From: Fimbriimonadaceae bacterium
GTDB lineage: Bacteria; Armatimonadota; Fimbriimonadia; Fimbriimonadales; Fimbriimonadaceae
Assembly (NCBI GenBank): GCA_019187105.1
Contig: JABAQM010000001.1
Coordinates: 2,758,734-2,822,733 of the forward strand
Direction of reading: 5' to 3'
Length of the DNA stretch: 64,000 nucleotides
Part shown: piece after piece, positions 1 through 64,000 of the stretch
Layout: every line of letters begins with the position of its first letter
How positions within the stretch are numbered: the stretch's first letter is position 1
Notes under the pieces: generated by a model
What the model saw: the letters and a program-made list of their open reading frames with translations, nothing else
Databases searched by the model: none
Told to the model about the DNA's origin: nothing
Translations under genes and position numbers: made by a program

Positions 1-703
1 ATAGCAGGACCAACAACACGGTCAAGACAAGCCAAACGATGCCTTCCGGCCATTGGTCTCCGAAGCGTGGGCCTGCGACCGACTCTTCCACCCGTCCGCG
101 CACGCAATTCGCGAGTGTCTTCGGGCCAATCAAGCTATGGCCGAGCTGAATCTGGTCCAGGCCACGGAAGAACCAGTCCGCAACCACGTAACTACCTTCG
201 ACCTTCTCGACTCCAAGACCGAGCGAGGCCATCGATCCGGCAAGTTGGGCAGAAGAAAACAGCCTTACCGGTTTGGTCTCGAGATCTCTGGCACTTCGCC
301 GGGCGGCGGGGAGGATCGAGCTGTTGGTGACAATCAAGCCCTCTCGGATTCCCTCGCGGAGCATGTAGCCCCTCAACTCGTCGACAACTCTCCTTTGAAC
401 CGGGGTCTTCCAGTATCGTATCTGGACGGCAACGCGTGACCGGGGGTGATGGGGAGACCGTGCCAGAAAATCGGGCCCGCCGTGGGATCTCCGACCTCTC
501 GAACCAGATCTCTTCAACACAAGTACATTCCGGTAGCCCTTGGCACTAAGCCACAAGAAGACCAGCGTCCGGACCGACTGGAAGCTCATTGATTCCAGTC
601 GGCTTTGCAGCTGCGTGTATATTCCGCTGCTGCTGTTTCGCTTGCTGCCGCCGCTGTTGCTGCCGCGCCAGCTCCGTTCGATCCCATTGACCGGTCTCCT
701 CAT
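1..703 (-). CDS. Mrr-type restriction endonuclease-like protein with C-terminal membrane segment (partial, runs off left edge)
   Basis: The minus-strand frame is open from an ATG at 703 to base 1, at least 234 codons, and continues outside the window. The start has a strong AGGAGG four bases upstream and overlaps the stop of the HTH gene as ATGA. The central part reads VAVQIRYWKTPVQRRVVDEL and is followed by GLIVTNS, the layout of Mrr-like (PD-(D/E)xK) nucleases. The usual QxK of the active site appears here as QIR, so the catalytic lysine is an arginine or lies elsewhere. The last visible residues (EGIVWLVLTVLLVLL) form a membrane helix. Inference: a membrane-anchored DNA-cleaving protein co-transcribed with the regulator upstream. 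The domain call is good; activity is uncertain. Confidence 0.72.
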   Translation of the reverse strand, partial: MRRPVNGIERSWRGSNSGGSKRNSSSGIYTQLQSRLESMSFQSVRTLVFLWLSAKGYRNVLVLKRSGSRGRRSHGGPDFLARSPHHPRSRVAVQIRYWKTPVQRRVVDELRGYMLREGIREGLIVTNSSILPAARRSARDLETKPVRLFSSAQLAGSMASLGLGVEKVEGSYVVADWFFRGLDQIQLGHSLIGPKTLANCVRGRVEESVAGPRFGDQWPEGIVWLVLTVLLVLL

Positions 704-1182
704 CTCACCTCCTGTTCGCTTATGGTTTCAAGTTCGAAGTTGTCGCCGGTGCAGTGACCGCGCTCGATCCTCGGAAGACCTCGTCTAAGCTGGCGTCCAG
801 AGGAGAGGAAGGCTCCTGGGAGACAACCCCTGCAGCCGACGAGCGTGCAGACATACGGCGTCGGGTACGAGCCGTCTTCAGAGAAGACCTCTTTATCGTT
901 CAACGGGAAGCCGAGCTGTGATTCCAGACCCTTGACGACCCGGCTGGCAGTGCTGTATAGAGGATTAGACTTGCCGCGCAGCAGATGGCTGATCGTTGAC
1001 TTCGACATGCCGATATCGCGGGCAAGCGCGGAGGCGCCCATTGACCAATATCGGGGCAAGTGGATCATGATCGCCCGAACGCGATTGTGGTGTCTTTTTG
1101 TGTGTGTCGTCGCAGCGTCCGCGCTGCGGTTGGGATTAGGCATCTCTGACCGCAGCGTCGACCCTACGACGGAATCCGTCAA
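700..1182 (-). CDS. HTH (XRE-like) transcriptional regulator with C-terminal Cys cluster
   Basis: This 160-residue protein has a helix-turn-helix near residues 50-75 (ALARDIGMSKSTISHLLRGK), typical of XRE/phage-repressor-like DNA-binding proteins. The C-terminal half carries CTLVGCRGC, a cluster that might bind metal. Its stop codon overlaps the ATG of the Mrr-like nuclease (ATGA), so the two are translationally coupled. Inference: it represses or times expression of the nuclease. The N-terminal 35 residues are low in conserved features, so a shorter start is possible. Confidence 0.65.
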   Translation of the reverse strand: MTDSVVGSTLRSEMPNPNRSADAATTHTKRHHNRVRAIMIHLPRYWSMGASALARDIGMSKSTISHLLRGKSNPLYSTASRVVKGLESQLGFPLNDKEVFSEDGSYPTPYVCTLVGCRGCLPGAFLSSGRQLRRGLPRIERGHCTGDNFELETISEQEVR

Positions 1183-1325
1183 GCACAGTTGGGCTAGGAA
1201 AACAATGCTTGCGCGGTTCCCAGCGATTTGCTATCGTTCGCGCTTCCATTCCCGTCTCCGCAGCTAGATATGCACTGCGCGCAACTCCGCTCGACACGGG
1301 GTGCGGCACGTGAGACATCGGCTCC

Positions 1326-1619
1326 ATGGCAAGTTGTTATCGTTGTGGCCGACCTATCACTGGCACTGATTTAAGGCTGCGTCGACAGGTCTATGTTGGC
1401 GAGTCTTTCTGGGTGCTTTACGCCAAGCGCCGGCAGCGGAGTCACCGCCGGCACTACGGCATGCGGATCGTCTGTGCCGGGTGTGCGGCCAGGGTGGACT
1501 GGGGGCGAGGCGTCTACCGATCTCCCACGGCTCGGCTGAAGTGGTTTCTGATGATCATCGGGCTCCTGCTGTTGCTCCTTGCTGGACTGGCCGCTTCGGT
1601 TCGGAGCTTCTCACGTTGA
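1326..1619 (+). CDS. Small zinc-ribbon protein with C-terminal membrane helix
   Basis: The 97-residue product starts MASCYRCGRPI, has a second pair CAGC near residue 50 (together a CxxC...CxxC zinc ribbon) and ends with one hydrophobic helix (FLMIIGLLLLLLAGLAASV). It is basic between the two parts. I do not recognise a named family; a membrane-attached zinc-ribbon protein is as far as the sequence goes. It stands alone between the nuclease operon and ardC. Confidence 0.5.
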   Translation: MASCYRCGRPITGTDLRLRRQVYVGESFWVLYAKRRQRSHRRHYGMRIVCAGCAARVDWGRGVYRSPTARLKWFLMIIGLLLLLLAGLAASVRSFSR

Positions 1620-1749
1620 CCAGCGCCCGATCGCCGCCTGGGCTCACAGGCAGCCGGTTCTGTGCAATGAACGCGTGTTGCCTCTTTGATCGTGCTCTGG
1701 AAGCGTGGCAAGGACGGACTGCCCAAGTCGCAGCCCGAGGAGGTCTTCC

Positions 1750-2715
1750 TTGTCATCGCACCTTCAATTCTCAGTTCAGACCCGTCGAGCTCATGCTCGG
1801 CGCCTGAAGTCCGAGAAACGTTCGCCTTACGACATCGTCACCGAGCGGATCATCAAGGCACTTCAAACCGGCGTCGTTCCCTGGCGCAAGCCTTGGAGGG
1901 GCAGAGAACATCTGCCCTGCAACGCCGTCAGCAAGCGGCCTTACCACGGCATCAATCTTCTGCTTCTATCGCTCATGCCATACCTCGACCACCGCTGGCT
2001 AACGCTTCGCCAAGCTAACGAGCTCGGCGGCCGTGTTCGCCCAGGCGAACATTCGTCGATCGCTGTGTTTTGGAAACGACTGGAGGTCGAAAAGGAAGAC
2101 GAAAACGAGAAGCTGGAGAAGCGCTCGATTCCTCTGCTTCGCTATTACCCCGTCTTCAACGCCGAGCAATGCGTGGGGCTCAATCTGCCGGTCCTCGACG
2201 ACTGGCATGAAGAGCTCAAGGCGCGCAACGAGAAGGCGGAGAATGTCATCCAGCAGATGCCCAACGCGCCCAAGATTGTGGAGGGTGGATCGTTGGCGGC
2301 TTACTTTCCGCCACAAGACCTCGTTCGGGTTCCGAAGATCCAAGACTTTGAGTCTCCGGAAGCCTACTACTCGACTCTGTTTCACGAGCTCGGTCACTCG
2401 ACCGGCCATGAGACCCGCCTCAATCGCCCCGGCGTGACTGGCCAAGTCGTCTTTGGTTCCTGCGACTACAGCCGAGAGGAGCTGGTCGCCGAGCTGACGT
2501 CGGCCTTTGTCTGTGCTGAGGTCGGCATCGACAACTCGAACCTGCAGAACGCCGCCAGCTACATCCATGGCTGGCTGCACGCTCTTGAGGGAGATTCCCG
2601 AGCAGTCATTGCCGCCTCGGGCCAAGCCCAACGGGCTGCCAACTACATCCAAGGCAACACCGAGGAGGACCACTCTTCGGACTCAATCCGGGAACCAGAT
2701 GCGGTGAAGCCATGA
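1750..2715 (+). CDS. ardC: ArdC-like antirestriction protein (ssDNA-binding domain plus zinc metallopeptidase-type domain)
   Basis: The N-terminal part (YDIVTERIIKALQTGVVPWR, then HGIN) matches the ssDNA-binding domain of plasmid ArdC proteins. The C-terminal half has FHELGHSTGHETRL, a zincin HExxH motif, and EELVAELTSAF with the further Glu. ArdC proteins protect incoming mobile DNA from host restriction and coat ssDNA after conjugation. The frame is open from an ATG at 1705, but the region before YDIVTE is not family-like. An AGGAGG at 1738-1743 lies six bases before a TTG at 1750, so I chose that start. The gene overlaps the next small gene by four bases. Its presence supports a conjugative or otherwise transferred island. 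Confidence 0.85.
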   Translation: MSSHLQFSVQTRRAHARRLKSEKRSPYDIVTERIIKALQTGVVPWRKPWRGREHLPCNAVSKRPYHGINLLLLSLMPYLDHRWLTLRQANELGGRVRPGEHSSIAVFWKRLEVEKEDENEKLEKRSIPLLRYYPVFNAEQCVGLNLPVLDDWHEELKARNEKAENVIQQMPNAPKIVEGGSLAAYFPPQDLVRVPKIQDFESPEAYYSTLFHELGHSTGHETRLNRPGVTGQVVFGSCDYSREELVAELTSAFVCAEVGIDNSNLQNAASYIHGWLHALEGDSRAVIAASGQAQRAANYIQGNTEEDHSSDSIREPDAVKP

Positions 2716-2894
2716 CCTTCCAGAAGTGGATGCAGGAGGTTAACGAGATCTGCGTGAGCACCCACCTCATGTCGATCTACGATCTGCCGGACATGCCGTT
2801 CTACGACGCCTACGGGATCGGGCAGACGCCCGAGGAGTTCATGGCGGACATGATCCCAGACATCGACGCCTTAGCCGAGTTGGTTCTGAGCTAA
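2712..2894 (+). CDS. Small acidic protein co-transcribed with ardC
   Basis: Sixty residues, acidic and Met-rich (MTFQKWMQEVNEIC...DMIPDIDALAEL). The ATG overlaps the ardC stop (ATGA), so it is translationally coupled to ardC. It resembles the small uncharacterised proteins often found on conjugative elements; I cannot assign a function. A clear terminator follows. Confidence 0.6.
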   Translation: MTFQKWMQEVNEICVSTHLMSIYDLPDMPFYDAYGIGQTPEEFMADMIPDIDALAELVLS

Positions 2895-2917
2895 GACTCA
2901 AGTCGACTCTAACCTGA

Positions 2918-2943
2918 GCCTCTGTTTCACGCAGAGGCTTTTC
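2918..2943 (+). terminator. Rho-independent terminator after the ardC operon
   Basis: An 8-bp stem AGCCTCTG/CAGAGGCT with a seven-base loop is followed by TTT on the plus strand, 24 bases after the stop of the small gene. It closes the ardC transcription unit and faces the end of the opposing radical-SAM operon. Confidence 0.8.
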
Positions 2944-3000
2944 GTGATCAGCTAGCCCTCAAACAGAACGGTTGTGGAAGTACCACTTGCAGATCGCGAA

Positions 3001-4062
3001 CTACTCGCTTAGGCATCTATCTGGACAAAGGTTCATTTCCGGGAACAACGGACATCCCGAAAGGCATTCGCTCCGGGTCTGGCATGTAGAACAACCTGGA
3101 CCTCGATGTTGATCACGAATTCGTCGGAACCCATCCGCGTCGTTCCAAATCTGAAGTAATGTAGTGTCCTTCAGGGGAATCCCTGGGTATCCCGCCTCGA
3201 CCATAAACGAACAAGGGTAAACCTCCATTCGCTCGGAGAGAAACATCGAAAAGCGTCCAGCGTCGCATCCCTCTATTGACACCGCAGGGGCTCTGCCTAG
3301 CCTTGCAAGTCCGGTAATCGTACAAGTATCAAATCCAATCCGAAACGGAGCCGAACCCGATGTCGCTAGTACGAAGAACTCCTCAAGGCGTGGGCTACGG
3401 TTTAACAGCAAGTGCTTGCTGACCACTCTCCCAATCGGCTTGTAATTCAAGAAGACTACGGCATACACACGCTCTAGCCACAAAGGCGGATTCTTGATCC
3501 AATTGATCGCAGTACCCACCGAACGACTGCTCAAGAGATAATGCACGTTCACCTGGACACCATGATCAGCCAGTTGCCGTACTGCTTCAGCCGTCTCATG
3601 AAACGGCGCATAAGCGCTTACAGCTACTGCGCCGCAGTATGCTTTTGATGCTGACAGCACCCCGTCCGTCAATCCGCGTCCATTGGTCGTGTAGTTGGGC
3701 ACTATTCCAAAATCTTCACGCGTGAGCCTTAGAATTTCAACAAAGTCGGGGTGCTGATTCGGATTCCCGCCACCAAGCGCGACCTGAAAAACGTGCATAC
3801 CCTTGGCCTGCTCCATAAGATCTCGATAGTTGGACACGCTCATGTGCGTCCCGCTTTCATCGGAACTCCGATAGCAAAACGGACAGCCCTTGTCACACCA
3901 ATTGGTAATGGCAATGTCCATGAGTTCCGGACCGTGTGAAGACCAAAACGGTTCTTCGGCGCCCTTGTCCTCAATGCGGGCAAAAAAGCCAGTGTTGGGA
4001 TTAAAAATCGAAGTGTAGCGGTCTTCTTTGAACCGCTTGACGACGATGCCAGGGCTCACCAC
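3001..4062 (-). CDS. Radical SAM enzyme with SPASM domain, last gene of the SMEK-STAND operon
   Basis: This 353-residue protein has the radical-SAM cluster motif CDKGCPFC (C56, C60, C63; CX3CX2C), the following GGGNP motif near residue 98, and a C-terminal SPASM pattern C324-X2-C327-X5-C333-X3-C337 with further Cys at 346 and 350 and upstream Cys at 266 and 284. SPASM enzymes carry auxiliary Fe-S clusters and most often modify peptides or proteins, as in RiPP and quinohaem maturation. It overlaps the preceding gene by seven bases and is the fifth gene of a compact operon. Inference: it may modify the adjacent FVSNSSSTSF protein or another operon product. The class is certain; the substrate is unknown. 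Confidence 0.88.
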   Translation of the reverse strand: MVSPGIVVKRFKEDRYTSIFNPNTGFFARIEDKGAEEPFWSSHGPELMDIAITNWCDKGCPFCYRSSDESGTHMSVSNYRDLMEQAKGMHVFQVALGGGNPNQHPDFVEILRLTREDFGIVPNYTTNGRGLTDGVLSASKAYCGAVAVSAYAPFHETAEAVRQLADHGVQVNVHYLLSSRSVGTAINWIKNPPLWLERVYAVVFLNYKPIGRVVSKHLLLNRSPRLEEFFVLATSGSAPFRIGFDTCTITGLARLGRAPAVSIEGCDAGRFSMFLSERMEVYPCSFMVEAGYPGIPLKDTTLLQIWNDADGFRRIRDQHRGPGCSTCQTRSECLSGCPLFPEMNLCPDRCLSE

Positions 4063-4475
4063 GTAGCCTCCAGAGCGTTGATATAGAGACCCTCACCGCC
4101 CAATTCAAACGACTCGCAGCAAAAGAAAGACTCTACAGCATCTGCCTCGGAGCTCAGTTCGCCGTAAATCACGATATCTCCGTCTTTGTGCGCTTGTCGA
4201 ATTCGCTCCCTCATGCGATCGGTAACGTGCGCGTTTCGCCAGGAATTGACGGCAACATCGGGCTCGGGCGCGTCAGCTTGACCGAAGTCAATCCTCTCCC
4301 ATGTACTGTCGCGCATGGCTTCGAAGAGCTCAGTGAATACGGCACCCATCGCACTTTTAGCTCGAACACCCACTAGAGCAAGGAATCGCTCACGGGTCAT
4401 TTCACCCCTAGATACAATTAAAAAAGACGTCGATGAGCTATTTGAGACGAAGCCTGTTCGAATTCTCATAATCAC
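4056..4475 (-). CDS. Protein with conserved N-terminal FVSNSSSTSF motif, candidate radical-SAM substrate
   Basis: The 139-residue product begins MIMRIRTGFVSNSSSTSFLI. A GFVSNSSSxSF start recurs in uncharacterised bacterial and phage proteins, as far as I recall, but I know of no function for it. The rest is a mixed alpha/beta domain with an FFCCESFELGGEG segment near the C-terminus. It overlaps its upstream neighbour by four bases (ATGA) and the radical-SAM gene by seven. Placement directly before a SPASM enzyme makes it a candidate partner or substrate; this is inference. ATG codons at residues 1 and 3 are equally possible starts. Confidence 0.7.
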   Translation of the reverse strand: MIMRIRTGFVSNSSSTSFLIVSRGEMTRERFLALVGVRAKSAMGAVFTELFEAMRDSTWERIDFGQADAPEPDVAVNSWRNAHVTDRMRERIRQAHKDGDIVIYGELSSEADAVESFFCCESFELGGEGLYINALEATW

Positions 4476-4864
4476 TCTTCCCCTAGTAGCAACCTCAACC
4501 GATTCTCTCCGTCGTCACCATGAAGGAAATTCGCGTAAGGATAAGCAAGGCGCAGATATTCGTATTGGTCGTACACATCGTCCGCCTGCTGTATGAACTC
4601 GTCAGGCAATTCAAAGTTACGGTAAAGGTATTCATTAAATGAATCGTACTCAGGCTTGTAGTACATCTCGAACTCGCCCTTCAGGTCGATCGAGAGTTCA
4701 AATAGCTGTCTGTATATTCTGTCCGTGATAGTCGCGGCGTAGCCGCTTCCCTCAACGCCAGCAGACTCCAGAAAGGTATCAAAGTGCGGAATGCTATTCA
4801 GAAGCAGTACGTATCCATCGACGTAATGATCTCGATAGCTCTCATTTGGGATCGGTACGATCAT
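4472..4864 (-). CDS. Acidic, Tyr-rich 130-residue protein of unknown function in the SMEK-STAND operon
   Basis: The product is rich in Asp, Glu and Tyr (for example DVYDQYEYLRLAYPYANF) and has no signal peptide or membrane segment. It overlaps both neighbours by four bases (ATGA on each side), so it is almost certainly translated with them. I recognise no family. Its position between the STAND NTPase and the FVSNSSSTSF protein suggests an accessory or regulatory subunit. Confidence 0.65.
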   Translation of the reverse strand: MIVPIPNESYRDHYVDGYVLLLNSIPHFDTFLESAGVEGSGYAATITDRIYRQLFELSIDLKGEFEMYYKPEYDSFNEYLYRNFELPDEFIQQADDVYDQYEYLRLAYPYANFLHGDDGENRLRLLLGEE

Positions 4865-7764
4865 TTCTCATTCGCCCCTTCACTTAATCTTGCCTTTGCT
4901 ATTTCCAAGAAGCGCCGTGCCTCAAAGCCACGAGAACCTTCTACGGCTGAGTCGGCTGTCGCCTGTGGTGCAAGCCGATCAAATAGCCTCTGACACATAA
5001 CGTGCTTCGCTGCAAGCCGCCATAGGTACGTACGAGAGGCAGTAAGACCTTCTTCGATTCCCCTGAGCAGCACCCGCTGGCCAGCCTCCGGACTTGCCTG
5101 GTAAAGGTGGTCAAGTGCCTGATATGCAGGAGTGTCCATGTTCCCTGGATCTTCCATAGGCAAGAGCACCACCAGGAGCCTGCCAATAGTTGACACAGCG
5201 TTTGCATCGTTCTTCTGTTCAAATTCTTTAAGCAGGATCCCCAACAGTGTCCTGCAGCTTGCGGCGAGAGGAAACCCATCGTGCCACCCAAAGCACGACG
5301 TCACAACGTTGATCGGCCCGAGATCGAGCTCTTCAGTTACATCTAATAGAACGTCCAGGTTCAGGTGCGGATACACGTCTCGGTTCCACCGTCGGACTAA
5401 GATCATCGCTGCCGCATGTGCTCTTGCTTGTTTAGCGTGATCAAAGTCTTTACTTAGATTTAGATAGTCGACACGAGACTCATACGCCGCCAAAATCGCT
5501 TTCACAGCGGGCACATCGTCAGCCCTTTCGTCTGAGGGCGGCGAGTTGAATACTTCCGGAATAAATGCGTCTTGCAGGATACCAAGTGACTCACAATGCT
5601 GATAGAGCTTCTCGTTGCCGGGCGCTCGCGCCAAGTGGAATAGGAACCGAGTGATGCCTTCTGCTAAAGGCTCTGCCGACTGCCGAGCCTCCTTCGCAAG
5701 GCGATCAAACTCGTCCGGCGAGTTTTGAAAGACGTACGTTCCTAGTCGTTCGGCAAGCAGATAGTCGCGAAACTCGTCGAATGTGAAGGTGACAGTTTCC
5801 GTTAAGGATGGAAGGATTCCGGCCGTGGGTGAAAGGTCGCGCCGCAGAAGGATTTCTTCTCCCAAGAGGTAGTCCAGCACATCGAGATTGGCAGCAGACA
5901 TCTGGTCAATTGGTAGCTGGCTATACGTCCCCGACGTCAACATTCGATCAGCGATTTCGGCTAGAAGTTCACCTAAGCGACGCCGGGCTCGCTCAATCGG
6001 TTCTCCTGTGCTCTCATGAAAAAGTCGGGCAGCCTCGCAGAGCCGTTGCGAGAGATACTTACCAAACACTTCGCGGCGGTAGAGGCTTGGAATAAATCGA
6101 GTCTCGCTGTCGCCTCCATTTGGACTGTAGGCCTCGCAAAACAGACGGAGTAGAATTCGGTCGCGTTCCAGATCTTTCCTAACTTCGCCCGATACCCGAT
6201 ACGGAGCTATCTCGAAGTAGTCTAGGTGTTGTTCGACCATCTCCGAACGCATTTTGGCGTCGAATGAAGACTCAATCTCGTCCGTTCGGAAGAGCATGTC
6301 TTTCACTGGTGGACCAGCCAACACCGAAAATCGCGTGTCGAAGAATTCGGATCTGCAAGTTAGAAAGAACCGGACGAAGGGAAATGCAGCAGAATCGGCT
6401 ATAAGCCTATGAAGTTGTCCCGCGAACTGAGATATTCGATTGTGTTCGTTCAGGCCATCAATTACAATAACGAAGGGCTTTCCCTTGTGATGCGCATAGT
6501 CGTTTAGAAGAGTTAGAAGAGCATTTGCTGTTAGCTCGGATGTCCCGAAGAGGAGCCTTTCCAATACCGTGTGAAACGGGACGTCGCCCTGTTGAGAGGC
6601 ATAATGGCCGGTCAGGAACGCAGCGGTGACACCGTGCCCCTGCAGTGTGCGGCTGACTACGTCGCAGGTGAACATCGTCTTTCCCTGCCCGGCATGGGTT
6701 GTGAAGACGAGTACGCGAGCCGTAATGCACGTTAGGGCATCAATGATCTCGGCAAGTTTGGTCCTTAGACGCCAGCTGCGATTGTATAGCTGGTATTTCA
6801 CCTCCTCGTAATAAAAGAGACGGTCTTGCGGTATGCGCTTCTCAAGCGACTTGGCCTTGTCGTAGACCCCGCCGTGAACGGCCTCAACCAGGCTTTGAAG
6901 TTTTTCCAGACTTGCCTTCAAGTCAACGGCCGCTCGAATGACGTCTTCGTACGAAGCACTCGCACGAAGAGCGGCACTCTCGGGAAGGGTCAGGGTCCCT
7001 ATTCCTGCGAGTGCGAGCTCCTTGGCATAGACCTCAAAATCCAATTGGTCAAGCTGATCGAGCGTCCAGCCGAGAAACAGAACAGGATGCACAAAGCAGC
7101 GAGCCAAGTCTTTTGCGCCCTTTGCTTCGATGTAGAGATCTGGAATGTACTTCCCGATATCTTGCATATAACGAAGTTGGTTGGCGGTCAGAACGGCCGC
7201 GCATCCGGCAACGTCTCGGTATTGGTGCCCGAAGACACTCGAATCGAGCAAGGAAGCGACCGTTGACAGTGCTTCGTCGGACAGCGGCCTAATGAGCTTC
7301 AAGAGCGACGGTACGCCTTCAACTACGTCCTCGTTGGGGTCGAACTCAAGACCGGTCGGCGTAGCCGCCAGCCAACTTTCCCTTGTACTCTTATCCCTCT
7401 TGGTGACTGTGGGTGAAAGCAACAGAAACTTCAGATGGGCTAACGTCTCGGACCATTGGCCAGCGAGAGCACCATCCAACGTCGATTTGACTTTGCCTGC
7501 GGATGTGTCGGAGGTGATTTGAATGCCAAGTTGCTTCGCCGAGGAATACAGGTCGATGGTGTCACTGTTCGGAGCTGCTTTGTTGGTGGAAGCGAGGTCC
7601 GGTGCCTCAAAGATCATGGCGAGAATCGGGCAGAGAATGTCTTCCGCAATGACGTTGAGGCTTGTCAGTCCGGCCAAATTGCCGCTTTGGATTTCGTAGG
7701 ACAAGACACCAAGACAGCGCCCAATCACCTCGATTCTCTGCTGTCTTGATGAGGTCCTTCCCAT
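4861..7764 (-). CDS. SMEK-domain / STAND P-loop NTPase fusion, putative antiphage sensor-effector
   Basis: This is a protein of about 967 residues. Residues 1-120 match the SMEK domain pattern (SRQQRIEVIGRCLGVLSYE; NVIAEDILCP; IDLYSSAKQLGIQITS), whose E...D...Q spacing resembles PD-(D/E)xK nucleases. A P-loop THAGQGKT lies near residue 360 and a Walker B VIVIDGLNE near 435, followed by a long helical C-terminal region, as in STAND (NACHT/AAA) defence NTPases that couple a sensor to an N-terminal effector. The frame extends upstream to 7836, but that overlaps the previous gene by 56 bases; the ATG at 7764 has GGAG six bases before it and starts just before the SMEK motif. Known: STAND proteins with nuclease effectors act in antiphage immunity (Avs-type). 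Inferred: this one does too. Confidence 0.83.
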   Translation of the reverse strand: MGRTSSRQQRIEVIGRCLGVLSYEIQSGNLAGLTSLNVIAEDILCPILAMIFEAPDLASTNKAAPNSDTIDLYSSAKQLGIQITSDTSAGKVKSTLDGALAGQWSETLAHLKFLLLSPTVTKRDKSTRESWLAATPTGLEFDPNEDVVEGVPSLLKLIRPLSDEALSTVASLLDSSVFGHQYRDVAGCAAVLTANQLRYMQDIGKYIPDLYIEAKGAKDLARCFVHPVLFLGWTLDQLDQLDFEVYAKELALAGIGTLTLPESAALRASASYEDVIRAAVDLKASLEKLQSLVEAVHGGVYDKAKSLEKRIPQDRLFYYEEVKYQLYNRSWRLRTKLAEIIDALTCITARVLVFTTHAGQGKTMFTCDVVSRTLQGHGVTAAFLTGHYASQQGDVPFHTVLERLLFGTSELTANALLTLLNDYAHHKGKPFVIVIDGLNEHNRISQFAGQLHRLIADSAAFPFVRFFLTCRSEFFDTRFSVLAGPPVKDMLFRTDEIESSFDAKMRSEMVEQHLDYFEIAPYRVSGEVRKDLERDRILLRLFCEAYSPNGGDSETRFIPSLYRREVFGKYLSQRLCEAARLFHESTGEPIERARRRLGELLAEIADRMLTSGTYSQLPIDQMSAANLDVLDYLLGEEILLRRDLSPTAGILPSLTETVTFTFDEFRDYLLAERLGTYVFQNSPDEFDRLAKEARQSAEPLAEGITRFLFHLARAPGNEKLYQHCESLGILQDAFIPEVFNSPPSDERADDVPAVKAILAAYESRVDYLNLSKDFDHAKQARAHAAAMILVRRWNRDVYPHLNLDVLLDVTEELDLGPINVVTSCFGWHDGFPLAASCRTLLGILLKEFEQKNDANAVSTIGRLLVVLLPMEDPGNMDTPAYQALDHLYQASPEAGQRVLLRGIEEGLTASRTYLWRLAAKHVMCQRLFDRLAPQATADSAVEGSRGFEARRFLEIAKARLSEGANEK

Positions 7765-7780
7765 AGCCTGCTCCGAATTG

Positions 7781-8149
7781 TCACGCCTCAACCGCAGAGC
7801 CCAGCTCGTTGCTAATGACCGCAAGTAGGAATCCAAGGCAGATATTCAGCGGGAGATTGGTCGCCCCAGCGTACTTTAGCCCGCGAACTTCGAATAGCTC
7901 ACGGACCTGATCATCGATGCTGGCCGTAGCCTCTTCTTTAAGGATTTCCGCCGGTCGAGAAGGATCGCACCGGTTCAGCAGCTCAGTAAACTTCCCTTGG
8001 CTGATAGCACTCGTGACGGTCTCAACCGACAAGTCTTGATAAGCGTCGTTTCCGTCGATCGCAGAATTCAGGTTCCATGCCAAGAAGGCAGCGGCCTTGA
8101 TGATGTCGGTCGATGTCGTAGCCATGCGCGTAGCCAACAGTCTACTCAT
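7781..8149 (-). CDS. Small 122-residue protein opening the SMEK-STAND operon
   Basis: A mostly helical product with no recognised domain (MSRLLATRMATTSTDIIKAA...). GGAGAG lies five bases upstream of the ATG. It ends 16 bases before the SMEK-STAND start and is the first gene of the operon 8149 to 3001. A hydrophobic stretch near the C-terminus (LNICLGFLLAVISNEL) could be buried or membrane-touching. Possible roles are cofactor or antitoxin-like regulator; nothing in the sequence decides. Confidence 0.65.
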   Translation of the reverse strand: MSRLLATRMATTSTDIIKAAAFLAWNLNSAIDGNDAYQDLSVETVTSAISQGKFTELLNRCDPSRPAEILKEEATASIDDQVRELFEVRGLKYAGATNLPLNICLGFLLAVISNELGSAVEA

Positions 8150-8271
8150 CCGACTCTCCGATTCGGTTAGTCATTGGCTGGCGCGTCTAACTTAAAGCGG
8201 TTCGGAAGCCGTTTCAGCCCGAATTGATCACACCAGAGACGTCGCTGAAGGATAAGGCTTCGGCAAGCAGG

Positions 8272-8291
8272 AGCCCCTCTGTCGAGGGGCT
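8272..8291. terminator. Hairpin, probable terminator between the DprA-like gene and the SMEK operon
   Basis: AGCCCCTC and GAGGGGCT form a perfect 8-bp stem with a TGTC loop six bases beyond the stop of the DprA-like gene. There is no strong U-run on the minus strand. It suggests that the DprA-like gene is a separate transcription unit from the SMEK-STAND operon. Confidence 0.5.
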
Positions 8292-8296
8292 TATGG

Positions 8297-8881
8297 TCAG
8301 GTTACAGGACCTTCGAAGAGCAATCCCGGCCAACGTCTATCAACGATCAACTCGATCATCCGGTCAATCGCTGGATTATGCGTCGCGTAGGTCGGAAGTT
8401 TGTCCGGCACTCTCCGCGAGATCGCCAGATCGGTTCTACTGTCCCACTGATAGCGCCACAAACGAGCCGTTCGAAATGGTTCTTGGTCCAGCCGTTCTCC
8501 GAGGTGGTATTTGAACCCACCAGAAAGCACGAGGATCCGTGGCGAACCCCAACGAAGCGGCACCACTGCCGCCCGCATGTGAGCGAGATTGTGGATTCCA
8601 GTCACGAGGACGTTTCGGCTCAGAACCAGTGCCTCTGCTGACCGCTCGATTTGATCGAGCGTGTCCATCGTGTGAGATGGTGGTCCGAGGGCACTTTCAA
8701 CATGAGCCAAGCATGAGTCGAGGAGCCGAGCATTGCCATATAGCCACAAGCCAGCGGGTTTGTAGAACCCTGGCTCTTGGTCAAATGGCGCCGTCCGCTT
8801 TGGTGGGATTGAAAAGGGCGAGTTTGGGGCCGATAGCCCAGGTGCGTCGGAACTTCCCGCTCCTACGGCGGTTCGAGACAT
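8297..8881 (-). CDS. DprA/LOG-like Rossmann-fold protein
   Basis: The 194-residue product has LVTGIHNLAHMRAAVVPLRW followed by GSPRILVLSGGF. This arrangement resembles DprA/SMF-type Rossmann domains, where a helix with the (A/S)xGID-AH pattern precedes a hydrophobic strand ending in GG. It is shorter than true DprA and lacks an obvious SAM or winged-helix domain. An AGGAG nine bases upstream supports the ATG. DprA-like domains are frequent in defence islands as nucleotide or DNA sensors, which fits the neighbourhood. The fold assignment is moderate; the role is unknown. Confidence 0.5.
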   Translation of the reverse strand: MSRTAVGAGSSDAPGLSAPNSPFSIPPKRTAPFDQEPGFYKPAGLWLYGNARLLDSCLAHVESALGPPSHTMDTLDQIERSAEALVLSRNVLVTGIHNLAHMRAAVVPLRWGSPRILVLSGGFKYHLGERLDQEPFRTARLWRYQWDSRTDLAISRRVPDKLPTYATHNPAIDRMIELIVDRRWPGLLFEGPVT

Positions 8882-8905
8882 GTCTAGTATCTCCTATGTC
8901 CGCGG

Positions 8906-8919
8906 CCCGCCTAGGCGGG
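8906..8919. repeat. Perfect 14-bp palindrome upstream of the DprA-like gene
   Basis: CCCGCCTAGGCGGG is a perfect palindrome 25 bases upstream of the minus-strand ATG at 8881. It could be an operator or the remnant of a hairpin from the lost restriction locus; nothing else marks its role. Confidence 0.35.
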
Positions 8920-9004
8920 TCGTGATCCAGGCGTAACAGCGGGACCCGAGTGGGGCAAACACCGCGCAACGGACGAAACCGTTCGCCCATATCACAAGTG
9001 CGGT

Positions 9005-9247
9005 ATGTCGCCCGACATCCCGAAGTCGCTCAACAGCCCCGGCAAGCGCGCGCTCTACAACAATCTGGGGCAGGACAGGGAGCTTGCTTTGGGCATCGAT
9101 GAAAGCGTCAAGCGGGTCCGGTCCGACGAGTGGCGCGGCAACGTGGCCAAGGAGCGGGCGATCAAGCGGGAGCTCTTTGCCATCCTGAACGACGACGATT
9201 CGGTCGAGCGCGTCTTTTCCATCGTTCGGCAGCAGATGGAGTATTGA
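9005..9247 (+). pseudogene. hsdR: C-terminal remnant of type I restriction subunit HsdR
   Basis: The 80-residue frame reads SPDIPKSLNSPGKRALYNNL, then LALGIDESVKRVRSDEWRGN and ends VFSIVRQQMEY. This is the conserved extreme C-terminus of one HsdR family that is normally followed directly by a YgjP-like metallopeptidase gene, as here. The remaining roughly 900 residues (nuclease and helicase domains) are absent upstream, where the next gene is the unrelated DprA-like protein on the other strand. It is a deletion remnant of a type I restriction locus. Confidence 0.72.
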
Positions 9248-9960
9248 TGGAGACGACGATCAAGCTTGGCGAGATCACTGCCGACGTGGTCACGAAGGAC
9301 ATCAAGAACGTTCACCTGAGCGTTTATCCGCCTAACGGCCATGTGCGCATCTCCGCTCCCATTCGCATCAGCCTTGACAATGTCCGAGCCTACGCAGCCA
9401 CGAAGGTAGAGTGGATCAAGGCCAGCAGATTAAGCTCCGTTCCCAGGAGCGGGTCATGCCACGGGATTATGTGAGTGGTGAGAGCCACTCTCTTTGGGGC
9501 AAGCGCTATCTCTTGAAAGTGATCGAAGCCGAAGCCCCGCCGAACGTTAGTCTTAGGGGCAGGCAACCGGAGCTTCGCGTTCGACCCGGCACGACGGCTG
9601 AGCGCCGAGGCGAGATCGTAGAGGAATGGTTGAGGTCACAACTGAAAGCCGCGATTCCATCCATGATCCAGAAGTGGCAGTCAAAGCTGGGGGTTGAAAT
9701 TCGGCAGTTCCACGTCCAGCGCATGAAGACCAAATGGGGCAGCTGTAGCCCGGACCGTCACGCGATCCGTCTAAACACCGAGCTGGCTAAGAAGCCAATC
9801 GAGTGCCTAGAATACATCATCTCACGAGATGGTTCACTTGTTAGAGCCAACCCATAACGGTCGGTTCGTCGCCTTGATGAGTGATCACATGCCGAAGTGG
9901 AAGTTCTATCGCGACGAACTAAACCGCTTACCCGTGCGCCACGAGGATTGGAAGTATTAG
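9247..9960 (+). pseudogene. YgjP-like (SprT/M48-type) metallopeptidase gene broken by two frameshifts
   Basis: Three frames join into one YgjP-family protein. Bases 9247 to about 9422 give METTIKLGEITADVVTKDI...YAATKVEWIK. About 9422-9822 gives QQIKLRSQERVMPRDYVSGE...RMKTKWGSC...ECLEYII. About 9825-9960 gives HEMVHLLEPTHNGRF...LPVRHEDWKY. The second break falls immediately before the zinc-binding HEMVHL motif, so no single product would keep both body and active site. The ATG overlaps the HsdR remnant's stop. Such peptidases commonly accompany type I restriction operons. Both indels could be sequencing errors, but decay fits the truncated hsdR next to it. Confidence 0.78.
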
Positions 9961-10550
9961 GCTCGTCCTTGCCTAAACTGCCGATTGATGCCTGTGACAC
10001 CCATCCGGTACTTGAGCATTTGTTGGCTCACTCCGTAGTCGAGCAATAGCTGTTCAGATGGAATCTGGCGGGCCTGGCAGTATGCGAGCGCAACTCGTGG
10101 CAGTAAAAGCGATGCTGCAAGCCAATCCGCCTCTGCCTCTTGCAGTTCGTCATAAGTCCGAAGCATAAACCCCGCTTCGGAAGCGACCATCGAGGCAGGT
10201 GCATGTTCCCGAATCACGTGGGCGAGCTCATGCATCAGATCGCTTGACTTCCGCGCGGCTGAGTGTCGCGGATTTAGCACAACGATCAAACTGCCCTCGG
10301 TATGGACCGTAACTGCGGACCACTCGTCGCCAGCTTGAGAAGTCAAGTGACTGGCCGCTTCCTGGGACAGACCTTCGACTGCCGCGAACTCCCAAACTTC
10401 TACCTGAAGCGCCTTTGCTAGCTCGAAGGGACAAAGTGGCTCGTGCGTTCGCTTGCCAAGCTTTCGGCGAAGTGATTCGGCAGTATTTTCACACCAGCTC
10501 TTAAATCCTCTTTCGAAGACCGGTTCCCGTACTGCCGCACGCGTTGCCAC
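9957..10550 (-). CDS. ImmA/IrrE-family metallopeptidase
   Basis: The 197-residue product has LMHELAHVIREHAP, the HExxH of the ImmA/IrrE (DUF955) family, with a downstream EADWLAASLLLPR segment that supplies the third zinc ligand. ImmA proteins cleave or inactivate a partner XRE repressor. The XRE gene lies directly upstream, five bases away, forming the standard pair. The apparent start is GTG. It could derepress the divergent CBASS promoter or another island gene in response to stress; that link is inferred from position only. Confidence 0.83.
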   Translation of the reverse strand: MATRAAVREPVFERGFKSWCENTAESLRRKLGKRTHEPLCPFELAKALQVEVWEFAAVEGLSQEAASHLTSQAGDEWSAVTVHTEGSLIVVLNPRHSAARKSSDLMHELAHVIREHAPASMVASEAGFMLRTYDELQEAEADWLAASLLLPRVALAYCQARQIPSEQLLLDYGVSQQMLKYRMGVTGINRQFRQGRA

Positions 10551-10555
10551 TGGGA

Positions 10556-10909
10556 TCAGTCCTCACCTTCCAAAGGTCTACGTGATGCGGTCTGGGCGTG
10601 GATTGCCAAGATTAGCTCGGCAAGGTGTTGGGCAGTCTGAGGACTCAGGTTCTTGTCCGCCCGAAACTGGACAATAGGCATTGATGGTGCGGCTCGACTC
10701 GTGCCCTCGGACGCAAAACCCAGAATTGTGTTCGGGTCGATTTCCAGCCACCGGCAAACGCGGTTGAACGTCTTGAGGTCAGGCAGCTTGCCAGATTCAA
10801 TACGGGCAAGCGTCATATGACTAATCCCGATCTCGGCGGCAGCAGCTCGAATGCCTTTCGAGCCCCGCTTCGCCTTCACCTTCAGGCTGAGGTCTTCCAT
10901 GAGCTCCAT
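10556..10909 (-). CDS. XRE-family repressor, partner of ImmA
   Basis: An HTH covers roughly residues 15-55 (GIRAAAAEIGISHMTLARIESGKLPDLKTFNRV), typical of XRE/Cro repressors. The frame can be extended to 10966, but that leaves three bases to the divergent CBASS gene. The ATG at 10909 (MELMEDLSLKV) gives a normal XRE N-terminus and leaves a shared promoter region. Together with ImmA it forms a repressor-protease switch located back to back with the CBASS operon. Confidence 0.8.
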   Translation of the reverse strand: MELMEDLSLKVKAKRGSKGIRAAAAEIGISHMTLARIESGKLPDLKTFNRVCRWLEIDPNTILGFASEGTSRAAPSMPIVQFRADKNLSPQTAQHLAELILAIHAQTASRRPLEGED

Positions 10910-10929
10910 TGTAGCACATGGTGTAACGC

Positions 10930-10960
10930 TTGACTGCCACTGTAAGACATGTTGTACAAT
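10930..10960 (+). promoter_or_regulatory. Putative promoter of the CBASS operon
   Basis: TTGACT (10930-10935) and TACAAT (10955-10960) are separated by 19 bases. The latter lies eight bases before the ATG at 10969, so the transcript would be nearly leaderless. The site overlaps the upstream region of the divergent XRE gene, so the repressor could control both directions. Confidence 0.5.
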
Positions 10961-10968
10961 GAACAACG

Positions 10969-11466
10969 ATGTCGGAATGGATTGAAATCATCAAGAGCAA
11001 CGGCCCGCAGATCCTTCAAGGGGCAATTCAGATTGGCCTGGGGGTCGGCGGTGGTGCCGCTGTCGTCAAATTGGCGCTCAAAAAACAGCGGCGCGTCCTC
11101 GCCAACTTACAGCGCCCGATCATGGTGATCGGAACCGAATCCTCGGATATGGAGGATCAAATCAAGCTCCTGAGCGAGGTAGGGCTGTTCTCCGTGACCA
11201 GCCACCGAGGGGACAAGGCAACCGATTTCGTCAAGGCTGAGCATCGGCTGATCGTGCTCGGATACTCCGACAACGAATGCTTCAATCGGGCCTTCGACTC
11301 TGCCAAGACACGAGGCATGCCCGTGCTCGTCTATGCGAAACCAGGTGCGATCCCACCCGATGGCATGGCAAGAATCAGCGGCTACTCGTACGCCTCGGTT
11401 TGCAACACCGACCTACGCCTGGTATCGGACGTGTTCGCCGTCATGAGCACATTCCCGGAGAAATAG
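10969..11466 (+). CDS. CBASS membrane effector candidate: TM helix plus Rossmann-like domain
   Basis: The 165-residue product has a glycine-rich membrane helix near residues 14-36 (ILQGAIQIGLGVGGGAAVVK). A cytoplasmic alpha/beta domain follows with strands IMVIGTE, RLIVLGYSDNE and MPVLVYAKPGAIP, reminiscent of TIR-like or receiver-like nucleotide-binding folds. It is the first gene of a three-gene set with a CD-NTase and an E2-like protein, one base before the CD-NTase start. Known: CBASS effectors bind a cyclic oligonucleotide and kill or arrest the cell. Inferred: membrane disruption or NAD-type attack triggered by the ligand. The exact effector class is not recognised. Confidence 0.68.
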   Translation: MSEWIEIIKSNGPQILQGAIQIGLGVGGGAAVVKLALKKQRRVLANLQRPIMVIGTESSDMEDQIKLLSEVGLFSVTSHRGDKATDFVKAEHRLIVLGYSDNECFNRAFDSAKTRGMPVLVYAKPGAIPPDGMARISGYSYASVCNTDLRLVSDVFAVMSTFPEK

Positions 11467-12471
11467 ATGACTGACCAAGAACGGAATAACCAAATCGCCA
11501 CTTTTAGCCGCGACTATCTCTCGCCAACCAAAGAGCAGCGTGCTAAGGTCTCAACCCGATACGAGGAACTCAAGGGATTTCTGAAGGGCTCCTGCTTCAT
11601 GTCGGGCTCGTATGCTCGCTTTACAGCGGTTCGTCCGCCGAAAGACCTCGACGTTATTTGGGTTTGCTTCGACGAGCGGATAACGCTAGAGCCACGCCCC
11701 ATCCTCGACGCCCTGACCGAAAAGCTGATTGAGGCTTACCGCCTCAATTCGAACGAGCGGGTCAAGTTCGAGGTTCAAGATCACTCGATTACGATCATCT
11801 TCTTGAATGACACTGATGACTTCTCGATCGACGTTGTGCCTGCTGCTGAAACAGGTCGAAAGAACGAGTTCGGCGATCCTATCTACTGTGTTCCGGAAAT
11901 CCAGAAGTTGAGCCACATCCAACGAAGGGCTTTTCACGGCACCGCGCAATGGATCTACTCCGATCCGAGGGGATACATCGTTGAGGCTCAGAAGCTGGAA
12001 GACCAGACAGATGGGAGGTTCCGTCGGAGCGCAAAGGTGGTGAAAGCCTGGCGCCAGAAGCACAAGAAAGAGCTTGGCGATGACTTCAAGTTGAAGTCAT
12101 TTCACGTCGAGCAGTTGGTCGTCCGACACCTGCAACTGCGACCAGGAGACACGATTCTTCAAGTTCTTCGCGCAATATTCGGCAGCCTCAACCGCGCAAT
12201 CGAGGCCCCCGCTATTCCCGATCGAGCGAACTCGGATGCCTTCATCGATCAATACGTGGCCGACCTTACATACGCCGAGAAGGCTAAGATTCTGAGCCTC
12301 CAGCAAGGAGCATTTCGGATCGTAGCGCAACTTGAGGCAGCTACGAGCGACGAAGAGATCGACACGCTGATGACCGAGCTGACTCAGGTCGCTGGCAAGG
12401 AGTCCCCTGCTTTCGTGGCCCCTGCAGTCGTTATCGCCCGACCCGCGCAACCATACGGCAAATTGGATTGA
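11467..12471 (+). CDS. CD-NTase (CBASS cyclic oligonucleotide synthase)
   Basis: The 334-residue protein has the nucleotidyltransferase signature GSYARFTAVRPPKDLDVIWV (G47-S48, D60 and D62) and the third acidic residue D122 in FSIDVVPA, as in the cGAS/DncV-like family. These enzymes make cyclic di- or trinucleotides when phage infection is sensed. The gene follows the effector without a gap and its TGA overlaps the ATG of the E2-like gene (TGATG). Product specificity cannot be read from the sequence. Confidence 0.88.
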   Translation: MTDQERNNQIATFSRDYLSPTKEQRAKVSTRYEELKGFLKGSCFMSGSYARFTAVRPPKDLDVIWVCFDERITLEPRPILDALTEKLIEAYRLNSNERVKFEVQDHSITIIFLNDTDDFSIDVVPAAETGRKNEFGDPIYCVPEIQKLSHIQRRAFHGTAQWIYSDPRGYIVEAQKLEDQTDGRFRRSAKVVKAWRQKHKKELGDDFKLKSFHVEQLVVRHLQLRPGDTILQVLRAIFGSLNRAIEAPAIPDRANSDAFIDQYVADLTYAEKAKILSLQQGAFRIVAQLEAATSDEEIDTLMTELTQVAGKESPAFVAPAVVIARPAQPYGKLD

Positions 12472-13211
12472 TGGCGTGGACCCCAGCAGACCTGGGGAAC
12501 GCTATCCGCAATTTTCCGACCCTAGCCGTCGCCGGAAGCGGAAGCGTTTCCGGCAATTTATCCGTTGTTGGTGCCATGCTGGGCGGCCAACTCATTCTTA
12601 ACCCAACGGAGGAGCATCTCGCGCACGCAGAGGCCCAGGCCACCTTCATTGCTGATAGTTACACGATTGAGTTTGGCTTTTCGCGGCCCAATCCATTCTT
12701 GAAGGTACTAGGAAGCCGCGTGCAGGAAACGGCTAATCGTTATGGCAAGCGTTTGATTGACCTCCACGTGTACTCCGACCAAACCACGTGCTACGGAGCA
12801 CCGCAGGAGCTCATGGCGGAACCGCCAACGGCTATGACTCCAGTCGAGTTCATTTACCGCTATGTTCAACCCTTCTTATATGCACAAGCTTTCTTCGAAC
12901 GGCATGGGTTCTGGCCATGGGGCGACTTGGCGCATGGCCATGCCGGCTTGATCGAATGGCTTGGCAAGACTCCTCATCCAACGAATGCTGACATTTTGAG
13001 AACCATTCTGTTCATTGATGCATCGGGTGAAGAAGCGAGGAAGCACTTGCGCAGACGAGCTCGCTGGCACCTCAAATGTCCATGCGGAAGCGGCAAGCAG
13101 ATCCGATATTGCCATCCGGGGTATAAGCGAGGCGTAGATACGATCCGTACGTGGGTTGCGCAAGGATACAGCGCCAGACATCGAAATCTCATTCTGCCTC
13201 TTGGTTCCTAA
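12471..13211 (+). CDS. E2-like CBASS ancillary protein with C-terminal SEC-C zinc motif
   Basis: The 246-residue product has LIDLHVYSDQTTCYGAP, an E2-like segment with a candidate catalytic Cys near residue 107 after the typical HxY. It ends in an SEC-C motif (CPCGSGKQIRYCH, about residues 203-215). In short type II CBASS loci a lone E2-like protein conjugates or activates the CD-NTase without E1 and JAB partners. No E1 or JAB gene is present here. The start overlaps the CD-NTase stop. The added zinc motif on an E2-like protein is uncommon in my knowledge and may help recruit the target. Confidence 0.62.
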   Translation: MAWTPADLGNAIRNFPTLAVAGSGSVSGNLSVVGAMLGGQLILNPTEEHLAHAEAQATFIADSYTIEFGFSRPNPFLKVLGSRVQETANRYGKRLIDLHVYSDQTTCYGAPQELMAEPPTAMTPVEFIYRYVQPFLYAQAFFERHGFWPWGDLAHGHAGLIEWLGKTPHPTNADILRTILFIDASGEEARKHLRRRARWHLKCPCGSGKQIRYCHPGYKRGVDTIRTWVAQGYSARHRNLILPLGS

Positions 13212-13302
13212 ACAGGTTGCCTCTAGATGAACCACTATGATCCGATTCTGGAACCTAAATCGGTCCTATTGAGCCGCCAAAAAGTGCAATCGCACTGCAA
13301 AG

Positions 13303-14439
13303 TCAAGTGCTTGTAGAAACGTATGAAGCTTGAAGTTGCTCGGCGGCATCCCGCATTGCATCATCCAGAACATGCCCGTAGAGATTCGAGGTTAACGCGA
13401 TCTGTGAGTGGCCGAGATAGCGACTGACTTGATGTAGATTCAAGCCAGCCATCAGCATAAAAGTAGCCGCTGAGTGCCGAAGTGTGTGCATCCCAGTTCG
13501 TGGAAGGCCGGCCGTGGCCAATGCGTCATGCAAGTGATCATTGACATACTTCGGATCAAAAGGGCATCCCCGGGGGTTGAGAAAGACGAGGTCAAGCGTG
13601 TTCGCGTGATCTGTCCCAGATTGTCGTTCTTGTTCACTCTGGACGGCAGCGAGGGAATGGCCGACGAGCGGAATCGTACGAGCGCTCTTTTCTGTCTTGA
13701 GGGGCTTGAGAACCAGATCCTTGTTCACCCGCTGGAGTTGAGTCTTGACCAGAACAGCCCTGCGTTCTAGGTTTACCGCACTCCATGTCACCCCCGACGC
13801 TTCGCCGATTCTCATCCCTGTCGCCAATGTGAACCGCACCAAGTTCTCGATCGGAGATCCGCGTAAGGCATCGAGTAGCCTCTGTACTTGCTCGGCCGTG
13901 AAATGGATTCGCTCAGCCCGTTGGATCTTCGGCGCGAAGGTCTTGGAAACGGGATTGTCGTGCACCAGGCCGTACTTCACTGCGACACCGTATGCGGCCC
14001 GGAGCGTCCTCCTCACAGCTTGAATCGTGTTGAAGGTTGCGCCGTTGGCTTCGATAAGCGTGAAGAGGCGCGAGACGTCCGACGGAGTTACCTTCGGCAG
14101 ATCTAACCTGCCCAGATGTGGCTTGACGTACTTGTTTGCCATGAGCTGGTAGAAATCGTACGTCTTCGACTCCCGGTGCGGCCTGATGTGGTCCTGGAGC
14201 CAGACGTCCAGCCAACTGGCGACGCTGTAGCCGTTCTTTCCAGGGAGGCCCTTACCCTGGACTAGCAGCGAGGTCAGTTCGTTCAGGGTTCGGACGGCGT
14301 CAGTCCGAGTCTTACAGCGAACCTGCTTGTACTTGGGCTTACCAGCACTAGTGAACCCATCCTGGACCTGCGCAACGTAGCCTTCGCCTCGCCTAAAGAT
14401 GCTTCCCGATCCCTTTTCGCGTCTTTCTCTTCGAGCCAT
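13303..14439 (-). CDS. int: Tyrosine-type site-specific integrase
   Basis: The 378-residue integrase has an N-terminal arm-binding region (GSIFRRGEGYVAQVQDG), a core-binding domain (about 72-165) and a catalytic domain with R210 (TGMRIGEA), H318-xx-R321 (HTLRH), H344 (LGHS) and nucleophile Y354. It lies about 150 bases from the tRNA-Asn 3' fragment, as expected for an element integrated into that tRNA gene. It is probably responsible for integration and excision of the whole island to the left. Confidence 0.95.
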   Translation of the reverse strand: MARRERREKGSGSIFRRGEGYVAQVQDGFTSAGKPKYKQVRCKTRTDAVRTLNELTSLLVQGKGLPGKNGYSVASWLDVWLQDHIRPHRESKTYDFYQLMANKYVKPHLGRLDLPKVTPSDVSRLFTLIEANGATFNTIQAVRRTLRAAYGVAVKYGLVHDNPVSKTFAPKIQRAERIHFTAEQVQRLLDALRGSPIENLVRFTLATGMRIGEASGVTWSAVNLERRAVLVKTQLQRVNKDLVLKPLKTEKSARTIPLVGHSLAAVQSEQERQSGTDHANTLDLVFLNPRGCPFDPKYVNDHLHDALATAGLPRTGMHTLRHSAATFMLMAGLNLHQVSRYLGHSQIALTSNLYGHVLDDAMRDAAEQLQASYVSTST

Positions 14440-14596
14440 AATGCAGTTTATTTTACCCCGTAGGGAACCTGATGACCGCAGTTTATTCGCAGTTTACTGA
14501 GCAAAGAATGGTGGATAAACCTGGTTCAAAATGGATTCAGCAAACTTTTCATTGAACTTGAAAGGACGAAAACGGACCATCCTGGACGAACTCCGA

Positions 14597-14646
14597 CCTG
14601 ACTGTTAATCAGCGGGTCGTAGGTTCGAGTCCTACTGCGGCAGCCA
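14597..14646 (+). repeat. 3' fragment of tRNA-Asn(GTT): attachment-site scar at the island boundary
   Basis: The sequence contains the anticodon loop CTGTTAA, the variable region, the T arm (GTAGGTTCGAGTCCTAC), the 3' acceptor strand and CCA of a tRNA-Asn. The 5' acceptor strand that should pair with TGCGGCA is missing about 73 bases upstream, and the match ends near 14597, so this is not an intact tRNA. Integration of an element into a tRNA gene leaves such a duplicated 3' piece at one end. The intact gene is expected beyond the left edge of the window. Confidence 0.82.
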
Positions 14647-14770
14647 CGAATTAGGTTCAAAAAACCTCCCGGTTGAGCCGGATCAATATTTTTTGCTGGT
14701 GGAAGCCCTACTTGATGCGCCGCCAAGCCGAGAGAACGAGCGGAATCCCGTGCCTTCCGGCTTGCGCCAA

Positions 14771-14800
14771 TTGACCCGCGGACCAGTTTCTGCGTTAAAC
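14771..14800 (+). promoter_or_regulatory. Putative promoter of the metal-efflux operon
   Basis: TTGACC (14771-14776) and TTAAAC (14795-14800) are 18 bases apart. The -10-like box ends seven bases before the GTG start at 14808, implying a leaderless transcript. There is no ribosome-binding site before that GTG, which fits. Confidence 0.45.
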
Positions 14801-14807
14801 TACTTGC

Positions 14808-15245
14808 GTGCGCCGGATTAGGCTAGGGGCCTTGGCGGTTCGAATCGCGCTCTCGGGCGTGGTCCTACTCGGGATGTCGAGCAGCATTCTTGGCGTACTG
14901 CTGTGTTCCTCGGGCTTGTGCGGCAATTCCTGCGGCATGCACCAGGAATCGGCTTCCGCCAAAAAGGAAACCCCGTCATGTTGCCCCGAAAAGGCGAAGG
15001 ATACGAGCGAGGCAAAGGGTTCCGGATGTACCTGCACCCTTCAGGCCACTCCGGATGCAAAGCTTTCTCCCGTCGCGACGGTTTTCCTTCCTCTGGTCTC
15101 TTTGGTCGCCCTTCCAGTCGAGGAAGCGTTCCTTGAGCTAGTGACTCCGCCCGAAAGTCGGCAGGGCATTCTATTCCACAGCGACACGTCTCCACCGAAT
15201 CGAGATCGGCACCCCGATCTCGGACGCGCACCACCCTTGGCTTAG
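14808..15245 (+). CDS. Cys-rich secreted or membrane-tethered protein of the metal operon
   Basis: A hydrophobic N-terminus (VRIALSGVVLLGMSSSILGVLL) is followed by a Cys-rich stretch (CSSGLCGNSC, CC, CTC) and a second hydrophobic region near residue 90 (FLPLVSLVALPVEEAF). The pattern resembles small periplasmic proteins found with copper-efflux genes, though I recognise no named family. The start is GTG. It precedes the Spy/ZraP-like gene by about 95 bases and probably starts the operon. Metal binding by the Cys cluster is inferred. Confidence 0.5.
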   Translation: MRRIRLGALAVRIALSGVVLLGMSSSILGVLLCSSGLCGNSCGMHQESASAKKETPSCCPEKAKDTSEAKGSGCTCTLQATPDAKLSPVATVFLPLVSLVALPVEEAFLELVTPPESRQGILFHSDTSPPNRDRHPDLGRAPPLA

Positions 15246-15339
15246 GCGGCTTGTGCCGCCCCTAATGCTGGGGTCTTCTGCTATCAGCCGATAGGCTCCC
15301 CCCAGCCCTCGCCAACCATTCGCGTGTGGAGGAATGATC

Positions 15340-15858
15340 GTGAACCAGATTCTAAACAAGCTCGTCCGCCCTATCGGCCCCGGCACTATGGCCATGCTGA
15401 TCGGGCTGCTCGGACTCGGGATTTATAGTTTTGTCACCAGACCGGAACCTCTGAGTAGCCGCTATTACGAGGCCGATTCGAAGGGTCAGCTGCGGGAGAC
15501 GGCAAAGCCTAACGTTGGCAGCGTGCATCCAGCTGGGCTGTGGAAGCCGGAACCTGACGATCTCCTTGATCAAGGTCCCGCGCTTAGGCTTGGCCAAGGA
15601 CAATTACACGCAATCGAGCGGACCTCGGATGAGTGGAAACTGGAAAAGGGAAGGCTCGAAGCTCGATTAGCCGAAGCCAGCACAGCTGTAATCAAGAGTA
15701 TTGAGAAAGGGTTCTCGGTCGTGCGGCGGCGTGAAGCGATCGAGGAGTACACGGTTCTTTCTCGACGGTATGACCAGCAAAGGCAGGCTCACTGGGAGCA
15801 GGCGATTTCGATACTCGACGAAACCCAGCGCCGAAAGTTGAAGGAGGTTTTGCCATGA
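15340..15858 (+). CDS. Periplasmic heavy-metal-sensor-like (ZraP/CpxP/Spy type) protein
   Basis: About 172 residues: an N-terminal membrane anchor (TMAMLIGLLGLGIYSF), a linker, then a long helical domain with LGQGQLHAIE and, near the end, LDETQRRKLKEVLP, matching the LTxxQ-type repeats of Spy/CpxP/ZraP chaperones. GGAGG stands seven bases before the GTG at 15340; an ATG lies two codons upstream. The stop overlaps the TolC-family gene (ATGA). Known: such proteins chaperone or sense in the periplasm under metal stress. It likely serves the efflux system behind it. Confidence 0.6.
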   Translation: MNQILNKLVRPIGPGTMAMLIGLLGLGIYSFVTRPEPLSSRYYEADSKGQLRETAKPNVGSVHPAGLWKPEPDDLLDQGPALRLGQGQLHAIERTSDEWKLEKGRLEARLAEASTAVIKSIEKGFSVVRRREAIEEYTVLSRRYDQQRQAHWEQAISILDETQRRKLKEVLP

Positions 15859-17183
15859 GTCTTCGACTTGCTGTGGCGGCACTTGCCGCACTGTTCCCGG
15901 GCCTGGCCCTTTCGCAAGATCCTCCGCCGCAACAGCTCACCCTCGCCGGTGCGGTCGGCTATGCAATGAAGCACAGTCCGGCAGTTGCGGAAGCGCTAGC
16001 CGAGGCGGATGCGGCAGCGGCAATGTCCAGGGCGGCGCGGGCACAGTTATCGCCTCAAGCCTCGCTAAATGGCTTTGCGGCTTCCGGCGACATGGAGAGC
16101 GTTCTGCGTTCGACCGGCGTCGAGCCGGCCTCGATGGTGATCGCACCTACGGGCGCATTTTTCGACGCGAACCTCATGCTTATGGTCCCGATTTACACTG
16201 GGGGCGTGCTGTCGGGTATGGCAGCAGCAGCGGTCTCTGCGGAACGGGCCGCACTCGCGGAGTTGGCGGACGCACGATCAGAAGTCGCGCTGCAGGTTAA
16301 ACGGGCTTACCTGAGTGCCGTGCTTGGCGGACAACTCGTCTTGGCGGAGCAATCGCGCCTGGCCGCATCGGAGGAGATGGTGCGTGTGGCCCGAGCCCAA
16401 CTGGAAGCGGGCAAGGGCATCGAGGCATCGATCCAGCGTGCCGAAGCCGAAAGAGCGGAAGCTCAGCTGGCCACTCGTTCCGCAGAAAACGAGCGCCAGA
16501 AGCTTGTACTCGACCTCCTCGCAGAAATGGGTGCGCCACTCGACGCCACAGCCGTGCTTACGGACTCCCTGGAGTTTCAGCCGATCGTGGGCACGCTGAG
16601 CAGCTTCCTCACTTCGGCCAAGGCGACGCGTGGTGAATTGCTCGCCGCACGGGAAAGGGTGAGGGCGGCGCAAGGGCGTCTCACCTCTGCTCGAGGCTCC
16701 CAGATGCCGCAAGTCTACGGTTTCGCGATGGGAGACACTTTTGCCCCAAGAGGAGCCATGGGCCGGAGCGCGGGCTATACGTTCGGGATTTCGGTAAGCG
16801 TTCCTCTCTTCGATAGCGGTCTACGGCGCGCGGAAGTTGATGCTGCGAGAGCGGAGGTCAAGAAAATCGAAGCGGAAGCGGCAGGGGTCGAACTCAAGAT
16901 CCTGAAGGAGGTCCGTCAGGCCTGGCTCGACGTGGAAACTGCGGCAGAGAACCATGCCACCGCGCAAGCGTCCCTAGCTGCCGCTCAGTCGGCATTTGAA
17001 GTGATTCGAGTACGTGTCGAGGCCGGGAAGGCCATTCTCGTCGAGCAGCTCGATGCGCTCGCTCGGCTGACGTCCAGTCGAGCCAATCTCGCTCGGGCGC
17101 TTTTTGAACATGAGATCGCCATTGCGAGACTCGACCGTGCGGTCGGCGTTATCGATGGACGATCCCAAGGAGGCAAATCCTAA
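15855..17183 (+). CDS. TolC-family outer membrane efflux channel
   Basis: The 442-residue protein has a signal peptide (LAVAALAALFPGLALSQ), then two repeated coiled-coil/beta units typical of OEP/TolC proteins (LTLAGAVGYAMKHSPAVAEAL at the start; SVSVPLFDSGLRRAEVDAA in the second half). It is the outer-membrane part of the tripartite pump made with the adaptor and RND genes downstream. It overlaps the gene before it by four bases and ends one base before the FixH-like lipoprotein. Confidence 0.88.
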   Translation: MSLRLAVAALAALFPGLALSQDPPPQQLTLAGAVGYAMKHSPAVAEALAEADAAAAMSRAARAQLSPQASLNGFAASGDMESVLRSTGVEPASMVIAPTGAFFDANLMLMVPIYTGGVLSGMAAAAVSAERAALAELADARSEVALQVKRAYLSAVLGGQLVLAEQSRLAASEEMVRVARAQLEAGKGIEASIQRAEAERAEAQLATRSAENERQKLVLDLLAEMGAPLDATAVLTDSLEFQPIVGTLSSFLTSAKATRGELLAARERVRAAQGRLTSARGSQMPQVYGFAMGDTFAPRGAMGRSAGYTFGISVSVPLFDSGLRRAEVDAARAEVKKIEAEAAGVELKILKEVRQAWLDVETAAENHATAQASLAAAQSAFEVIRVRVEAGKAILVEQLDALARLTSSRANLARALFEHEIAIARLDRAVGVIDGRSQGGKS

Positions 17184-17184
17184 G

Positions 17185-17643
17185 ATGAAAATCACCCTCA
17201 TTCCTACACTAATGCTTGTCGGGCTCATCCTGATGGGCTGCGCCAGTTCGACCGAAACCGAAAACAGCAAGGTCGACGCCCAACCCTCTTCCAAACCCAG
17301 TGTCGACGTCGTGAAGGGAGCCGCCCTTGGAACAGAGGCGGCCGGCGACCATTACGCGATAACCCTGACCGCCCAGCCCTCCGAACTGAAGGTCGGCAAA
17401 GCGACTTTTTCGGCCAAGATCCTCCACCACGGAGAACCAACCGAGGGAGCGACCGTTCGGCTCATGCTGTCGATGCCCAAGATGAACATGGGCGGCCCCA
17501 CTCGCGAGTTAACCCATAAGGGTGGCGGAGTATACGTGGGCGAGGTCGAGCTCTCCATGGGAGGAGAGTGGCAGGCGAAGGTCTCGGTGGATCAGGAGGG
17601 CCACACCGGCGAAGCCGTCTACGACTTCGTGGCCATGCAGTAG
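17185..17643 (+). CDS. FixH-like lipoprotein
   Basis: The start at 17185 has AGGAGG ten bases upstream. A lipobox (LILMGC) is followed by a low-complexity linker and a FixH/YtkA-like beta domain (YAITLTAQPSELKVGKATF...MPKMNMGGPTRELTHKGGG...GEWQAKVSV). The Met-rich MPKMNM segment could bind copper. FixH-like domains occur in copper-handling and cbb3 assembly proteins. The same domain is repeated at the N-terminus of the adaptor encoded next, so the two are probably related by duplication. Confidence 0.72.
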   Translation: MKITLIPTLMLVGLILMGCASSTETENSKVDAQPSSKPSVDVVKGAALGTEAAGDHYAITLTAQPSELKVGKATFSAKILHHGEPTEGATVRLMLSMPKMNMGGPTRELTHKGGGVYVGEVELSMGGEWQAKVSVDQEGHTGEAVYDFVAMQ

Positions 17644-17646
17644 CAC

Positions 17647-20001
17647 ATGTCACGCGTCCGCCTCGCTCTTTGCCTTCTCGCCTTGCTTCCGGCGCTCTGC
17701 CACGCAGCCATCCAGGCGAGATCAGGCCCCTACGTCGTCTCCATGACGGCGCAGCCGCGCGTCATCCCCGTCGGCCAGGCGCGACTGGTCTTCCAAGTGA
17801 CCGATTCGGCCGGCAAACCGATCGACGGACTCGACATTCAGGCGATCGCCCGCATGCCGGGCATGTTCATGGGAGAGCGCGAGCAGAAAGCCCAGCCGGT
17901 GGCGGGAGTGGCTGGTGCCTATTCCATGCAGGCTGCCTTCCCCATGGCGGGGGCCTATCAAGTCGCCCTGAACATTGGGGGCGAACCTGGCAGCGCGACG
18001 GTGACCTTGCCCGTGCGCACGGGAGAGGACACGGGCGGTGCAGAACCGGCGGGCTTCTCCTTTATAAGCCTGATTCCCTGGGCGATCGGTCTCGTCCTGG
18101 TCGTCTTTATCATCTCCCGCATGCGCCGAACTGGCCAAAGGGTCATGTGGCAAGGCATTGTCAATCGAGCGACCATCTCCGGCGTCCTGCTTTTGGCCAT
18201 TCTCCTTGTCATCTCCATCTACGCAGTCAACAACTGGCGGCGCCAGGGCGCTATGACGCCCATCGAAGCGCAAGTGATGGAGATGAACACCCCTGCGCCT
18301 CCGGGTGTAACCGCCGTGGAGCTCGCGCCAATTGCTCGAGAACCGATCGCCGAGACCGTCGCATATTCCGGTCAAGCTGTCGGCTTCGTGGAGCAGGACG
18401 TCAATCCCCGCGTAACGGGCGTAATCACGGCGATGTCTGTGTACGTTGGACACCGTGTCAAGAAGGGGCAGGTGCTTGCCCGGTTGGACACCTCCCAGCT
18501 TGATCCGGAACTCGCAGAGCGGGCGGCGATGACTCAGATGGCCACCGAGGGGGTTGGCGTTGCCAGCAGCGAGTACCAGGCGGCTCTCCAGGCCGTTGCT
18601 GAGGCTCGAGCCGATGCGGAGGTGAAGGAAAGTGGCGTAGCCGAAGCCGGTTCAATGCTGGAGGCGGCGCGCCAAGACCAGGCGGTTGCCGAGGCTGAAC
18701 GGTCGGTGGCCGAGAGCGATATTGCATCAGCCAAAGCGGATGTTGATGCGGCCCAAGCAGCCGCTACCTATGCGCGAGAGGAACTCGGACGCATGCAACG
18801 GCTCTACGGCCAGAAGGCGATCAGCCGATCGGAGCTTCAGGAGGCGGAAACGGCCAACGCCGACGCCCAAGCGAAGCTTCAGCAGGCACGCACGCGGGTG
18901 AATCAGGCTCAAGCGAAGGCGACTGCTTCCCAAGCCGCTTTTCGACGGTCCGCTTCCATGATCGCCGCCGCTGACCGGAGGCTCAAGCAGGCTCAAGCCG
19001 AGGTGCGTGCGGCGCGCGCCGCGATCCTGACCCGCCAAAAGGCTGCAGAAGCGGCAAAGAAGGGGGTGGGTCGAGAACAGGCGGCAGTCGCTCAGGCCAG
19101 GGCGCGGTATCAGGGCGCAGCGGCTCAACGTGGCTACGCCGAACTGAAGGCAGAGGTCGATGGCGTGGTGACCGAGCGGCTCGTCAGTCCCGGAACCTTG
19201 GTCAACCCTGGACAGCCCGTGCTCAAAGTTGCCCAAACCTCACCGATCCGTCTCCAGGCGAATGTCGCCGCAACCGACGTGTCTCGGATCGCGATTGGCA
19301 ATGAGGTCGAAATCCGGGGACGCAACGGCGTGGGGTCGGTGCGAGCGAAGGTGAGTTCCATCCAGCCCGCACTGGACCCGCAAGCGAGAACCGGAATCGT
19401 CGAAGTCCTTTGGAACAACGACGATGGCCAGTTTTTGCCGGGCCAGTTCGTCGAGATGGTCATTAAGCTCGGCTCGCCTCGGGAAGAGCTGACCGTCCCC
19501 GTCGAGGCGATTCAGAAGCCGCCTGGCGACGCGCCACCCTTTGTTTGGGTCGCAACTTTGAATGCCGAGGGTGGCCGCTATACGGTCTCCAGGAAGGTCG
19601 TGCAGATAGGCGCCAGTGATGGAAAGCGAACGGCCGTAAGTGGGGACCTTGCTCCCGGGCAGCTCGTGGTGGTAGCCGGCGGGATGTATTTGAAGGAAGG
19701 CGGCGAGGTAGCCGCTTCATCACCTGAGGTGGCCGCCAGTGGTGGTCCTACGGTCGAGGTTCTGAGCGGAAGCTACAACCCCGCCTCGATTACGGTCGAG
19801 AGCGGCAAGCCTACGACGATTACGTTCATCCGCCGCTCTGAAGTTGGTTGCGGCACGGAGATCGTCTTCCCCGAACTTGGGATCGAGAAGCCGCTCCCGC
19901 TCAACGAGCCGGTGAAGGTCACCATCGCCCCGACGAAGCCCGGCGAGCTGCGCTTTACGTGCGGCATGGACATGTTCAACGGAAAGGTGATTGTTCGTTG
20001 A
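17647..20001 (+). CDS. RND/HlyD-type adaptor fused to N-terminal FixH-like and C-terminal cupredoxin-like domains
   Basis: The 784-residue protein has a signal peptide, a FixH-like domain (about 28-130, with ARMPGMFMGER), two membrane helices (about 140-160 and 178-197), a membrane-fusion domain with a long Ala/Glu/Gln coiled coil (about 230-560), and a C-terminal cupredoxin-like domain (about 703-784, with SGSYNPASITV, CGTEIVFPE and RFTCGMDMF). Typical adaptors such as CusB have 350-450 residues and no such domains. Inference: the extra domains capture Cu in the periplasm and hand it to the pump. It sits between the lipoprotein and RND genes, overlapping the latter. Confidence 0.85.
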   Translation: MSRVRLALCLLALLPALCHAAIQARSGPYVVSMTAQPRVIPVGQARLVFQVTDSAGKPIDGLDIQAIARMPGMFMGEREQKAQPVAGVAGAYSMQAAFPMAGAYQVALNIGGEPGSATVTLPVRTGEDTGGAEPAGFSFISLIPWAIGLVLVVFIISRMRRTGQRVMWQGIVNRATISGVLLLAILLVISIYAVNNWRRQGAMTPIEAQVMEMNTPAPPGVTAVELAPIAREPIAETVAYSGQAVGFVEQDVNPRVTGVITAMSVYVGHRVKKGQVLARLDTSQLDPELAERAAMTQMATEGVGVASSEYQAALQAVAEARADAEVKESGVAEAGSMLEAARQDQAVAEAERSVAESDIASAKADVDAAQAAATYAREELGRMQRLYGQKAISRSELQEAETANADAQAKLQQARTRVNQAQAKATASQAAFRRSASMIAAADRRLKQAQAEVRAARAAILTRQKAAEAAKKGVGREQAAVAQARARYQGAAAQRGYAELKAEVDGVVTERLVSPGTLVNPGQPVLKVAQTSPIRLQANVAATDVSRIAIGNEVEIRGRNGVGSVRAKVSSIQPALDPQARTGIVEVLWNNDDGQFLPGQFVEMVIKLGSPREELTVPVEAIQKPPGDAPPFVWVATLNAEGGRYTVSRKVVQIGASDGKRTAVSGDLAPGQLVVVAGGMYLKEGGEVAASSPEVAASGGPTVEVLSGSYNPASITVESGKPTTITFIRRSEVGCGTEIVFPELGIEKPLPLNEPVKVTIAPTKPGELRFTCGMDMFNGKVIVR

Positions 20002-23000
20002 AACCAGGGCCCCTCAGGTTCGAGACATCCCGGCTCAACCCGCTGCATATGATCCACCGGTGGTCGATCGAGCACCCGTACGCGATCATCGCATTTTACG
20101 TCGGAGTCATCGCACTCGCGTGGATGGCCATCTCGCAGGTCATTCCACGGCGATTTGCACCCTACGTGGAGAGCCCGATGATCGGGGTCGTTACGATGAT
20201 GCCTGGTCTTTCCGCCTCCGAGATGGAGCTCTACATCAGCAAGCCGATCGAGGAGCAACTCGTAAATCTCAAGGGCGTTCGGTACATCCGGTCGACCTCG
20301 CAGGACGGCTTCTCGATCGTAACCCTTGAGTTCCCCTATGGTTCCGACATGGAGAGGGCCCTCGTCGACGTCCAGACCCTGATGAACGTCACCCAGTCGA
20401 ATCTGCCATCGACTGGTGCGAACCTGAAGCCGTCCTTTGTCGTCCCAATCGACCCGCTCAATCTGCCCGTGGTTTCCCTCGCGGTAACCGGCGATCCCAC
20501 TCAAGGCTGGGACCCGGTCAAAGTACGGGAGTTCGCCGACAACGAGATGGTGAGACGACTGAAAGGGGTCACGAACGTGTACTCGGTCGTGCCATTCGGC
20601 GGCTATCGTCGCCAAATGCAGGTCGTGGTCGATCGGGAGCGGCTCGCGGCTTATGGTCTCTCCATCCTAGATGTCCGGGATGCGATCGATCGCAGCAACG
20701 TCACGCGGTCCAGCGGCACCCTGACGCGAGGAGGAACGGAGGGAATCGTTCGGGTCGATTCGCGAGCTGCCTCGGCCGAGGACGTTCTTGCGTATCCCAT
20801 TCGAGAGGTGTCCTCAGGCAGCACCCCCCAGCAAACGCAACCGCAATCGGGGGGTGGGATGGGAGCGATGACCGGAGGAGGACAGAGCCAGTCTGCGCCC
20901 CGGTCCCCGCCTGCGCCCACGTCGGCCAGGAGCACTCCGCGCGTCGTTTATGTCCGAGACGTTGCCAAGGTCGAAGACACGCACTGGGAAAAGCGAAGCG
21001 GCTATCGCTACTACGCGAACGAGGGCGGGGCGAACCCATCCACCTCCGAGGCGATCGAGGTTTCCGTCATCCAAAACCCTGGGGCAAGTTCCGCTCAGGT
21101 CGTACCGGCGGTTATGCGTGTCGTCGAGCAGCTGGAAAGCGAAAACCCGGGCCTGAATGTCGAGGTTGCATACGACAACGCCCACTTTGTGGAGATTCTC
21201 TTCGAGAACGTATGGTACGAGCTTGGCCTGGCTATTCTCCTCACCGCGGTCGCCGTTCTCCTCTTCTTGGGCGAGTGGCGCGGAACGGTCATTGCCATGG
21301 TAACGCTGCCAACCTCTCTGGCGCTAGCCGTTCTGATGATGCTCCCGTTCGGCATGACGTTCAACAGCGGCACCCTTATCGGACTGTTGCTGAGCATCGG
21401 CCGGCTCGTGGACGACAGCATCATCGATATCCACGCTGTCGAGCGGCATCTTCGGATGGGCAAGGACCCGAAGACCGCCACGATTGATGGCATCGCCGAG
21501 GTGCGCGTGGCCGTGATCGCCTCTACCCTGATGATCGTCCTCGCACTGCTGCCTCTGCTGTTCTCAGGCGGCATCGTTGGCTTGATGTTCGTCGAACTGG
21601 TCTGGCCCCTCATCTTTGGACTGCTGGCATCGATGCTCGTATCGTTCACGCTCACCGCACTGCTTTGCGCCAAGCTGCTGCGCCATGAGCATCTGCGCGA
21701 ACAAGACAAAAGGAACCCGTTCCTTAAGTGGCTCTACGTGGTCCTCGACCCGTTTCAGAGGTGGCTGGACCGACTGGAGCAAGGCTATGCGCGGGCACTC
21801 GTTTGGACCCTCAAGCATCGCTTCATCAACTTCGCCCGGGTCGTCGCCGTGCTGATCGTCGGCTTTACCTTCTATTACTTCATCGGCTCGGAAATGATGC
21901 CGTTGGCCGATACCGGCCAAGCGGTTGGCTTCCTCGAAATGGAGCCTGGCACGAGTTATCAAGGCACGGAGAAGGCGGTTAAGAAGCTCGAGGCGATCAT
22001 GTCCAAGCATCCGGAGTTGGAGAAGGCCAGTATCGAGATCGGCGCGGAGTCGATGTTCGAGACCTGGTCGCCGTTTTATACGGGCTACCAGATGCCGCAG
22101 GTTAGCGGAGCCGCGATGATGCTCACGTTCAGCGACAAGGATGCTCGACGCCGAACGATCTTCGAAGTCATGGATGCGATCCATCGGGAGGCATACGCCA
22201 CAATTCCTGGGCTTCGGCGGCTCCAAATCAAGGAGATGGGATCGGACGTCATGGCGACCGCTGCCGCGCCCATCCACGTGAATGTCTATGGGCCCGATCT
22301 GCAGGTGCTTGACCGGCTTGGACGCGAAGTCGAGGAGGCCGCATGGAAAATGCCAGAACTTTTCCAGCCATCCCGGACTTGGACCCTCGGGCTTCCGGAC
22401 TATCAAATCAAGGTCGATCCCCAGCGAGCACAGGAACTCGGACTCAGCCCGGAGGCCATTTCACAGCAGGCGTATTACGCTTTGAGGGGAGGTCTGGCTA
22501 ATGAGTTTTACCGCCTGCCAAATCTCAGGCAGAACACGATTCTGATTCGTTACGAAGAGAGCGATCGCCAGACGTTCCAAGACCTCGAGAACCTCTATGT
22601 CACGGCGTCCGACGGCACTCAGGTCCCCCTTAAATCAGTCGCTGAGATTCAGGAGGGTTCTGCTCCGACGGCGATCGAGCACGACGGATTGAAGCGTGTC
22701 CTAGGGGTTACCGGCTACTACAGGATCGGCAGTCTGCCCAGCATGGACGTGGTGATGAATCTGGTTGCCTACGCCTATGGCGGCAATCCCAAGCTTGGCA
22801 TCGAACCCATCAATTTCCCGCCCGGCTATGGGCTGGAAATGCGGGGAGACATGACCCAGATGATGGATAGCTTCCGAAGGCTGATGAACGGCCTGGTGCT
22901 CGCCCTGATGCTGATGTACTTGGTGCTCGTCATCCAGTTCCGCGGATTCCTGCAGCCGCTCCAAATGATTGCGTCGCTGCCGCTCGAACTAGCCGGTGTC

Positions 23001-23486
23001 TTTATCGCCCTCTGGCTGGCTTCGCAAGCCTTTTCGACGGTTTCCATTCTCGGCATCATCGTGCTGACAGGCATGGACATTACGACGGCCGTGCTGATGA
23101 TCGATTTGATCATGAAGTACCGCGACCGCGGCATTCCGCGGGACGAAGCAATCGTGCGCGCATGCCCGGACCGTCTGAGGCCGATCCTCATGACCGTCGG
23201 CATCACCCTCATCGTCATGCTGCCCATCGCGTTTGCGCCAAAGACGGGGCTCGATGCCTATCAGCCTCTCGCCATGGCCGTCGTCGGCGGGCTCATCATG
23301 GGCACCATCCTAAGCCTCTTCGACATTCCCATCATGCATACCTACGTTGACGACTTCATCCGGTGGCTGAATAAGACTTTCTTGGGTCGGGAGTGGTCCT
23401 GGCCGATCACCGATACCGGACCCCATGCCGAAGAGCCCCACGGCCAGCCACAGGCTTTGCCGCCCGACGGTGGAGGCGTCCGATGA
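19998..23486 (+). CDS. RND-family efflux pump, probably heavy-metal (CusA-like)
   Basis: A roughly 1160-residue inner-membrane RND transporter with the expected two halves (first TM segment [19 protein letters not shown]; later [17 protein letters not shown] and [18 protein letters not shown]). I chose the TTG at 19998, which overlaps the adaptor stop (TTGA) and has an AAAGGTG upstream; the ATG at 20049 is the alternative. A Gly/Met/Gln/Pro/Ser-rich insertion (around [14 protein letters not shown]) lies in the first periplasmic loop. Substrate is inferred from the adaptor's copper-type domains and the downstream P1B ATPase. Confidence 0.88.
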
Positions 23487-25789
23487 CCAACCACATGGAT
23501 CCCGTCTGCGGAATGCACGTCGAGCCAGAGACGGCAGCAGGTTCGCACGAGTATCAGGGCGAGACGTACTACTTCTGCAGCGCCGGCTGTCTCGCCAAGT
23601 TTAAGGCCGACCCTCAACGTTACGCATCCGGTCAGGCCCGCTCCCCAATGTCCGTCGCCCCGCCAAGCGATGCCGAGGGAGTCGAATACACGTGTCCGAT
23701 GCATCCCGAGATCCGGCAGATCGGTCCGGGTTCGTGCCCGATCTGCGGTATGGCCCTGGAGCCGGTGCACGTCAGCGCCGACGAACAGGAAAACCCCGAG
23801 CTCAAGGACATGAGCTTCCGGTTCTGGGTTAGCGCCGTGCTCACCGTTCCCTTGTTGGTGCTGGCGATGGCTCCTCACCTCACCGGCTGGAATCCTGCTG
23901 CAGCGCTTGGACCATCCGCGGCGTGGATCGAACTCGCGTTGGCGACCCCGGTCGTGCTTTGGGGTGGGGCGCCTTTCTTCCAGCGTGGGTGGCGCAGCGT
24001 CGTTACCCGGCGCCTCAACATGTTTACGCTCATTGCCATCGGCACCGGCGTCGCCTGGATCTACAGTGTGGTTGCGGTTCTTGCTCCCCAGATTTTTCCG
24101 CAGTCCTTCAAGGACCACAACGGCCATGTGGGACTCTATTTCGAGGCAGCATCCGTGATCATCACCTTGGTTCTGCTCGGACAGGTCCTTGAGCTTAGAG
24201 CAAGAAGCGCAACGAGCAGCGCCATTCGGTCGCTGCTTGATCTTGCCCCGAAGACCGCGCGGCGCGTCCGGGATGGCATGGAAGAGGACATTCCCCTTCA
24301 GCACGTGGAGGCCGGCTTCGTGCTCCGGGTCCGACCAGGGGAGAAGGTCCCCGTCGACGGCGTCGTCACCGAAGGACATAGCTCCGTGGATGAATCGATG
24401 GTCACGGGCGAGTCGATGCCTGTCGAAAAGGCAGTGGGTGACAAGGTCACGGGTGCAACCGTCAACCAGACCGGCACCTTCCTCATGCTGGCCGAGCGGG
24501 TTGGTAGCGAGACCCTTCTCGCCCAAGTCGTCAAGATGGTCACCGAGGCTCAACGGTCTCGGGCGCCCATCCAGAAGCTCGCCGACACCGTATCCTCTTA
24601 CTTCGTGCCGGCGGTGCTTGCCGTCTCGCTCGGCTCCTTCGTGGTGTGGGCCATGTTTGGACCGTCTCCCGCGATGGCCTTCGCCGTGATCAACGCGGTC
24701 GCCGTCCTGATCATCGCCTGTCCGTGCGCACTCGGGCTGGCGACACCGATGTCAATCATGGTCGGCACCGGACGGGGCGCCCGCGCGGGCGTGCTGATCA
24801 AGAACGCCGAAATGCTCGAGACCTTCGAGCGAGTGGACACTCTCGTTGTCGACAAAACGGGGACCCTCACGGAAGGGAAGCCGAAGCTTGTAACCATCAA
24901 GGCATTTGGTGGCACCGCCGAAACAGAGGTGCTATCGATTGCCGGCGGACTCGAGTTGGGAAGCAGCCATCCGCTTGCCACTGCCATCCTGGAAGGGCTC
25001 CAGCAAAGAGAGGTCCCTCCGGCGAACATTCTGGACTTCGAATCGATCACCGGCAAGGGCGTCACCGGCATGCTTGCCCAAGATAAGGTCGCGCTTGGCA
25101 ACCGAGCGCTGATGGAATTGGTGGGTGCACCTACCGATGAGGTCCAGGCCGCTGCGGAGGAGATTCGCGAAGAGGGTCAAACTGCGATGTTCGTGGCGAA
25201 AAACGGCAGGCTGATCGGATTGCTCGGTGTTTCCGATCCCATCAAGCAAACCGCGCCGGCGGCAATACGCGCCCTCCAACGAGAGGGCATTCGCATCGTG
25301 ATGATCACCGGAGACAACCAGACGACGGCCAAGAGGGTTGCTCGCGAGCTGGGTATCGAGGAAGTCCGCGCGGACGTCCTTCCCGAAGGCAAGATCGAAG
25401 CGGTGAAATCGCTGCAAGGCACGGGCAGAATCGTCGCGATGGCGGGGGATGGGATTAACGATGCTCCAGCCTTGGCACAAGCCGACATCGGTGTTGCGAT
25501 GGGTACCGGTACTGATGTGGCTATCGAAAGCGCTGGGATCACCCTGATCAAAGGCGATCTAAGCGGACTGGTGCGCGCCAGACGGTTAAGCCGCGCGACC
25601 ATGCGTAACATTCGCCAGAATCTGTTTTTCGCGTTCCTGTATAACGCGGCGGGCGTGCCGATCGCCGCTGGGGTGCTCTATCCCTTTACAGGCTTGCTCC
25701 TTTCACCCATGATCGCGGCCCTCGCCATGAGCCTGAGCTCCGTTTCGGTTATCGGCAACTCGCTGAGGCTGAGGACCCTGGAACTATAG
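23483..25789 (+). CDS. copA: P1B-type heavy-metal ATPase (Cu-exporting type) with YHS and CPMHP-type metal-binding domains
   Basis: 768 residues. The N-terminus has a YHS domain ([14 protein letters not shown]...YYFCSAGC) and a heavy-metal-binding domain ([20 protein letters not shown]) in place of HMA domains. The ATPase core has the transmembrane CPC ([11 protein letters not shown]), phosphorylation loop [14 protein letters not shown] ([10 protein letters not shown]), GDN and hinge [13 protein letters not shown] with these N-terminal domains fits copper or silver export from the cytoplasm. The ATG overlaps the RND stop (ATGA). Together with the pump it would move metal out in two steps. Confidence 0.93.
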
Positions 25790-25792
25790 CTC

Positions 25793-25798
25793 TATACT
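25793..25798 (+). promoter_or_regulatory. -10-like box TATACT before the cytochrome-like gene
   Basis: TATACT ends five bases before the ATG at 25804, the same spacing as TATGAT before narK. This implies a leaderless transcript for the haem-protein gene. Confidence 0.45.
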
Positions 25799-25803
25799 GA
25801 AGC

Positions 25804-26559
25804 ATGGTCGGAAGGATCCTCATCTTCGGTGGAGCGCTCTGTGGCCTAAGCTCCGCGATGCTTACTGGCGGGCGCCAAGCTCACCAAGACAAGAACCAGG
25901 TTACTGAAGCTGGCGAAATGTTCAAGCGACAGTGTGCAAGCTGCCATGTGCCGCCCGACCTTCGGTTCAAGGCCGACCAGGCGTGGCTACGGCAAATCAA
26001 GCAAACCGCTTGAAGCGACACGCCGGCTGGGGCCCGTGAGGCCCTCATCAAGTACTTCGAAGGCTCCCAGGCGGGTTTGCCAAAGCTCGCCCCTGCAACG
26101 GCTACCGCAAAGGATGCCGGTGTTGTGATTCCATCATTCGAATCGGGCGCGATCCTCCTTGAGGATGGCCAAGGCATCATCACTCGGCTTTCATGGGATG
26201 ACCCGCGACAAAAAGGACGGAGGCGCTTCGTCCCACCTGGCAAATACCGGGTTCGAGGCTATCGGCTCTATCGCGCGGACAACAGCGGGCGGGAATGGAT
26301 CATCTCCGCAACGGGTCCCCACATCAAGAAGCTGGTTGTCGCAGTTGGCGCCGAAACAAAGGTGACCCTCGACGAGACCATAGTCCTTGCTAGCGGCTTG
26401 AAGGCGACAGCCGGAAAGGTGGACGTCATGATGAGCTTTAGTGGCGAGGGCCATAGCGGACTGACCGTTTACGCCGACGGTGCGCGCATACGGGTTAACT
26501 ACGCCATTGTTTCGTCTGCGGGCGAGGAACTGGCTAAGGGCCCGATGAACTACGGGTGA
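25804..26559 (+). pseudogene. c-type cytochrome-like secreted protein interrupted by an in-frame TGA
   Basis: A signal-like N-terminus is followed by a haem motif CASCH (near residue 44) and DQAWLRQIKQTA. Codon 70 is TGA (26011-26013). The same frame then stays open for 181 more codons (SDTPAGAREALIKYFEGSQ..., then a beta-rich domain to 26559) with good protein character. Either the gene carries a nonsense mutation or error, or the TGA is read through. The product would be periplasmic. Its place directly after copA suggests a link to metal or redox homeostasis. A small hairpin lies downstream of the TGA (see findings). Translation could alternatively restart at a TTG at 26077. Confidence 0.62.
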
Positions 26560-26714
26560 GGTGGGGGCGGTTGGGCCTCGTGTAGGCTCGATTCGACCTT
26601 AGAGAACGCCCGGCTCGACCTCCAATTCGAAGAGCCTCCATTTCGGGTCAAACGCATCGCGATGAACCGCTAATCGGTGTCACACCTCCCCAGGTTCTTG
26701 GCGGCTGTGTCCTT

Positions 26715-26757
26715 ATGACCTCCGTCATAGAGGTGTCAAGGTTCGATCTTCTATGAT
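26715..26757 (+). promoter_or_regulatory. Crp/Fnr-type palindrome and class II, leaderless narK promoter
   Basis: ATGAC-CTCC-GTCAT occupies 26715-26728. A -10-like TATGAT lies at 26752-26757 and the narK ATG at 26763. If transcription starts at the ATG, the palindrome centre is at -41.5, the standard position for activation by Crp/Fnr proteins at class II promoters. The same palindrome occurs at two other nitrogen-metabolism promoters in the window. Confidence 0.75.
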
Positions 26758-26762
26758 GGGGC

Positions 26763-28232
26763 ATGAGCGAACGAAGCGTAGCCAACCGGGTGCTGTTTAT
26801 GAACACGCTCGCCTTTACGGTTTGCTTTGCCGTTTGGACGATGTACGGCGTCCTCATCACCTTTCTGGTCGATAATCGCTACCTGGTTATCGACAAGGCA
26901 CAGGTTGGCTGGCTGATTGGAATCCCAATTCTTACCGGTTCTGTTATGCGCCTGCCGGTTGGTATGTTGACCGACCGATACGGAGGGAAACCGGTTTACA
27001 TCGGCGTCATGCTCTTCGCTGGATTGTCTCTCTTGGTTGCGAGCCAGGTATCGACCTTCACCGGCTTCATGGCAGCCGGCCTTCTGTTTGGCATGAGCGG
27101 CGCAGCCTTCGCGGTAGGAATCGCGTTTTCCTCTGTCTATTTCCCAAAGGAATCGCAGGGAACCGCGCTCGGCATCTTCGGGATGGGCAACGCCGGCTCG
27201 GCGGTGACGACCCTTGCCGCACCCAGCCTGCTCAAGATGTTCACCGACGACGGGAAGAATATCGAAGGGTGGCGGACCCTGCCCATCGTTTACAGTATCG
27301 CGCTGCTGCTGATGACGGCGATCTTCGCGCTCACAACGACCAACAAGAAGATCCCCCTTGATCACCAGAAGTCCTTCAAGGAGATGCTGACCCCGCTTGG
27401 CGACGTCCGGGTCTGGCGCTTTGGCCTGTACTACTTTCTCGTCTTCGGTGCGTTCGTCGCGCTTGCCCAGTGGCTCGTCCCGTATTACTTGAACGTTTAC
27501 GGAATGAGCCTGGCAATGGCCGGCCTACTCGCTTCCGTGTTCAGCCTCCCCTCCGGAGTGATACGGGCCCTCGGTGGATGGGCCAGTGACCGGTTTGGCG
27601 CCCGCGCCACGATGTATTGGGTCCTCAGCACCTGCGCCGTCTTCTTCCTCCTGCTCGTTGCGCCCAGGATGGATATTCGATCGCCTGGAGAAGGGATCAT
27701 GGCCGACAGCAAAGGAAGGGTGACCGCCGTGTCTCCAACTACCGTCGTCGTCGATGACAAGGCTTACACCCTGAAGCCGGAGCCTCCGTTGGATAAGGCA
27801 AAGCTCGAAACCGACACGCTCGTTTGGCCCACGTTCCGGTCATGGCAGGAGCCGAACGTGCAGGTTGGGCAGGAGGTGAAGAAAAAGGAGCTCATTGCCC
27901 GCGGCGTTACCCACGTGTACTTTCAGGCGAACGTCTGGGTCTTCACCGCGCTCGTCTTTCTCGCCGGCATCATGATGGGCATCGGAAAGGCCGCAGTCTA
28001 TAAGCACATCCCTGAATACTTCCCGAAGGATGTGGGAGTCGTCGGAGGCATTGTCGGCGTCATCGGCGGACTCGGAGGCTTCTTCTGCCCGATTCTGTTT
28101 GGATACTTGCTGAAGTCCACCGGCCTGTGGACGTCCTGCTGGCTGTTCTTAGGCGCGCTCTCGATCATTTGCCTCGTCTGGATGCACCTCGTGATCCTGC
28201 GGATGACGAGAGGCATGACCTCGACCCATTAG
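26763..28232 (+). CDS. narK: NarK-family nitrate/nitrite transporter with a large loop insertion
   Basis: A 489-residue MFS protein with twelve predicted helices and the nitrate-signature motif GIFGMGNAGSAVTTLAAP near residue 137. NarK proteins exchange or import nitrate and nitrite across the inner membrane. Residues about 303-388 form a soluble insertion (RVTAVSPTTVVVDDKAYTL...VQVGQEVKKKELIARG) between two late helices, absent from ordinary NarK; it reads like a small beta domain. Expression is probably activated through the palindrome just upstream. It faces the convergent Mo-enzyme operon across the repeat region. Confidence 0.9.
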   Translation: MSERSVANRVLFMNTLAFTVCFAVWTMYGVLITFLVDNRYLVIDKAQVGWLIGIPILTGSVMRLPVGMLTDRYGGKPVYIGVMLFAGLSLLVASQVSTFTGFMAAGLLFGMSGAAFAVGIAFSSVYFPKESQGTALGIFGMGNAGSAVTTLAAPSLLKMFTDDGKNIEGWRTLPIVYSIALLLMTAIFALTTTNKKIPLDHQKSFKEMLTPLGDVRVWRFGLYYFLVFGAFVALAQWLVPYYLNVYGMSLAMAGLLASVFSLPSGVIRALGGWASDRFGARATMYWVLSTCAVFFLLLVAPRMDIRSPGEGIMADSKGRVTAVSPTTVVVDDKAYTLKPEPPLDKAKLETDTLVWPTFRSWQEPNVQVGQEVKKKELIARGVTHVYFQANVWVFTALVFLAGIMMGIGKAAVYKHIPEYFPKDVGVVGGIVGVIGGLGGFFCPILFGYLLKSTGLWTSCWLFLGALSIICLVWMHLVILRMTRGMTSTH

Positions 28233-28247
28233 CCCAGTGGCGGGTGC

Positions 28248-28612
28248 CGTTCCCGTCCGACCCCCTACCCCCGCACGCTATCGCGGCGGGGACTTCCCCT
28301 GGGAGGGGAAGACCGTCTGGGTTCTCCCCCTGGTTAGGGGGAAGGACTGTTGTCTGGGTTCTCCCCCTGGTTAGGGGGAGTCCGTCCCGCTTTGCGTGGA
28401 CGGGAGGGGGTCAAAGAAGGGAGGTGATCGCTACCCGGCTATCCGACCCCTACCCCCGCACGCATCGCGGCGGGGACTTCCCCTGTGAGGGGAAGAACGT
28501 TGGTGGCCCCCTGGTTAGGGGGAAGGACTGTTGCCTGGGTTCTCCCCCTGGTTAGGGGGAGTCCGTCCCGCTTTGCGTGGACGGGAGGGGGTCAGAGAAG
28601 GGAGCAAAGAGC
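28248..28612. repeat. Hairpin-rich repeat, copies 1-2 (left of the DUF559 gene)
   Basis: Two tandem copies of a roughly 160-190-bp unit. Each unit holds CTTCCCCTGGGAGGGGAAG, CTCCCCCTGGTTAGGGGGAG and a CGTCCC...GGACGG stem, and ends near GGGAGGGGGTC. All are perfect or near-perfect inverted repeats, so RNA or ssDNA would fold strongly. The apparent reading frames across it (LPLVRGSPSRFAWTGGG and the like) are by-products of the repeat. Confidence 0.85.
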
Positions 28613-28617
28613 CTGGA

Positions 28618-28992
28618 CTACAAAGTGGTTACCTGTGCACAAGCTTCTCGGATGCGTGATACAACGTCGCCTAGATCGGTTTCCACCTCTGCATTCCAAA
28701 ATCGCAGTACTCGAAGGCCCTGATCCCGGAGGTATTCGCTTCTGGCTTTGTCTCGATCTGCTGTGAACATATGGACGTCGCCATCGATCTCGATCGCGAG
28801 CCGCGCTTCCAAGCATAGAAAGTCAACGACGAATGGACCCACAGGGGCCTGTCTCCGAAAGCGATAACCAATACCTTTGCGTCTAATGGCTTGCCAAAGC
28901 TTCACCTCTGGCGAAGTCATCTTTTTGCGAAGTGACCTTGCCTTGACGACTGCCGTGTCGTACTGTGAAAGTTCCCGCAGACTGCGCGACAT
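28618..28992 (-). CDS. DUF559-family (Vsr/PD-(D/E)xK-like) endonuclease domain protein
   Basis: The product from the ATG at 28992 is about 124 residues; a TTG six codons earlier is possible. It has the DUF559 layout: RSLRKKMTSPEVKLWQAIR, then FRRQAPVGPFVVDFLCLEAR and LAIEIDGDVH, the acidic ExD residues of a Vsr-like nuclease fold, then VLRFWNAEV. The gene is embedded inside the hairpin-rich repeat array, with repeat units within a few tens of bases on both sides. Function is not established for the family. The association suggests that the nuclease and repeats form one mobile or self-propagating unit. Confidence 0.85.
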   Translation of the reverse strand: MSRSLRELSQYDTAVVKARSLRKKMTSPEVKLWQAIRRKGIGYRFRRQAPVGPFVVDFLCLEARLAIEIDGDVHMFTADRDKARSEYLRDQGLRVLRFWNAEVETDLGDVVSRIREACAQVTTL

Positions 28993-29044
28993 TGGACCAG
29001 TTTGTCCCAAGGATGTATAGATTGGGGCCGGTCGGGATTTCTGG

Positions 29045-29930
29045 AATGATCCGACCCCTACCCCCGCACGCTATCGCGGCGGGGACTTCCCCTGGGAGGG
29101 GAAGACCGTCTGGGTTCTCCCCCTGGTTAGGGGGAGTCCGTCCCGCTTTGCGTGGACGGGAGGGGGTCAAAGAAGGGAGGTGATCGCTACCCGGCTATCC
29201 GACCCCTACCCCCGCACGCATCGCGGCGGGGACTTCCCCTGGAAGGGGAAGACCGTTGGCCCCCTGGTTAGGGGGAAGGACTGTTGCCTGGGTTCTCCCC
29301 CTGTTTAGGGGGAGTCCGTCCCGCTTTGCGTGGACGGGAGGGGGTCAAAGAAGGGAGGTGATCGCTACCCGGCTATCCGACCCCTACCCCCGCACGCATC
29401 GCGGCGGGGACTTCCCCTGGAAGGGGAAGACCGTTGGCACCCTGGTTAGGGGGAAGGACTGTTGTCTGGGTTCTCCCCCTGGTTAGGGGGAGTCCGTCCC
29501 GCTTTGCGTGGACGGGAGGGGGTCAGAGAGTCCAGCCTAACGTCACCCCAGCTTGGCTATCCGACCCCTACCCCGATACGCTATCGCGGCGAAGACCGTC
29601 TGGGTTCTCCCCCTGTTTAGGTGGTGTCCGTCCCGCTTTGCGTGGACGGGAGGGGGGTCAGAGAGTCCAGCCTAACACCACCCCAGCTTGGCTATCCGAC
29701 CCCTACCCCCGCACGCTAATCGCGGCGGGGACTTCCCCTGGGAGGGGAAGACCGTTGGCACCCTGGTTAGGGGGAAGGACTGTTGTCTGGGTTCTCCCCC
29801 TGTTTAGGGGGAGTCCGTCCCGCTTTGCGTGGACGGGAGGGGGTCAGAGAGTCCAGCCTAACGCCACCCCAGCCTGGGGCGGGGACTTCCCCTGGGAGGG
29901 GAAGACGGTCCGGGTTCTCCCCATGGCCGG
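29045..29930. repeat. Hairpin-rich repeat, copies 3-8 (right of the DUF559 gene)
   Basis: About five full copies and one partial copy of the unit described at 28248 lie head to tail, each beginning near CCGACCCCTACCCC and ending near GGGAGGGGGTC. Copies differ by small deletions (for example one lacks the CTTCCCCT stem near 29590). The array ends at the stop of the cytochrome b gene. No other gene is visible in this stretch of nearly 900 bases. Confidence 0.85.
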
Positions 29931-29932
29931 GC

Positions 29933-31135
29933 CTATTCTCGGGCGGTGGCGATGGGCTCCGATTCGGAGCTTGCCACGTGTTCGGCAGCGTGGACCGGGG
30001 TTTCGATGATCCCCTTGAGCGTCATCAGCCCAATCATCAGAATGACGAACATCCCCGCCACCATAACCCAACTCCGCTTGGCCGGATGGCGCGACTCCGA
30101 TCGGTCGAGCCAAGGCAGGAACATCATTCCCAGCGTGACCAGTCCCGGAACGATCAGTGTTGCAACGATCTCATAGCCGGCCGGCATGATTTTCAACAGC
30201 TCGTAGAGCCCAAGAAAGTACCACTCCGGTCGGGGCGTGAAGTCGGTTCCCGCAGGATCGGCCATCGGTTCCAACCCCGGCGGAAGCATCGCCGCGAGCG
30301 CGAACACCGCACCGAGGCCGACGACGACCACGACCGCGTCCTTGAACAGCTGGTTGGGGAAGAACGGCTGGGCCGTGCCCTTTTGCGGGATGACTGGGCC
30401 GGCTATGTGGTGCCGCCGCACCAGATACAGGTGGATCGCCACGAAGGCCATCAACGCTGCGGGCAGCAGCATGACATGCAGCGCATAAAAGCGCGTCAGC
30501 GTGAGCGCCCCGACCTCTTCGCCGCCACGGATCAGCACGAGGAGATCTTCCCCAATCACCGGGATCGTCGCGGCGATACGGGTGCCGACGACCGTCGCCC
30601 AATACGCTTTCTGATCCCACGGCAGCAGGTAGCCGGTAAACGAGAAGGCGAGCATGACCTGGAAGATCAGCACGCCGAAAAGCCACGTGAGCTCCCGAGG
30701 CTTCTTATACGAGCCCCAGAAGAAAACGCGCAGCGTATGCAGCACCATTACGACCACGATCGCGGTGGAGCCCCATACGTGTAGACCGCGGATGATGGAC
30801 CCCGCCGAAACCTGATAGGTGAGGTGCTTGACCGAATCGTATGCCGACTGCGGGCTGGGACTGTAGTACATCGCCATTAGCACGCCGGTCGTGAATTGGA
30901 AAACCAGGAGGGTCAGCAGCAGGTTTCCCAGCGTTTGCCACCAGCCCACGCCGGGAGGCATCGGCTCGTCCAGGTTCTTCCGAACGAAGCCCCACCACCC
31001 GAGGCGAAGCTCCATCCAGTCCTTGATTCCCGGACGTTCGCGTTCCACGCGCTTTGCCGGATCCGGCTCATGAGGCGCGGTAACTCTCGGGCGTTCAACG
31101 GTAGAGGTGGTCTTTTTGGGAGGTTCCTTGATCAT
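29933..31135 (-). CDS. Cytochrome b (bc1/b6f-type) of the nitrate-reductase operon
   Basis: The 400-residue membrane protein contains the N-terminal cytochrome b domain (GLHVWGSTAIVVVMVLHTLRV and GYLLPWDQKAYWA) with haem-ligand His in helices B and D (the second helix pair includes YALHVMLLPAALMAFVAIHL) and a C-terminal domain with PEWYFLGLYELLK, the PEWY Q-site motif. The N-terminal 40 residues are polar and Pro/Lys-rich. It overlaps the Rieske gene by four bases. With Rieske and cytochrome c-b partners it could oxidise quinol for the Mo enzyme, as in haloarchaeal nar operons. Confidence 0.92.
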   Translation of the reverse strand: MIKEPPKKTTSTVERPRVTAPHEPDPAKRVERERPGIKDWMELRLGWWGFVRKNLDEPMPPGVGWWQTLGNLLLTLLVFQFTTGVLMAMYYSPSPQSAYDSVKHLTYQVSAGSIIRGLHVWGSTAIVVVMVLHTLRVFFWGSYKKPRELTWLFGVLIFQVMLAFSFTGYLLPWDQKAYWATVVGTRIAATIPVIGEDLLVLIRGGEEVGALTLTRFYALHVMLLPAALMAFVAIHLYLVRRHHIAGPVIPQKGTAQPFFPNQLFKDAVVVVVGLGAVFALAAMLPPGLEPMADPAGTDFTPRPEWYFLGLYELLKIMPAGYEIVATLIVPGLVTLGMMFLPWLDRSESRHPAKRSWVMVAGMFVILMIGLMTLKGIIETPVHAAEHVASSESEPIATARE

Positions 31136-31650
31136 GAGGACACCGTTCGGCCGACATAAATGCGGCCATTTTCAACCTTGACGGGATGCTCGACCAGCCC
31201 GGTTGGTGGCGGTCCCGAAACGACCTTTCCCAGTTCGTCGAACACACCGCCATGACAGGGACAGAAGTAGCGGCGCTGATCGTCCTGGAACTTGATGCGG
31301 CACCCCAGGTGGGTGCAGGCTGGATCGAAACACCTCAGCCCATCGCGCGACCGATGCAGGTACACCGTGTACTTCCGCTCGACCGTCTGATAGCCGTCGA
31401 CGATCTTCAGGACGTAGGCCACCTCGCGAGTCTGCCCGACGGCAAGGTCCCCGTCGCCCAGGACGTCCACCCACTCCTCCTTGGAACGGCGGTTCAGTGG
31501 CCCGACCGCAAACCGGATCGCGGGTATGGCAAGGGCACCCGCCACCACGACGTTGATCGCGGTGACGAGCCATCCCAGCGCCTTTCGCCTGGATACCGGC
31601 TCGGTTGGTTCTTCAAGTATCTTTCCGCAGTTGCAGCTTTCGTGTTCCAT
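31132..31650 (-). CDS. Rieske [2Fe-2S] protein
   Basis: The 172-residue protein has a single membrane helix near residue 30 (ALGWLVTAINVVVAGALAIP) and the Rieske motifs CTHLGC and CPCHGG (CxHxxC...CxxH). An N-terminal CNCG is also present. It lies immediately before cytochrome b (overlap of four bases) and eight bases after the cytochrome c-b gene, so the cytochrome bc-type module is intact apart from cytochrome c1, whose place is probably taken by the c-b fusion. Confidence 0.93.
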   Translation of the reverse strand: MEHESCNCGKILEEPTEPVSRRKALGWLVTAINVVVAGALAIPAIRFAVGPLNRRSKEEWVDVLGDGDLAVGQTREVAYVLKIVDGYQTVERKYTVYLHRSRDGLRCFDPACTHLGCRIKFQDDQRRYFCPCHGGVFDELGKVVSGPPPTGLVEHPVKVENGRIYVGRTVSS

Positions 31651-31657
31651 AGGTCAC

Positions 31658-32773
31658 CTAGGGGTAGTAGCGAAGTCGAACGTCGTCCACCAGGTCGGGA
31701 GCGACGCGCGCGATCACGTCTTTGGCGATGCGCATCGATTTGTGATGGCGTCCGGGCGAAGGCTCGCGTTGGAAGCCGATGTCCGCCTGGGCGTCGGTAA
31801 CGGCCTCGGTCACCCGGGTGAGCGCGACCATCGTCGGCACGATCCAGGCGTGCTGGAACCGGGTGAACGGTGCGGATAGGATGAGGGCCGCGATCGAGCC
31901 CAAATGGTAGATGTAGATCGGCATGACCCATCCGTAGGCCGTGCTTCGGTTGATGAGCAGCGTGAGGATGCCGCTCAGCACGGTGTGCAAGAGCAGGGTC
32001 ACAAACAGGTAGTCGCGGCCCAGAGTCAGCCCGTTGTCGATGTATTCGTCTGTGCGATAGCGACGGAAAACATACAGGACGCCGAGGAGAACCGCCAACC
32101 CGGCCGCGATCGGAAGGATCTTCAGCGGGTTGGAGAGGGCGAGATCGGCTCGCGTCGGGTTATAGATCTGCATCAGCACGTCGGCGAGAAAGAGGCCGAT
32201 CATGCCGTAGAGCATGAGCCCGTGCATGGCCCAGCGGCCCTTGCTCTTCAGCCACAGCGAACGGACAAAAAGGCCATCGACGATCAGCGAATGCAGGGCT
32301 ATCCCCAGTGCCTTTCCATAGCCGAAGCGCTGCAGGGCGGGCGCCATATGCTTGAGCCCGGCGAGCTTGACCCAGTGCCACCAGGCTCGAATGCCGAAGA
32401 TCGCGCTGACTAGGAACACGACCCCGAAGATGCGGAACATGTTGCGCGTCGTGAGCAGCTGTCCGACCTTGTAGGCGAGCGGAATCTCGTCTGGACGCCA
32501 TTCCTTTGCCTGGACTTCTTGGTACACGCGCTGAACGGCTTCTTCGGAGAGCTGGTCGGGCGGCGTGCCCGGCATCATTCCCTTGCCGTTGCGCACGATC
32601 CGGGCAAACTCCTCCGGCGTCAGCTTCGTCTTGGCGATGGGCGGTCCGAGCCCACCCATCGCGTTCATCCCGTGGCAGCCCATGCACGACGACGAGCCAT
32701 AGAGCTCCTTGTTCTTGTCGGCAGGGGCAAAGGCGCAAAGGGCCAGCGCGACGATAGCTACGAGGAATCTCAT
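31658..32773 (-). CDS. Cytochrome c fused to a multi-helix b-type membrane domain
   Basis: A signal peptide and a cytochrome c domain with CMGCH (residues about 30-34) and a Met ligand candidate (GMMPG) are followed by a membrane domain with several helices and conserved His (for example KALGIALHSLIVDGLF, RWAMHGLMLYG, LLLHTVLSG, YIYHLGSIAALI). The layout resembles NarI/DsrM-type di-haem b domains. One polypeptide thus carries both c and b haems. It overlaps the FeS-subunit gene by four bases. Inference: it links the Rieske/cytochrome b pair to the Mo enzyme. Confidence 0.82.
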   Translation of the reverse strand: MRFLVAIVALALCAFAPADKNKELYGSSSCMGCHGMNAMGGLGPPIAKTKLTPEEFARIVRNGKGMMPGTPPDQLSEEAVQRVYQEVQAKEWRPDEIPLAYKVGQLLTTRNMFRIFGVVFLVSAIFGIRAWWHWVKLAGLKHMAPALQRFGYGKALGIALHSLIVDGLFVRSLWLKSKGRWAMHGLMLYGMIGLFLADVLMQIYNPTRADLALSNPLKILPIAAGLAVLLGVLYVFRRYRTDEYIDNGLTLGRDYLFVTLLLHTVLSGILTLLINRSTAYGWVMPIYIYHLGSIAALILSAPFTRFQHAWIVPTMVALTRVTEAVTDAQADIGFQREPSPGRHHKSMRIAKDVIARVAPDLVDDVRLRYYP

Positions 32774-33462
32774 GCCGTCACCTCCTGTTCGACCTGCGGC
32801 TCGGCGGGCCGGCCAAGGGTCGAGACATCCTGCGATGCCATCGGTCCGAGATAGCGTCCGCTGGGCTTGGTCCCGGCTTCAGGGAGCAGGCAGAACGGTT
32901 TGCGGCCCGTCTGCCGATCTTGCTCAGCCATGTAGGTTCGAATGGGGCTGGCGGGGTCCTCAAGATCGCCGAAGATCCTCGCGTGAGTCGGGCAAGCGAC
33001 CACGCATGCGGGATCGAGACCCTCATCGACGCGGTGTGCGCAGTAGGTGCACTTGCGAGCAACCCCCTCGTTCAATCGTGGCTTCACGAAGTCGCGCTCG
33101 TAGGGCTCATCTTCGTTCAGGTACCACGCCTCCTCCTTGTGGAGGATGATGTTGCCGTAAGGACATGCCGATACGCAGGCCCCCGTTCCCCGGCACCGGT
33201 CCTGATCCACCAGGACGATGCCGTCCTCCCGCTTGACGATCGCTTTGTTGGGGCATGCCTTCAGACACGGGGCATCCTCGCAGTGGTTGCAGAGCACCGG
33301 GATATACAGCCGCTTGACGTTCGGGTAGGTGCCCGCTTCCACGTTCAGAACGCGCGCGAAGAAAACGTCCATCGGGGTGCCGTTTTCCTGCTTGCACGCG
33401 ATGGTGCAGGCATCGCAGCCGATGCAGCGCGTGAGGTCGATCAGCATCGACATCCTAGCCAT
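32770..33462 (-). CDS. Iron-sulfur subunit of the Mo enzyme (NarH/DmsB type)
   Basis: The start at 33462 has AAAGGAGG just upstream; the frame before it is not FeS-like. The 230-residue protein has four Cys clusters: CIGCDACTIAC, CNHCEDAPCLKACP, CRGTGACVSACP and CTYCAHRVDEGLDPACVVACP. In the third, the second Cys position is Thr, so this cluster may be [3Fe-4S], comparable to the Trp replacement in NarH. It would pass electrons to or from the Mo subunit. It overlaps its upstream neighbour by eight bases. Confidence 0.9.
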   Translation of the reverse strand: MARMSMLIDLTRCIGCDACTIACKQENGTPMDVFFARVLNVEAGTYPNVKRLYIPVLCNHCEDAPCLKACPNKAIVKREDGIVLVDQDRCRGTGACVSACPYGNIILHKEEAWYLNEDEPYERDFVKPRLNEGVARKCTYCAHRVDEGLDPACVVACPTHARIFGDLEDPASPIRTYMAEQDRQTGRKPFCLLPEAGTKPSGRYLGPMASQDVSTLGRPAEPQVEQEVTA

Positions 33463-33904
33463 TGGATTCCTCCTTTCGTGTGAGCACGGCCGCCAGGGCG
33501 AACGCCGAGAGGCCGGAAAGTCCGAGAGGGGCCAACACCGGCGGCTCGCCGTCAGTCCTCTTTTCAACCGATTCGGCCTCTTCCTCATCGGCTTCTTCGA
33601 TACGACTTTGAGGTGGGCTGCCAAGGACCCCGCCCACGAACTTGCTTAGATCTCCGTCGCTATGGAGCGCCGATCCAAATGCGCCGACAAGGATGCCGGC
33701 TGCAAAGAAAGCACCCAGCCCACCACGTGCTTGCACCTTGGAAATCGCCAGCGCTGAAGCCACCATCGCCAGCAAGGCGTATCCAAGGGGAATCCACGCC
33801 TGCCAATGCTCCTTCAGAACGTCGCGATGGAGGTGGCGGACATCTAATACCATCATTGCGAAGCCTCCGCTAGCGATGATCAAGACCCATTTTCGAAGAG
33901 TCAT
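33455..33904 (-). CDS. Four-helix membrane protein of the Mo-enzyme operon
   Basis: The 149-residue product (start MTLRKWVLIIASGG at 33904, overlapping the Mo-subunit stop as ATGA) has about four hydrophobic helices and an acidic linker (RIEEADEEEAESVEKRTDGE) before the last. The longer frame upstream is not real. I recognise no family. Position between the Mo and FeS genes suggests a membrane anchor or assembly factor; no NarJ-type chaperone is seen in the operon. Confidence 0.72.
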   Translation of the reverse strand: MTLRKWVLIIASGGFAMMVLDVRHLHRDVLKEHWQAWIPLGYALLAMVASALAISKVQARGGLGAFFAAGILVGAFGSALHSDGDLSKFVGGVLGSPPQSRIEEADEEEAESVEKRTDGEPPVLAPLGLSGLSAFALAAVLTRKEESNG

Positions 33905-36342
33905 GCTTCGATCCTCCTGATATCGACTCGGGTGTCCTTCCAGTGCTGGCCGGGCGCATACACGGCGGGAAGGTAGTAGTTCTCGTGGGTCGGCTTGACC
34001 TTTTGGTGGGTGTGGACGGAGTGGTACTTGCCTCCGCCCAAGTACCGGTCCCACCAACCATGGTCCACGCAAAGGACGCCGGGCTTGATCGTTTCCGTCA
34101 CCAGCGCCCACAGCCTGTAGCTCCCGTTGTGGTTGAAAATCTCGACCGGGTCGCCGTCGCGAATGCCGCGGGCAGCAGCATCTCGGGGATTGATTTCGAC
34201 AACGGCGCCCCGGTTGACGTTGAGCAAGACGCGATTATTGCTATGGGTGGAGTGCACACGCCACTTCGAATGGGGCGTGACGATCGCCAGCGGGAGCTTC
34301 TGATCCTCGACGGGTAGGTGCGAGAAGGCGCGCTTATAGGTGGGAAGCTGTTCGCCAAGCTTCGCGAACACGGACTCTTCCTTGTAGAACTCCATCCTCC
34401 CCGTTTTGAGAAACTCCCGCTGGGCGCCTTCGGGAAACGGGTACGCCCGCGGAGGAAACGGCTTGTCTTCGGCAAACTGCTCGTCGCACCCGACCTCCGG
34501 ATCATGGACGTTCAACCGCACCGGACCCTTCTGCAGCATCTCGTAGGTGATGCCGGCGGTTTCCTTTCCGCCGTGCTCAAGGAGCATCGCGATGATCTCC
34601 GGCTCGTCGAAGTCGATCTGCTTGAAGAGGGAAGGATCGACGCGCTTGATCAGCTCCTTCACCATCCACAGTTCGGTGCGGCTGTCGTATTGCGGCCGAA
34701 CGACCTCCTGCTGGATCTGCAGATAGGGATGGCACGACGTCCCCACCAGCTCCTGCTTCTCCCAGAACGTCGGCGCCGGCAGCACCACGTCGCTGTACTC
34801 ACAGGTGGGGCTCATCGAAAAGTCGATCGTGACGAAGAGCTCCAGCTTGTCGATCGCCGCCTTGAGCGGTTCGGAGAATTCGGTCACCAAGGGATTGCCA
34901 TGGGAAACGAACAGCGCTTTGAACCCGTGCTTCGGATACTTGATCTTTGGGTTGATCGTCTGCGTCGGCTCGCCGAGCACAAAGTAGTGCATCGGCACGC
35001 CGTTCGGACGCTTGCCATCGGGAAACCACCACTTGCTGACGTCCAGACGGAAGTGGTGCTGCCCGGAGTAGATCGAGATCGATTCACCCGGCCGGCCGTG
35101 CGCGCCCACGAGTGCGGAGAGCAGGATGATCGACCGGATCGTCAGGTCCCCGTGGAGGCGGTGGTTGATGCCCATGCCGATGATAATCGAGCTCGGCCGG
35201 TTCAGCGCATAGTCCCTGGCGACCTCGCGAATTGTCGCGGCGGGGATGTCGGTTTCCGCCGCCACGTTTTCCGGCTTGTACTCGTCCCGCATGATCGAGT
35301 CTTCGATCGCCTGAAAGACGGGCGTGACGTCGACCGGCACGCCGTCGATGGGAACGGTTCGCCTGCCGCGAAACGCGGGTCTGAGACCATCGGGAAGCGC
35401 AAGCGTATCGGTCGGCAGCTTGAAGGGGCTGTCCGCTGCCTCGTCCCATACCAGGAACTCCATGTCGCTTCCCATCCCAAGATCGGAGGCGCGCAGCCGC
35501 TGCCCGTTATCGGCGCGGATGAGGGTTGCCAGGTCGGTGTACTTTCGCAGGAACGCCCAGTCGATCCAGTCGTTCTCCATCACCACGTAGCACATCGAGA
35601 GGGCGAGCAAACCGTCGGCGCCGGGATGGATGGGGAGCCACAGATCGGCGCCTTTGGCGGTCTGGGAGCATCGCGGATCGATGACGATGATCTTGCAGTT
35701 GTTGCGCTGCTTGGCCACGCGGGTCAGAAATTGAGCGTCGGGTATGCGGGTCTGAAAGACGTTGCTCGACCACAGGATCGCGGTCTTGGCGTGGCCCCAG
35801 GATTTGGTCTCGCATTCCACGCAGTCGATCCCCATCGTATGGGTGAAGCCCATGGAGATGTCGCCGTTGAAGTCATAGGCGGTGGCGAAGCTCATGCCGA
35901 GCAGCGCCGCCATGCGCACCTGGGCGCCCTTCTGCACATAGCCGGTGCCGACCACCTGGTTGAACAGCAGCATGCTCTCGGGGCCATAGGTGTCGCGGAT
36001 GTGAATCATCTTATCGGCGATGAAGTCCAGCGCCTCGTCCCAACTGGCCTCGCGCCACTTGCCCTCGCCCCGTTCGCCGGTTCGGATCAGGGGCTTTTTG
36101 ATGCGGTCGGGCCCATAGATCAGGTGGGTCATGGACATGCCGCGCAGGCAGCCGCGGGGATTGTATTCCGCGCAGGGATAGTCGGCGGCGGGCTTCAGGT
36201 CGACGATGACGTCGTCGACGACGGTAGCCAGCCAGCCGCATGCGCCGGTGCAGTTCGGGCTGTCGGTGGTGCGAACGACGCGAGCGGTGGATGTCGGCCG
36301 CGCCGATCCGTGCTTGCCAGGAACCGAATGTCGTGTCGCCAA
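33901..36342 (-). CDS. Molybdopterin oxidoreductase, type II DMSO-reductase family (nitrate reductase-like catalytic subunit)
   Basis: 813 residues, starting at a TTG with GAGGAG eight bases upstream. The N-terminal Fe-S site is D27-S-P-N-C31-TGA-C35 ... C65 (RGCLRG). By eye this matches NarG (HGVNC...), with Asp at the position of the His ligand. YDFNGD (D161) aligns with the Asp Mo ligand of NarG-type enzymes. No Tat signal is visible, so the active site may face the cytoplasm, consistent with a NarK gene nearby. Known relatives include nitrate, selenate and (per)chlorate reductases and nitrite oxidoreductases. Nitrate is inferred from context. A palindrome upstream suggests anaerobic or nitrate control. 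Confidence 0.85.
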   Translation of the reverse strand: MATRHSVPGKHGSARPTSTARVVRTTDSPNCTGACGWLATVVDDVIVDLKPAADYPCAEYNPRGCLRGMSMTHLIYGPDRIKKPLIRTGERGEGKWREASWDEALDFIADKMIHIRDTYGPESMLLFNQVVGTGYVQKGAQVRMAALLGMSFATAYDFNGDISMGFTHTMGIDCVECETKSWGHAKTAILWSSNVFQTRIPDAQFLTRVAKQRNNCKIIVIDPRCSQTAKGADLWLPIHPGADGLLALSMCYVVMENDWIDWAFLRKYTDLATLIRADNGQRLRASDLGMGSDMEFLVWDEAADSPFKLPTDTLALPDGLRPAFRGRRTVPIDGVPVDVTPVFQAIEDSIMRDEYKPENVAAETDIPAATIREVARDYALNRPSSIIIGMGINHRLHGDLTIRSIILLSALVGAHGRPGESISIYSGQHHFRLDVSKWWFPDGKRPNGVPMHYFVLGEPTQTINPKIKYPKHGFKALFVSHGNPLVTEFSEPLKAAIDKLELFVTIDFSMSPTCEYSDVVLPAPTFWEKQELVGTSCHPYLQIQQEVVRPQYDSRTELWMVKELIKRVDPSLFKQIDFDEPEIIAMLLEHGGKETAGITYEMLQKGPVRLNVHDPEVGCDEQFAEDKPFPPRAYPFPEGAQREFLKTGRMEFYKEESVFAKLGEQLPTYKRAFSHLPVEDQKLPLAIVTPHSKWRVHSTHSNNRVLLNVNRGAVVEINPRDAAARGIRDGDPVEIFNHNGSYRLWALVTETIKPGVLCVDHGWWDRYLGGGKYHSVHTHQKVKPTHENYYLPAVYAPGQHWKDTRVDIRRIEA

Positions 36343-36382
36343 TGCAGACGCTCCTCGATGCGGTCGTCACCGCGTCGATTCG

Positions 36383-36425
36383 ATTGTTGCAAGGCTGCTG
36401 GGGGGTGCGATATGACGCCGGTCAT
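36383..36425 (-). promoter_or_regulatory. Crp/Fnr-type palindrome upstream of the Mo-enzyme operon
   Basis: On the minus strand ATGAC-CGGC-GTCAT (36425-36412) is followed, exactly 23 bases later as at narK, by AACAAT (36388-36383), a plausible -10 box. The operon start codon lies at 36342. The matching geometry at two promoters argues for a real activator site. Confidence 0.7.
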
Positions 36426-36594
36426 ATCGGGTGAAGATCGGTGAAAAGCCGAGGACGGGGACGCGCTAGGGCCTGGAAGATGGCGACGGACTCGCGCGGG
36501 CAACCGATCTCTTGGTGCCGACGCGCCCCCCGGTTGGGCAATACGGCGTTCTTACCGGGATGGTCTGGACGCGTCGGAGAGAGTTTCCTGATGC

Positions 36595-37254
36595 CTATCC
36601 CACCTCCACCACGCCGATCGGCATGAGCCGGAGCATGCGGCCGGTCGTGCGCTCCACCTGTCGCCAGGCGCAGGCGTACCAGCCGGGCTCGGCTTCCAGG
36701 ATGGCGGAGAGGGAGCCGCCCTCGAACCGCACGAACCCAGCAGAGCCATAGCGCTTGGTGGGCTTGCGCCGCTCGTTCGCGAGGCGCTGCACCAGGAGCT
36801 CGGTGACGACCTCAGCAGAATTCGGTCCGGACGCGGTGAAGACGATCTCGCCGGGGTGGCCGGCGGCGGAAATCTGGATCGCATCGCCGAGGAATTCGCC
36901 CACCGGCGGCAATCGCGGGATGCCGGCGGCAGGATCGATTTGGCGCACCTTCGCGGCCAGGCCGATGAAGACAGTGATGGCGGTTGGGGCATAGGATAGG
37001 CCCGATACCGGGTCGGCGTGCTGTTGCCCAGCGGCGTAGTCCCTCCAGGCTGCGGCTTCGGCGGCGGAAAGAGTCGACCAAACCGAGGATGCTTCGCGCA
37101 TGCGGTCGATGGCGGACCGCTGGTCGATGCTGACCGGCCGTTCATAGCGGGGCCGGCGCCTGATGATGGGGCCGGTGCGGCTCCCCGCGACCACCATGCC
37201 GCCGAGCTTGCCGTGTCCCGCCTGAAAGGCGCCACTGAACCGGACCTTTGCCAT
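36595..37254 (-). CDS. Uncharacterised protein, paralogue of the gene at 54730
   Basis: 219 residues. LSAAEAAAWRDYA, DPVSG.SYAPTAITVFIGLA, IP.LPPVGEFLGDAI, FTASGPNSAEVVTELLVQRL and the C-terminal MLRLMPIGV all recur in the protein at 54730-55434, so the two are clear paralogues. The C-terminal half looks beta-rich. The N-terminal 30 residues (GAFQAGHGKLGGMVVAG) differ. No signal peptide is evident. Function unknown. A long inverted repeat lies upstream. Confidence 0.7.
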   Translation of the reverse strand: MAKVRFSGAFQAGHGKLGGMVVAGSRTGPIIRRRPRYERPVSIDQRSAIDRMREASSVWSTLSAAEAAAWRDYAAGQQHADPVSGLSYAPTAITVFIGLAAKVRQIDPAAGIPRLPPVGEFLGDAIQISAAGHPGEIVFTASGPNSAEVVTELLVQRLANERRKPTKRYGSAGFVRFEGGSLSAILEAEPGWYACAWRQVERTTGRMLRLMPIGVVEVG

Positions 37255-37308
37255 GGTCTAACAATCGGCAGGAAGCGGGTTCGTCTGGAGGGGGTTCCAT
37301 CGGTATCT

Positions 37309-37382
37309 CATCGGTTCACCACCGGTTCCACATCGGTTCCACATCGGTTCCAATGGGGGTTGGAACCGGTGGTGAACCGATG
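37309..37382. repeat. Perfect 22-bp inverted repeat with internal direct repeats
   Basis: Positions 37309-37330 and 37361-37382 are perfect reverse complements around a 30-base loop; the loop repeats CATCGGTTCC in direct orientation, and similar GGTTC units continue on both sides (37295-37405). It lies 55 bases upstream of the minus-strand gene at 37254 and could form a large hairpin or operator. Confidence 0.8.
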
Positions 37383-37450
37383 ATGAAGGCATTGTGAACC
37401 GATGCAACAAGGCTGAAGCACGGACTGCCGGCACTCGCCTGGGGGCGTTG

Positions 37451-37520
37451 GAGGTTGGGAAAACCTGCTGTACGATGGAAGCCAGGAGCACATCGCTCCC
37501 GGGTCAGGCCCAGCTGATAC
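37451..37520 (+). promoter_or_regulatory. TATGATGG-type conserved upstream element, copy 1
   Basis: TACGATGG (37471-37478) is followed by the conserved spacer and AGGAGCACATCGC...GGG. It is one of five such elements in the RHS region, each upstream of an accessory gene. The first box looks like a -10; the start codon of the secreted protein is 61 bases downstream. Confidence 0.5.
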
Positions 37521-37539
37521 GATATCTAAAGAGAGGTAC

Positions 37540-38874
37540 ATGACAAGTAGTTGTTTACAAGCCGCAGTGTGTGTTGTAACTGGAATAGCTCTTCTGAGCT
37601 TGGGCCGGCCGGCGGCCTCCCAGACCGCCCAGCCTGATCGAAAGGAGAGTTGGTTATGCACTTTCCAGAACGACGACTGGCTCAGTGAGCTCTCTGCTGT
37701 CAACCTGCTGAGGAAGTTTGACGTTAAGTATGCTATCGATCGCGACAAGTATGGTGCGGTAGTGTTCGTACCAACCTCCGTATTCGACCGCGCGATGCAG
37801 GCATTCGAGCCATTCCCAGCGGTGACACATTATTGGGGGCAAAATCGCCGCAAGGGGCCTCCAGCTGCAACGGTCAGGAGAGCCAACATGTCCTTGGAAG
37901 AACTCAGCGCAGTTTTCAAGAAGTCCGGCCTCCGCTTGCTGGCGTCCGCTTTGAGGAAGCTACGCAACACTAAGCCGGGTAGAAGGATTGGGCTTGTCGA
38001 CCGCATTGAATATGCAGACCGTCCATATGTCAGTGCGAACATCATCGTGGAACGCACAGGTTACCAGGCCGACTTGTTCTATCATAAGGCAGAGGCTGGG
38101 TGGACGTACTATTTCCGGCTCCCGATTCAGGTTTCGGCGGAGGACAAACTCTGGATAGGTAGAGACTATGTGGACCGTCCTCCAACCAAGTTGCTACCTC
38201 TATTGCTAACGGTTAATGCCGCTACGCGCCAGGATGTTCCCTGGATAGGTCTCAAGCCGGTATCTTATGGGCACCACGTCGCGGGCTGCTTTGGCCCAGA
38301 CTGGCAGTCGAAGGTTTCACTGCAAAATCTCTTTAGGTACTTCGACGTGCCGGTAGAACTCGAACGGGATAAGTGGGGGATTAGATTCTTTGTGCCAGAC
38401 AGAAATGCCAGCATGGTTGATCGTGCCAGACAAGTTCTCGCCCTTTACCCAGATATTCAGGATCGTGCCCGGAACTACTTGAGAATGAGGCGTCAAACGA
38501 TCACGGTGAATGGAGATTCTCGTTCTGCGGTAGCTCATTTGCTTAAAATCCAGCCGGAGCTAGTGATTACTGGCCTTAGAGGGATTCTGAGGGAGCTAAA
38601 GAAACAGCGGAGCAGTAGGATCATCTCGATTCATTACGCGAAGAGAAGGTATCTGGGCAAGAAGTTGCAATGGTACACAGGGTTTGACTTTGGCCTTCTC
38701 GCGGTGCGTAGAAGGGAGTCGCCGAATGCCCTGAAGTATTTGGAGGTGACCTTTCAGTCAGATGCCGCCGGAAAAATCAGGAGCAGCTACATCGGATTGT
38801 CGAGAGAGAATCCTTTTCGTAAGGGAACAGAGGGCATGGGATCGGTTGAGCCTTTACTGAAATGGGGTAAGTAG
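37540..38874 (+). CDS. Secreted protein of unknown function with internal duplication
   Basis: 444 residues with an N-terminal signal peptide (VVTGIALLSLGRPAASQ). Two halves share a motif: SAVNLLRKFDVKYAIDRDKYGAVVFVP (near 50) and SLQNLFRYFDVPVELERDKWGIRFFVP (near 265), each followed by a helical part. The single-unit protein at 45126 is a paralogue of the second half. It stands at the head of the RHS-tip region. I recognise no family; an immunity or cell-surface role is speculative. Confidence 0.65.
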   Translation: MTSSCLQAAVCVVTGIALLSLGRPAASQTAQPDRKESWLCTFQNDDWLSELSAVNLLRKFDVKYAIDRDKYGAVVFVPTSVFDRAMQAFEPFPAVTHYWGQNRRKGPPAATVRRANMSLEELSAVFKKSGLRLLASALRKLRNTKPGRRIGLVDRIEYADRPYVSANIIVERTGYQADLFYHKAEAGWTYYFRLPIQVSAEDKLWIGRDYVDRPPTKLLPLLLTVNAATRQDVPWIGLKPVSYGHHVAGCFGPDWQSKVSLQNLFRYFDVPVELERDKWGIRFFVPDRNASMVDRARQVLALYPDIQDRARNYLRMRRQTITVNGDSRSAVAHLLKIQPELVITGLRGILRELKKQRSSRIISIHYAKRRYLGKKLQWYTGFDFGLLAVRRRESPNALKYLEVTFQSDAAGKIRSSYIGLSRENPFRKGTEGMGSVEPLLKWGK

Positions 38875-39140
38875 TCGCAGGTACTCACAAATGATCGAAC
38901 GGGAGGAACGGTCTGCCATTTAATCACTCACGCGGGTTAGAAGCGCCGAGTCGGAGCAAGTGGCGGGACAACCCGATCGGGGGGGACGAAGCTTGCCCCG
39001 ACGGATAAGAGACCATTTCCTTCGCGCCTGCGGGTTGATCCCGAAAGCCGTTACTTCGGCCAAGTGTTGTCGGTGTCGCGAGAATGGGCGTGACAGCTAC
39101 AAATGCCAGGTCAAAAAATGTCACATATTAAGAAGTTCAT
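38875..39140. repeat. Gene-free stretch with degenerate copy of a dispersed repeat
   Basis: Bases about 38967-39050 (GGGGACGAAGCTTGCC... to CGCGCCTGCGGG) match segments at 39934 and 45885. Here the matching stretch carries stop codons, so it is not coding. No gene is visible in the rest. Confidence 0.55.
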
Positions 39141-39665
39141 ATGACTAGTTTTCCCGATAAGGGCAATGTCTTAGTGGTGGTTCAGCATTGTGAGGGTCCC
39201 ACATGGGAACTACTAATGTATGAGGAGATCGTTTTCGGAATGGAGAGAGTGCAAATTCTTGACTTGGCGCGATACTTCGAAGAAATGGCCGAGCTAGCGC
39301 AATTGCGGTATGAGCATTCATTCTTTCGACGGAGCGGCGAGCCAGCCGACGGATTGGAGTTGAAGGCGACGGTCTTATGGCCGGTGGCTTATGATTGCTG
39401 TGAAGGCTCCGAGATCATCAGGAGGGTTCGGCGTCAGTTCTTTCCCTTTTTGGCTGAGAAGGGTGAGACCATTTTTGACCCGCTATCCGAGTTAAGTGCA
39501 TTCGGGTACGAGGAAACAACCTTTGGTTTGCAGGTCAGGGACCTGCAGATTTCCAAAACAGGGGGTACTGCAAAGGTACTTACGCCAATTGGGGTCCTGG
39601 ATGTTTTTGCGGCGGAGCCATACATACGAGTGTCACGGGATGCGGTGGCTCCGACTGCGGGGTGA
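39141..39665 (+). CDS. Uncharacterised protein, paralogue of the gene at 40338
   Basis: 174 residues, no signal peptide, mixed alpha/beta. The segments GNVLVVVQHCEG..LLMYEEIVFGMERVQI, IFDPLSELSAFGYEETTFGLQVRDL and VLTPIGVLDVFAAEPYIRV recur in the protein at 40338-40844, so they are paralogues. Cytoplasmic, small and duplicated next to RHS tips: this fits an immunity protein, but that is inference only. Confidence 0.6.
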   Translation: MTSFPDKGNVLVVVQHCEGPTWELLMYEEIVFGMERVQILDLARYFEEMAELAQLRYEHSFFRRSGEPADGLELKATVLWPVAYDCCEGSEIIRRVRRQFFPFLAEKGETIFDPLSELSAFGYEETTFGLQVRDLQISKTGGTAKVLTPIGVLDVFAAEPYIRVSRDAVAPTAG

Positions 39666-39705
39666 ATAGGATATTGTTGCATATACGACGATTTAAGTCG
39701 GGGAT

Positions 39706-39894
39706 ATGGAGATGAAGCCGGTACATCATGATCTGCCGGATAAAGGGACGCCCGGTGGCAACGCTTTGCCGGCTGACTGGGCGGCTTTTTCGCGAAAGTA
39801 TTCAGCCGCCCTCGAAGATTCGCTTAAGGAGTTTAAGGTTCATACTCCAAAAGTTAGGAGAAGTTATGAGTGGATTACCATTCTTTCACTCTAG
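39706..39894 (+). CDS. Possible small ORF or gene remnant
   Basis: Sixty-two codons (MEMKPVHHDLPDKG...SYEWITILSL) with no recognised domain. It follows the 39141 gene by 40 bases and precedes a dispersed repeat. It could be the decayed start of another accessory gene. Weak support. Confidence 0.25.
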   Translation: MEMKPVHHDLPDKGTPGGNALPADWAAFSRKYSAALEDSLKEFKVHTPKVRRSYEWITILSL

Positions 39895-39895
39895 A

Positions 39896-40180
39896 CGACT
39901 CGAAGGTCCAAATCGCCGCCATGATTGGCTCGACGAGATAGGCGGGGACGAAGCTTGCCACGACGGAAACGAGACCATTTCCTTCGCGCCTGCGGGTTCT
40001 GTGGTCGTTGGTTCCAGCCCAGGGCGTTGGCCCAGGCTATGGGTGCAGTTCCCATAGTGACGTGCAGGGCAAGTTCAAGATGGCCCGGGTGTTACCGGCA
40101 TTCGGCGGTTGGGTATGTCCTGTTGTATGATGGAACGAGGAACGCTGCGCGCGGGGTTAGGCCAGCAGATACGGGCAGGC
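39896..40180 (+). repeat. Dispersed repeat carrying TATGATGG-type element, copy 2
   Basis: About 280 bases that match 45841-46115 closely along their length (GGCGGGGACGA..CTTGCCA.GACGGA, CCTTCGCGCCTGCGGGTTCTGTGGT, CATTCGGCGGTTGGGTATGTCCTG). The repeat ends with TATGATGG (40126-40133) and GAGGAACGC. The following gene starts at 40338. I read it as a duplicated promoter-carrying intergenic segment. Confidence 0.65.
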
Positions 40181-40337
40181 AGATGCAGGAGGAGTGGACA
40201 AAGAAGTTGTATGGTGAACCAAGGCCGCAGCCGCCAGCCTCGAATTATTGCCGTTGCCGGACAGAGGATGGTGTTGATAGCTACAGGTGCAAGATCAATC
40301 CCTGCCACGTTAGGAACCATTACGTATCTTGCTAACG

Positions 40338-40844
40338 ATGAGTAGTTATCCCGGAGGGGGAAATGTCCTGATAAAGGTCCAGAACTGGGACTCCGATTCG
40401 GGGGACCTGTTGATGTACGAAGAGGTCGTACTGTCTATGGATCGGCAGCAGATTGATAATCTGGTCGAGCTTGTTGAACGCCAACCCAATTGGCTCCAGT
40501 TGGATTTCAACGTGTACCTTTACCGTGGCAGGGCAGAGATTTTGCCAGGACTGGTTTTAGTAGCAGACATACCGGAGTGTAGTGACTCGACCCCTTCGGA
40601 ACTAATTGCCTTAGTATGCCGCGAATACGAATCGTTTCTCGCCCCATCAGCACCTTACATTTTTAATCCGTTGTTAGAACTTGAAGCATTCGGATACGAT
40701 AAGGATACTAGCGGAATCCGGGTCGAGGACCTACGAATAAATAACCAATGTAAAGCAAATGGAAGTGCCAGGGTCATCACACCCCAAGGTTCGTTGCACG
40801 TATCCAGTTGCGGATCCTATATTCGTGTCAAGGCGGAGGTTTAA
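40338..40844 (+). CDS. Uncharacterised protein, paralogue of the gene at 39141
   Basis: About 168 residues (MSSYPGGGNVLIKVQNWDSD...). Shared blocks with the 39141 protein include GNVL..VQ..., LLMYEEVVLSMDRQQI, IFNPLLELEAFGYDKDTSGIRVEDL and VITPQGSLHV. It ends seven bases before an RHS remnant and about 80 bases before an RHS tip. A cytoplasmic immunity-type role is possible. Confidence 0.6.
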   Translation: MSSYPGGGNVLIKVQNWDSDSGDLLMYEEVVLSMDRQQIDNLVELVERQPNWLQLDFNVYLYRGRAEILPGLVLVADIPECSDSTPSELIALVCREYESFLAPSAPYIFNPLLELEAFGYDKDTSGIRVEDLRINNQCKANGSARVITPQGSLHVSSCGSYIRVKAEV

Positions 40845-40850
40845 TGCACG

Positions 40851-40929
40851 ACCTGTACGTTCGATACGAACGGCAACTTGGCCGGCGTGAAGACGCCGGT
40901 GACCGCATCATGGAGGACCGGACCTGATG
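40851..40929 (+). pseudogene. RHS body remnant joined to the conserved IMEDRT-stop end
   Basis: The frame reads TFDTNGNLAGVKTPVTAS and then, after a small deletion, IMEDRT followed by TGATG. These are RHS-repeat fragments homologous to 47216-47499, cut down by recombination, and they end at the same stop/ATG junction as the other copies. Confidence 0.65.
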
Positions 40930-41946
40930 CCAAAGCGCCAGTACCATATTGTCGAGGGAGAGATCATCGGAGAGACCTCGGGTGGTGTTAGAACCGACTA
41001 TCTAACCGATGCCCTGGGTTCGGTGACGGGCACCGTCAATCAGTCGACCCAGGTCCGCAATACCTATCGCTGGAAGCCGTATGGGAGCCTTTTGGCCTCA
41101 ACAGGCGCAGACCCCGATCCAGGAGTCGGATGGAACGGGACGTGGGGCTACCGGCCGACCGGTCGGCTGCGTGCTAGCCACTACGTCGTGCACCGGCATT
41201 ATGATCAGCTCAGTGGGCAGTGGACAGCGGTTGATCCCTTGGAGCGCTTCTCACTCCATTGGTACTGCGACCAGAATCCGTCAACTCTGGTCGACCCACT
41301 GGGACTGCATACCTGCGATTATCCTCGCACTAATGAATGCTTGCCTGATATCCGTCCGTACGATGTAAAGTGCGGCAGTTGTACTTTAGAGAGAATCACG
41401 GCGCAGGGTCATGCCGTTTTTAGCATGACGCTTCCCAGGAGAGCTAGGAGCGTTTTAGTTTACGGTGAGCTAAGCGTTAACTACTCGCATGAGCTTGCGT
41501 ACCGCTGCAATGATGGTACTATCAAGTATCGTTACATATCCGGACTCTTCTCGGTCCCCGCCACAAGTGCAGGGGCCGAATATGGATCACAAGTTTATGG
41601 AACCTGGCGGCAAACAAACCATATTATTCCACCCACCAATATGGGGATATTGTCGCTTCCATGGAAAATAGAATTATTTGGTTGCCGTGATATCATACCG
41701 GAATCGCTTATACCGGCCACGATATACGGTGGCGAGCAATATATCTTTGGAATAAAGCCCCACAGCAGATTCGGGCGATCAGCATTTGGTGTTCACCCAG
41801 ATGGAAACGAGCCGGGGACCCTTGGCTGCATCACGCCGCGTCGGATGCCAATAGATTGGAACCTTCCGAAACGTGTTCGAAGCTGCTTTCTGAACCTTAA
41901 GGACTATGGTCTCATGTCACTGCCACTTGAGGTGAGATACCAATGA
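40927..41946 (+). CDS. RHS C-terminal tip with YkuD/Tlde1-like toxin domain
   Basis: 339 residues. Residues 1-125 are the RHS-associated core (YLTDALGSVTGTVNQ, RLRASHYVVHRHYDQLSGQW, DPLGL), starting at a conserved MPKRQYH after a stop codon (TGATG). The variable part after DPLGL ends with FGVHPDGNEPGTLGCIT, resembling the His...GC active site of L,D-transpeptidase-fold toxins such as Tlde1, which act on peptidoglycan in the periplasm. The tip at 47499 has the same toxin type. Its stop overlaps the ATG of a signal-peptide protein that is probably the immunity partner. Confidence 0.82.
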   Translation: MPKRQYHIVEGEIIGETSGGVRTDYLTDALGSVTGTVNQSTQVRNTYRWKPYGSLLASTGADPDPGVGWNGTWGYRPTGRLRASHYVVHRHYDQLSGQWTAVDPLERFSLHWYCDQNPSTLVDPLGLHTCDYPRTNECLPDIRPYDVKCGSCTLERITAQGHAVFSMTLPRRARSVLVYGELSVNYSHELAYRCNDGTIKYRYISGLFSVPATSAGAEYGSQVYGTWRQTNHIIPPTNMGILSLPWKIELFGCRDIIPESLIPATIYGGEQYIFGIKPHSRFGRSAFGVHPDGNEPGTLGCITPRRMPIDWNLPKRVRSCFLNLKDYGLMSLPLEVRYQ

Positions 41947-42428
41947 CATCAGCAGTACTTTTCCTACTACTTGCCTTTAGCGATACAATGCCGAAGAACC
42001 CCCCTCAAGGCCCCAGTCAGGGGTTGGTCGCGGTAAAATTCGAAGCAAGATCAGGGGCCTTCAGGATCGAGCTGAGCGCGGAGTCTTTTGTAGCACGGCG
42101 ACACCGCATCACTTTTCATGAACGGAAAGGCTACTTTGTTGACGGTGCAACGGCCTACGGTTTCCATCCCGATGTATGTAAGTATCGCCTGTCAGGCTTC
42201 AAGGTGTGGTACAACGATCGACCGATTCCAATTCCGCGCAAACTTTGGGCCGGTTGCTTTGACCCGCACGTATGGGACTGGCTGGCGGATTCCTTTAGTC
42301 CGATCGTACGAACTACAAAGGAGAAGATCTCGTTATCCGTGGACCTGGCCGATGCAAGTGCGGGCTGCACCTTCGTCTTTCACATTTATCGGAATGGCAA
42401 GACATGGCGACAACTTAAGGTGCCGTAG
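41943..42428 (+). CDS. Probable periplasmic immunity protein for the tip at 40927
   Basis: 161 residues with a signal peptide (TSAVLFLLLAFSD) and a beta-rich domain (FRIELSAESFVARRHRITFHERKG...KVWYNDRPIPIPRKLWAG..DPH). The protein at 48510, after the second tip of the same toxin type, has matching blocks (FRVELEAEFW..KGHRVVY, VKAWYKGRRLSVPSRLWQG..DPH). Overlap with the toxin gene (ATGA) and export to the periplasm fit an immunity protein against a peptidoglycan-acting toxin. Function is inferred. Confidence 0.7.
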   Translation: MTSAVLFLLLAFSDTMPKNPPQGPSQGLVAVKFEARSGAFRIELSAESFVARRHRITFHERKGYFVDGATAYGFHPDVCKYRLSGFKVWYNDRPIPIPRKLWAGCFDPHVWDWLADSFSPIVRTTKEKISLSVDLADASAGCTFVFHIYRNGKTWRQLKVP

Positions 42429-42479
42429 TCTTTGATTAGGTGAAGTGACTTTACAAAGCGATGGGTCGAGGACACGGGA

Positions 42480-43193
42480 ATGAGCCTACGACTGGCACTG
42501 GCTGGAGTTCTTATGTCGAACGCTATGTTGATTCAGAAGGACGCATTGCATGCTCAGAACTGGATGCGCAGACTCGGTCGGGAGCGTGCCGCAGTATGCC
42601 GAGATAATGACACCGGTGAAGGTAAATGGAACGAACACACGACGATGCGGAGTAGCGGACCGACCTTCATTTTCTTCCCGGCAGCCACTGCTACGCCAAG
42701 AATCTATTTGAAGAATGACGTTCTGTCGGCAGTATCACCAAGTCCTTGGTACTTGGTGGTAACAACCAGCGAACCGAAAGGCGCGACCCATTATCGGTTA
42801 GAACTCACACGTGGACCTGCCAATCCGCATGTTAAGAGTCCACCCTTTGAGCGCTACCTCGCGGCTGGCAGCCTTGTGGAAGGCAGGTACGGTCTCTACT
42901 TTCCCAAAAGGATTCCTAAGCCCATCGAAGTGGTTCTCAGCAGAAACCAAGGTTACGCGGGTTATTTTGTCGATTGGCGTCCGACCCGAACTTCATTTCT
43001 ATGGGTCTGGTGGGTGACGCCTGAAGGTAAGGTAGAGGAACGGCAGGAGTATCCCTTCAGTTCCACGTGGCCGTTGGATCAGACCCTACCAGTCACAACC
43101 CGAGAAAGTGCATATCGTATGGTGGGCGGGTCCTCGGATTCGATAGAAGCAAGACGGAACAGCTGTCTGCTACCAGAGCTCTATGACAAGTAG
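42480..43193 (+). CDS. Secreted protein of unknown function
   Basis: 237 residues with an N-terminal signal-like segment (LRLALAGVLMSNAMLIQ). A beta-rich middle part reads TFIFFPAATATPRIYL and YLVVTTSEPKGATHYRLELTRGP, then FLWVWWVTPEGKVEER. It follows the immunity-like gene by 51 bases on the same strand. I recognise no family and see no paralogue in the window. Confidence 0.5.
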   Translation: MSLRLALAGVLMSNAMLIQKDALHAQNWMRRLGRERAAVCRDNDTGEGKWNEHTTMRSSGPTFIFFPAATATPRIYLKNDVLSAVSPSPWYLVVTTSEPKGATHYRLELTRGPANPHVKSPPFERYLAAGSLVEGRYGLYFPKRIPKPIEVVLSRNQGYAGYFVDWRPTRTSFLWVWWVTPEGKVEERQEYPFSSTWPLDQTLPVTTRESAYRMVGGSSDSIEARRNSCLLPELYDK

Positions 43194-43326
43194 CGTCGTC
43201 CCCGCCCTGTGGCCCATGACCTACACTGACCTGTGCATCGGGCAAACTCCCACGCCCAATCCGCGGGTGACAATGCCAATGAGACAATTGTTCGGTTCCC
43301 AAAGAATCCTTGCGCGAACTGGTAAG

Positions 43327-43908
43327 ATGCGAGACTGGCCGCTGAGGAGCATGCTGAACCGCTGCGTCGGGTTGCTCATCGTCGGGATGAGCACCGGTGC
43401 TGTGCTTGCCGTAGATATCGATTTTCAAAGGGCTAAGGAACGCATTTCCAGGTTGCCATGCATGCTGTCATACGACGCCTACCTTGTGCGCCAGCAGCAC
43501 CAAGGCAAGGGCGGCAATGACGACGAGCTCATACGGGGATACCTTGAACTCGCGCGTCTGCCCCTTCACGAATACATGAGGCTGCTGCGCTGGTCTCGTG
43601 AGGTCGACAACTTTCGGATAGTGAACGGGAAGGAGCCAGCAGGCATTCCCAGGGATGCTTATCCGGGCCCTTCAAGCTTGTCCCTGAGGGTCAACATGTT
43701 GGCATGTTTGATGTTTGAAGTAGAGGAGCCCGGACTGTATCAACCGTGGGATTTTAGAGGTGGCGTGCTACGCTATAGACCCTTCCAGGCGAGTGGCATT
43801 GGATCTCAGGCCGTGGCTTCTTTACCCCGAACATCATGGAGCTATTTCCTTCATCTAAGGCGGAGGCCCTTCGCGCATCCCGCAATCGGTGAGTTGGAGG
43901 GCGCCTGA
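43327..43908 (+). CDS. Secreted helical protein, divergent paralogue of 44212 and 49096
   Basis: A signal peptide (LNRCVGLLIVGMSTGAVLAV) follows an uncertain start; 43327 and 43351 are both possible and the frame extends to 43183. The mature part FQRAKERISRLPCMLSYDAYLV, IRGYLELARLPLHEYMRLLRWSREVD and YQPWDFRGGVLRYRPF parallels the two proteins at 44212 and 49096. Its TGA overlaps the ATG of a truncated RHS tip (TGATG), the same junction found elsewhere. Function unknown. Confidence 0.58.
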   Translation: MRDWPLRSMLNRCVGLLIVGMSTGAVLAVDIDFQRAKERISRLPCMLSYDAYLVRQQHQGKGGNDDELIRGYLELARLPLHEYMRLLRWSREVDNFRIVNGKEPAGIPRDAYPGPSSLSLRVNMLACLMFEVEEPGLYQPWDFRGGVLRYRPFQASGIGSQAVASLPRTSWSYFLHLRRRPFAHPAIGELEGA

Positions 43909-43970
43909 TGCCAAAGCGTCAGTACCACATCATGGACGACGAGATGATTGGGGAAACCTCGGGCGGATAG
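43908..43970 (+). pseudogene. Truncated RHS tip remnant
   Basis: Twenty codons, MPKRQYHIMDDEMIGETSGG, then TAG. This is the conserved beginning of the RHS tip cassette, cut off after 20 residues. It marks a lost tip. Confidence 0.75.
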
Positions 43971-44070
43971 CCTGGGTATCTACAGCCGACGCGAAAGCCG
44001 CTGGCGCGTCCAAACCCCGGCGCCAGGCCGTCGGTCGCAGCAGAACGTCAGCTCGTTCAGGGACAGGGGT

Positions 44071-44150
44071 CCTTTCGGGTCATGCGCGATTGTATGATGG
44101 AGACCGGAGCGCTTAGTGCCGGGTTTACTTCGCCCAGGCAGATGAAAGAG
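44071..44150 (+). promoter_or_regulatory. TATGATGG-type conserved upstream element, copy 3
   Basis: TATGATGG at 44093-44100 is followed by AGACCGGAGCGC...GCCGGGTTT, the same arrangement as the other copies. The next gene starts at 44212. Confidence 0.5.
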
Positions 44151-44211
44151 GTGGAGGAAGAAACTGGATGAATATCCGGAAGCCGCGCAAACCCGAAAGG
44201 GGGTTGGCTGG

Positions 44212-44853
44212 ATGACCAAGCATAAGAGGTGCGCTATGTTCATTGGCCTGAGCTTGCTCGCAACCATGTCCGTAGCCGCTTCGCTAGATCTTGATAAAGC
44301 TAAGCTCCTGATTCTCAATCTTCCTAGCCCAATATCCTATCAGTTGCATGTGGACAGCAATGGGCACGAGCAGAATTGCGATAACAGATCCTTTTGTTCA
44401 ACTGACAGGATCGTTGCTGGTTACCTTGCTCTTTCGGCCCTTTCCGACTTCGACATGCTTAGGCTGCTCAGATGGGCTCGTTCGATCGATGATCCAGCGC
44501 CAGGCACGACAGCCAGTCGGTCGGAATTGCAGATCTCCGGTGACGCTCTTTTGCGGGTGAAAACGTTGCTTTGCCTTGCTTACGAGTACCCCCCCGCGTA
44601 TCATGCGCCGTGGAAACTTGGCAGGGGTCATGTTGAATTTCGACCTAAGATGTCGAGCGTCGTCTTCGGTCCCGGCGTAATTGTGCCCCCTGTGTCGTTT
44701 CTTCAGCTTGTATCGTTTCCGCGTCGCCTGCATAGCGAGCAGCTATTGAAAGGTAGTTTGTGCGAGCCGCGAGGAACAGACGACTCCGAACAGGTTGAGG
44801 GCCGCGAAAACCCCTGGCCAGCCGTGGCCCTTCTTGGAACGAAGTTCATTTGA
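44212..44853 (+). CDS. Secreted helical protein, close paralogue of 49096
   Basis: 213 residues with a signal peptide (CAMFIGLSLLATMSVAAS). LDLDKAKLLILNLPSPISY, IVAGYLALSALSD, FRLLRWARSIDD-like and GDALLRVKTLLCLAYEYPP segments are nearly identical to the protein at 49096, and more distantly to 43327. The last 35 residues differ from the paralogue, so the 3' end was probably altered by recombination. Function unknown. Confidence 0.62.
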   Translation: MTKHKRCAMFIGLSLLATMSVAASLDLDKAKLLILNLPSPISYQLHVDSNGHEQNCDNRSFCSTDRIVAGYLALSALSDFDMLRLLRWARSIDDPAPGTTASRSELQISGDALLRVKTLLCLAYEYPPAYHAPWKLGRGHVEFRPKMSSVVFGPGVIVPPVSFLQLVSFPRRLHSEQLLKGSLCEPRGTDDSEQVEGRENPWPAVALLGTKFI

Positions 44854-45125
44854 CGGCACCTGCCGTTTGGAGGTTGGGTGCCGCCTGCAGTAAGATGGAT
44901 ACTAGGAACACATCGCGCCGGTTGGGCGGTGTCTTATGGGCACCCCGTCGCGGGTTGCTTTGGCCCGATAAAAGTAGTATGCATAAGGGTTACGCAAAGA
45001 TTGGAGTCTGATCCAAACAAGACTGGGGAAGGGAACAAGGGCTACGGCTGGCTTCTCGTGCCGCGGGATCCGGAACCTTGCTATCCTCTAAGGCCCGGAC
45101 GCGATTGGAAGGAGTGCAAACCGCT
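44854..45125 (+). repeat. TATGATGG-type element (copy 4) and a gene fragment
   Basis: TAAGATGG at 44891-44898 is followed by ATACTAGGAACACATCGCGCC, matching copy 1. Next, 44920-44965 encodes VSYGHPVAGCFGP, which matches VSYGHHVAGCFGP inside the protein at 37540. This is a small displaced gene fragment between promoter element and next gene. Confidence 0.55.
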
Positions 45126-45818
45126 ATGATTCCGTCAATGATACTAATGGTCGTGGCCATGCGCAATGGTATCTCCGAGAGCAACCTCGAAAGCTGGAAC
45201 GGAAGTTTTGAACAATCTGCTATCCAGAAAATCGACTACGGCATTCATATAGCATCAACTCAAAACATGGATTGGTGTTCGAGCGTGTCGATTAGAAACG
45301 TTCTTATGTATTATGATGTGCCGTTTACTACTGAGTCGGACAAGTATGGCACGCTGTTCTTCGTTCCAAGAAGCAAGGCAGAGTATGCAGATCGTGCCAA
45401 TCAGGTCCTTAAAATGCATTCAGCTGCTACGCTGTACCCCAATCCATATGTGCGGCGGCACACACTTAAGTGGACTAGATTCGATGTTGACGGAGGGTTT
45501 TCGCATCTGGAGACGAAGATGAGGCTTCGTTATCCTCACCTTTCCCAGGCGGATTGGTCATTGCTTGAACAAAAGGCGAAAGCAATGCATGCCCGCAGAA
45601 TAGTTTCCTGCCGTATTGCCGAGCGCGCGTACCTCGATCCAGACTTGCGAGAACGCAGGGGTTCCGATGTCGAAGTGGTCGCTAGAACGCGACTGGCTCG
45701 AAAGGCATCAATCCTTTGCGTCATAAGGTTTCAAACCGACAACGCTGGGCAGATACGGAGTTTACACGTATACCACTCTCGAGATAACCCAGATTGGGAC
45801 TTAGGACAGAAGAAATGA
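45126..45818 (+). CDS. Uncharacterised protein, paralogue of the second half of the 37540 protein
   Basis: About 230 residues starting MIPSMILMVVAMRNG; GGAAGGAG lies upstream. VSIRNVLMYYDVPFTTESDKYGTLFFVP and later CVIRFQTDNAGQIRSLHVYHSRDNPD match SLQNLFRYFDV... and VTFQSDAAGKIRSSYIGLSRENP of the 37540 product. The N-terminus has a weak hydrophobic segment. One motif unit instead of two. Function unknown. Confidence 0.58.
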   Translation: MIPSMILMVVAMRNGISESNLESWNGSFEQSAIQKIDYGIHIASTQNMDWCSSVSIRNVLMYYDVPFTTESDKYGTLFFVPRSKAEYADRANQVLKMHSAATLYPNPYVRRHTLKWTRFDVDGGFSHLETKMRLRYPHLSQADWSLLEQKAKAMHARRIVSCRIAERAYLDPDLRERRGSDVEVVARTRLARKASILCVIRFQTDNAGQIRSLHVYHSRDNPDWDLGQKK

Positions 45819-45834
45819 GCGGCTTAGCATCTAC

Positions 45835-46115
45835 TCATTCACGCGGGCCAGAAGGGCCGAGTCGTCGAAATTGGCTCGACGATCCGATCGGCGGGGACGA
45901 TGCTTGCCATGACGGATACGAGACCATTCCCTTCGCGCCTGCGGGTTCTGTGGTTGTTGGTTCCTGCCCAGGTCGTTGTCCCAGGCTATGGGTGCAGGTC
46001 CGACAGTGACATGCAGGGCAAGTTCAAGGATGGCCCGGGAGTCACCGCCCATTCGGCGGTTGGGTATGTCCTGTTGTATGATGGAATGAGGAACGCTTCG
46101 CGCCGGGCTTTTGCT
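45835..46115 (+). repeat. Dispersed repeat carrying TATGATGG-type element, copy 5
   Basis: The counterpart of 39896-40180, with TATGATGG at 46077-46084 followed by AATGAGGAACGCTTCGCGCCGGG. The stretch between 46116 and 46310 shows no gene. The next start is the GTG at 46311. Confidence 0.65.
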
Positions 46116-46310
46116 TTGCAAACCCGTGGCACCCCAGAAAAGGAAGGGGGGATGCAGCAAAATTTTGAATCGCCACACAAACCCGACCACCCGCCCGCAG
46201 AAAGTTTCGTGAATGTGAGTCCCTATGCGACTGGAAAACGAGCGATTTAGATTTTCGAAGTTATGTTTGGCTAGAAATGCTGGTTGCTCCCGACTTTGGA
46301 GGTGATACTC

Positions 46311-47141
46311 GTGATTGAAGCCCTTGGTATTCTCTTCTGGGTTGCTTGCCAGCAGGACGGCCTGACTTTGTTTCGACAGAGCTTGGTGCCAAGAGCTTTG
46401 CCGGCTATGCAAGAGATCTTCCGCCAGCCAGGTGTTCTGGTCGACTATGTCGATTTCTTGCCTTCGCCTGACGGTAAATACTTTGCGCTGGAAGTCGGCA
46501 GGCCGACTCGGCAGGGAGTTCCAACTCCCTCATACATCTTCATGTTTCAAGTTCAGCCAAGCCGCTTCTTGAGTAAGACCGAAGTATCCACGCCAACTTT
46601 TAACTCTGAGTGGCAGCAGGACCGGACTTTACTCTTCAGCAGCAGTTTCGACAGGCCCGACGTCCTGGACATTCAATTAGATCTGTCAGGAAGGCTGGAG
46701 CGCCTTACCAAACCGGGCAAACCAAGAAAACTACCACCAGATCCGCCAGTATTTGCCGCTCGCGCTGCTTCTGTCTTACGCGATCAAGGGTACGCTCCTA
46801 TTGATAGTATGTTGACCTGGCGGGGCATCGCCCCTTCCTACTTTCATCATCGCGGGGGCCAGGCAAATGTTACGCCTGATGGCAAGTTCTTCGTAGCAAA
46901 TGTGTTGCGTAAAAGTGATCCGGAGATTCCTTACTTAGTCGTAGGTGAATGGTTGTTTAACAAGTGGAGCATTAAGGAGATTGGTCCTTCAAAGCAGTTC
47001 CGTCAGATATTTCTAAGCAAGCGAGTCTTTGTCGTGCGCGACTGGCAGGTCGGTGCAGATATGGACCATATTGTGTATGAAAGGACAACCAAAGAGCCAG
47101 TATTTCACTTTCGGGCGAGGGATTTCGTCCTCATAGACTAA
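46311..47141 (+). CDS. Uncharacterised protein with TolB/beta-propeller-like repeats
   Basis: GGAGG lies eight bases before a GTG at 46311, giving 276 residues. The segments DFLPSPDGKYFALEVGRP, TFNSEWQQDRTLLFSSSFDRP and ANVTPDGKFFVANVLRK look like propeller blades (SPDGK motifs). A short hydrophobic N-terminus (IEALGILFWVACQQ) could be a signal or anchor. It precedes an RHS remnant by 74 bases. Function unknown. Confidence 0.6.
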   Translation: MIEALGILFWVACQQDGLTLFRQSLVPRALPAMQEIFRQPGVLVDYVDFLPSPDGKYFALEVGRPTRQGVPTPSYIFMFQVQPSRFLSKTEVSTPTFNSEWQQDRTLLFSSSFDRPDVLDIQLDLSGRLERLTKPGKPRKLPPDPPVFAARAASVLRDQGYAPIDSMLTWRGIAPSYFHHRGGQANVTPDGKFFVANVLRKSDPEIPYLVVGEWLFNKWSIKEIGPSKQFRQIFLSKRVFVVRDWQVGADMDHIVYERTTKEPVFHFRARDFVLID

Positions 47142-47215
47142 AGATCTTGTTAGTTCTGGATGAGAGGTAATCGAAGCTCGACCGTACGAGGAGAGTCGCC
47201 GCCTGGTATTATGCC

Positions 47216-47499
47216 TTCTACGCGACCGGTTAACCACCAGCCAGGATGGGAGCGGCATCTCGAGCTATACGTTCGATACCAATGGGAACCTAACGAATGT
47301 GCAGACGCCGACTGCGAATCAACGGGTGACGATGACGTACGACAAGGAAAATCGGCTGGCAACCCACGAGCGAGCGCTGGCGCCAAAGCTCATGACTTAC
47401 ACGTATGACGGCGATGGCAAGAAGCGGCTGCAGAACGAGAACGGCACGCTGACAACGTTCGTGTGGGATGGTGACCGGATTATGGAGGACCGAACCTAA
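47216..47499 (+). pseudogene. RHS-repeat body fragment ending at the conserved stop
   Basis: The frame reads LTTSQDGSGISSYTFDTNGN, then MTYDKENRLATHE, LMTYTYDGDGKKRLQNENG and FVWDGDRIMEDRT, then TAA overlapping the ATG of the next tip (TAATG). These are RHS YD-repeats lacking the long upstream body of a full RHS protein. It is a body fragment carried with its tip. Confidence 0.72.
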
Positions 47500-48509
47500 T
47501 GCCGAAGCGGCAGTACCACATTGTTGATGGAAGAGTGATCGGAGAAACCTCCGGTGGAGTGCGGACCGACTATCTTCGCGATGCCCTAGGTTCGGTGACG
47601 GGGACGGTGAACCAATCAGCACAGGTTCGTAATACGTATCGATGGAAGCCGTATGGAAGCGAATTGGCATCGACAGGGCCAGACCCAGATCCTGGAGTCG
47701 GATGGAACGGGACGTGGGGCTATCGTCCAACCAACCGCCTCCGCGCCAGCCATTACGTGTTGCATCGGCATTATGATCAATTGAGCGGGCAGTGGACGAC
47801 GACTGACCCGATCGAGCGATTTACCCCGTACTGGTACGGCAACCAGAATCCAGCAACCATGATCGACCCCTTGGGCTTGCATACGTGCGAGGATCCTCGC
47901 ACGAAGGACTGTTTGCCAGATATTCGTCCCTACGACACTTATTGTGGTAATTGCACCCTGGAACATATTGGGGCTCAGGCGAATGCCCATTTCCATATGG
48001 TACTGCCGCGGAAAATGACCTTGAAAATCGTCATCGGCGTCTTCGAAGTTCACTACCTATACACGTTTACCTACCACTGTCCCGATGGGAAACATAAGAT
48101 TCGCACGCAATCTGGAGTGTTCAGTGTTCCGGCCACGAGTGCCGGTCCACGACGCCAGACATACGGCACCTGGTGGCAAACAAACCACATTATCCCGCCC
48201 TCCGATGCGATTGCGGTACATGGGAAGCGATGGACGATCCAGACACTCAAGTGCCGCGACGTGTATAAAGAGAGCGACATTCCAGCCACTCAATATGGTG
48301 GTGAGCAGTACTTCATTCCGATTGATCCGGATCTGATCGGGAACCGTGGGGATTTCGGAATTCATCCAGACGGCAGGAGTCAGGGAACGAACGGTTGCAT
48401 TGTCCCAGACCAAATCAACCTTTCCTACCCCCGCAAAGTTCGCAGTTGTCTTCAAAATCTCGCTGATTATGGCGTGCCTACTATGGAACTCTTCGTGCAA
48501 TACGCTTAA
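47499..48509 (+). CDS. RHS C-terminal tip with YkuD/Tlde1-like toxin domain (second copy)
   Basis: 336 residues with the same organisation as the tip at 40927: the core MPKRQYHIVDGRVIGETSGG...SGQWTTTDPIERF, then DPLGLHTC and a variable part ending FGIHPDGRSQGTNGCIVPDQ. The toxin halves are homologous throughout (GGEQYFIPI, TYGTWWQTNHIIPP). The putative His and Cys active-site residues are kept in both. A signal-peptide immunity-like gene follows without a gap. Confidence 0.82.
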   Translation: MPKRQYHIVDGRVIGETSGGVRTDYLRDALGSVTGTVNQSAQVRNTYRWKPYGSELASTGPDPDPGVGWNGTWGYRPTNRLRASHYVLHRHYDQLSGQWTTTDPIERFTPYWYGNQNPATMIDPLGLHTCEDPRTKDCLPDIRPYDTYCGNCTLEHIGAQANAHFHMVLPRKMTLKIVIGVFEVHYLYTFTYHCPDGKHKIRTQSGVFSVPATSAGPRRQTYGTWWQTNHIIPPSDAIAVHGKRWTIQTLKCRDVYKESDIPATQYGGEQYFIPIDPDLIGNRGDFGIHPDGRSQGTNGCIVPDQINLSYPRKVRSCLQNLADYGVPTMELFVQYA

Positions 48510-49001
48510 GTGAATACAAGGATGACTCACCTACTGTTAATATCCGCAGTGATACTGGCCCCTCAAGCTAAACCAGTGGTCAAGATTGACAGCGTCGCCG
48601 ATGTGGTAGTCAGCGCTGGAGACTTTAGGGTTGAGCTTGAGGCCGAGTTTTGGGATCCGAAGGGCCACCGTGTCGTCTATCGAAAGGGAGTGGGCATGTA
48701 CGTCGACGGGGTAAGCGTTGATGGCTATACGCCGCGAACTACCCCTAAGCACCGGCTCACCGCAGTCAAGGCTTGGTATAAAGGTAGGAGGCTGTCCGTT
48801 CCTTCGCGCTTGTGGCAAGGCATTTATGACCCCCATTTCTCTATGAGTAATACTGACTTTCGCGAATATCTCGTATCTCGCGTTACCGATAATCGCCTCT
48901 GCCTGAGAATTGACGGTGGCGATGGTGAACGCAGCTATGCCTATGAAATCTTTATTTCGAGGGACAACCGACACTGGCGCAGGCGACTAATTACGATGTG
49001 A
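48510..49001 (+). CDS. Probable periplasmic immunity protein for the tip at 47499
   Basis: 163 residues with a signal peptide (MTHLLLISAVILAPQAKP). The start may be the GTG at 48510 or the ATG at 48522. It is homologous to the 41943 protein (see there) and sits at the same place behind the same toxin type. Pairing of a periplasm-directed toxin fold with an exported neighbour in both copies is the main support for the immunity call. Confidence 0.7.
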   Translation: MNTRMTHLLLISAVILAPQAKPVVKIDSVADVVVSAGDFRVELEAEFWDPKGHRVVYRKGVGMYVDGVSVDGYTPRTTPKHRLTAVKAWYKGRRLSVPSRLWQGIYDPHFSMSNTDFREYLVSRVTDNRLCLRIDGGDGERSYAYEIFISRDNRHWRRRLITM

Positions 49002-49095
49002 CGGGCCATTTTTACCGTGACTGATCGGTGAGTTGGAGGGCGCTAAAGTTCGTTAAAGACCCGTGCAAGCCGTGGGCACGAGAAGGACTTGGAGA

Positions 49096-49638
49096 ATGAT
49101 CACGTACCGGAGATTCGCTCTGCTTTGTGGTCTTAGCTCAATTGCAACGATATCAGTAGCTGCCACGCTGGATTTTCACGAGGCCAAGCTTCTGATTCTC
49201 AAGCTTCCTAGTCCGATTTCCTATCAATTGCATGTTGACAGAAATGGGCACGAGCAGAATTGCGAGGACAAGTCCTTTTGTTCGAACGAACGGATCGTTG
49301 CTGGTTACCTCGCTCTTTCGGCTCTTTCGGACCATGATGTATTCAGGCTGCTAAGGTGGGCTCGTTCGATCGATGATCTAGCGCCAGGCACGACAGCCAG
49401 TCGGTCGGAGCGTGAGATCGCCGGAGACGCTCTCCTGCGAGTAAAAACTTTGCTGTGCCTTATTTATGAATATCCTCCAGAGTATCATGCCCCATGGAAA
49501 CTTGATAGGGGTCACATAGAGTTTCGTCCGAGGATGTCAAGGGCCGTCTTTAGTCCTGGCGTACTTGTGCCCCCTGTATCGTTTCTTCGTCTTGTCGCGT
49601 TTCGGCGTCGCCTGACAGGAGAACAGGTGACGGAATGA
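49096..49638 (+). CDS. Secreted helical protein, close paralogue of 44212
   Basis: About 180 residues from the ATG at 49096, with TTGGAGA before it. A signal peptide (FALLCGLSSIATISVAAT) is followed by blocks nearly identical to 44212 (AKLLILKLPSPISYQLHVD, ERIVAGYLALSALSDHDVFR, GDALLRVKTLLCLIYEYPP). An RHS junction remnant (MEDRT then TGATG) follows 10-30 bases later. Function unknown; its repeated presence before RHS tips suggests it moves with them. Confidence 0.62.
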   Translation: MITYRRFALLCGLSSIATISVAATLDFHEAKLLILKLPSPISYQLHVDRNGHEQNCEDKSFCSNERIVAGYLALSALSDHDVFRLLRWARSIDDLAPGTTASRSEREIAGDALLRVKTLLCLIYEYPPEYHAPWKLDRGHIEFRPRMSRAVFSPGVLVPPVSFLRLVAFRRRLTGEQVTE

Positions 49639-49668
49639 ATAGAATCGAATGATGGAGGACCGAACCTG

Positions 49669-50466
49669 ATGCCGAAGCGTCAGTACCACATTGTTGATGG
49701 AAGAGTGATCGGCGAAACCTCCGGTGGGGTGCGGACCGACTACCTGCGCGATGCCCTTGGCTCGGTCACAGGGACAGTAAACCAGTCGGCGCAGGTTCGC
49801 AACACCTACCGATGGAAGCCGCATGGAAGCGAGCTCGCCTCGACGGGGCCAGACCCCGACCCAGGAGTTGGCTGGAACGGCACCTGGGGCTACCGACCGA
49901 CTGGTCGGCTTCGAGCGAGCCACTACGTCGTCCATCGGCACTACGATCAACTAAGTGGGCAGTGGACGACTGTTGATCCACTGTGGCCAGATGAACCAGC
50001 ATTTGCATATGGTTGGGGTACGCCAACGTCAGTTCAAGATGCTATGGGCCTAAGGCCATGTTGCCCCAGTGCAATCGCAACATGCACAGCGCAGTGCACC
50101 CTTAACGGTTGCCTGGTGTGGCAGTGTGAGGAGGCACCGCACAAGGGAGGTTGGCACATTGTTACCTGCGATTGCATCGACGAGTGCCCAAACCCGATCA
50201 GGAGTCAAGCTCAAGCACTGAGAGGAGGCTTGCTGGACCTAAATAGACGGTATGGCCCGTGCGGCAAGCGCAAGCCCAATGCGGCGACGGACTTTCTCTG
50301 TGACTGCGACCCTAAATTGCCGCCGGAGCCTTCCGGAAAGCACTATACTTGGACGATCCGCTGCAGCGGTCGAAGCTACGCCCTGAGCGTAATGTGCTGC
50401 AAGTGCCAGAATTCTCTTGGGAAACAATCCGAACACTGCTGGTACAAGATTCACCCCTCAAGGTAA
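49669..50466 (+). CDS. RHS C-terminal tip with Cys-rich variable domain
   Basis: 265 residues. The core (MPKRQYHIVDGRVIGETSGG to SGQWTTVDPLWPDEP) is followed by DAMGLRP and a variable domain with more than 20 Cys in 140 residues (CCPSAIATCTAQCTLNGC, CDCIDEC, CDCDPK, MCCKCQNS). Such a density suggests disulfide-stabilised or metal-binding structure. The toxin activity cannot be named. The start follows a stop as TGATG after a 20-base remnant of the RHS body. A candidate immunity gene follows after 27 bases. Confidence 0.72.
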   Translation: MPKRQYHIVDGRVIGETSGGVRTDYLRDALGSVTGTVNQSAQVRNTYRWKPHGSELASTGPDPDPGVGWNGTWGYRPTGRLRASHYVVHRHYDQLSGQWTTVDPLWPDEPAFAYGWGTPTSVQDAMGLRPCCPSAIATCTAQCTLNGCLVWQCEEAPHKGGWHIVTCDCIDECPNPIRSQAQALRGGLLDLNRRYGPCGKRKPNAATDFLCDCDPKLPPEPSGKHYTWTIRCSGRSYALSVMCCKCQNSLGKQSEHCWYKIHPSR

Positions 50467-50493
50467 AGCGAGCTTGACGGTAGCAGAGCAGTC

Positions 50494-51519
50494 GTGAAAG
50501 TGAACAATGAAACAAGCATTGGAATAAGGATTGCCTCTGGTGGGGTTCAGCTGTTTGAGGAACGTAGCCATCAGCTCCACGATCTACCAACGGCTGAGCC
50601 CTGGTTGGAACATACGCGTTTGCACGAGGAGCTGCTCGCTGCAGGATTGTCCCACCTAGCGGCAAGACAAGTGTGTATTGAGCAAGCCCTGTTTGAGGGC
50701 TGTGGCTCAGACACAATTAACTCTGCGATCGCGGCCCTCCCAAATCTAAGGCAAGTAACACTGGATCGCTGTCATATCACGGATCCAATTCGCTTACCGC
50801 AAACCGTTTCGAAGCTCAAACTCATCGATCCTGTCAAGAGCATGGGAACAATTCACGGATGCCTTTTCACAATCGAAGTTAGGCCTCTTAAGGCCCTTGC
50901 AATGGTACATCGAGAGGGACCTGGGAAACTTACAATTCTGCACGTAGTGGGGGGGGCGGATGACATGACCTGTCGCGCACAAGATGTTCGCACAATTGCT
51001 AAGCTTCGACCTCAAAACCTGCTTTCGTTTTCGGAACTTGGGCTGTCCCTTAAGGTCCTGAGACAGTTAGTGGCGCGGTGCCCTAATGATTTAGCCTTCC
51101 ATGACTGCGTTATCTGGAAGTCGCTTTCTGACGACGGGGATTTGAACGCCGTAGCGGAAACGACACAGCTGCACCTAGATATGGTTATGACCCAGACCCA
51201 ACTGACTACGTTCTTAGGTTTTTTCCCAAAGGTCTCATCACTGACGCTTCCCCCGTGTAAACTTACCAAATCGCTTTTATCGAGACTTGCAACCATGGAT
51301 GATCTTACCTTCTTAGATATTTCACAGACGGTTGCGCTCGTTGGAATAAAACTGCCGAAGAAAGTGGCAGTTCAGACGCTGGCTGTGTCTCATCAGCAGT
51401 ATGAGTTGCGGGGCTTGTTGGAGAATTTCTTTATGTGGGACAGCTTGGAAGTTTCACTTCTTGAGTGGAACCCACATTTAGAATATGAAAGCCAATCAAC
51501 GGGTGACGTTGTCGTTTGA
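50494..51519 (+). CDS. LRR-like protein, candidate immunity protein of the Cys-rich tip
   Basis: 341 residues with no signal peptide, starting at GTG. Degenerate leucine-rich-type repeats are visible (INSAIAALPNLRQVTLDRC, LPQTVSKLKLIDP, FPKVSSLTLPPCKLTKSLL, MDDLTFLDISQT). Its 3' end overlaps an RHS body fragment, as if the cassette had been inserted there. LRR-like cytoplasmic proteins occur as immunity partners of polymorphic toxins. The role is inferred from position. Confidence 0.55.
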   Translation: MKVNNETSIGIRIASGGVQLFEERSHQLHDLPTAEPWLEHTRLHEELLAAGLSHLAARQVCIEQALFEGCGSDTINSAIAALPNLRQVTLDRCHITDPIRLPQTVSKLKLIDPVKSMGTIHGCLFTIEVRPLKALAMVHREGPGKLTILHVVGGADDMTCRAQDVRTIAKLRPQNLLSFSELGLSLKVLRQLVARCPNDLAFHDCVIWKSLSDDGDLNAVAETTQLHLDMVMTQTQLTTFLGFFPKVSSLTLPPCKLTKSLLSRLATMDDLTFLDISQTVALVGIKLPKKVAVQTLAVSHQQYELRGLLENFFMWDSLEVSLLEWNPHLEYESQSTGDVVV

Positions 51520-51677
51520 TAAGGAGAACCGGCTGATAACACACAAAATGGGCAGTGGTGAGGAAGTTGATGACTTACACCTATGATGGGGACGGGAGGA
51601 AGCGGCTGCAGAACGAGAACGGCACGCTGACAACGTTCGTGTGGGATGGTGACCGGATTATGGAGGACCGAACCTGA
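51487..51677 (+). pseudogene. RHS-repeat body fragment with a frameshift
   Basis: One frame gives ANQRVTLSFDKENRLITHK and a second gives LMTYTYDGDGRKRLQNENG and VWDGDRIMEDRT, then TGATG. It is homologous to 47216-47499, with an internal deletion or frameshift near 51550. It ends at the conserved junction with the next tip. Confidence 0.7.
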
Positions 51678-52519
51678 TGCCGAAGCGCCAGTACCACATT
51701 GTTGATGGGCGGGTGATCGGCGAAACCTCCGGTGGGGTGCGAACCGACTATCTTCGCGATGCCCTGGGTTCGGTAACGGGGACGGTGAATCAATCGGCCC
51801 AAGTTCGTAACACGTATCGATGGAAGCCGTATGGGAGCCTGTTGGCCTCAACAGGCGCAGACCCCGATCCAGGAGTCGGCTGGAACGGCACCTGGGGCTA
51901 CCGACCGACTGGTCGGCTTCGGGCGAGCCACTACGTCTTCCATCGGCACTACGATCAGCTCAGCGGGCAGTGGACATCGCCCACCATTCCCCTGGCCTCC
52001 AGCCAGTATCAGCCTTTCCGTTTGCCCTCAACCCTAGCCGATGCCCCGACAAGAGATCAGCGCACTTGTGCGCAAATCTTAAAGGGCAGGGATCCCTGCG
52101 TCATGGCTCAGAAACTAAAGGTTGTCAAGGAGAAGAAGGCGGGCGGTATCATATGTTGTGACGGAAAGAAAATCATTTGTACATGGATTCCACCTGGAAC
52201 ACCATACGGCGATGGCGTGAGAGAATGCACAATCGTACATGAATCGGAACATATCCTCGACACCGTTTGCCCAGAACTCGGCCTAGAAGAAGCCACATAC
52301 ATCTTCGAGGGTGCCAAGGCACAATCTGAATGTCGGGCCTACGCAGTATCCATTCCATGTCTCCTCAGAAATATGGGCAAGTTCTGCCGTCCACTCTATG
52401 GGTCAGATCGTCAAGGGTGCATCGATTATTACTGGTCATGGATTATGCATGGGTGCGCGCTAATGGATTCATTTGGATGCATGCGATATGATATACCCTT
52501 TATTTGTGGTAAGCGCTAG
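51677..52519 (+). CDS. RHS C-terminal tip with zincin-type (HESEH) toxin domain
   Basis: 280 residues. After the shared core (to HRHYDQLSGQW) the variable region contains CTIVHESEHILDTVCPELGL and, about 35 residues later, AQSECRAYAVSIPCLLR. HESEH is an HExxH zinc-binding motif and the later Glu could be the third ligand, so this is a predicted metallopeptidase toxin. It is also Cys-rich. The stop lies 16 bases before the chosen start of the next gene. Confidence 0.78.
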   Translation: MPKRQYHIVDGRVIGETSGGVRTDYLRDALGSVTGTVNQSAQVRNTYRWKPYGSLLASTGADPDPGVGWNGTWGYRPTGRLRASHYVFHRHYDQLSGQWTSPTIPLASSQYQPFRLPSTLADAPTRDQRTCAQILKGRDPCVMAQKLKVVKEKKAGGIICCDGKKIICTWIPPGTPYGDGVRECTIVHESEHILDTVCPELGLEEATYIFEGAKAQSECRAYAVSIPCLLRNMGKFCRPLYGSDRQGCIDYYWSWIMHGCALMDSFGCMRYDIPFICGKR

Positions 52520-52535
52520 TCTCGACTTGCTCTGC

Positions 52536-53009
52536 ATGAGTCAACTTCACGGCATTGTTGTTGCCGTTGGCCAAGTCAGTTCGCGTAGCGGATTGAGTCA
52601 GTCAGAGGCGTTGCCGCTTCGCAAAGTCTCGAGGTTTGTTCCAATGTCACCATGGATGATCATCTCGAAGGTGAGGTCTAAGGGACAGATTTCATTTGTT
52701 ATTCAACCAAATTGGAATCGCAAGGCTTCAGACTGGTCAATTGAAGTGGGAATCAGGCCAAAGCAGGATATTACCATTTGCGGTGAATTGCCCAACACTC
52801 CTATTCATGACGCTGATTATCCAATGAGGAAAATTATTGCAGCCCTTACGGCCGAAGATGTTTGGACATTTCCCGCAAAACTGCAGTGTCAAAGGGTGGG
52901 CCAGGATTGGGATGTGTGGCTTTCGCGGGCAGAAAGCGTTGCGAAAGCAACTACAAAAGCACGCTATTACGGGGCGACTGGAAAGGTGAAGGTATTCCTC
53001 GGGCTGTAG
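52536..53009 (+). CDS. Candidate immunity protein of the zincin tip
   Basis: About 157 residues from the ATG at 52536 (MSQLHGIVVAVGQVSSRSGL); the frame extends back into the toxin gene to 52473. A beta-rich protein (SKVRSKGQISFVIQPNWN, WSIEVGIRPKQDITICGELP) without signal peptide. It directly follows the toxin, the usual place for an immunity gene. I recognise no family. Confidence 0.5.
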   Translation: MSQLHGIVVAVGQVSSRSGLSQSEALPLRKVSRFVPMSPWMIISKVRSKGQISFVIQPNWNRKASDWSIEVGIRPKQDITICGELPNTPIHDADYPMRKIIAALTAEDVWTFPAKLQCQRVGQDWDVWLSRAESVAKATTKARYYGATGKVKVFLGL

Positions 53010-53547
53010 TCCAGGTTGACGCGGGTAGCAAGGGTTTAGGGATCGGGTGGCCGGGGTTAGCGCAGCTAACCCGGCTAGGCTTGCTGGATGCCTCACGCGG
53101 GAGAACCTGGCTCTTGAGAGCCCGGCCGAGCTACCCGCGCGTTCCACGTTCAAGAAGAGCTCGAATGGCTGTGCCTCGTCCACGAGCAACCCCAGCGCAT
53201 CGTGAGCGACAATGGCCCGGAGTTCCGGGCGCTTTCGCTTGCCATTGGGAGGAGTGGCGGCATGCAAGCATCCCCGGCTGTTTTAGAACGGCAGCTGCAG
53301 TGTCCTCAGTTCCGGTTGAGCTTCATGAATTCAAGCGCCGACTAGAGCGTCCCGAGCCTCAGCCCGATGAAACAGGCGAACACCGGTCGCAAAGAGCAAC
53401 GCGAACAAAAGGATGTGCTAGCTTTGGCTAGCGATCAAGATCGGCAAGGAGACTAGTGCGTAAGGTGAAAGGATAACGATGAACCGCAGAGGCCGTAACG
53501 GCGCACCCTTGCGGCGCGGTTCGAAGGTCGACGATCAGTGATAGCCG
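53010..53547 (+). mobile_element. Gene-poor stretch with an IS3-family transposase remnant
   Basis: Bases about 53146-53250 encode VQEELEWLCLVHEQ and RIVSDNGPEFRALSLAIG, the DDE integrase-core signature (SDNGPEF) of IS3-like transposases. The rest of the transposase is missing and no terminal repeats are seen. The remaining 300 bases up to 53547 hold nothing I can identify. It is a trace of past insertion next to the RHS tips. Confidence 0.68.
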
Positions 53548-54660
53548 ATGCGACAAGGAAATGTTTGTACAATCGGCACGTTCGACCTAGCACATGCTGG
53601 GCATGTTAACCTCTTTGAGGTTTGCCGGACTCTCTCTTCTGGTATCCCGGATTCGCGGGTTATTGTTGGCGTGAATGCCGATGGGTTTGTGCTCAGGTAC
53701 AAGGGCGAGTTGCCGATTCTTTCGCTTAGTGAGCGCATGGCGCTGGTGGCTGCCTGCCGACATGTCGATGAGGTCGACGTCAACCCCCAAGGCATCCACG
53801 GCTGCACCAGCGTCAAGGAATTCCTTGTGAAGCACTCGGTAGGCGTTCTGGTGGTGGGTTCGGATTGGGTGTGCCGCGATTATGCGAGCCAGGTCGGCTT
53901 GACACAGGAGGACATCGACGAACTGGGGCTGACGATTGTCTTCAAGCCGTATCACGCCGGCATTTCCAGCACGGACCTGAAAGCCCGAATCGCCCATCGC
54001 CAAGAGAAACTGCCCGAAGCGGGAAGCGGTACCCTCGTCGTCGTACCGTCTTACAACAGCACCGATCTACTTCGTGAGAGCCTGGAAGGCTTGGAGAAGG
54101 TTCTGGTAGTAGACAACGGATCGATCGATTGCAGCGTATCGGCCATTTTGGGCACCGTCGAAGCCAATATGTACGGGCCAAGTTACGAAATTGGCGCCTT
54201 GCTTCACGCCTTCAACCGCTACACATACGACCGCTACCTGCTCCTGCAGGACTCCATCGTTCTCCGAGACAAGCGCTTTGCGACCGATCCCGCGAGTTAC
54301 TTTGACAATGCTGAAGGCGTCTATGGGCTTGCCTCGATAGCACCGGCCACCTATGGCATGACCGGCGAGAACCACGGCTGGATCAGGGACACCTTTCCGA
54401 AGCTAGGGGGTGTGGACCTCAACCAGCGCATCGGGATCCAGTACTGCGCGTTCTCGGCCACCCGGGAGCAGTTACAAGCTCTGGTTGATGCCGAGTTTCT
54501 TGTTCCCGATCGCCTGCCGCGGGACAAGGTGGGGTCGCAGAGCTGGGAGCGCGTTCTTGGCGCAGCGTTCGCCCAACTTGGCATCCCGGTTCACTTCTTG
54601 GCCGAATGCTTTACGACCGATCATCCGGTGTTCCGGAAGGAATTCTTGAATCGGCATTGA
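53548..54660 (+). CDS. Cytidylyltransferase-like domain fused to a glycosyltransferase-like domain
   Basis: 370 residues. The N-terminal 150 residues are a TagD/RfaE-type nucleotidyltransferase (CTIGTFDLAHAGHVNLFEV with the HxGH motif; later ISSTDLKARI). The C-terminal part begins LVVVPSYNSTDLLRESL and VLVVDNGSIDCS, has LLLQDSI and resembles a GT-A-type fold. Known: such nucleotidyltransferases activate glycerol-phosphate or sugars for envelope polymers. Inferred: one polypeptide activates and transfers a group to a cell-surface glycan. The start and spacing are normal. It is transcribed alone. Confidence 0.7.
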   Translation: MRQGNVCTIGTFDLAHAGHVNLFEVCRTLSSGIPDSRVIVGVNADGFVLRYKGELPILSLSERMALVAACRHVDEVDVNPQGIHGCTSVKEFLVKHSVGVLVVGSDWVCRDYASQVGLTQEDIDELGLTIVFKPYHAGISSTDLKARIAHRQEKLPEAGSGTLVVVPSYNSTDLLRESLEGLEKVLVVDNGSIDCSVSAILGTVEANMYGPSYEIGALLHAFNRYTYDRYLLLQDSIVLRDKRFATDPASYFDNAEGVYGLASIAPATYGMTGENHGWIRDTFPKLGGVDLNQRIGIQYCAFSATREQLQALVDAEFLVPDRLPRDKVGSQSWERVLGAAFAQLGIPVHFLAECFTTDHPVFRKEFLNRH

Positions 54661-54685
54661 GAGGAAGCCTCTTGGGAGAAGAAAA

Positions 54686-54707
54686 GGGCGAGCCTTGCGG
54701 CTCGCCC
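54686..54707 (-). terminator. Rho-independent terminator of the 54730 gene
   Basis: GGGCGAGCC/GGCTCGCCC form a 9-bp stem with a four-base loop. On the minus strand it is followed by TTTTC, 23 bases after the stop of the gene at 54730. It may also act on the plus strand. Confidence 0.8.
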
Positions 54708-54729
54708 CTGGAGTGATGCCCGGAGCGGG

Positions 54730-55434
54730 TTAAGCTGCCTTCTTCTTGCTGCCCTCGCCGCCCTGGACGACGGCAAAGGTGACGGCGCCGGCGGGGATCG
54801 GAATCATTTCCGTCACCTGTCCGGTCGAGGTATTGATGAACCGATAGCCGGCGACATAGGAGCCGGGCGGGACGGTCACATCGGTGCTGAGCGTTCCGGG
54901 AAGGAACTGGAAGAAGCCCTTGCTGCGATAGCCGTTCTTGCTCGGCTTGCGGTTTGCGCCAGGCAAGCGCTGGAGCAGCAACTCGGTCTTTGTGCCTACG
55001 GAATTGCCGGCGCTGGCAGTGAACGTCACCTTGCCGGCTCCGGCCGTCGCCGTCACGGTTACGTTGTCGCCCACGTACGGTGAGGCAGGTGGCGTCTGCG
55101 GAATGCTGCCGGTCGGATTATTTTGCAGGAATTTTGTGGCGAGCTCGATGAACGCATTGATGGCGGTCGGGTGATACTGCTCACCCGTAATCGGGTCGGT
55201 AAGCGTGATGGTCAGGGCGTAGTCGCGCCAGGCTTGAACCTGGGCGGCGCTTAGCGCCTTGAAGGTTCGGGCGGCTTTGGTCAGGTAAGACCGTATCGCC
55301 TCCTGCGCCTGAGTGTTTGGGTTCGTCGGAATAACAAACGGGCGCAGTGCTAAGCCATTTCTGGATTTGCTGATGACAACTGTGCCGTTCTTGCCCCGAA
55401 GGTCTTCGAAAGCCATGGAAAGCCGTGCTTTCAT
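54730..55434 (-). CDS. Uncharacterised protein, paralogue of the gene at 36595
   Basis: 234 residues from the ATG at 55434 (GAGGTG upstream); the longer start at 55467 is less likely. ALSAAQVQAWRDYAL, DPITGEQYHPTAINAFIELA, IPQTPPASPYVGDNV, NSVGTKTELLLQRLPG, RKPSKNGYRSKGF and MIPIPAGAV parallel the 36595 protein. It is beta-rich after residue 100 and ends in lysines. The duplicated family flanks the RHS region on both sides. Function unknown; a structural or phage-derived role is possible. Confidence 0.72.
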   Translation of the reverse strand: MKARLSMAFEDLRGKNGTVVISKSRNGLALRPFVIPTNPNTQAQEAIRSYLTKAARTFKALSAAQVQAWRDYALTITLTDPITGEQYHPTAINAFIELATKFLQNNPTGSIPQTPPASPYVGDNVTVTATAGAGKVTFTASAGNSVGTKTELLLQRLPGANRKPSKNGYRSKGFFQFLPGTLSTDVTVPPGSYVAGYRFINTSTGQVTEMIPIPAGAVTFAVVQGGEGSKKKAA

Positions 55435-55638
55435 GGTATTCACCTCTTTTTTTAGTAGTCTGAGCACTTGCTGCCCAGCTACTTGCTATATCGGGCGCAG
55501 GGATGCCAAATTGGAGTAGCGTTTCACATTTCTTTGTGTGGAAATCCGGCACTGCGAATGTCGCCCTTTCCCTGCTCTGCTCGGCGGTCGCGGAACGGTG
55601 GTTTGTGAATTGCCGCGCCTGATGGGGCAATGAGCTCC

Positions 55639-56190
55639 TTACTCGACAATTCCTCCGGCAATGAGTAGTTCCCTCCATTCCTCGGGTGTGTTGGCGCTGA
55701 GTGGGCAGAGGGGGTTGAGGCCGGCAGCGGCGAGCTCGGCTTCATTCACCGATCGCAGGTTCAAGGCCTCCAGCCAGCTCATCAGCCTGCGTTCTCCGCT
55801 CGCGTGGATCGCCTGCAAGCGCGTAAACGCGGACGCTCGATAGAGTCCGCACAGGGGCTGCAGCCTATCTTTCACCACTGGCACGACCGCTTCAGCCGCT
55901 CCCGCTTGGGCCAGCAGCAGCTCCACCAGACGGCCATCGAAGAGCGGCACGTCGCACGCGACGACAAACACCCCATCCGCCTGGGGAAGGAAGGCGGCGA
56001 GCGCGGCGAGCGGGCCGGCGCCAGGGTCGGCGTCGAGTACGCCGCCGGGGCCAAGGATCGTGGTGGGATAATCCCGCAGCTCATTGAGCGTGCGCTGGAG
56101 AAGGGTCTTGCCGCCGAGCCTCAGGCCGGCCTTGTCGACACCCATGCGACGGCTCGATCCGCCGGTTAGGACGACCGCTTCGATCTTCAC
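55639..56190 (-). CDS. mobA: Molybdenum cofactor guanylyltransferase
   Basis: 183 residues with the MobA signature VVLTGGSSRRMGVDKAGLRLGG (nucleotide-binding loop and Lys) and FVVACDVPLFDG (metal-binding Asp). MobA adds GMP to Mo-molybdopterin, making the bis-MGD cofactor that both Mo enzymes in this window need. It ends an operon with the CMD, Crp/Fnr and nnrS genes, three bases after the CMD gene. Length and motifs are typical. Confidence 0.9.
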   Translation of the reverse strand: MKIEAVVLTGGSSRRMGVDKAGLRLGGKTLLQRTLNELRDYPTTILGPGGVLDADPGAGPLAALAAFLPQADGVFVVACDVPLFDGRLVELLLAQAGAAEAVVPVVKDRLQPLCGLYRASAFTRLQAIHASGERRLMSWLEALNLRSVNEAELAAAGLNPLCPLSANTPEEWRELLIAGGIVE

Positions 56191-56193
56191 GCG

Positions 56194-56517
56194 CTAGGCG
56201 GGCTTGTCGCCGGAGAGGATGTCGTCCGTCCAGGAAAGCGCCGCCATCATGTTGGGGAAGCCGATGGTGGTGGTCGCCTGCAAGACGGCGTGGCGGATCT
56301 CCTCGGCGGAGATGCCGGCGTCCAGGCACTTGCGGACATGGCTGTGGACTCCCCCTTCAGAGCGGGCGCCGATCGCAATGCCGAGCTTCACGAGCGCCTG
56401 GGCGCGCCGATCGAGCGGGCCGGCTTCGGTGACGGCGTCGCCGAGCGTGCGGTACGCCTCTCCCACGTGAGGATAGTCCTCGATGAACTTGACATAGCGC
56501 TTGGGCAGTTTGGACAT
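56194..56517 (-). CDS. Carboxymuconolactone-decarboxylase (AhpD-like) family protein
   Basis: 107 residues with the CMD family pattern (LDRRAQALVKLGIAIGARSE, VHSHVRKCLDAGISAEEI, AVLQATTTIGFPNMMAAL). The CxxC of active AhpD peroxidases is absent (HSHV with one later Cys), so thiol peroxidase activity is unlikely. Seven bases separate it from the Crp/Fnr gene and three from mobA. Co-expression with nitrate/NO genes suggests a role under nitrosative stress, inferred only. Confidence 0.8.
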   Translation of the reverse strand: MSKLPKRYVKFIEDYPHVGEAYRTLGDAVTEAGPLDRRAQALVKLGIAIGARSEGGVHSHVRKCLDAGISAEEIRHAVLQATTTIGFPNMMAALSWTDDILSGDKPA

Positions 56518-56524
56518 GGCTGGT

Positions 56525-57247
56525 TTACTCTAGCATCGCGGTGTTGAGGGCTTCAACATTGCGCAGGGTAATGACCTGGTGATCGGTGGTGACGATGCCG
56601 CTCTTCTGCCAGCGGCTCATGACGCGGATGCAGGTTTCCACGGTCGTTCCCGCCATCTCGGCGATGTCCTGGCGCGTGAGGGGGACGTTGAGGCGAATGC
56701 CGCCGAGCTTGCCGCTGCGGCCATAGGAATCGGCGAGGATGAGAAGGACGGCGGCGATCCGGTGCTCGATCTTGCCTGCGCTCATGCGCGCCATCATGTC
56801 GTGGGCCCGTCTCAGCCTCGGGGCGAGATTCCGCAGCATCATGTCGCGCAGCTGGGCATTCTCTTGGTACAGGCCGAGGATGGCGCGGCGGGGCACCTTC
56901 AGGTACCAGCAGTTCGTTACGGCGGTGGCAGAAAGGGGAAAGGCGCGTCCCTCGATGGTCGCGAGCAGACCAAAGCACTGGCCAGGTCCCAGCAGCTCGA
57001 CCGCAATCTCGGCGGCCTGCGGCGTGGTACGCGTCATCTTGACGAACCCGTTACCGACAATGCCAAAGAAGTCGCTTGGCGCTCCCGCGATCCAGATCGC
57101 CTCGCCGCGCTCGGCGTAGGCGAGGAAGGAGTCGCCGGCGAGCTGTTGGCGCTCTTCCGGCATCAGGATGTTCATGATCGAGCATGCTTCGATCACCTCG
57201 CAGATGGATGGCCTCTCGGGCAGATCCGGCATGTCAAGTTTAATCAT
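56525..57247 (-). CDS. Crp/Fnr-family transcriptional regulator
   Basis: 240 residues: an N-terminal cyclic-nucleotide-binding-like sensor domain (WIAGAPSDFFGIVGNGFVKM, GPGQCFGLLATIEGR) and a C-terminal winged HTH (VPLTRQDIAEMAGTTVETCIRVMSRW). The N-terminal Cys pair (SICEVIEAC) does not match the FNR four-Cys cluster; a haem or NO sensor of the DNR type is possible. In the recognition helix, ETCIR replaces FNR's ETISR, which fits an altered half-site. It lies downstream of nnrS in the same operon and probably controls the ATGAC-N4-GTCAT promoters. Confidence 0.87.
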   Translation of the reverse strand: MIKLDMPDLPERPSICEVIEACSIMNILMPEERQQLAGDSFLAYAERGEAIWIAGAPSDFFGIVGNGFVKMTRTTPQAAEIAVELLGPGQCFGLLATIEGRAFPLSATAVTNCWYLKVPRRAILGLYQENAQLRDMMLRNLAPRLRRAHDMMARMSAGKIEHRIAAVLLILADSYGRSGKLGGIRLNVPLTRQDIAEMAGTTVETCIRVMSRWQKSGIVTTDHQVITLRNVEALNTAMLE

Positions 57248-57253
57248 GGCGGA

Positions 57254-58600
57254 TTACGCGGCCTCCGTCACGAGTGTCCGCTGGCGCATAACCCGAACCA
57301 TGGAAGCGCCCCACACGACGATCGCGGTGAGCTCGACGAACCCGGTAATGCCCATCGGAGCGAAGGCGGCGGGGGTGAAGTCGGTGGCGATTTCGGCGAG
57401 GACGCGGGTTGCGTTGCCGGCATTCAGGAGCCAAAACGTCATCCAAAGAGGGTTCAGTCGGGACTCGTCCAAGCCATTCATCCGGCTGGCGACGCGATAG
57501 CCGACACCCATGATCATCTGCGAAATGAAGCCGACGGTTACGGCATGCCGGATTGCGCCGGTATAGGCGTGCGAGAACGGTTGCCCTTGCAGCGAGAGCA
57601 CGAAGGGCTCGACGAGCAGCAACAAGCCGGCGACCAGGAGCCATCCGTAAGCCGCCCGCATGAATTTGTGCGACGGCAGTGAGAAGCCAAGCGGGGCAAA
57701 AATGCGGCATGCCATGGCGGCATTGGCGGCGCCGATCGCCAAGCACACACCGCCGGCAAAGTAAGCGAACATCCCTGGTCCCTGCAAGCCGCTGCTGAAC
57801 GCCCAAAGCCACCCACCGATGCGCAGCGCCAGGCCGGCCATCCACCATCCGTAGGCTGACATTCCCCACCCCCGATCGGCGGGTTCGGCGCCAAAGCAGG
57901 AAGCGAACTTGGTGAAGGAGACTCCGAAGATCATCATCGCGACAAAACCGTGGAACTGGGCCTCGCGGAGGGGCACGAACCACTCGGCGACGAAGCGGAT
58001 GGACGCCTGTGAGTCCGGCTGATGCGACCCGACGAACACGAACGGTTCGACGGCGGCGACGAGCACCATCCATCCGAGGCTGGTCAGTACGAACCATCCC
58101 GGCCATTCCAGGCGTTCAGCCCCACGGTGTCTGGTGAACGTGACGTTGCCGATAAAGAGCAGCACCGCGATGAGTTGGGAGGAGCAGGCGATGAGACCGA
58201 GGGTAACCGAGCCGGTCGGCTCCGCGACAAAGCGCAGGGCGATCCCAACCGCCATCAGCCCCAGCGAAGCCCATGCCAGCCCGTGGAACAGACGCAGCCG
58301 GTGGTTCGAGGGGGCGTGATGCTGCAAGGCGAAGCCCATTACGAAGAACGCAACCCAGCCGAAGAGCTGGGAGTTCGCGTGGGCGAGGATATAGGGGGTC
58401 CACGCCGAGGCCGTGTACGACTTGGCTTGGGCGATGCCGAACAGGGCGATGGCGCCAAGGAGGCACCCGGCGGTGAGGACGGCGGCGATACCGGCCAGAA
58501 AGTAGGGCCGATAGATTTCGACTGACGCCTTCGCGCCGGGAGCATGAACAGTGATGCGGGTTGGAAGCACTCGTAGCGAAAGCTGGTCGGATCGCGCCAT
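57254..58600 (-). CDS. nnrS: NnrS family membrane haem protein
   Basis: 448 residues with about twelve membrane helices and His-rich segments typical of NnrS ([57 protein letters not shown]). NnrS proteins bind haem and copper and relieve nitric-oxide stress. The ATG at 58600 follows a -10-like ACTATC by six bases, implying a leaderless message. The Crp/Fnr-type palindrome lies 36 bases upstream of the ATG. It heads the operon nnrS-crp/fnr-CMD-mobA. Confidence 0.87.
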
Positions 58601-58635
58601 TGGGTTGATAGTGATCGGAGCGGGGGGCCAGAACC

Positions 58636-58649
58636 ATGACAGCGGTCAT
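58636..58649. promoter_or_regulatory. Crp/Fnr-type palindrome in the nnrS / Mo-enzyme divergent promoter region
   Basis: ATGAC-AGCG-GTCAT. Toward nnrS its centre is about 42 bases from the ATG, the class II distance if the transcript is leaderless. Toward the second Mo enzyme it is about 70 bases upstream of the likely start. It could control both directions. Confidence 0.75.
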
Positions 58650-58699
58650 ATTCCTTCCAATCGCAAGCGGCGCAGAGGGCAACTGGGCCAAAGCGTGCC

Positions 58700-58705
58700 C
58701 ATAAT
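58700..58705 (+). promoter_or_regulatory. -10-like box CATAAT of the second Mo-enzyme operon
   Basis: CATAAT ends seven bases before the ATG at 58713 and no ribosome-binding site precedes that ATG, again pointing to a leaderless transcript. Confidence 0.45.
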
Positions 58706-58712
58706 CGTAACG

Positions 58713-60892
<2,180 letters not shown>

Positions 60893-60896
<4 letters not shown>

Positions 60897-61492
60897 GCGA
60901 GCGTCAATTCTATATCGATCCCAGCCGTTGCATCGGCTGCAACGCCTGCGTGGCCGCCTGCGCGGAATGCGACACCCACGCGGGCGTTTCGATGATCCAT
61001 CTTGAGACCATTCAGCGCGGCGACAGCGTGCAAACCACGCCCGTCATCTGCATGCATTGCGAGGAACCGGCCTGCGCAATGGTATGTCCAGCGGATGCAA
61101 TCAAACGCACGGCGGACGGCGTGGTTCAAAGCTCTCTGAAACCCCGCTGCATCGGCTGCACCAACTGCGTGTTCGCCTGTCCATTCGGCGTGCCGAAGTA
61201 CGACGCCCAAATTGACCAGATGATGAAGTGCGACATGTGCTACGACCGAACCTCGGTCGGCAAGAAGCCGATGTGCGCTACCGTATGCCCCTCCCAGGCG
61301 CTCATGTACGGAACCCCGGAGGAAATCGCCGCGCAGCGACACGGTACGCCGGTGAACGAGTTTGTCTTCGGATCGCGAAAGATCCGAACGAAGGTCAGCC
61401 TCATGATGCCGCCCGGCTCCAAGCAGTTGGAGGTCAAGGTCGGCACCGTGATCCGCAAGAGCGACTTGCTCGAAACTTCGAGGATAGGATAA
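60893..61492 (+). CDS. Four-cluster ferredoxin subunit
   Basis: 199 residues with four Cys clusters: [41 protein letters not shown] and [11 protein letters not shown]...CATVCP, the layout of electron-transfer subunits of Mo oxidoreductases (HycB/NrfC-like). The ATG overlaps the Mo-subunit stop (ATGA) and its own TAA overlaps the Rieske ATG. It probably carries electrons from the Rieske or b-type partner to the Mo enzyme. Confidence 0.88.
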
Positions 61493-61974
61493 TGGATGAA
61501 CACCTTCGCCAGGATTTCCCGATCGACTGGGAGGATGACGGATACGTTTCGCGACGTGAATTCTTCAAATTCATGACGGTTGCCAGCGGCGGCTTGGCTT
61601 TGGGCTCGATCGGACTCGCGGCCTGGTCACGCACGCTACGCGACCACCGAACGTTCGAGCCGAAGCTGGTTGGCACGCTGCAGTCGATCGCACCTGGTTC
61701 AGCGCTGCCGTTCACCTATCCGCGCGACACGGATATCTGCCTTTTGATCAGGCGTCCGGACGGGGAGATTGCCGCATTCTCCCGTCGATGCACGCACCTT
61801 TCCTGCCCAGTCGACTATCAGCCGTTGAAGGGACGGCTCTATTGCCCGTGCCACAACGGCGCGTTCTCGGCTGAGGACGGCAGCGTTATCCAGGGGCCGC
61901 CACCCCATCCGTTGCCTCAGATCATGATCGAAAACCGGGATGGCGAGCTGTGGGCGGTAGGGGTACGGTCGTGA
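61492..61974 (+). CDS. Rieske [2Fe-2S] protein with Tat-type signal/anchor
   Basis: 160 residues. SRREFFKFMTVASGGLALGS is a twin-arginine type signal or membrane anchor. The Rieske motifs are CTHLSC and CPCHNG. The longer upstream frame lies inside the ferredoxin gene and is not real. An exported Rieske protein next to a cytoplasmic-type Mo enzyme implies electron transfer across the membrane, presumably through the b-type cytochrome encoded just downstream. Confidence 0.9.
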   Translation: MDEHLRQDFPIDWEDDGYVSRREFFKFMTVASGGLALGSIGLAAWSRTLRDHRTFEPKLVGTLQSIAPGSALPFTYPRDTDICLLIRRPDGEIAAFSRRCTHLSCPVDYQPLKGRLYCPCHNGAFSAEDGSVIQGPPPHPLPQIMIENRDGELWAVGVRS

Positions 61975-62192
61975 AACCGGACCTTCTGATCAAACGCCAG
62001 CGCGCGACCGTGTTTGTCGCGCTCCTCCTGTTTAACTTGGTGCTTATCCTCCTGCAACTATGGCTGTTTGCCAGCGTGCTTGAGGCTTTGGCTCATGGGG
62101 AATCCCAGATGGCCATACCCGCTGCCATGGCCAGTGTCGGACTCTTCTTGGTGAATGCGTGGATGCTCGGGGGCTTGAGGCGCCTCGATTAA
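61971..62192 (+). CDS. Small two-helix membrane protein
   Basis: Seventy-three residues from a GTG that overlaps the Rieske stop (GTGA). It has two hydrophobic helices (TVFVALLLFNLVLILLQLWLF and AAMASVGLFLVNAWML). It ends one base before the stop of the convergent gene at 62193. Perhaps a membrane anchor for the Rieske/Mo complex. Confidence 0.7.
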   Translation: MKPDLLIKRQRATVFVALLLFNLVLILLQLWLFASVLEALAHGESQMAIPAAMASVGLFLVNAWMLGGLRRLD

Positions 62193-63218
62193 CTACCCAA
62201 CGTAAGGCTGGCCGTCGATCAGGGCCGCCTGGTTCAAGGCGATCAGACGCCTCTTTTCGGCTGGCGATAGATCCTGGTGGGGCCCGAAATCGATATCCAG
62301 CTCCCGCATGACGGCGACCATATCGTCGTGGTGCATTTGGCTCTGGTAGGGGACTCCTGACCGAGAGCATATAGCCTGCTCCGTCCTCTCGCCCTCCTCC
62401 TTGTAGTAAGCCACACCAAGCTGCGCCGGCCGCTGGATCACATGAAACAGCTTGCCAAAAGGCAGCCACAGGAGAAGGACCACCACGGTGAACGCGTGCA
62501 ACAAGGACAGAAAGGCGAAATTTTCCCCGTGCATGAACTTGTAGCTCGCCGTAATCATGAGTCCGGTGACGGAAACGGCGAACAGCAAGAAGAGAGGAAT
62601 CAGGTCGTTGGCCAAGGTTTGGACGGCGCGAGCCCCACGGTCGAACATGCGGCGGTGCATGGCCAAACCAACGCCGGCGAGAACCATAACCGCGCTGATG
62701 TTGAGGCCATTGAACATCAAGAAGCCGACCACGCTATTGGGTGGGAAGGCAAACATGCCCATTCCCATGAACTCGACGACGTAGTCCCGGCCGTTTTGAG
62801 CGACGCCGAACTGGACCCAGCCCCAACTGAGCGGGAAGGTTATGGCAAACGCAAGCAGGCATCCCCATGCCAGGCATAGGTGGGCTGCCCATCGCTGTCG
62901 GCTTCGCTTCTCGATAAATCGTTGCGCGATGATGTCGTCCCAAAGCAGACGAATGAACCGCAGTAGGTTTGGCAGCAGCCGGCTGGGGCGGAAGAAGAGG
63001 CGCCAACTGGCAAGAAAGTATCGCCATGTGGGAGGTCGCTGGATCCACATCGCGTATCGATACACGATCGCAAATGCTGCGAAGACGGTCGCTGCGGCAT
63101 AAGCGGCCAAGGGGCGGTCGAACCGTGACAGCGCCCCTGAACCAAAGTAGATGCCGCCCGTCACCAAGAGGGCGGCAACCAATCCGGCACAGAGAGCATT
63201 CGCTTGCGATCGACTCAC
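62193..63218 (-). CDS. NarI/DsrM-like b-type cytochrome membrane protein
   Basis: 341 residues with about six membrane helices and several His (AAHLCLAWGCLLAFAITF, MASYKFMHG-like, LSLLHAFTVVVLLLWLPFGKLFHVI), as in respiratory b-type subunits that take electrons from quinol. The soluble C-terminus has YYKEEGERTEQAICSRSG. It is transcribed toward the second Mo cluster and follows the NarK-like gene by eleven bases. Likely partner of the Rieske/Mo module, inferred. Confidence 0.75.
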   Translation of the reverse strand: MSRSQANALCAGLVAALLVTGGIYFGSGALSRFDRPLAAYAAATVFAAFAIVYRYAMWIQRPPTWRYFLASWRLFFRPSRLLPNLLRFIRLLWDDIIAQRFIEKRSRQRWAAHLCLAWGCLLAFAITFPLSWGWVQFGVAQNGRDYVVEFMGMGMFAFPPNSVVGFLMFNGLNISAVMVLAGVGLAMHRRMFDRGARAVQTLANDLIPLFLLFAVSVTGLMITASYKFMHGENFAFLSLLHAFTVVVLLLWLPFGKLFHVIQRPAQLGVAYYKEEGERTEQAICSRSGVPYQSQMHHDDMVAVMRELDIDFGPHQDLSPAEKRRLIALNQAALIDGQPYVG

Positions 63219-63229
63219 CGGTTAAGACT

Positions 63230-64000
63230 TTAACACGGTTTCTTCGCGGACGGTCGCGCGTAGCACCACCAATTCAGCACCAGATTAAGGGCGTAGAAAA
63301 CGGCAGCGCCATAGAAGAACGCAGTTCCGCTTCCCGTCCGTGCGATGATGGCGCCAAACGCCACCGAAAAAAGGAACGGACCATAGGCTGCGATCGCCGA
63401 TGTCCAGCCGATCACGCCACCAGCTTGTCGAGGCGGGAAAATCATTGGCATCTGCTTGAATGTGGAGGCGTTGCCGATTCCGCTGAAGAAGAACAGGCCG
63501 AGCATGCACCAGAGGAAACCGTTCCAGCTCGACATGTCCGTCGGGTTCGTGAACTGAGTCACGGCAAGGGCGCATGCGAGAAGGCCGAGGCCGCTGACCA
63601 TCGTAACCTTTGCTCCGCCGAATCGGTCGGCCACTGGTCCTGCCAACGCTCTAACGGTCGCACCGATCAGCGGGCCAAGGAAGGCATAGGTTAGTGGCTG
63701 TGGCGCATTGGGGAATTCACCGTAGGTTTCCTTGATAAGGAGCGGGAACACGGCGGCAAAACCGCTGAAGGAACCGAAGGTCATGATGTAAAGGCTGGTC
63801 ATGGCCCACGTGTGGCGATCCTTGAAGATGTCGAGCTGTTCGCGGAAATCGGCTTTGACCGGCACGCGTTTCAGGCCGAACCACGCCATGATAGCGCCCA
63901 GCAGGATGAACGGCACCCAAATGAAGGCGGCGTTCTGAAGATTGATGCTGGATGTCGTGCCCTTCTCGGTAAAGGTTTGGGCCGATCCGATCATCGAAAT
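63230..64000 (-). CDS. NarK-family MFS transporter (partial, runs off right edge)
   Basis: At least 256 residues of the C-terminal half of a nitrate/nitrite-type MFS carrier (RHTWAMTSLYIMTFGSFSGFAAVFPLL, RALAGPVADRFGGAKV, GIGNASTFKQMPMIFPP). The frame continues upstream beyond base 64000. Compared with the narK at 26763, it lacks the soluble insertion at the equivalent late loop. It is probably co-transcribed with the b-type cytochrome gene. Confidence 0.85.
   Translation of the reverse strand: MSMIGSAQTFTEKGTTSSINLQNAAFIWVPFILLGAIMAWFGLKRVPVKADFREQLDIFKDRHTWAMTSLYIMTFGSFSGFAAVFPLLIKETYGEFPNAPQPLTYAFLGPLIGATVRALAGPVADRFGGAKVTMVSGLGLLACALAVTQFTNPTDMSSWNGFLWCMLGLFFFSGIGNASTFKQMPMIFPPRQAGGVIGWTSAIAAYGPFLFSVAFGAIIARTGSGTAFFYGAAVFYALNLVLNWWCYARPSAKKPC

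Follow-up and report, generated by a model that had tools for sequence, protein, structure and literature searches.

NarGHI nitrate reductases account for two charges per nitrate reduced. For the haloarchaeal nar systems, an antimycin-sensitive coupling through a Q cycle has been proposed (PMC2483277, PMC4683180), and experiments on Thermus NarCGHI have set a precedent for a periplasmic cytochrome c that binds NarI (PMC7694296). A 2023 survey of the DMSO-reductase superfamily makes no mention of Armatimonadota (PMC10100899), and our search of the open literature found no earlier description of the enzyme presented here, which appears to be a previously unnamed variant within the type II DMSO reductases.

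Gene content and conservation of the operon

We analyzed a window of 64,000 nucleotides from an Armatimonadota bacterium (Fimbriimonadaceae-like; genome 99.55% complete), in which six genes had been proposed to form one overlapping operon. All six are present on the minus strand at 29933-36342 (Table 1), in the order Mo subunit, small membrane protein, Fe-S subunit, cytochrome c-b, Rieske protein and cytochrome b, with adjacent genes either overlapping by 4-8 nt or separated by a gap of 7 nt. For the Fe-S subunit, an ATG preceded by AGGAGG was taken as the start codon, and a longer mechanical ORF was rejected. The small membrane protein was detected by tblastn in just two of 30 relatives, suggesting that it is an accessory part. 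A narK-type gene that was absent from the initial annotation also belongs to the conserved neighborhood: NarK is encoded near the operon in 18 of 30 relative loci, and the operon-linked NarKs share a conserved soluble insertion of ~80 aa, which is present in the protein encoded here.

Table 1. Features of the operon and its neighborhood (positions are those of the window).
Feature	Coordinates	Strand	Details
Catalytic Mo-bisPGD subunit	33901..36342	-	813 aa, TTG start; no Tat signal, no TM segment
Small membrane protein	33455..33904	-	149 aa, start MTLRKW, ~4 hydrophobic segments, no family
Four-cluster Fe-S (beta) subunit	32770..33462	-	230 aa, start MARMSML, 15 conserved Cys
Cytochrome c-b fusion	31658..32773	-	371 aa
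Membrane-anchored Rieske [2Fe-2S] protein	31132..31650	-	172 aa, CTHLGC / CPCHGG ligands, conserved in relatives
b6/bc-type cytochrome b	29933..31135	-	400 aa, N- and C-terminal domains in a single chain
NarK-family nitrate/nitrite transporter	26763..28232	+	489 aa

A search for this gene order found five genes colinear in 27 of 30 relatives, an arrangement conserved far beyond chance. As exceptions to the linkage, L046 carries the Mo gene without its partners and L043 lacks the Rieske and cytochrome b genes. The enzyme was found in 37 of the 291 sampled Armatimonadota genomes, and the relatives that place the host are Armatimonadota MAGs; the viral contigs searched held no relatives. One locus labelled Acidobacteria (L091) may correspond to a misbinned Armatimonadota contig.

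The Desulfosporosinus-type relatives, which are 55-57% identical, encode only the Mo subunit, the Fe-S subunit and a NarI-like b protein. The linkage of the Rieske and cytochrome b genes to the Mo gene, which the initial annotation had made a test of its interpretation, is kept within Armatimonadota, and the Firmicutes relatives have just the NarI-like b protein, without haem c, Rieske protein or cytochrome b. The Desulfosporosinus relatives adjoin hcp (its product scoring well above the cut-off of the hydroxylamine reductase HMM) and a SLAC1 anion channel, and one of them also adjoins a NIR_SIR protein. Canonical NarG is absent from the seven non-Armatimonadota genomes that carry the enzyme, and neither NarG nor NapA is among the five Mo-superfamily proteins of the host. 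In the phylum this enzyme and canonical NarG never share a genome (zero overlap of 37 and 11 genomes), an apparent exclusion that was rejected as not significant (P ~0.22).

Subunits and their cofactor ligands

An Asp Mo ligand (Asp161, invariant), a four-cluster beta subunit and a PcrA/EbdA/NarG-like fold place the enzyme within the type II DMSO reductase family. The top Foldseek matches of the Mo subunit are PcrA, EbdA, Nxr and NarG, with PcrA being the nearest solved structure (29% identity). Its best family model is TIGR03479 (486 bits), and a score under the curated cut-off of 984.75 bits indicates that it lies outside the named subfamily; the narG model TIGR01580 gives 253 bits (cut-off, 1084). 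In our phylogenetic analysis, from which SerA, DdhA, EbdA and NxrA were left out, the Mo subunit fell outside the group of NarG, pNarG, PcrA and ClrA (support 100/97 and 100/98), and it forms a deep type II DMSO-reductase clade of its own, sister to that group. Kuenenia NxrA, absent from the tree, is a structural match. Membership in NarG, pNar, PcrA or ClrA was therefore rejected on the basis of tree placement and HMM scores. The Nar label of the initial annotation is not supported for the same reasons, together with two active-site-proximal departures: the NarG signature Y-4x-D-11x-Q reads Y-4x-D-11x-D (Gln to Asp), and Tyr220 of NarG is replaced by Asn.

Two unusual cluster ligands noticed initially are both borne out. 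In the Mo subunit, Asp27 (codon 36262-36264; D-S-P-N-C31-T-G-A-C35...C65) stands where NarG has its FS0 His, and it is kept without exception in 20 of 20 Armatimonadota sequences. In the Fe-S subunit, Thr93 (codon 33184-33186) lies in the third Cys motif (CRGTGAC), in place of its second Cys. This position holds Thr in 26 and Ala in three of 29 sequences, Cys in DmsB and an aromatic residue in NarH, pNarH and ClrB; with Thr there, the cluster is probably [3Fe-4S].

A single protein does carry both c and b haems, as had been proposed. It comprises an N-terminal membrane anchor, a cytochrome c domain (CMGCH at residues 30-34; MM66-67) and a five-TM cytochrome b domain in which His184, His290 and His308 are invariant. 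This b domain is NarI-like in fold and QmoC/TcuB-like in sequence, in agreement with the claim that a classical NarI is lacking. Three of the four His residues that ligate the two haems of NarI are conserved and the counterpart of NarI His66 (distal haem) is missing, so that the P-to-N haem path may not run continuously through two bis-His b haems. Natural fusions of the Fe-S subunit to cytochrome c-b occur in 12 of 28 relatives; a single TM separates the Fe-S domain from haem c in these polypeptides, which implies that Mo and Fe-S lie on the cytoplasmic side and haem c on the outer side. An AlphaFold model of such a fusion was good in its membrane part and unusable in its Fe-S domain. A Tat signal is absent from this clade and present in its sister clades from Desulfosporosinus and Chloroflexi, as well as in haloarchaeal pNarG. 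From the natural fusions and the absent Tat signals, we infer a cytoplasmic location for the Mo and Fe-S subunits. The exported sister enzymes have Cys at both the FS0 and the third Fe-S motif positions.

The Rieske/cytochrome b pair has the Rieske Cys/His motifs, four His haem ligands (His119/133 and His220/235) and the Qo motif PEWY (at 303), all conserved in relatives. The operon encodes no dedicated cytochrome c1 or f, its sole haem c being that of the c-b protein. General quinol oxidation can be assigned to the ACIII of the host, which has just one other bc-type cytochrome b, so the operon pair looks dedicated. No NarJ is encoded in the operon and no NarJ/TorD protein (PF02613) in the host genome, as stated initially for the former.

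Candidate function and alternative readings

Our preferred reading, which we regard as having an even chance of being correct, is that the operon encodes a respiratory nitrate reductase that faces the cytoplasm, represents a new type II clade, is fed by a Q-cycle quinol oxidase encoded with it and is wired across the membrane by haems. Quinol would give up its electrons at the Qo site on the outer face of the Rieske/cytochrome b pair, and protons would be released on that side; one half of the electrons would be recycled via the b haems and the other would pass to the Rieske centre, the machinery for this step being evident from conserved motifs. The Rieske head would then reduce haem c of the c-b protein, which could stand in for cytochrome c1 or f given that the operon has no other cytochrome c. 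The NarI-like b domain, with its five helices, would conduct electrons inward to the four-cluster Fe-S subunit, and nitrate would be reduced to nitrite at the Mo centre in the cytoplasm, with nitrate entering and nitrite leaving via NarK or, in relatives, a SLAC1-type channel. If this mechanism is right, two charges from the Q cycle and two from inward electron transfer would give four per nitrate. The potentials are -74 mV for menaquinol and +433 mV for nitrate; with menaquinol as the donor, ~1.0 eV per two electrons would be available, against ~0.72 eV needed at 180 mV. The initial interpretation is partly supported: the complete Q-cycle-type Rieske/cytochrome b and the transporter linkage favor it, with substrate and direction still putative.

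We infer nitrate as the substrate from gene linkage. NarK linkage, hcp in relatives, the lack of canonical NarG in the host and seven relatives, and the predicted cytoplasmic location are consistent with a nitrate reductase; the Gln to Asp and Tyr220 to Asn changes, a clade outside NarG and the lack of a NarJ-type chaperone argue against one.

The main rival is a cytoplasmic nitrite oxidoreductase working outward, in which electrons would pass from Fe-S by way of b and haem c and end at a terminal oxidase, with the Rieske/cytochrome b reversed to make quinol. It takes this place because every nitrite reductase tested (NirK, NirS, NrfA and any NIR_SIR protein) was absent from the host genome, where nitrite as a product would be a dead end. 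NarK could carry nitrate or nitrite, type II enzymes often work in both directions (PMC6050957), and Nitrobacter-type NXR clusters, which resemble Thermus nar, offer a precedent (PMC7694296). However, denitrification that stops at nitrite is common, RuBisCO was not found in the host, the enzyme also occurs next to hcp in strict anaerobes (Desulfosporosinus), and the Gln lost from the signature described above belongs to NxrA as well (PMC6050957). We consider this direction unlikely.

We give similarly little credence to a b domain that oxidizes quinol as NarGHI does, with haem c and the Rieske/cytochrome b forming a branch to other periplasmic acceptors and bringing no Q-cycle gain for nitrate. 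In the Firmicutes homologues that lack haem c, Rieske protein and cytochrome b, the b domain alone must accept electrons, and Thermus NarC is thought to be a branch point (PMC7694296). Yet the Rieske and cytochrome b genes stay with the operon in 27 of 30 Armatimonadota loci, a periplasmic nitrite reductase was not found in the host, and the Fe-S/haem c fusion argues for haem c on the main route.

It is likewise improbable that the wiring is unchanged and the substrate is chlorate, another oxyanion or an N-oxide: the closest plasmid match is a ClrA-type enzyme adjoining chlorite dismutase (32% identity), the active-site residues are unlike those of NarG and PcrA, and a NasC-type second nitrate-type Mo enzyme lies 22 kb from the operon. 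Against this stand the linkage to NarK at 18 of 30 loci and to hcp, NIR_SIR or SLAC1 among the Desulfosporosinus relatives, and chlorite dismutase was not recognized among the neighborhoods read.

Returning to the Q-cycle-fed nitrate reductase, we put forward a broader proposal only tentatively, as possible but rather doubtful in its entirety. It combines a Q cycle in series with a cytoplasmic nitrate reductase via the fused Fe-S/haem c/haem b chain, with twice the charges of NarGHI, and an origin independent of NarGHI from a Tat-exported, all-cysteine ancestor, in which the export signal would have been lost and Cys replaced by Asp at FS0 and by Thr in the third Fe-S motif, in parallel with the His and Trp of NarGH.

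If the nitrate reading is true and the parts work as their arrangement suggests, a dedicated proton-pumping feeder complex and haem wire could roughly double the energy per nitrate. The system would then be a test case for how much energy nitrate respiration can save when a Q cycle precedes electron transfer to the inside. A nitrate-respiration enzyme of Armatimonadota and some sulfate reducers would also have been missed by the standard narG/napA HMM markers, so that the nitrate reduction potential of such communities would be undercounted. Desulfosporosinus species have been reported to reduce nitrate without a recognized NarG (PMC10949509, Table 1), which the enzyme may help to explain, the reported strains not being matched to enzyme carriers.

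Comparison with known systems

NarGHI of the E. coli type shares with this system a cytoplasmic Mo and Fe-S pair, a NarI-fold b anchor, the Asp Mo ligand, a non-Cys FS0 ligand and one cluster with just three Cys. The operon described here differs in clade, in FS0 ligand (Asp, not His), in the third-motif residue (Thr/Ala, not Trp), in Mo subunit length (813 vs 1247 aa), and in lacking the narGHJI order, NarJ and the NarI His66 counterpart. The two ligand swaps parallel to NarGH constitute a natural experiment on the tuning of Fe-S potentials.

Thermus NarCGHI has cytoplasmic NarGH, a NarI-type b anchor, a periplasmic cytochrome c and a NarK encoded alongside, as here, whereas NarC is a separate dihaem protein fused to neither b nor Fe-S, NarG, NarJ and NarI are classical, and the operon lacks Rieske and cytochrome b genes. 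PcrAB and ClrABC also belong to the type II family but are exported soluble enzymes without a membrane anchor or Rieske/cytochrome b; the FS0 position is His in PcrA and Asn in Alisedimentitalea ClrA, against Asp here. A Tat-exported Mo-FeS-NrfD enzyme of Desulfosporosinus (L138-L140) belongs to the sister clade (Mo subunit 43% identical) and also adjoins hcp; unlike the present enzyme, it is exported, has Cys at FS0 and in the third Fe-S motif, and is anchored by NrfD.

The parallel drawn initially with haloarchaeal nar (Haloferax/Haloarcula narABCGHJ, pNar; our controls L132 and L133) holds in that genes for a Rieske protein and a bc-type cytochrome b accompany those for the type II Mo and four-cluster Fe-S subunits, as in 27 of 30 relatives here, and goes no further than analogy. 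Haloarchaeal pNarG is Tat-exported, belongs to another clade and has an FS0 His and a Tyr in the third Fe-S motif, and pNar is accompanied by an EbdC-like haem protein and TorD. With a predicted cytoplasmic Mo subunit in place of an exported one, electrons would have to re-cross the membrane in the Armatimonadota system, and its bioenergetics would be different.

Gene organization and conservation of the operon

Our analysis of the 29933-36342 region upheld the six-gene, minus-strand operon proposed in the initial annotation. Adjacent genes overlap by 4-8 nt or are separated by gaps of 7 nt, as in translationally coupled operons. A longer mechanical ORF start of the Fe-S subunit was rejected, since AGGAGG stands before the ATG at 33462. 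The single protein annotated as carrying both haems is indeed encoded here, its c domain being the operon's sole cytochrome c, and the reported lack of NarJ extends to the host genome (3.3 Mb, 99.55% complete), where no NarJ/TorD protein was found.

Coordinates of the operon genes and the neighboring transporter
Feature	Position	Strand	Remark
Mo subunit	36342-33901	minus	
Small membrane protein	33904-33455	minus	
Fe-S subunit	33462-32770	minus	ATG start
Cytochrome c-b	32773-31658	minus	
Rieske	31650-31132	minus	
Cytochrome b	31135-29933	minus	
NarK-family transporter	26763-28232	plus	beyond operon's end

Of 291 Armatimonadota genomes covered by a protein search, 37 encode the Mo subunit (66-85% identity). 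The host's relatives in named genomes are Armatimonadota MAGs with labels such as Fimbriimonadaceae and Chthonomonas. The Mo, Fe-S, c-b, Rieske and cytochrome b genes are complete and colinear in 27 of 30 fetched neighborhoods, which bears out the linkage of the Rieske/cytochrome b genes; the exceptions are a contig end (L048), a Mo gene alone (L046) and a locus without Rieske/cytochrome b (L043). This last locus, from a distant Armatimonadota MAG (contig shared with L096), contains one open frame of ~1116 aa (6728-10869) that joins the Mo subunit's C-terminal portion to Fe-S, haem c and b domains and is followed by a SLAC1-type channel; the frame may be an artefact, as the assembly is low-coverage.

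NarK is linked in 18 of the 30 neighborhoods (63-74% identity in 14 of these). The host NarK has ~80 soluble residues inserted between two of its TM segments; close NarKs linked to the operon keep this insertion, and more distant NarKs lack it. The gap that separates narK from the cytochrome b gene (positions 28000-29940) is filled with GC-rich direct repeats (~180-nt units in 6 copies, plus 69-81 nt families in 7-8 copies).

Family, ligands and relatives of the Mo subunit

The best HMM for the Mo subunit was the type II DMSO reductase subfamily (486 bits, below the cut-off of 985), and the narG HMM gave 253 bits (cut-off 1084). By both sequence and fold, the nearest solved structures were PcrA, EbdA, Kuenenia Nxr and NarG. 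A maximum-likelihood tree that left out NxrA, SerA, DdhA and EbdA placed the Mo subunit with Firmicutes homologues (100/100), then with a Tat-exported Desulfosporosinus clade and Chloroflexi, this whole grouping being the sister of ClrA, PcrA, pNarG and NarG.

Asp161 corresponds in the alignment to the Mo ligand of NarG. Two active-site residues depart from NarG: Tyr220 is replaced by Asn, and the Gln of the Y-4x-D-11x-Q signature by Asp. Both cluster-ligand changes in the initial annotation were confirmed: at the first Fe-S cluster (FS0), Asp27 occupies a position that is His in NarG, pNarG and PcrA but Cys in the sister clades, and the third motif of the Fe-S subunit has Thr (Thr93; Thr or Ala in the clade) in place of Trp in NarH, Tyr in pNarH, Phe in ClrB and Cys in the sister clades. 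Because the loss of Cys at both sites is common with NarGH in kind, not in residue, these changes suggest independent tuning.

Outside Armatimonadota, two Desulfosporosinus (PR and SbF1), Peptococcaceae CEB3 and a Bacillota MAG encode a three-gene version (Mo, Fe-S, NarI-like b), with no haem c on the b protein and no Rieske/cytochrome b. In Desulfosporosinus, its flanking genes are hcp and those for a SLAC1-type anion channel and a hemerythrin or NIR_SIR/4Fe-4S protein. Canonical NarG is absent from all seven non-Armatimonadota genomes carrying the enzyme; Desulfosporosinus species reducing nitrate without NarG, or with only a 30% match, have been tabulated (PMC10949509), their strains not being matched to this enzyme. 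Many Desulfosporosinus genomes also encode a 43% sister of the Mo subunit, Tat-exported with an NrfD anchor and near hcp in the examined loci (L138-L140); this uncharacterised Mo/Fe-S/NrfD enzyme is a candidate exported nitrate/nitrite enzyme. Separately, a conjugative plasmid of Alisedimentitalea scapharcae (L066, 6672-12201) encodes chlorite dismutase, TorD, cytochrome c, Fe-S and a ClrA-like Mo subunit in which Asn replaces the FS0 His; this set is probably a mobile island for chlorate reduction by a chlorate reductase.

Membrane topology and proposed electron path

In 12 of 28 relatives, the Fe-S subunit and c-b protein form one open frame of 610-726 aa, in one case on a complete chromosome (CP054189, L080). 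In these fusions a single hydrophobic helix follows Fe-S and leads into one or two cytochrome c domains, with the b domain last. The single TM segment therefore puts Fe-S and haem c on opposite membrane faces. Since, in addition, no member of the Mo subunit clade has the Tat signal present in the sister clades, Mo and Fe-S would lie in the cytoplasm and haem c outside; a cytoplasmic Mo active site is very likely.

The AlphaFold model of one fusion (L076), whose Fe-S domain was unusable, has TM0 at 246-267, then cytochrome c and five long membrane helices of high confidence (367-395, 436-462, 474-499, 509-535 and 538-561). Its membrane part matches E. coli NarI with a probability of 1.0, yet an E of 0.02. 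Three invariant His of the b domain (184, 290, 308) correspond to NarI His56, His187 and His205, the last two matched by alignment and His56 after a manual shift of that alignment. A counterpart of NarI His66 is missing, so the distal haem, going by the proximal and distal ligand assignment in NarI, may be five-coordinate or otherwise ligated.

The Rieske ligand motifs CTHLGC and CPCHGG are conserved, and cytochrome b carries PEWY as its Qo motif and two haem ligand pairs, His119/133 and His220/235. As the whole genome, when searched, yielded a single further bc-type cytochrome b, and alternative complex III can serve general quinol oxidation, the pair looks dedicated to the operon's Mo enzyme.

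The mechanism that we propose rests on observed gene content and order, conserved ligands, fusions, the missing export signal and transporter linkage. The Rieske/cytochrome b pair would oxidize quinol and pass electrons to haem c; these would cross the membrane via the b domain and reach Mo through Fe-S, reducing nitrate to nitrite in the cytoplasm. The chemistry is probably that of nitrate/nitrite, and passage through haem c is moderately favored. Two charges from a Q cycle and two from inward electrons would give a tentative four per nitrate. The menaquinol potential is -74 mV. With nitrate at +433 mV (PMC10100899) and a proton-motive force of 180 mV, four charges would be allowed with menaquinol and marginal with ubiquinol.

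NXR-like nitrite oxidation, the most serious alternative, would fit a host genome with no NirK, NIR_SIR protein or NrfA and no convincing NirS, and Nitrobacter-type NXR has a similar c/b arrangement (PMC7694296); however, the enzyme occurs in strict anaerobes, beside hcp, RuBisCO was not found in the host genome, and the Y-4x-D-11x-Q signature (PMC6050957) is lost through replacement of Gln by Asp. Under nitrate reduction, haem c may be an electron branch, by analogy with Thermus NarC (PMC7694296). Finally, the substrate may be other than nitrate.

The host genome has no canonical NarG or NapA. Its Mo-superfamily proteins are the operon's subunit, a NasC-type enzyme in the window, and a formate dehydrogenase-like protein, NuoG and ActB (alternative complex III), these three named by reading their sequences. 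The NasC-type enzyme (829 bits, cut-off 1100) lies in a second nitrate-type cluster (55639-63994) with a Rieske protein, NarI-like cytochrome b and NarK, neighbored by a Crp/Fnr regulator, NnrS-like protein, CMD-family protein and MobA; a similar cluster adjoins the main operon in several relatives. An assimilatory role is doubtful because no nitrite reductase was found. At 40927-52519, four ORFs with a near-identical RHS-core-like start (MPKRQYHIVDGRVIGETSGGVRTDYL), unrelated C-termini and small ORFs between them resemble an array of polymorphic toxin cassettes of the RHS type.

Comparison with known systems

Haloarchaeal nar operons do include a Rieske protein and cytochrome b, as stated in the initial annotation (pNar control loci L132 and L133; PMC2483277); their NarG is exported, whereas the operon's Mo subunit has no Tat signal. 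In Thermus, Nar is cytoplasmic and is accompanied by a cytochrome c on the outside, without Rieske/cytochrome b. We found no earlier description of the present operon in the open literature searched. The operon joins the haloarchaeal Rieske/cytochrome b to the outside cytochrome c of Thermus, here fused, with a Mo subunit of neither clade.
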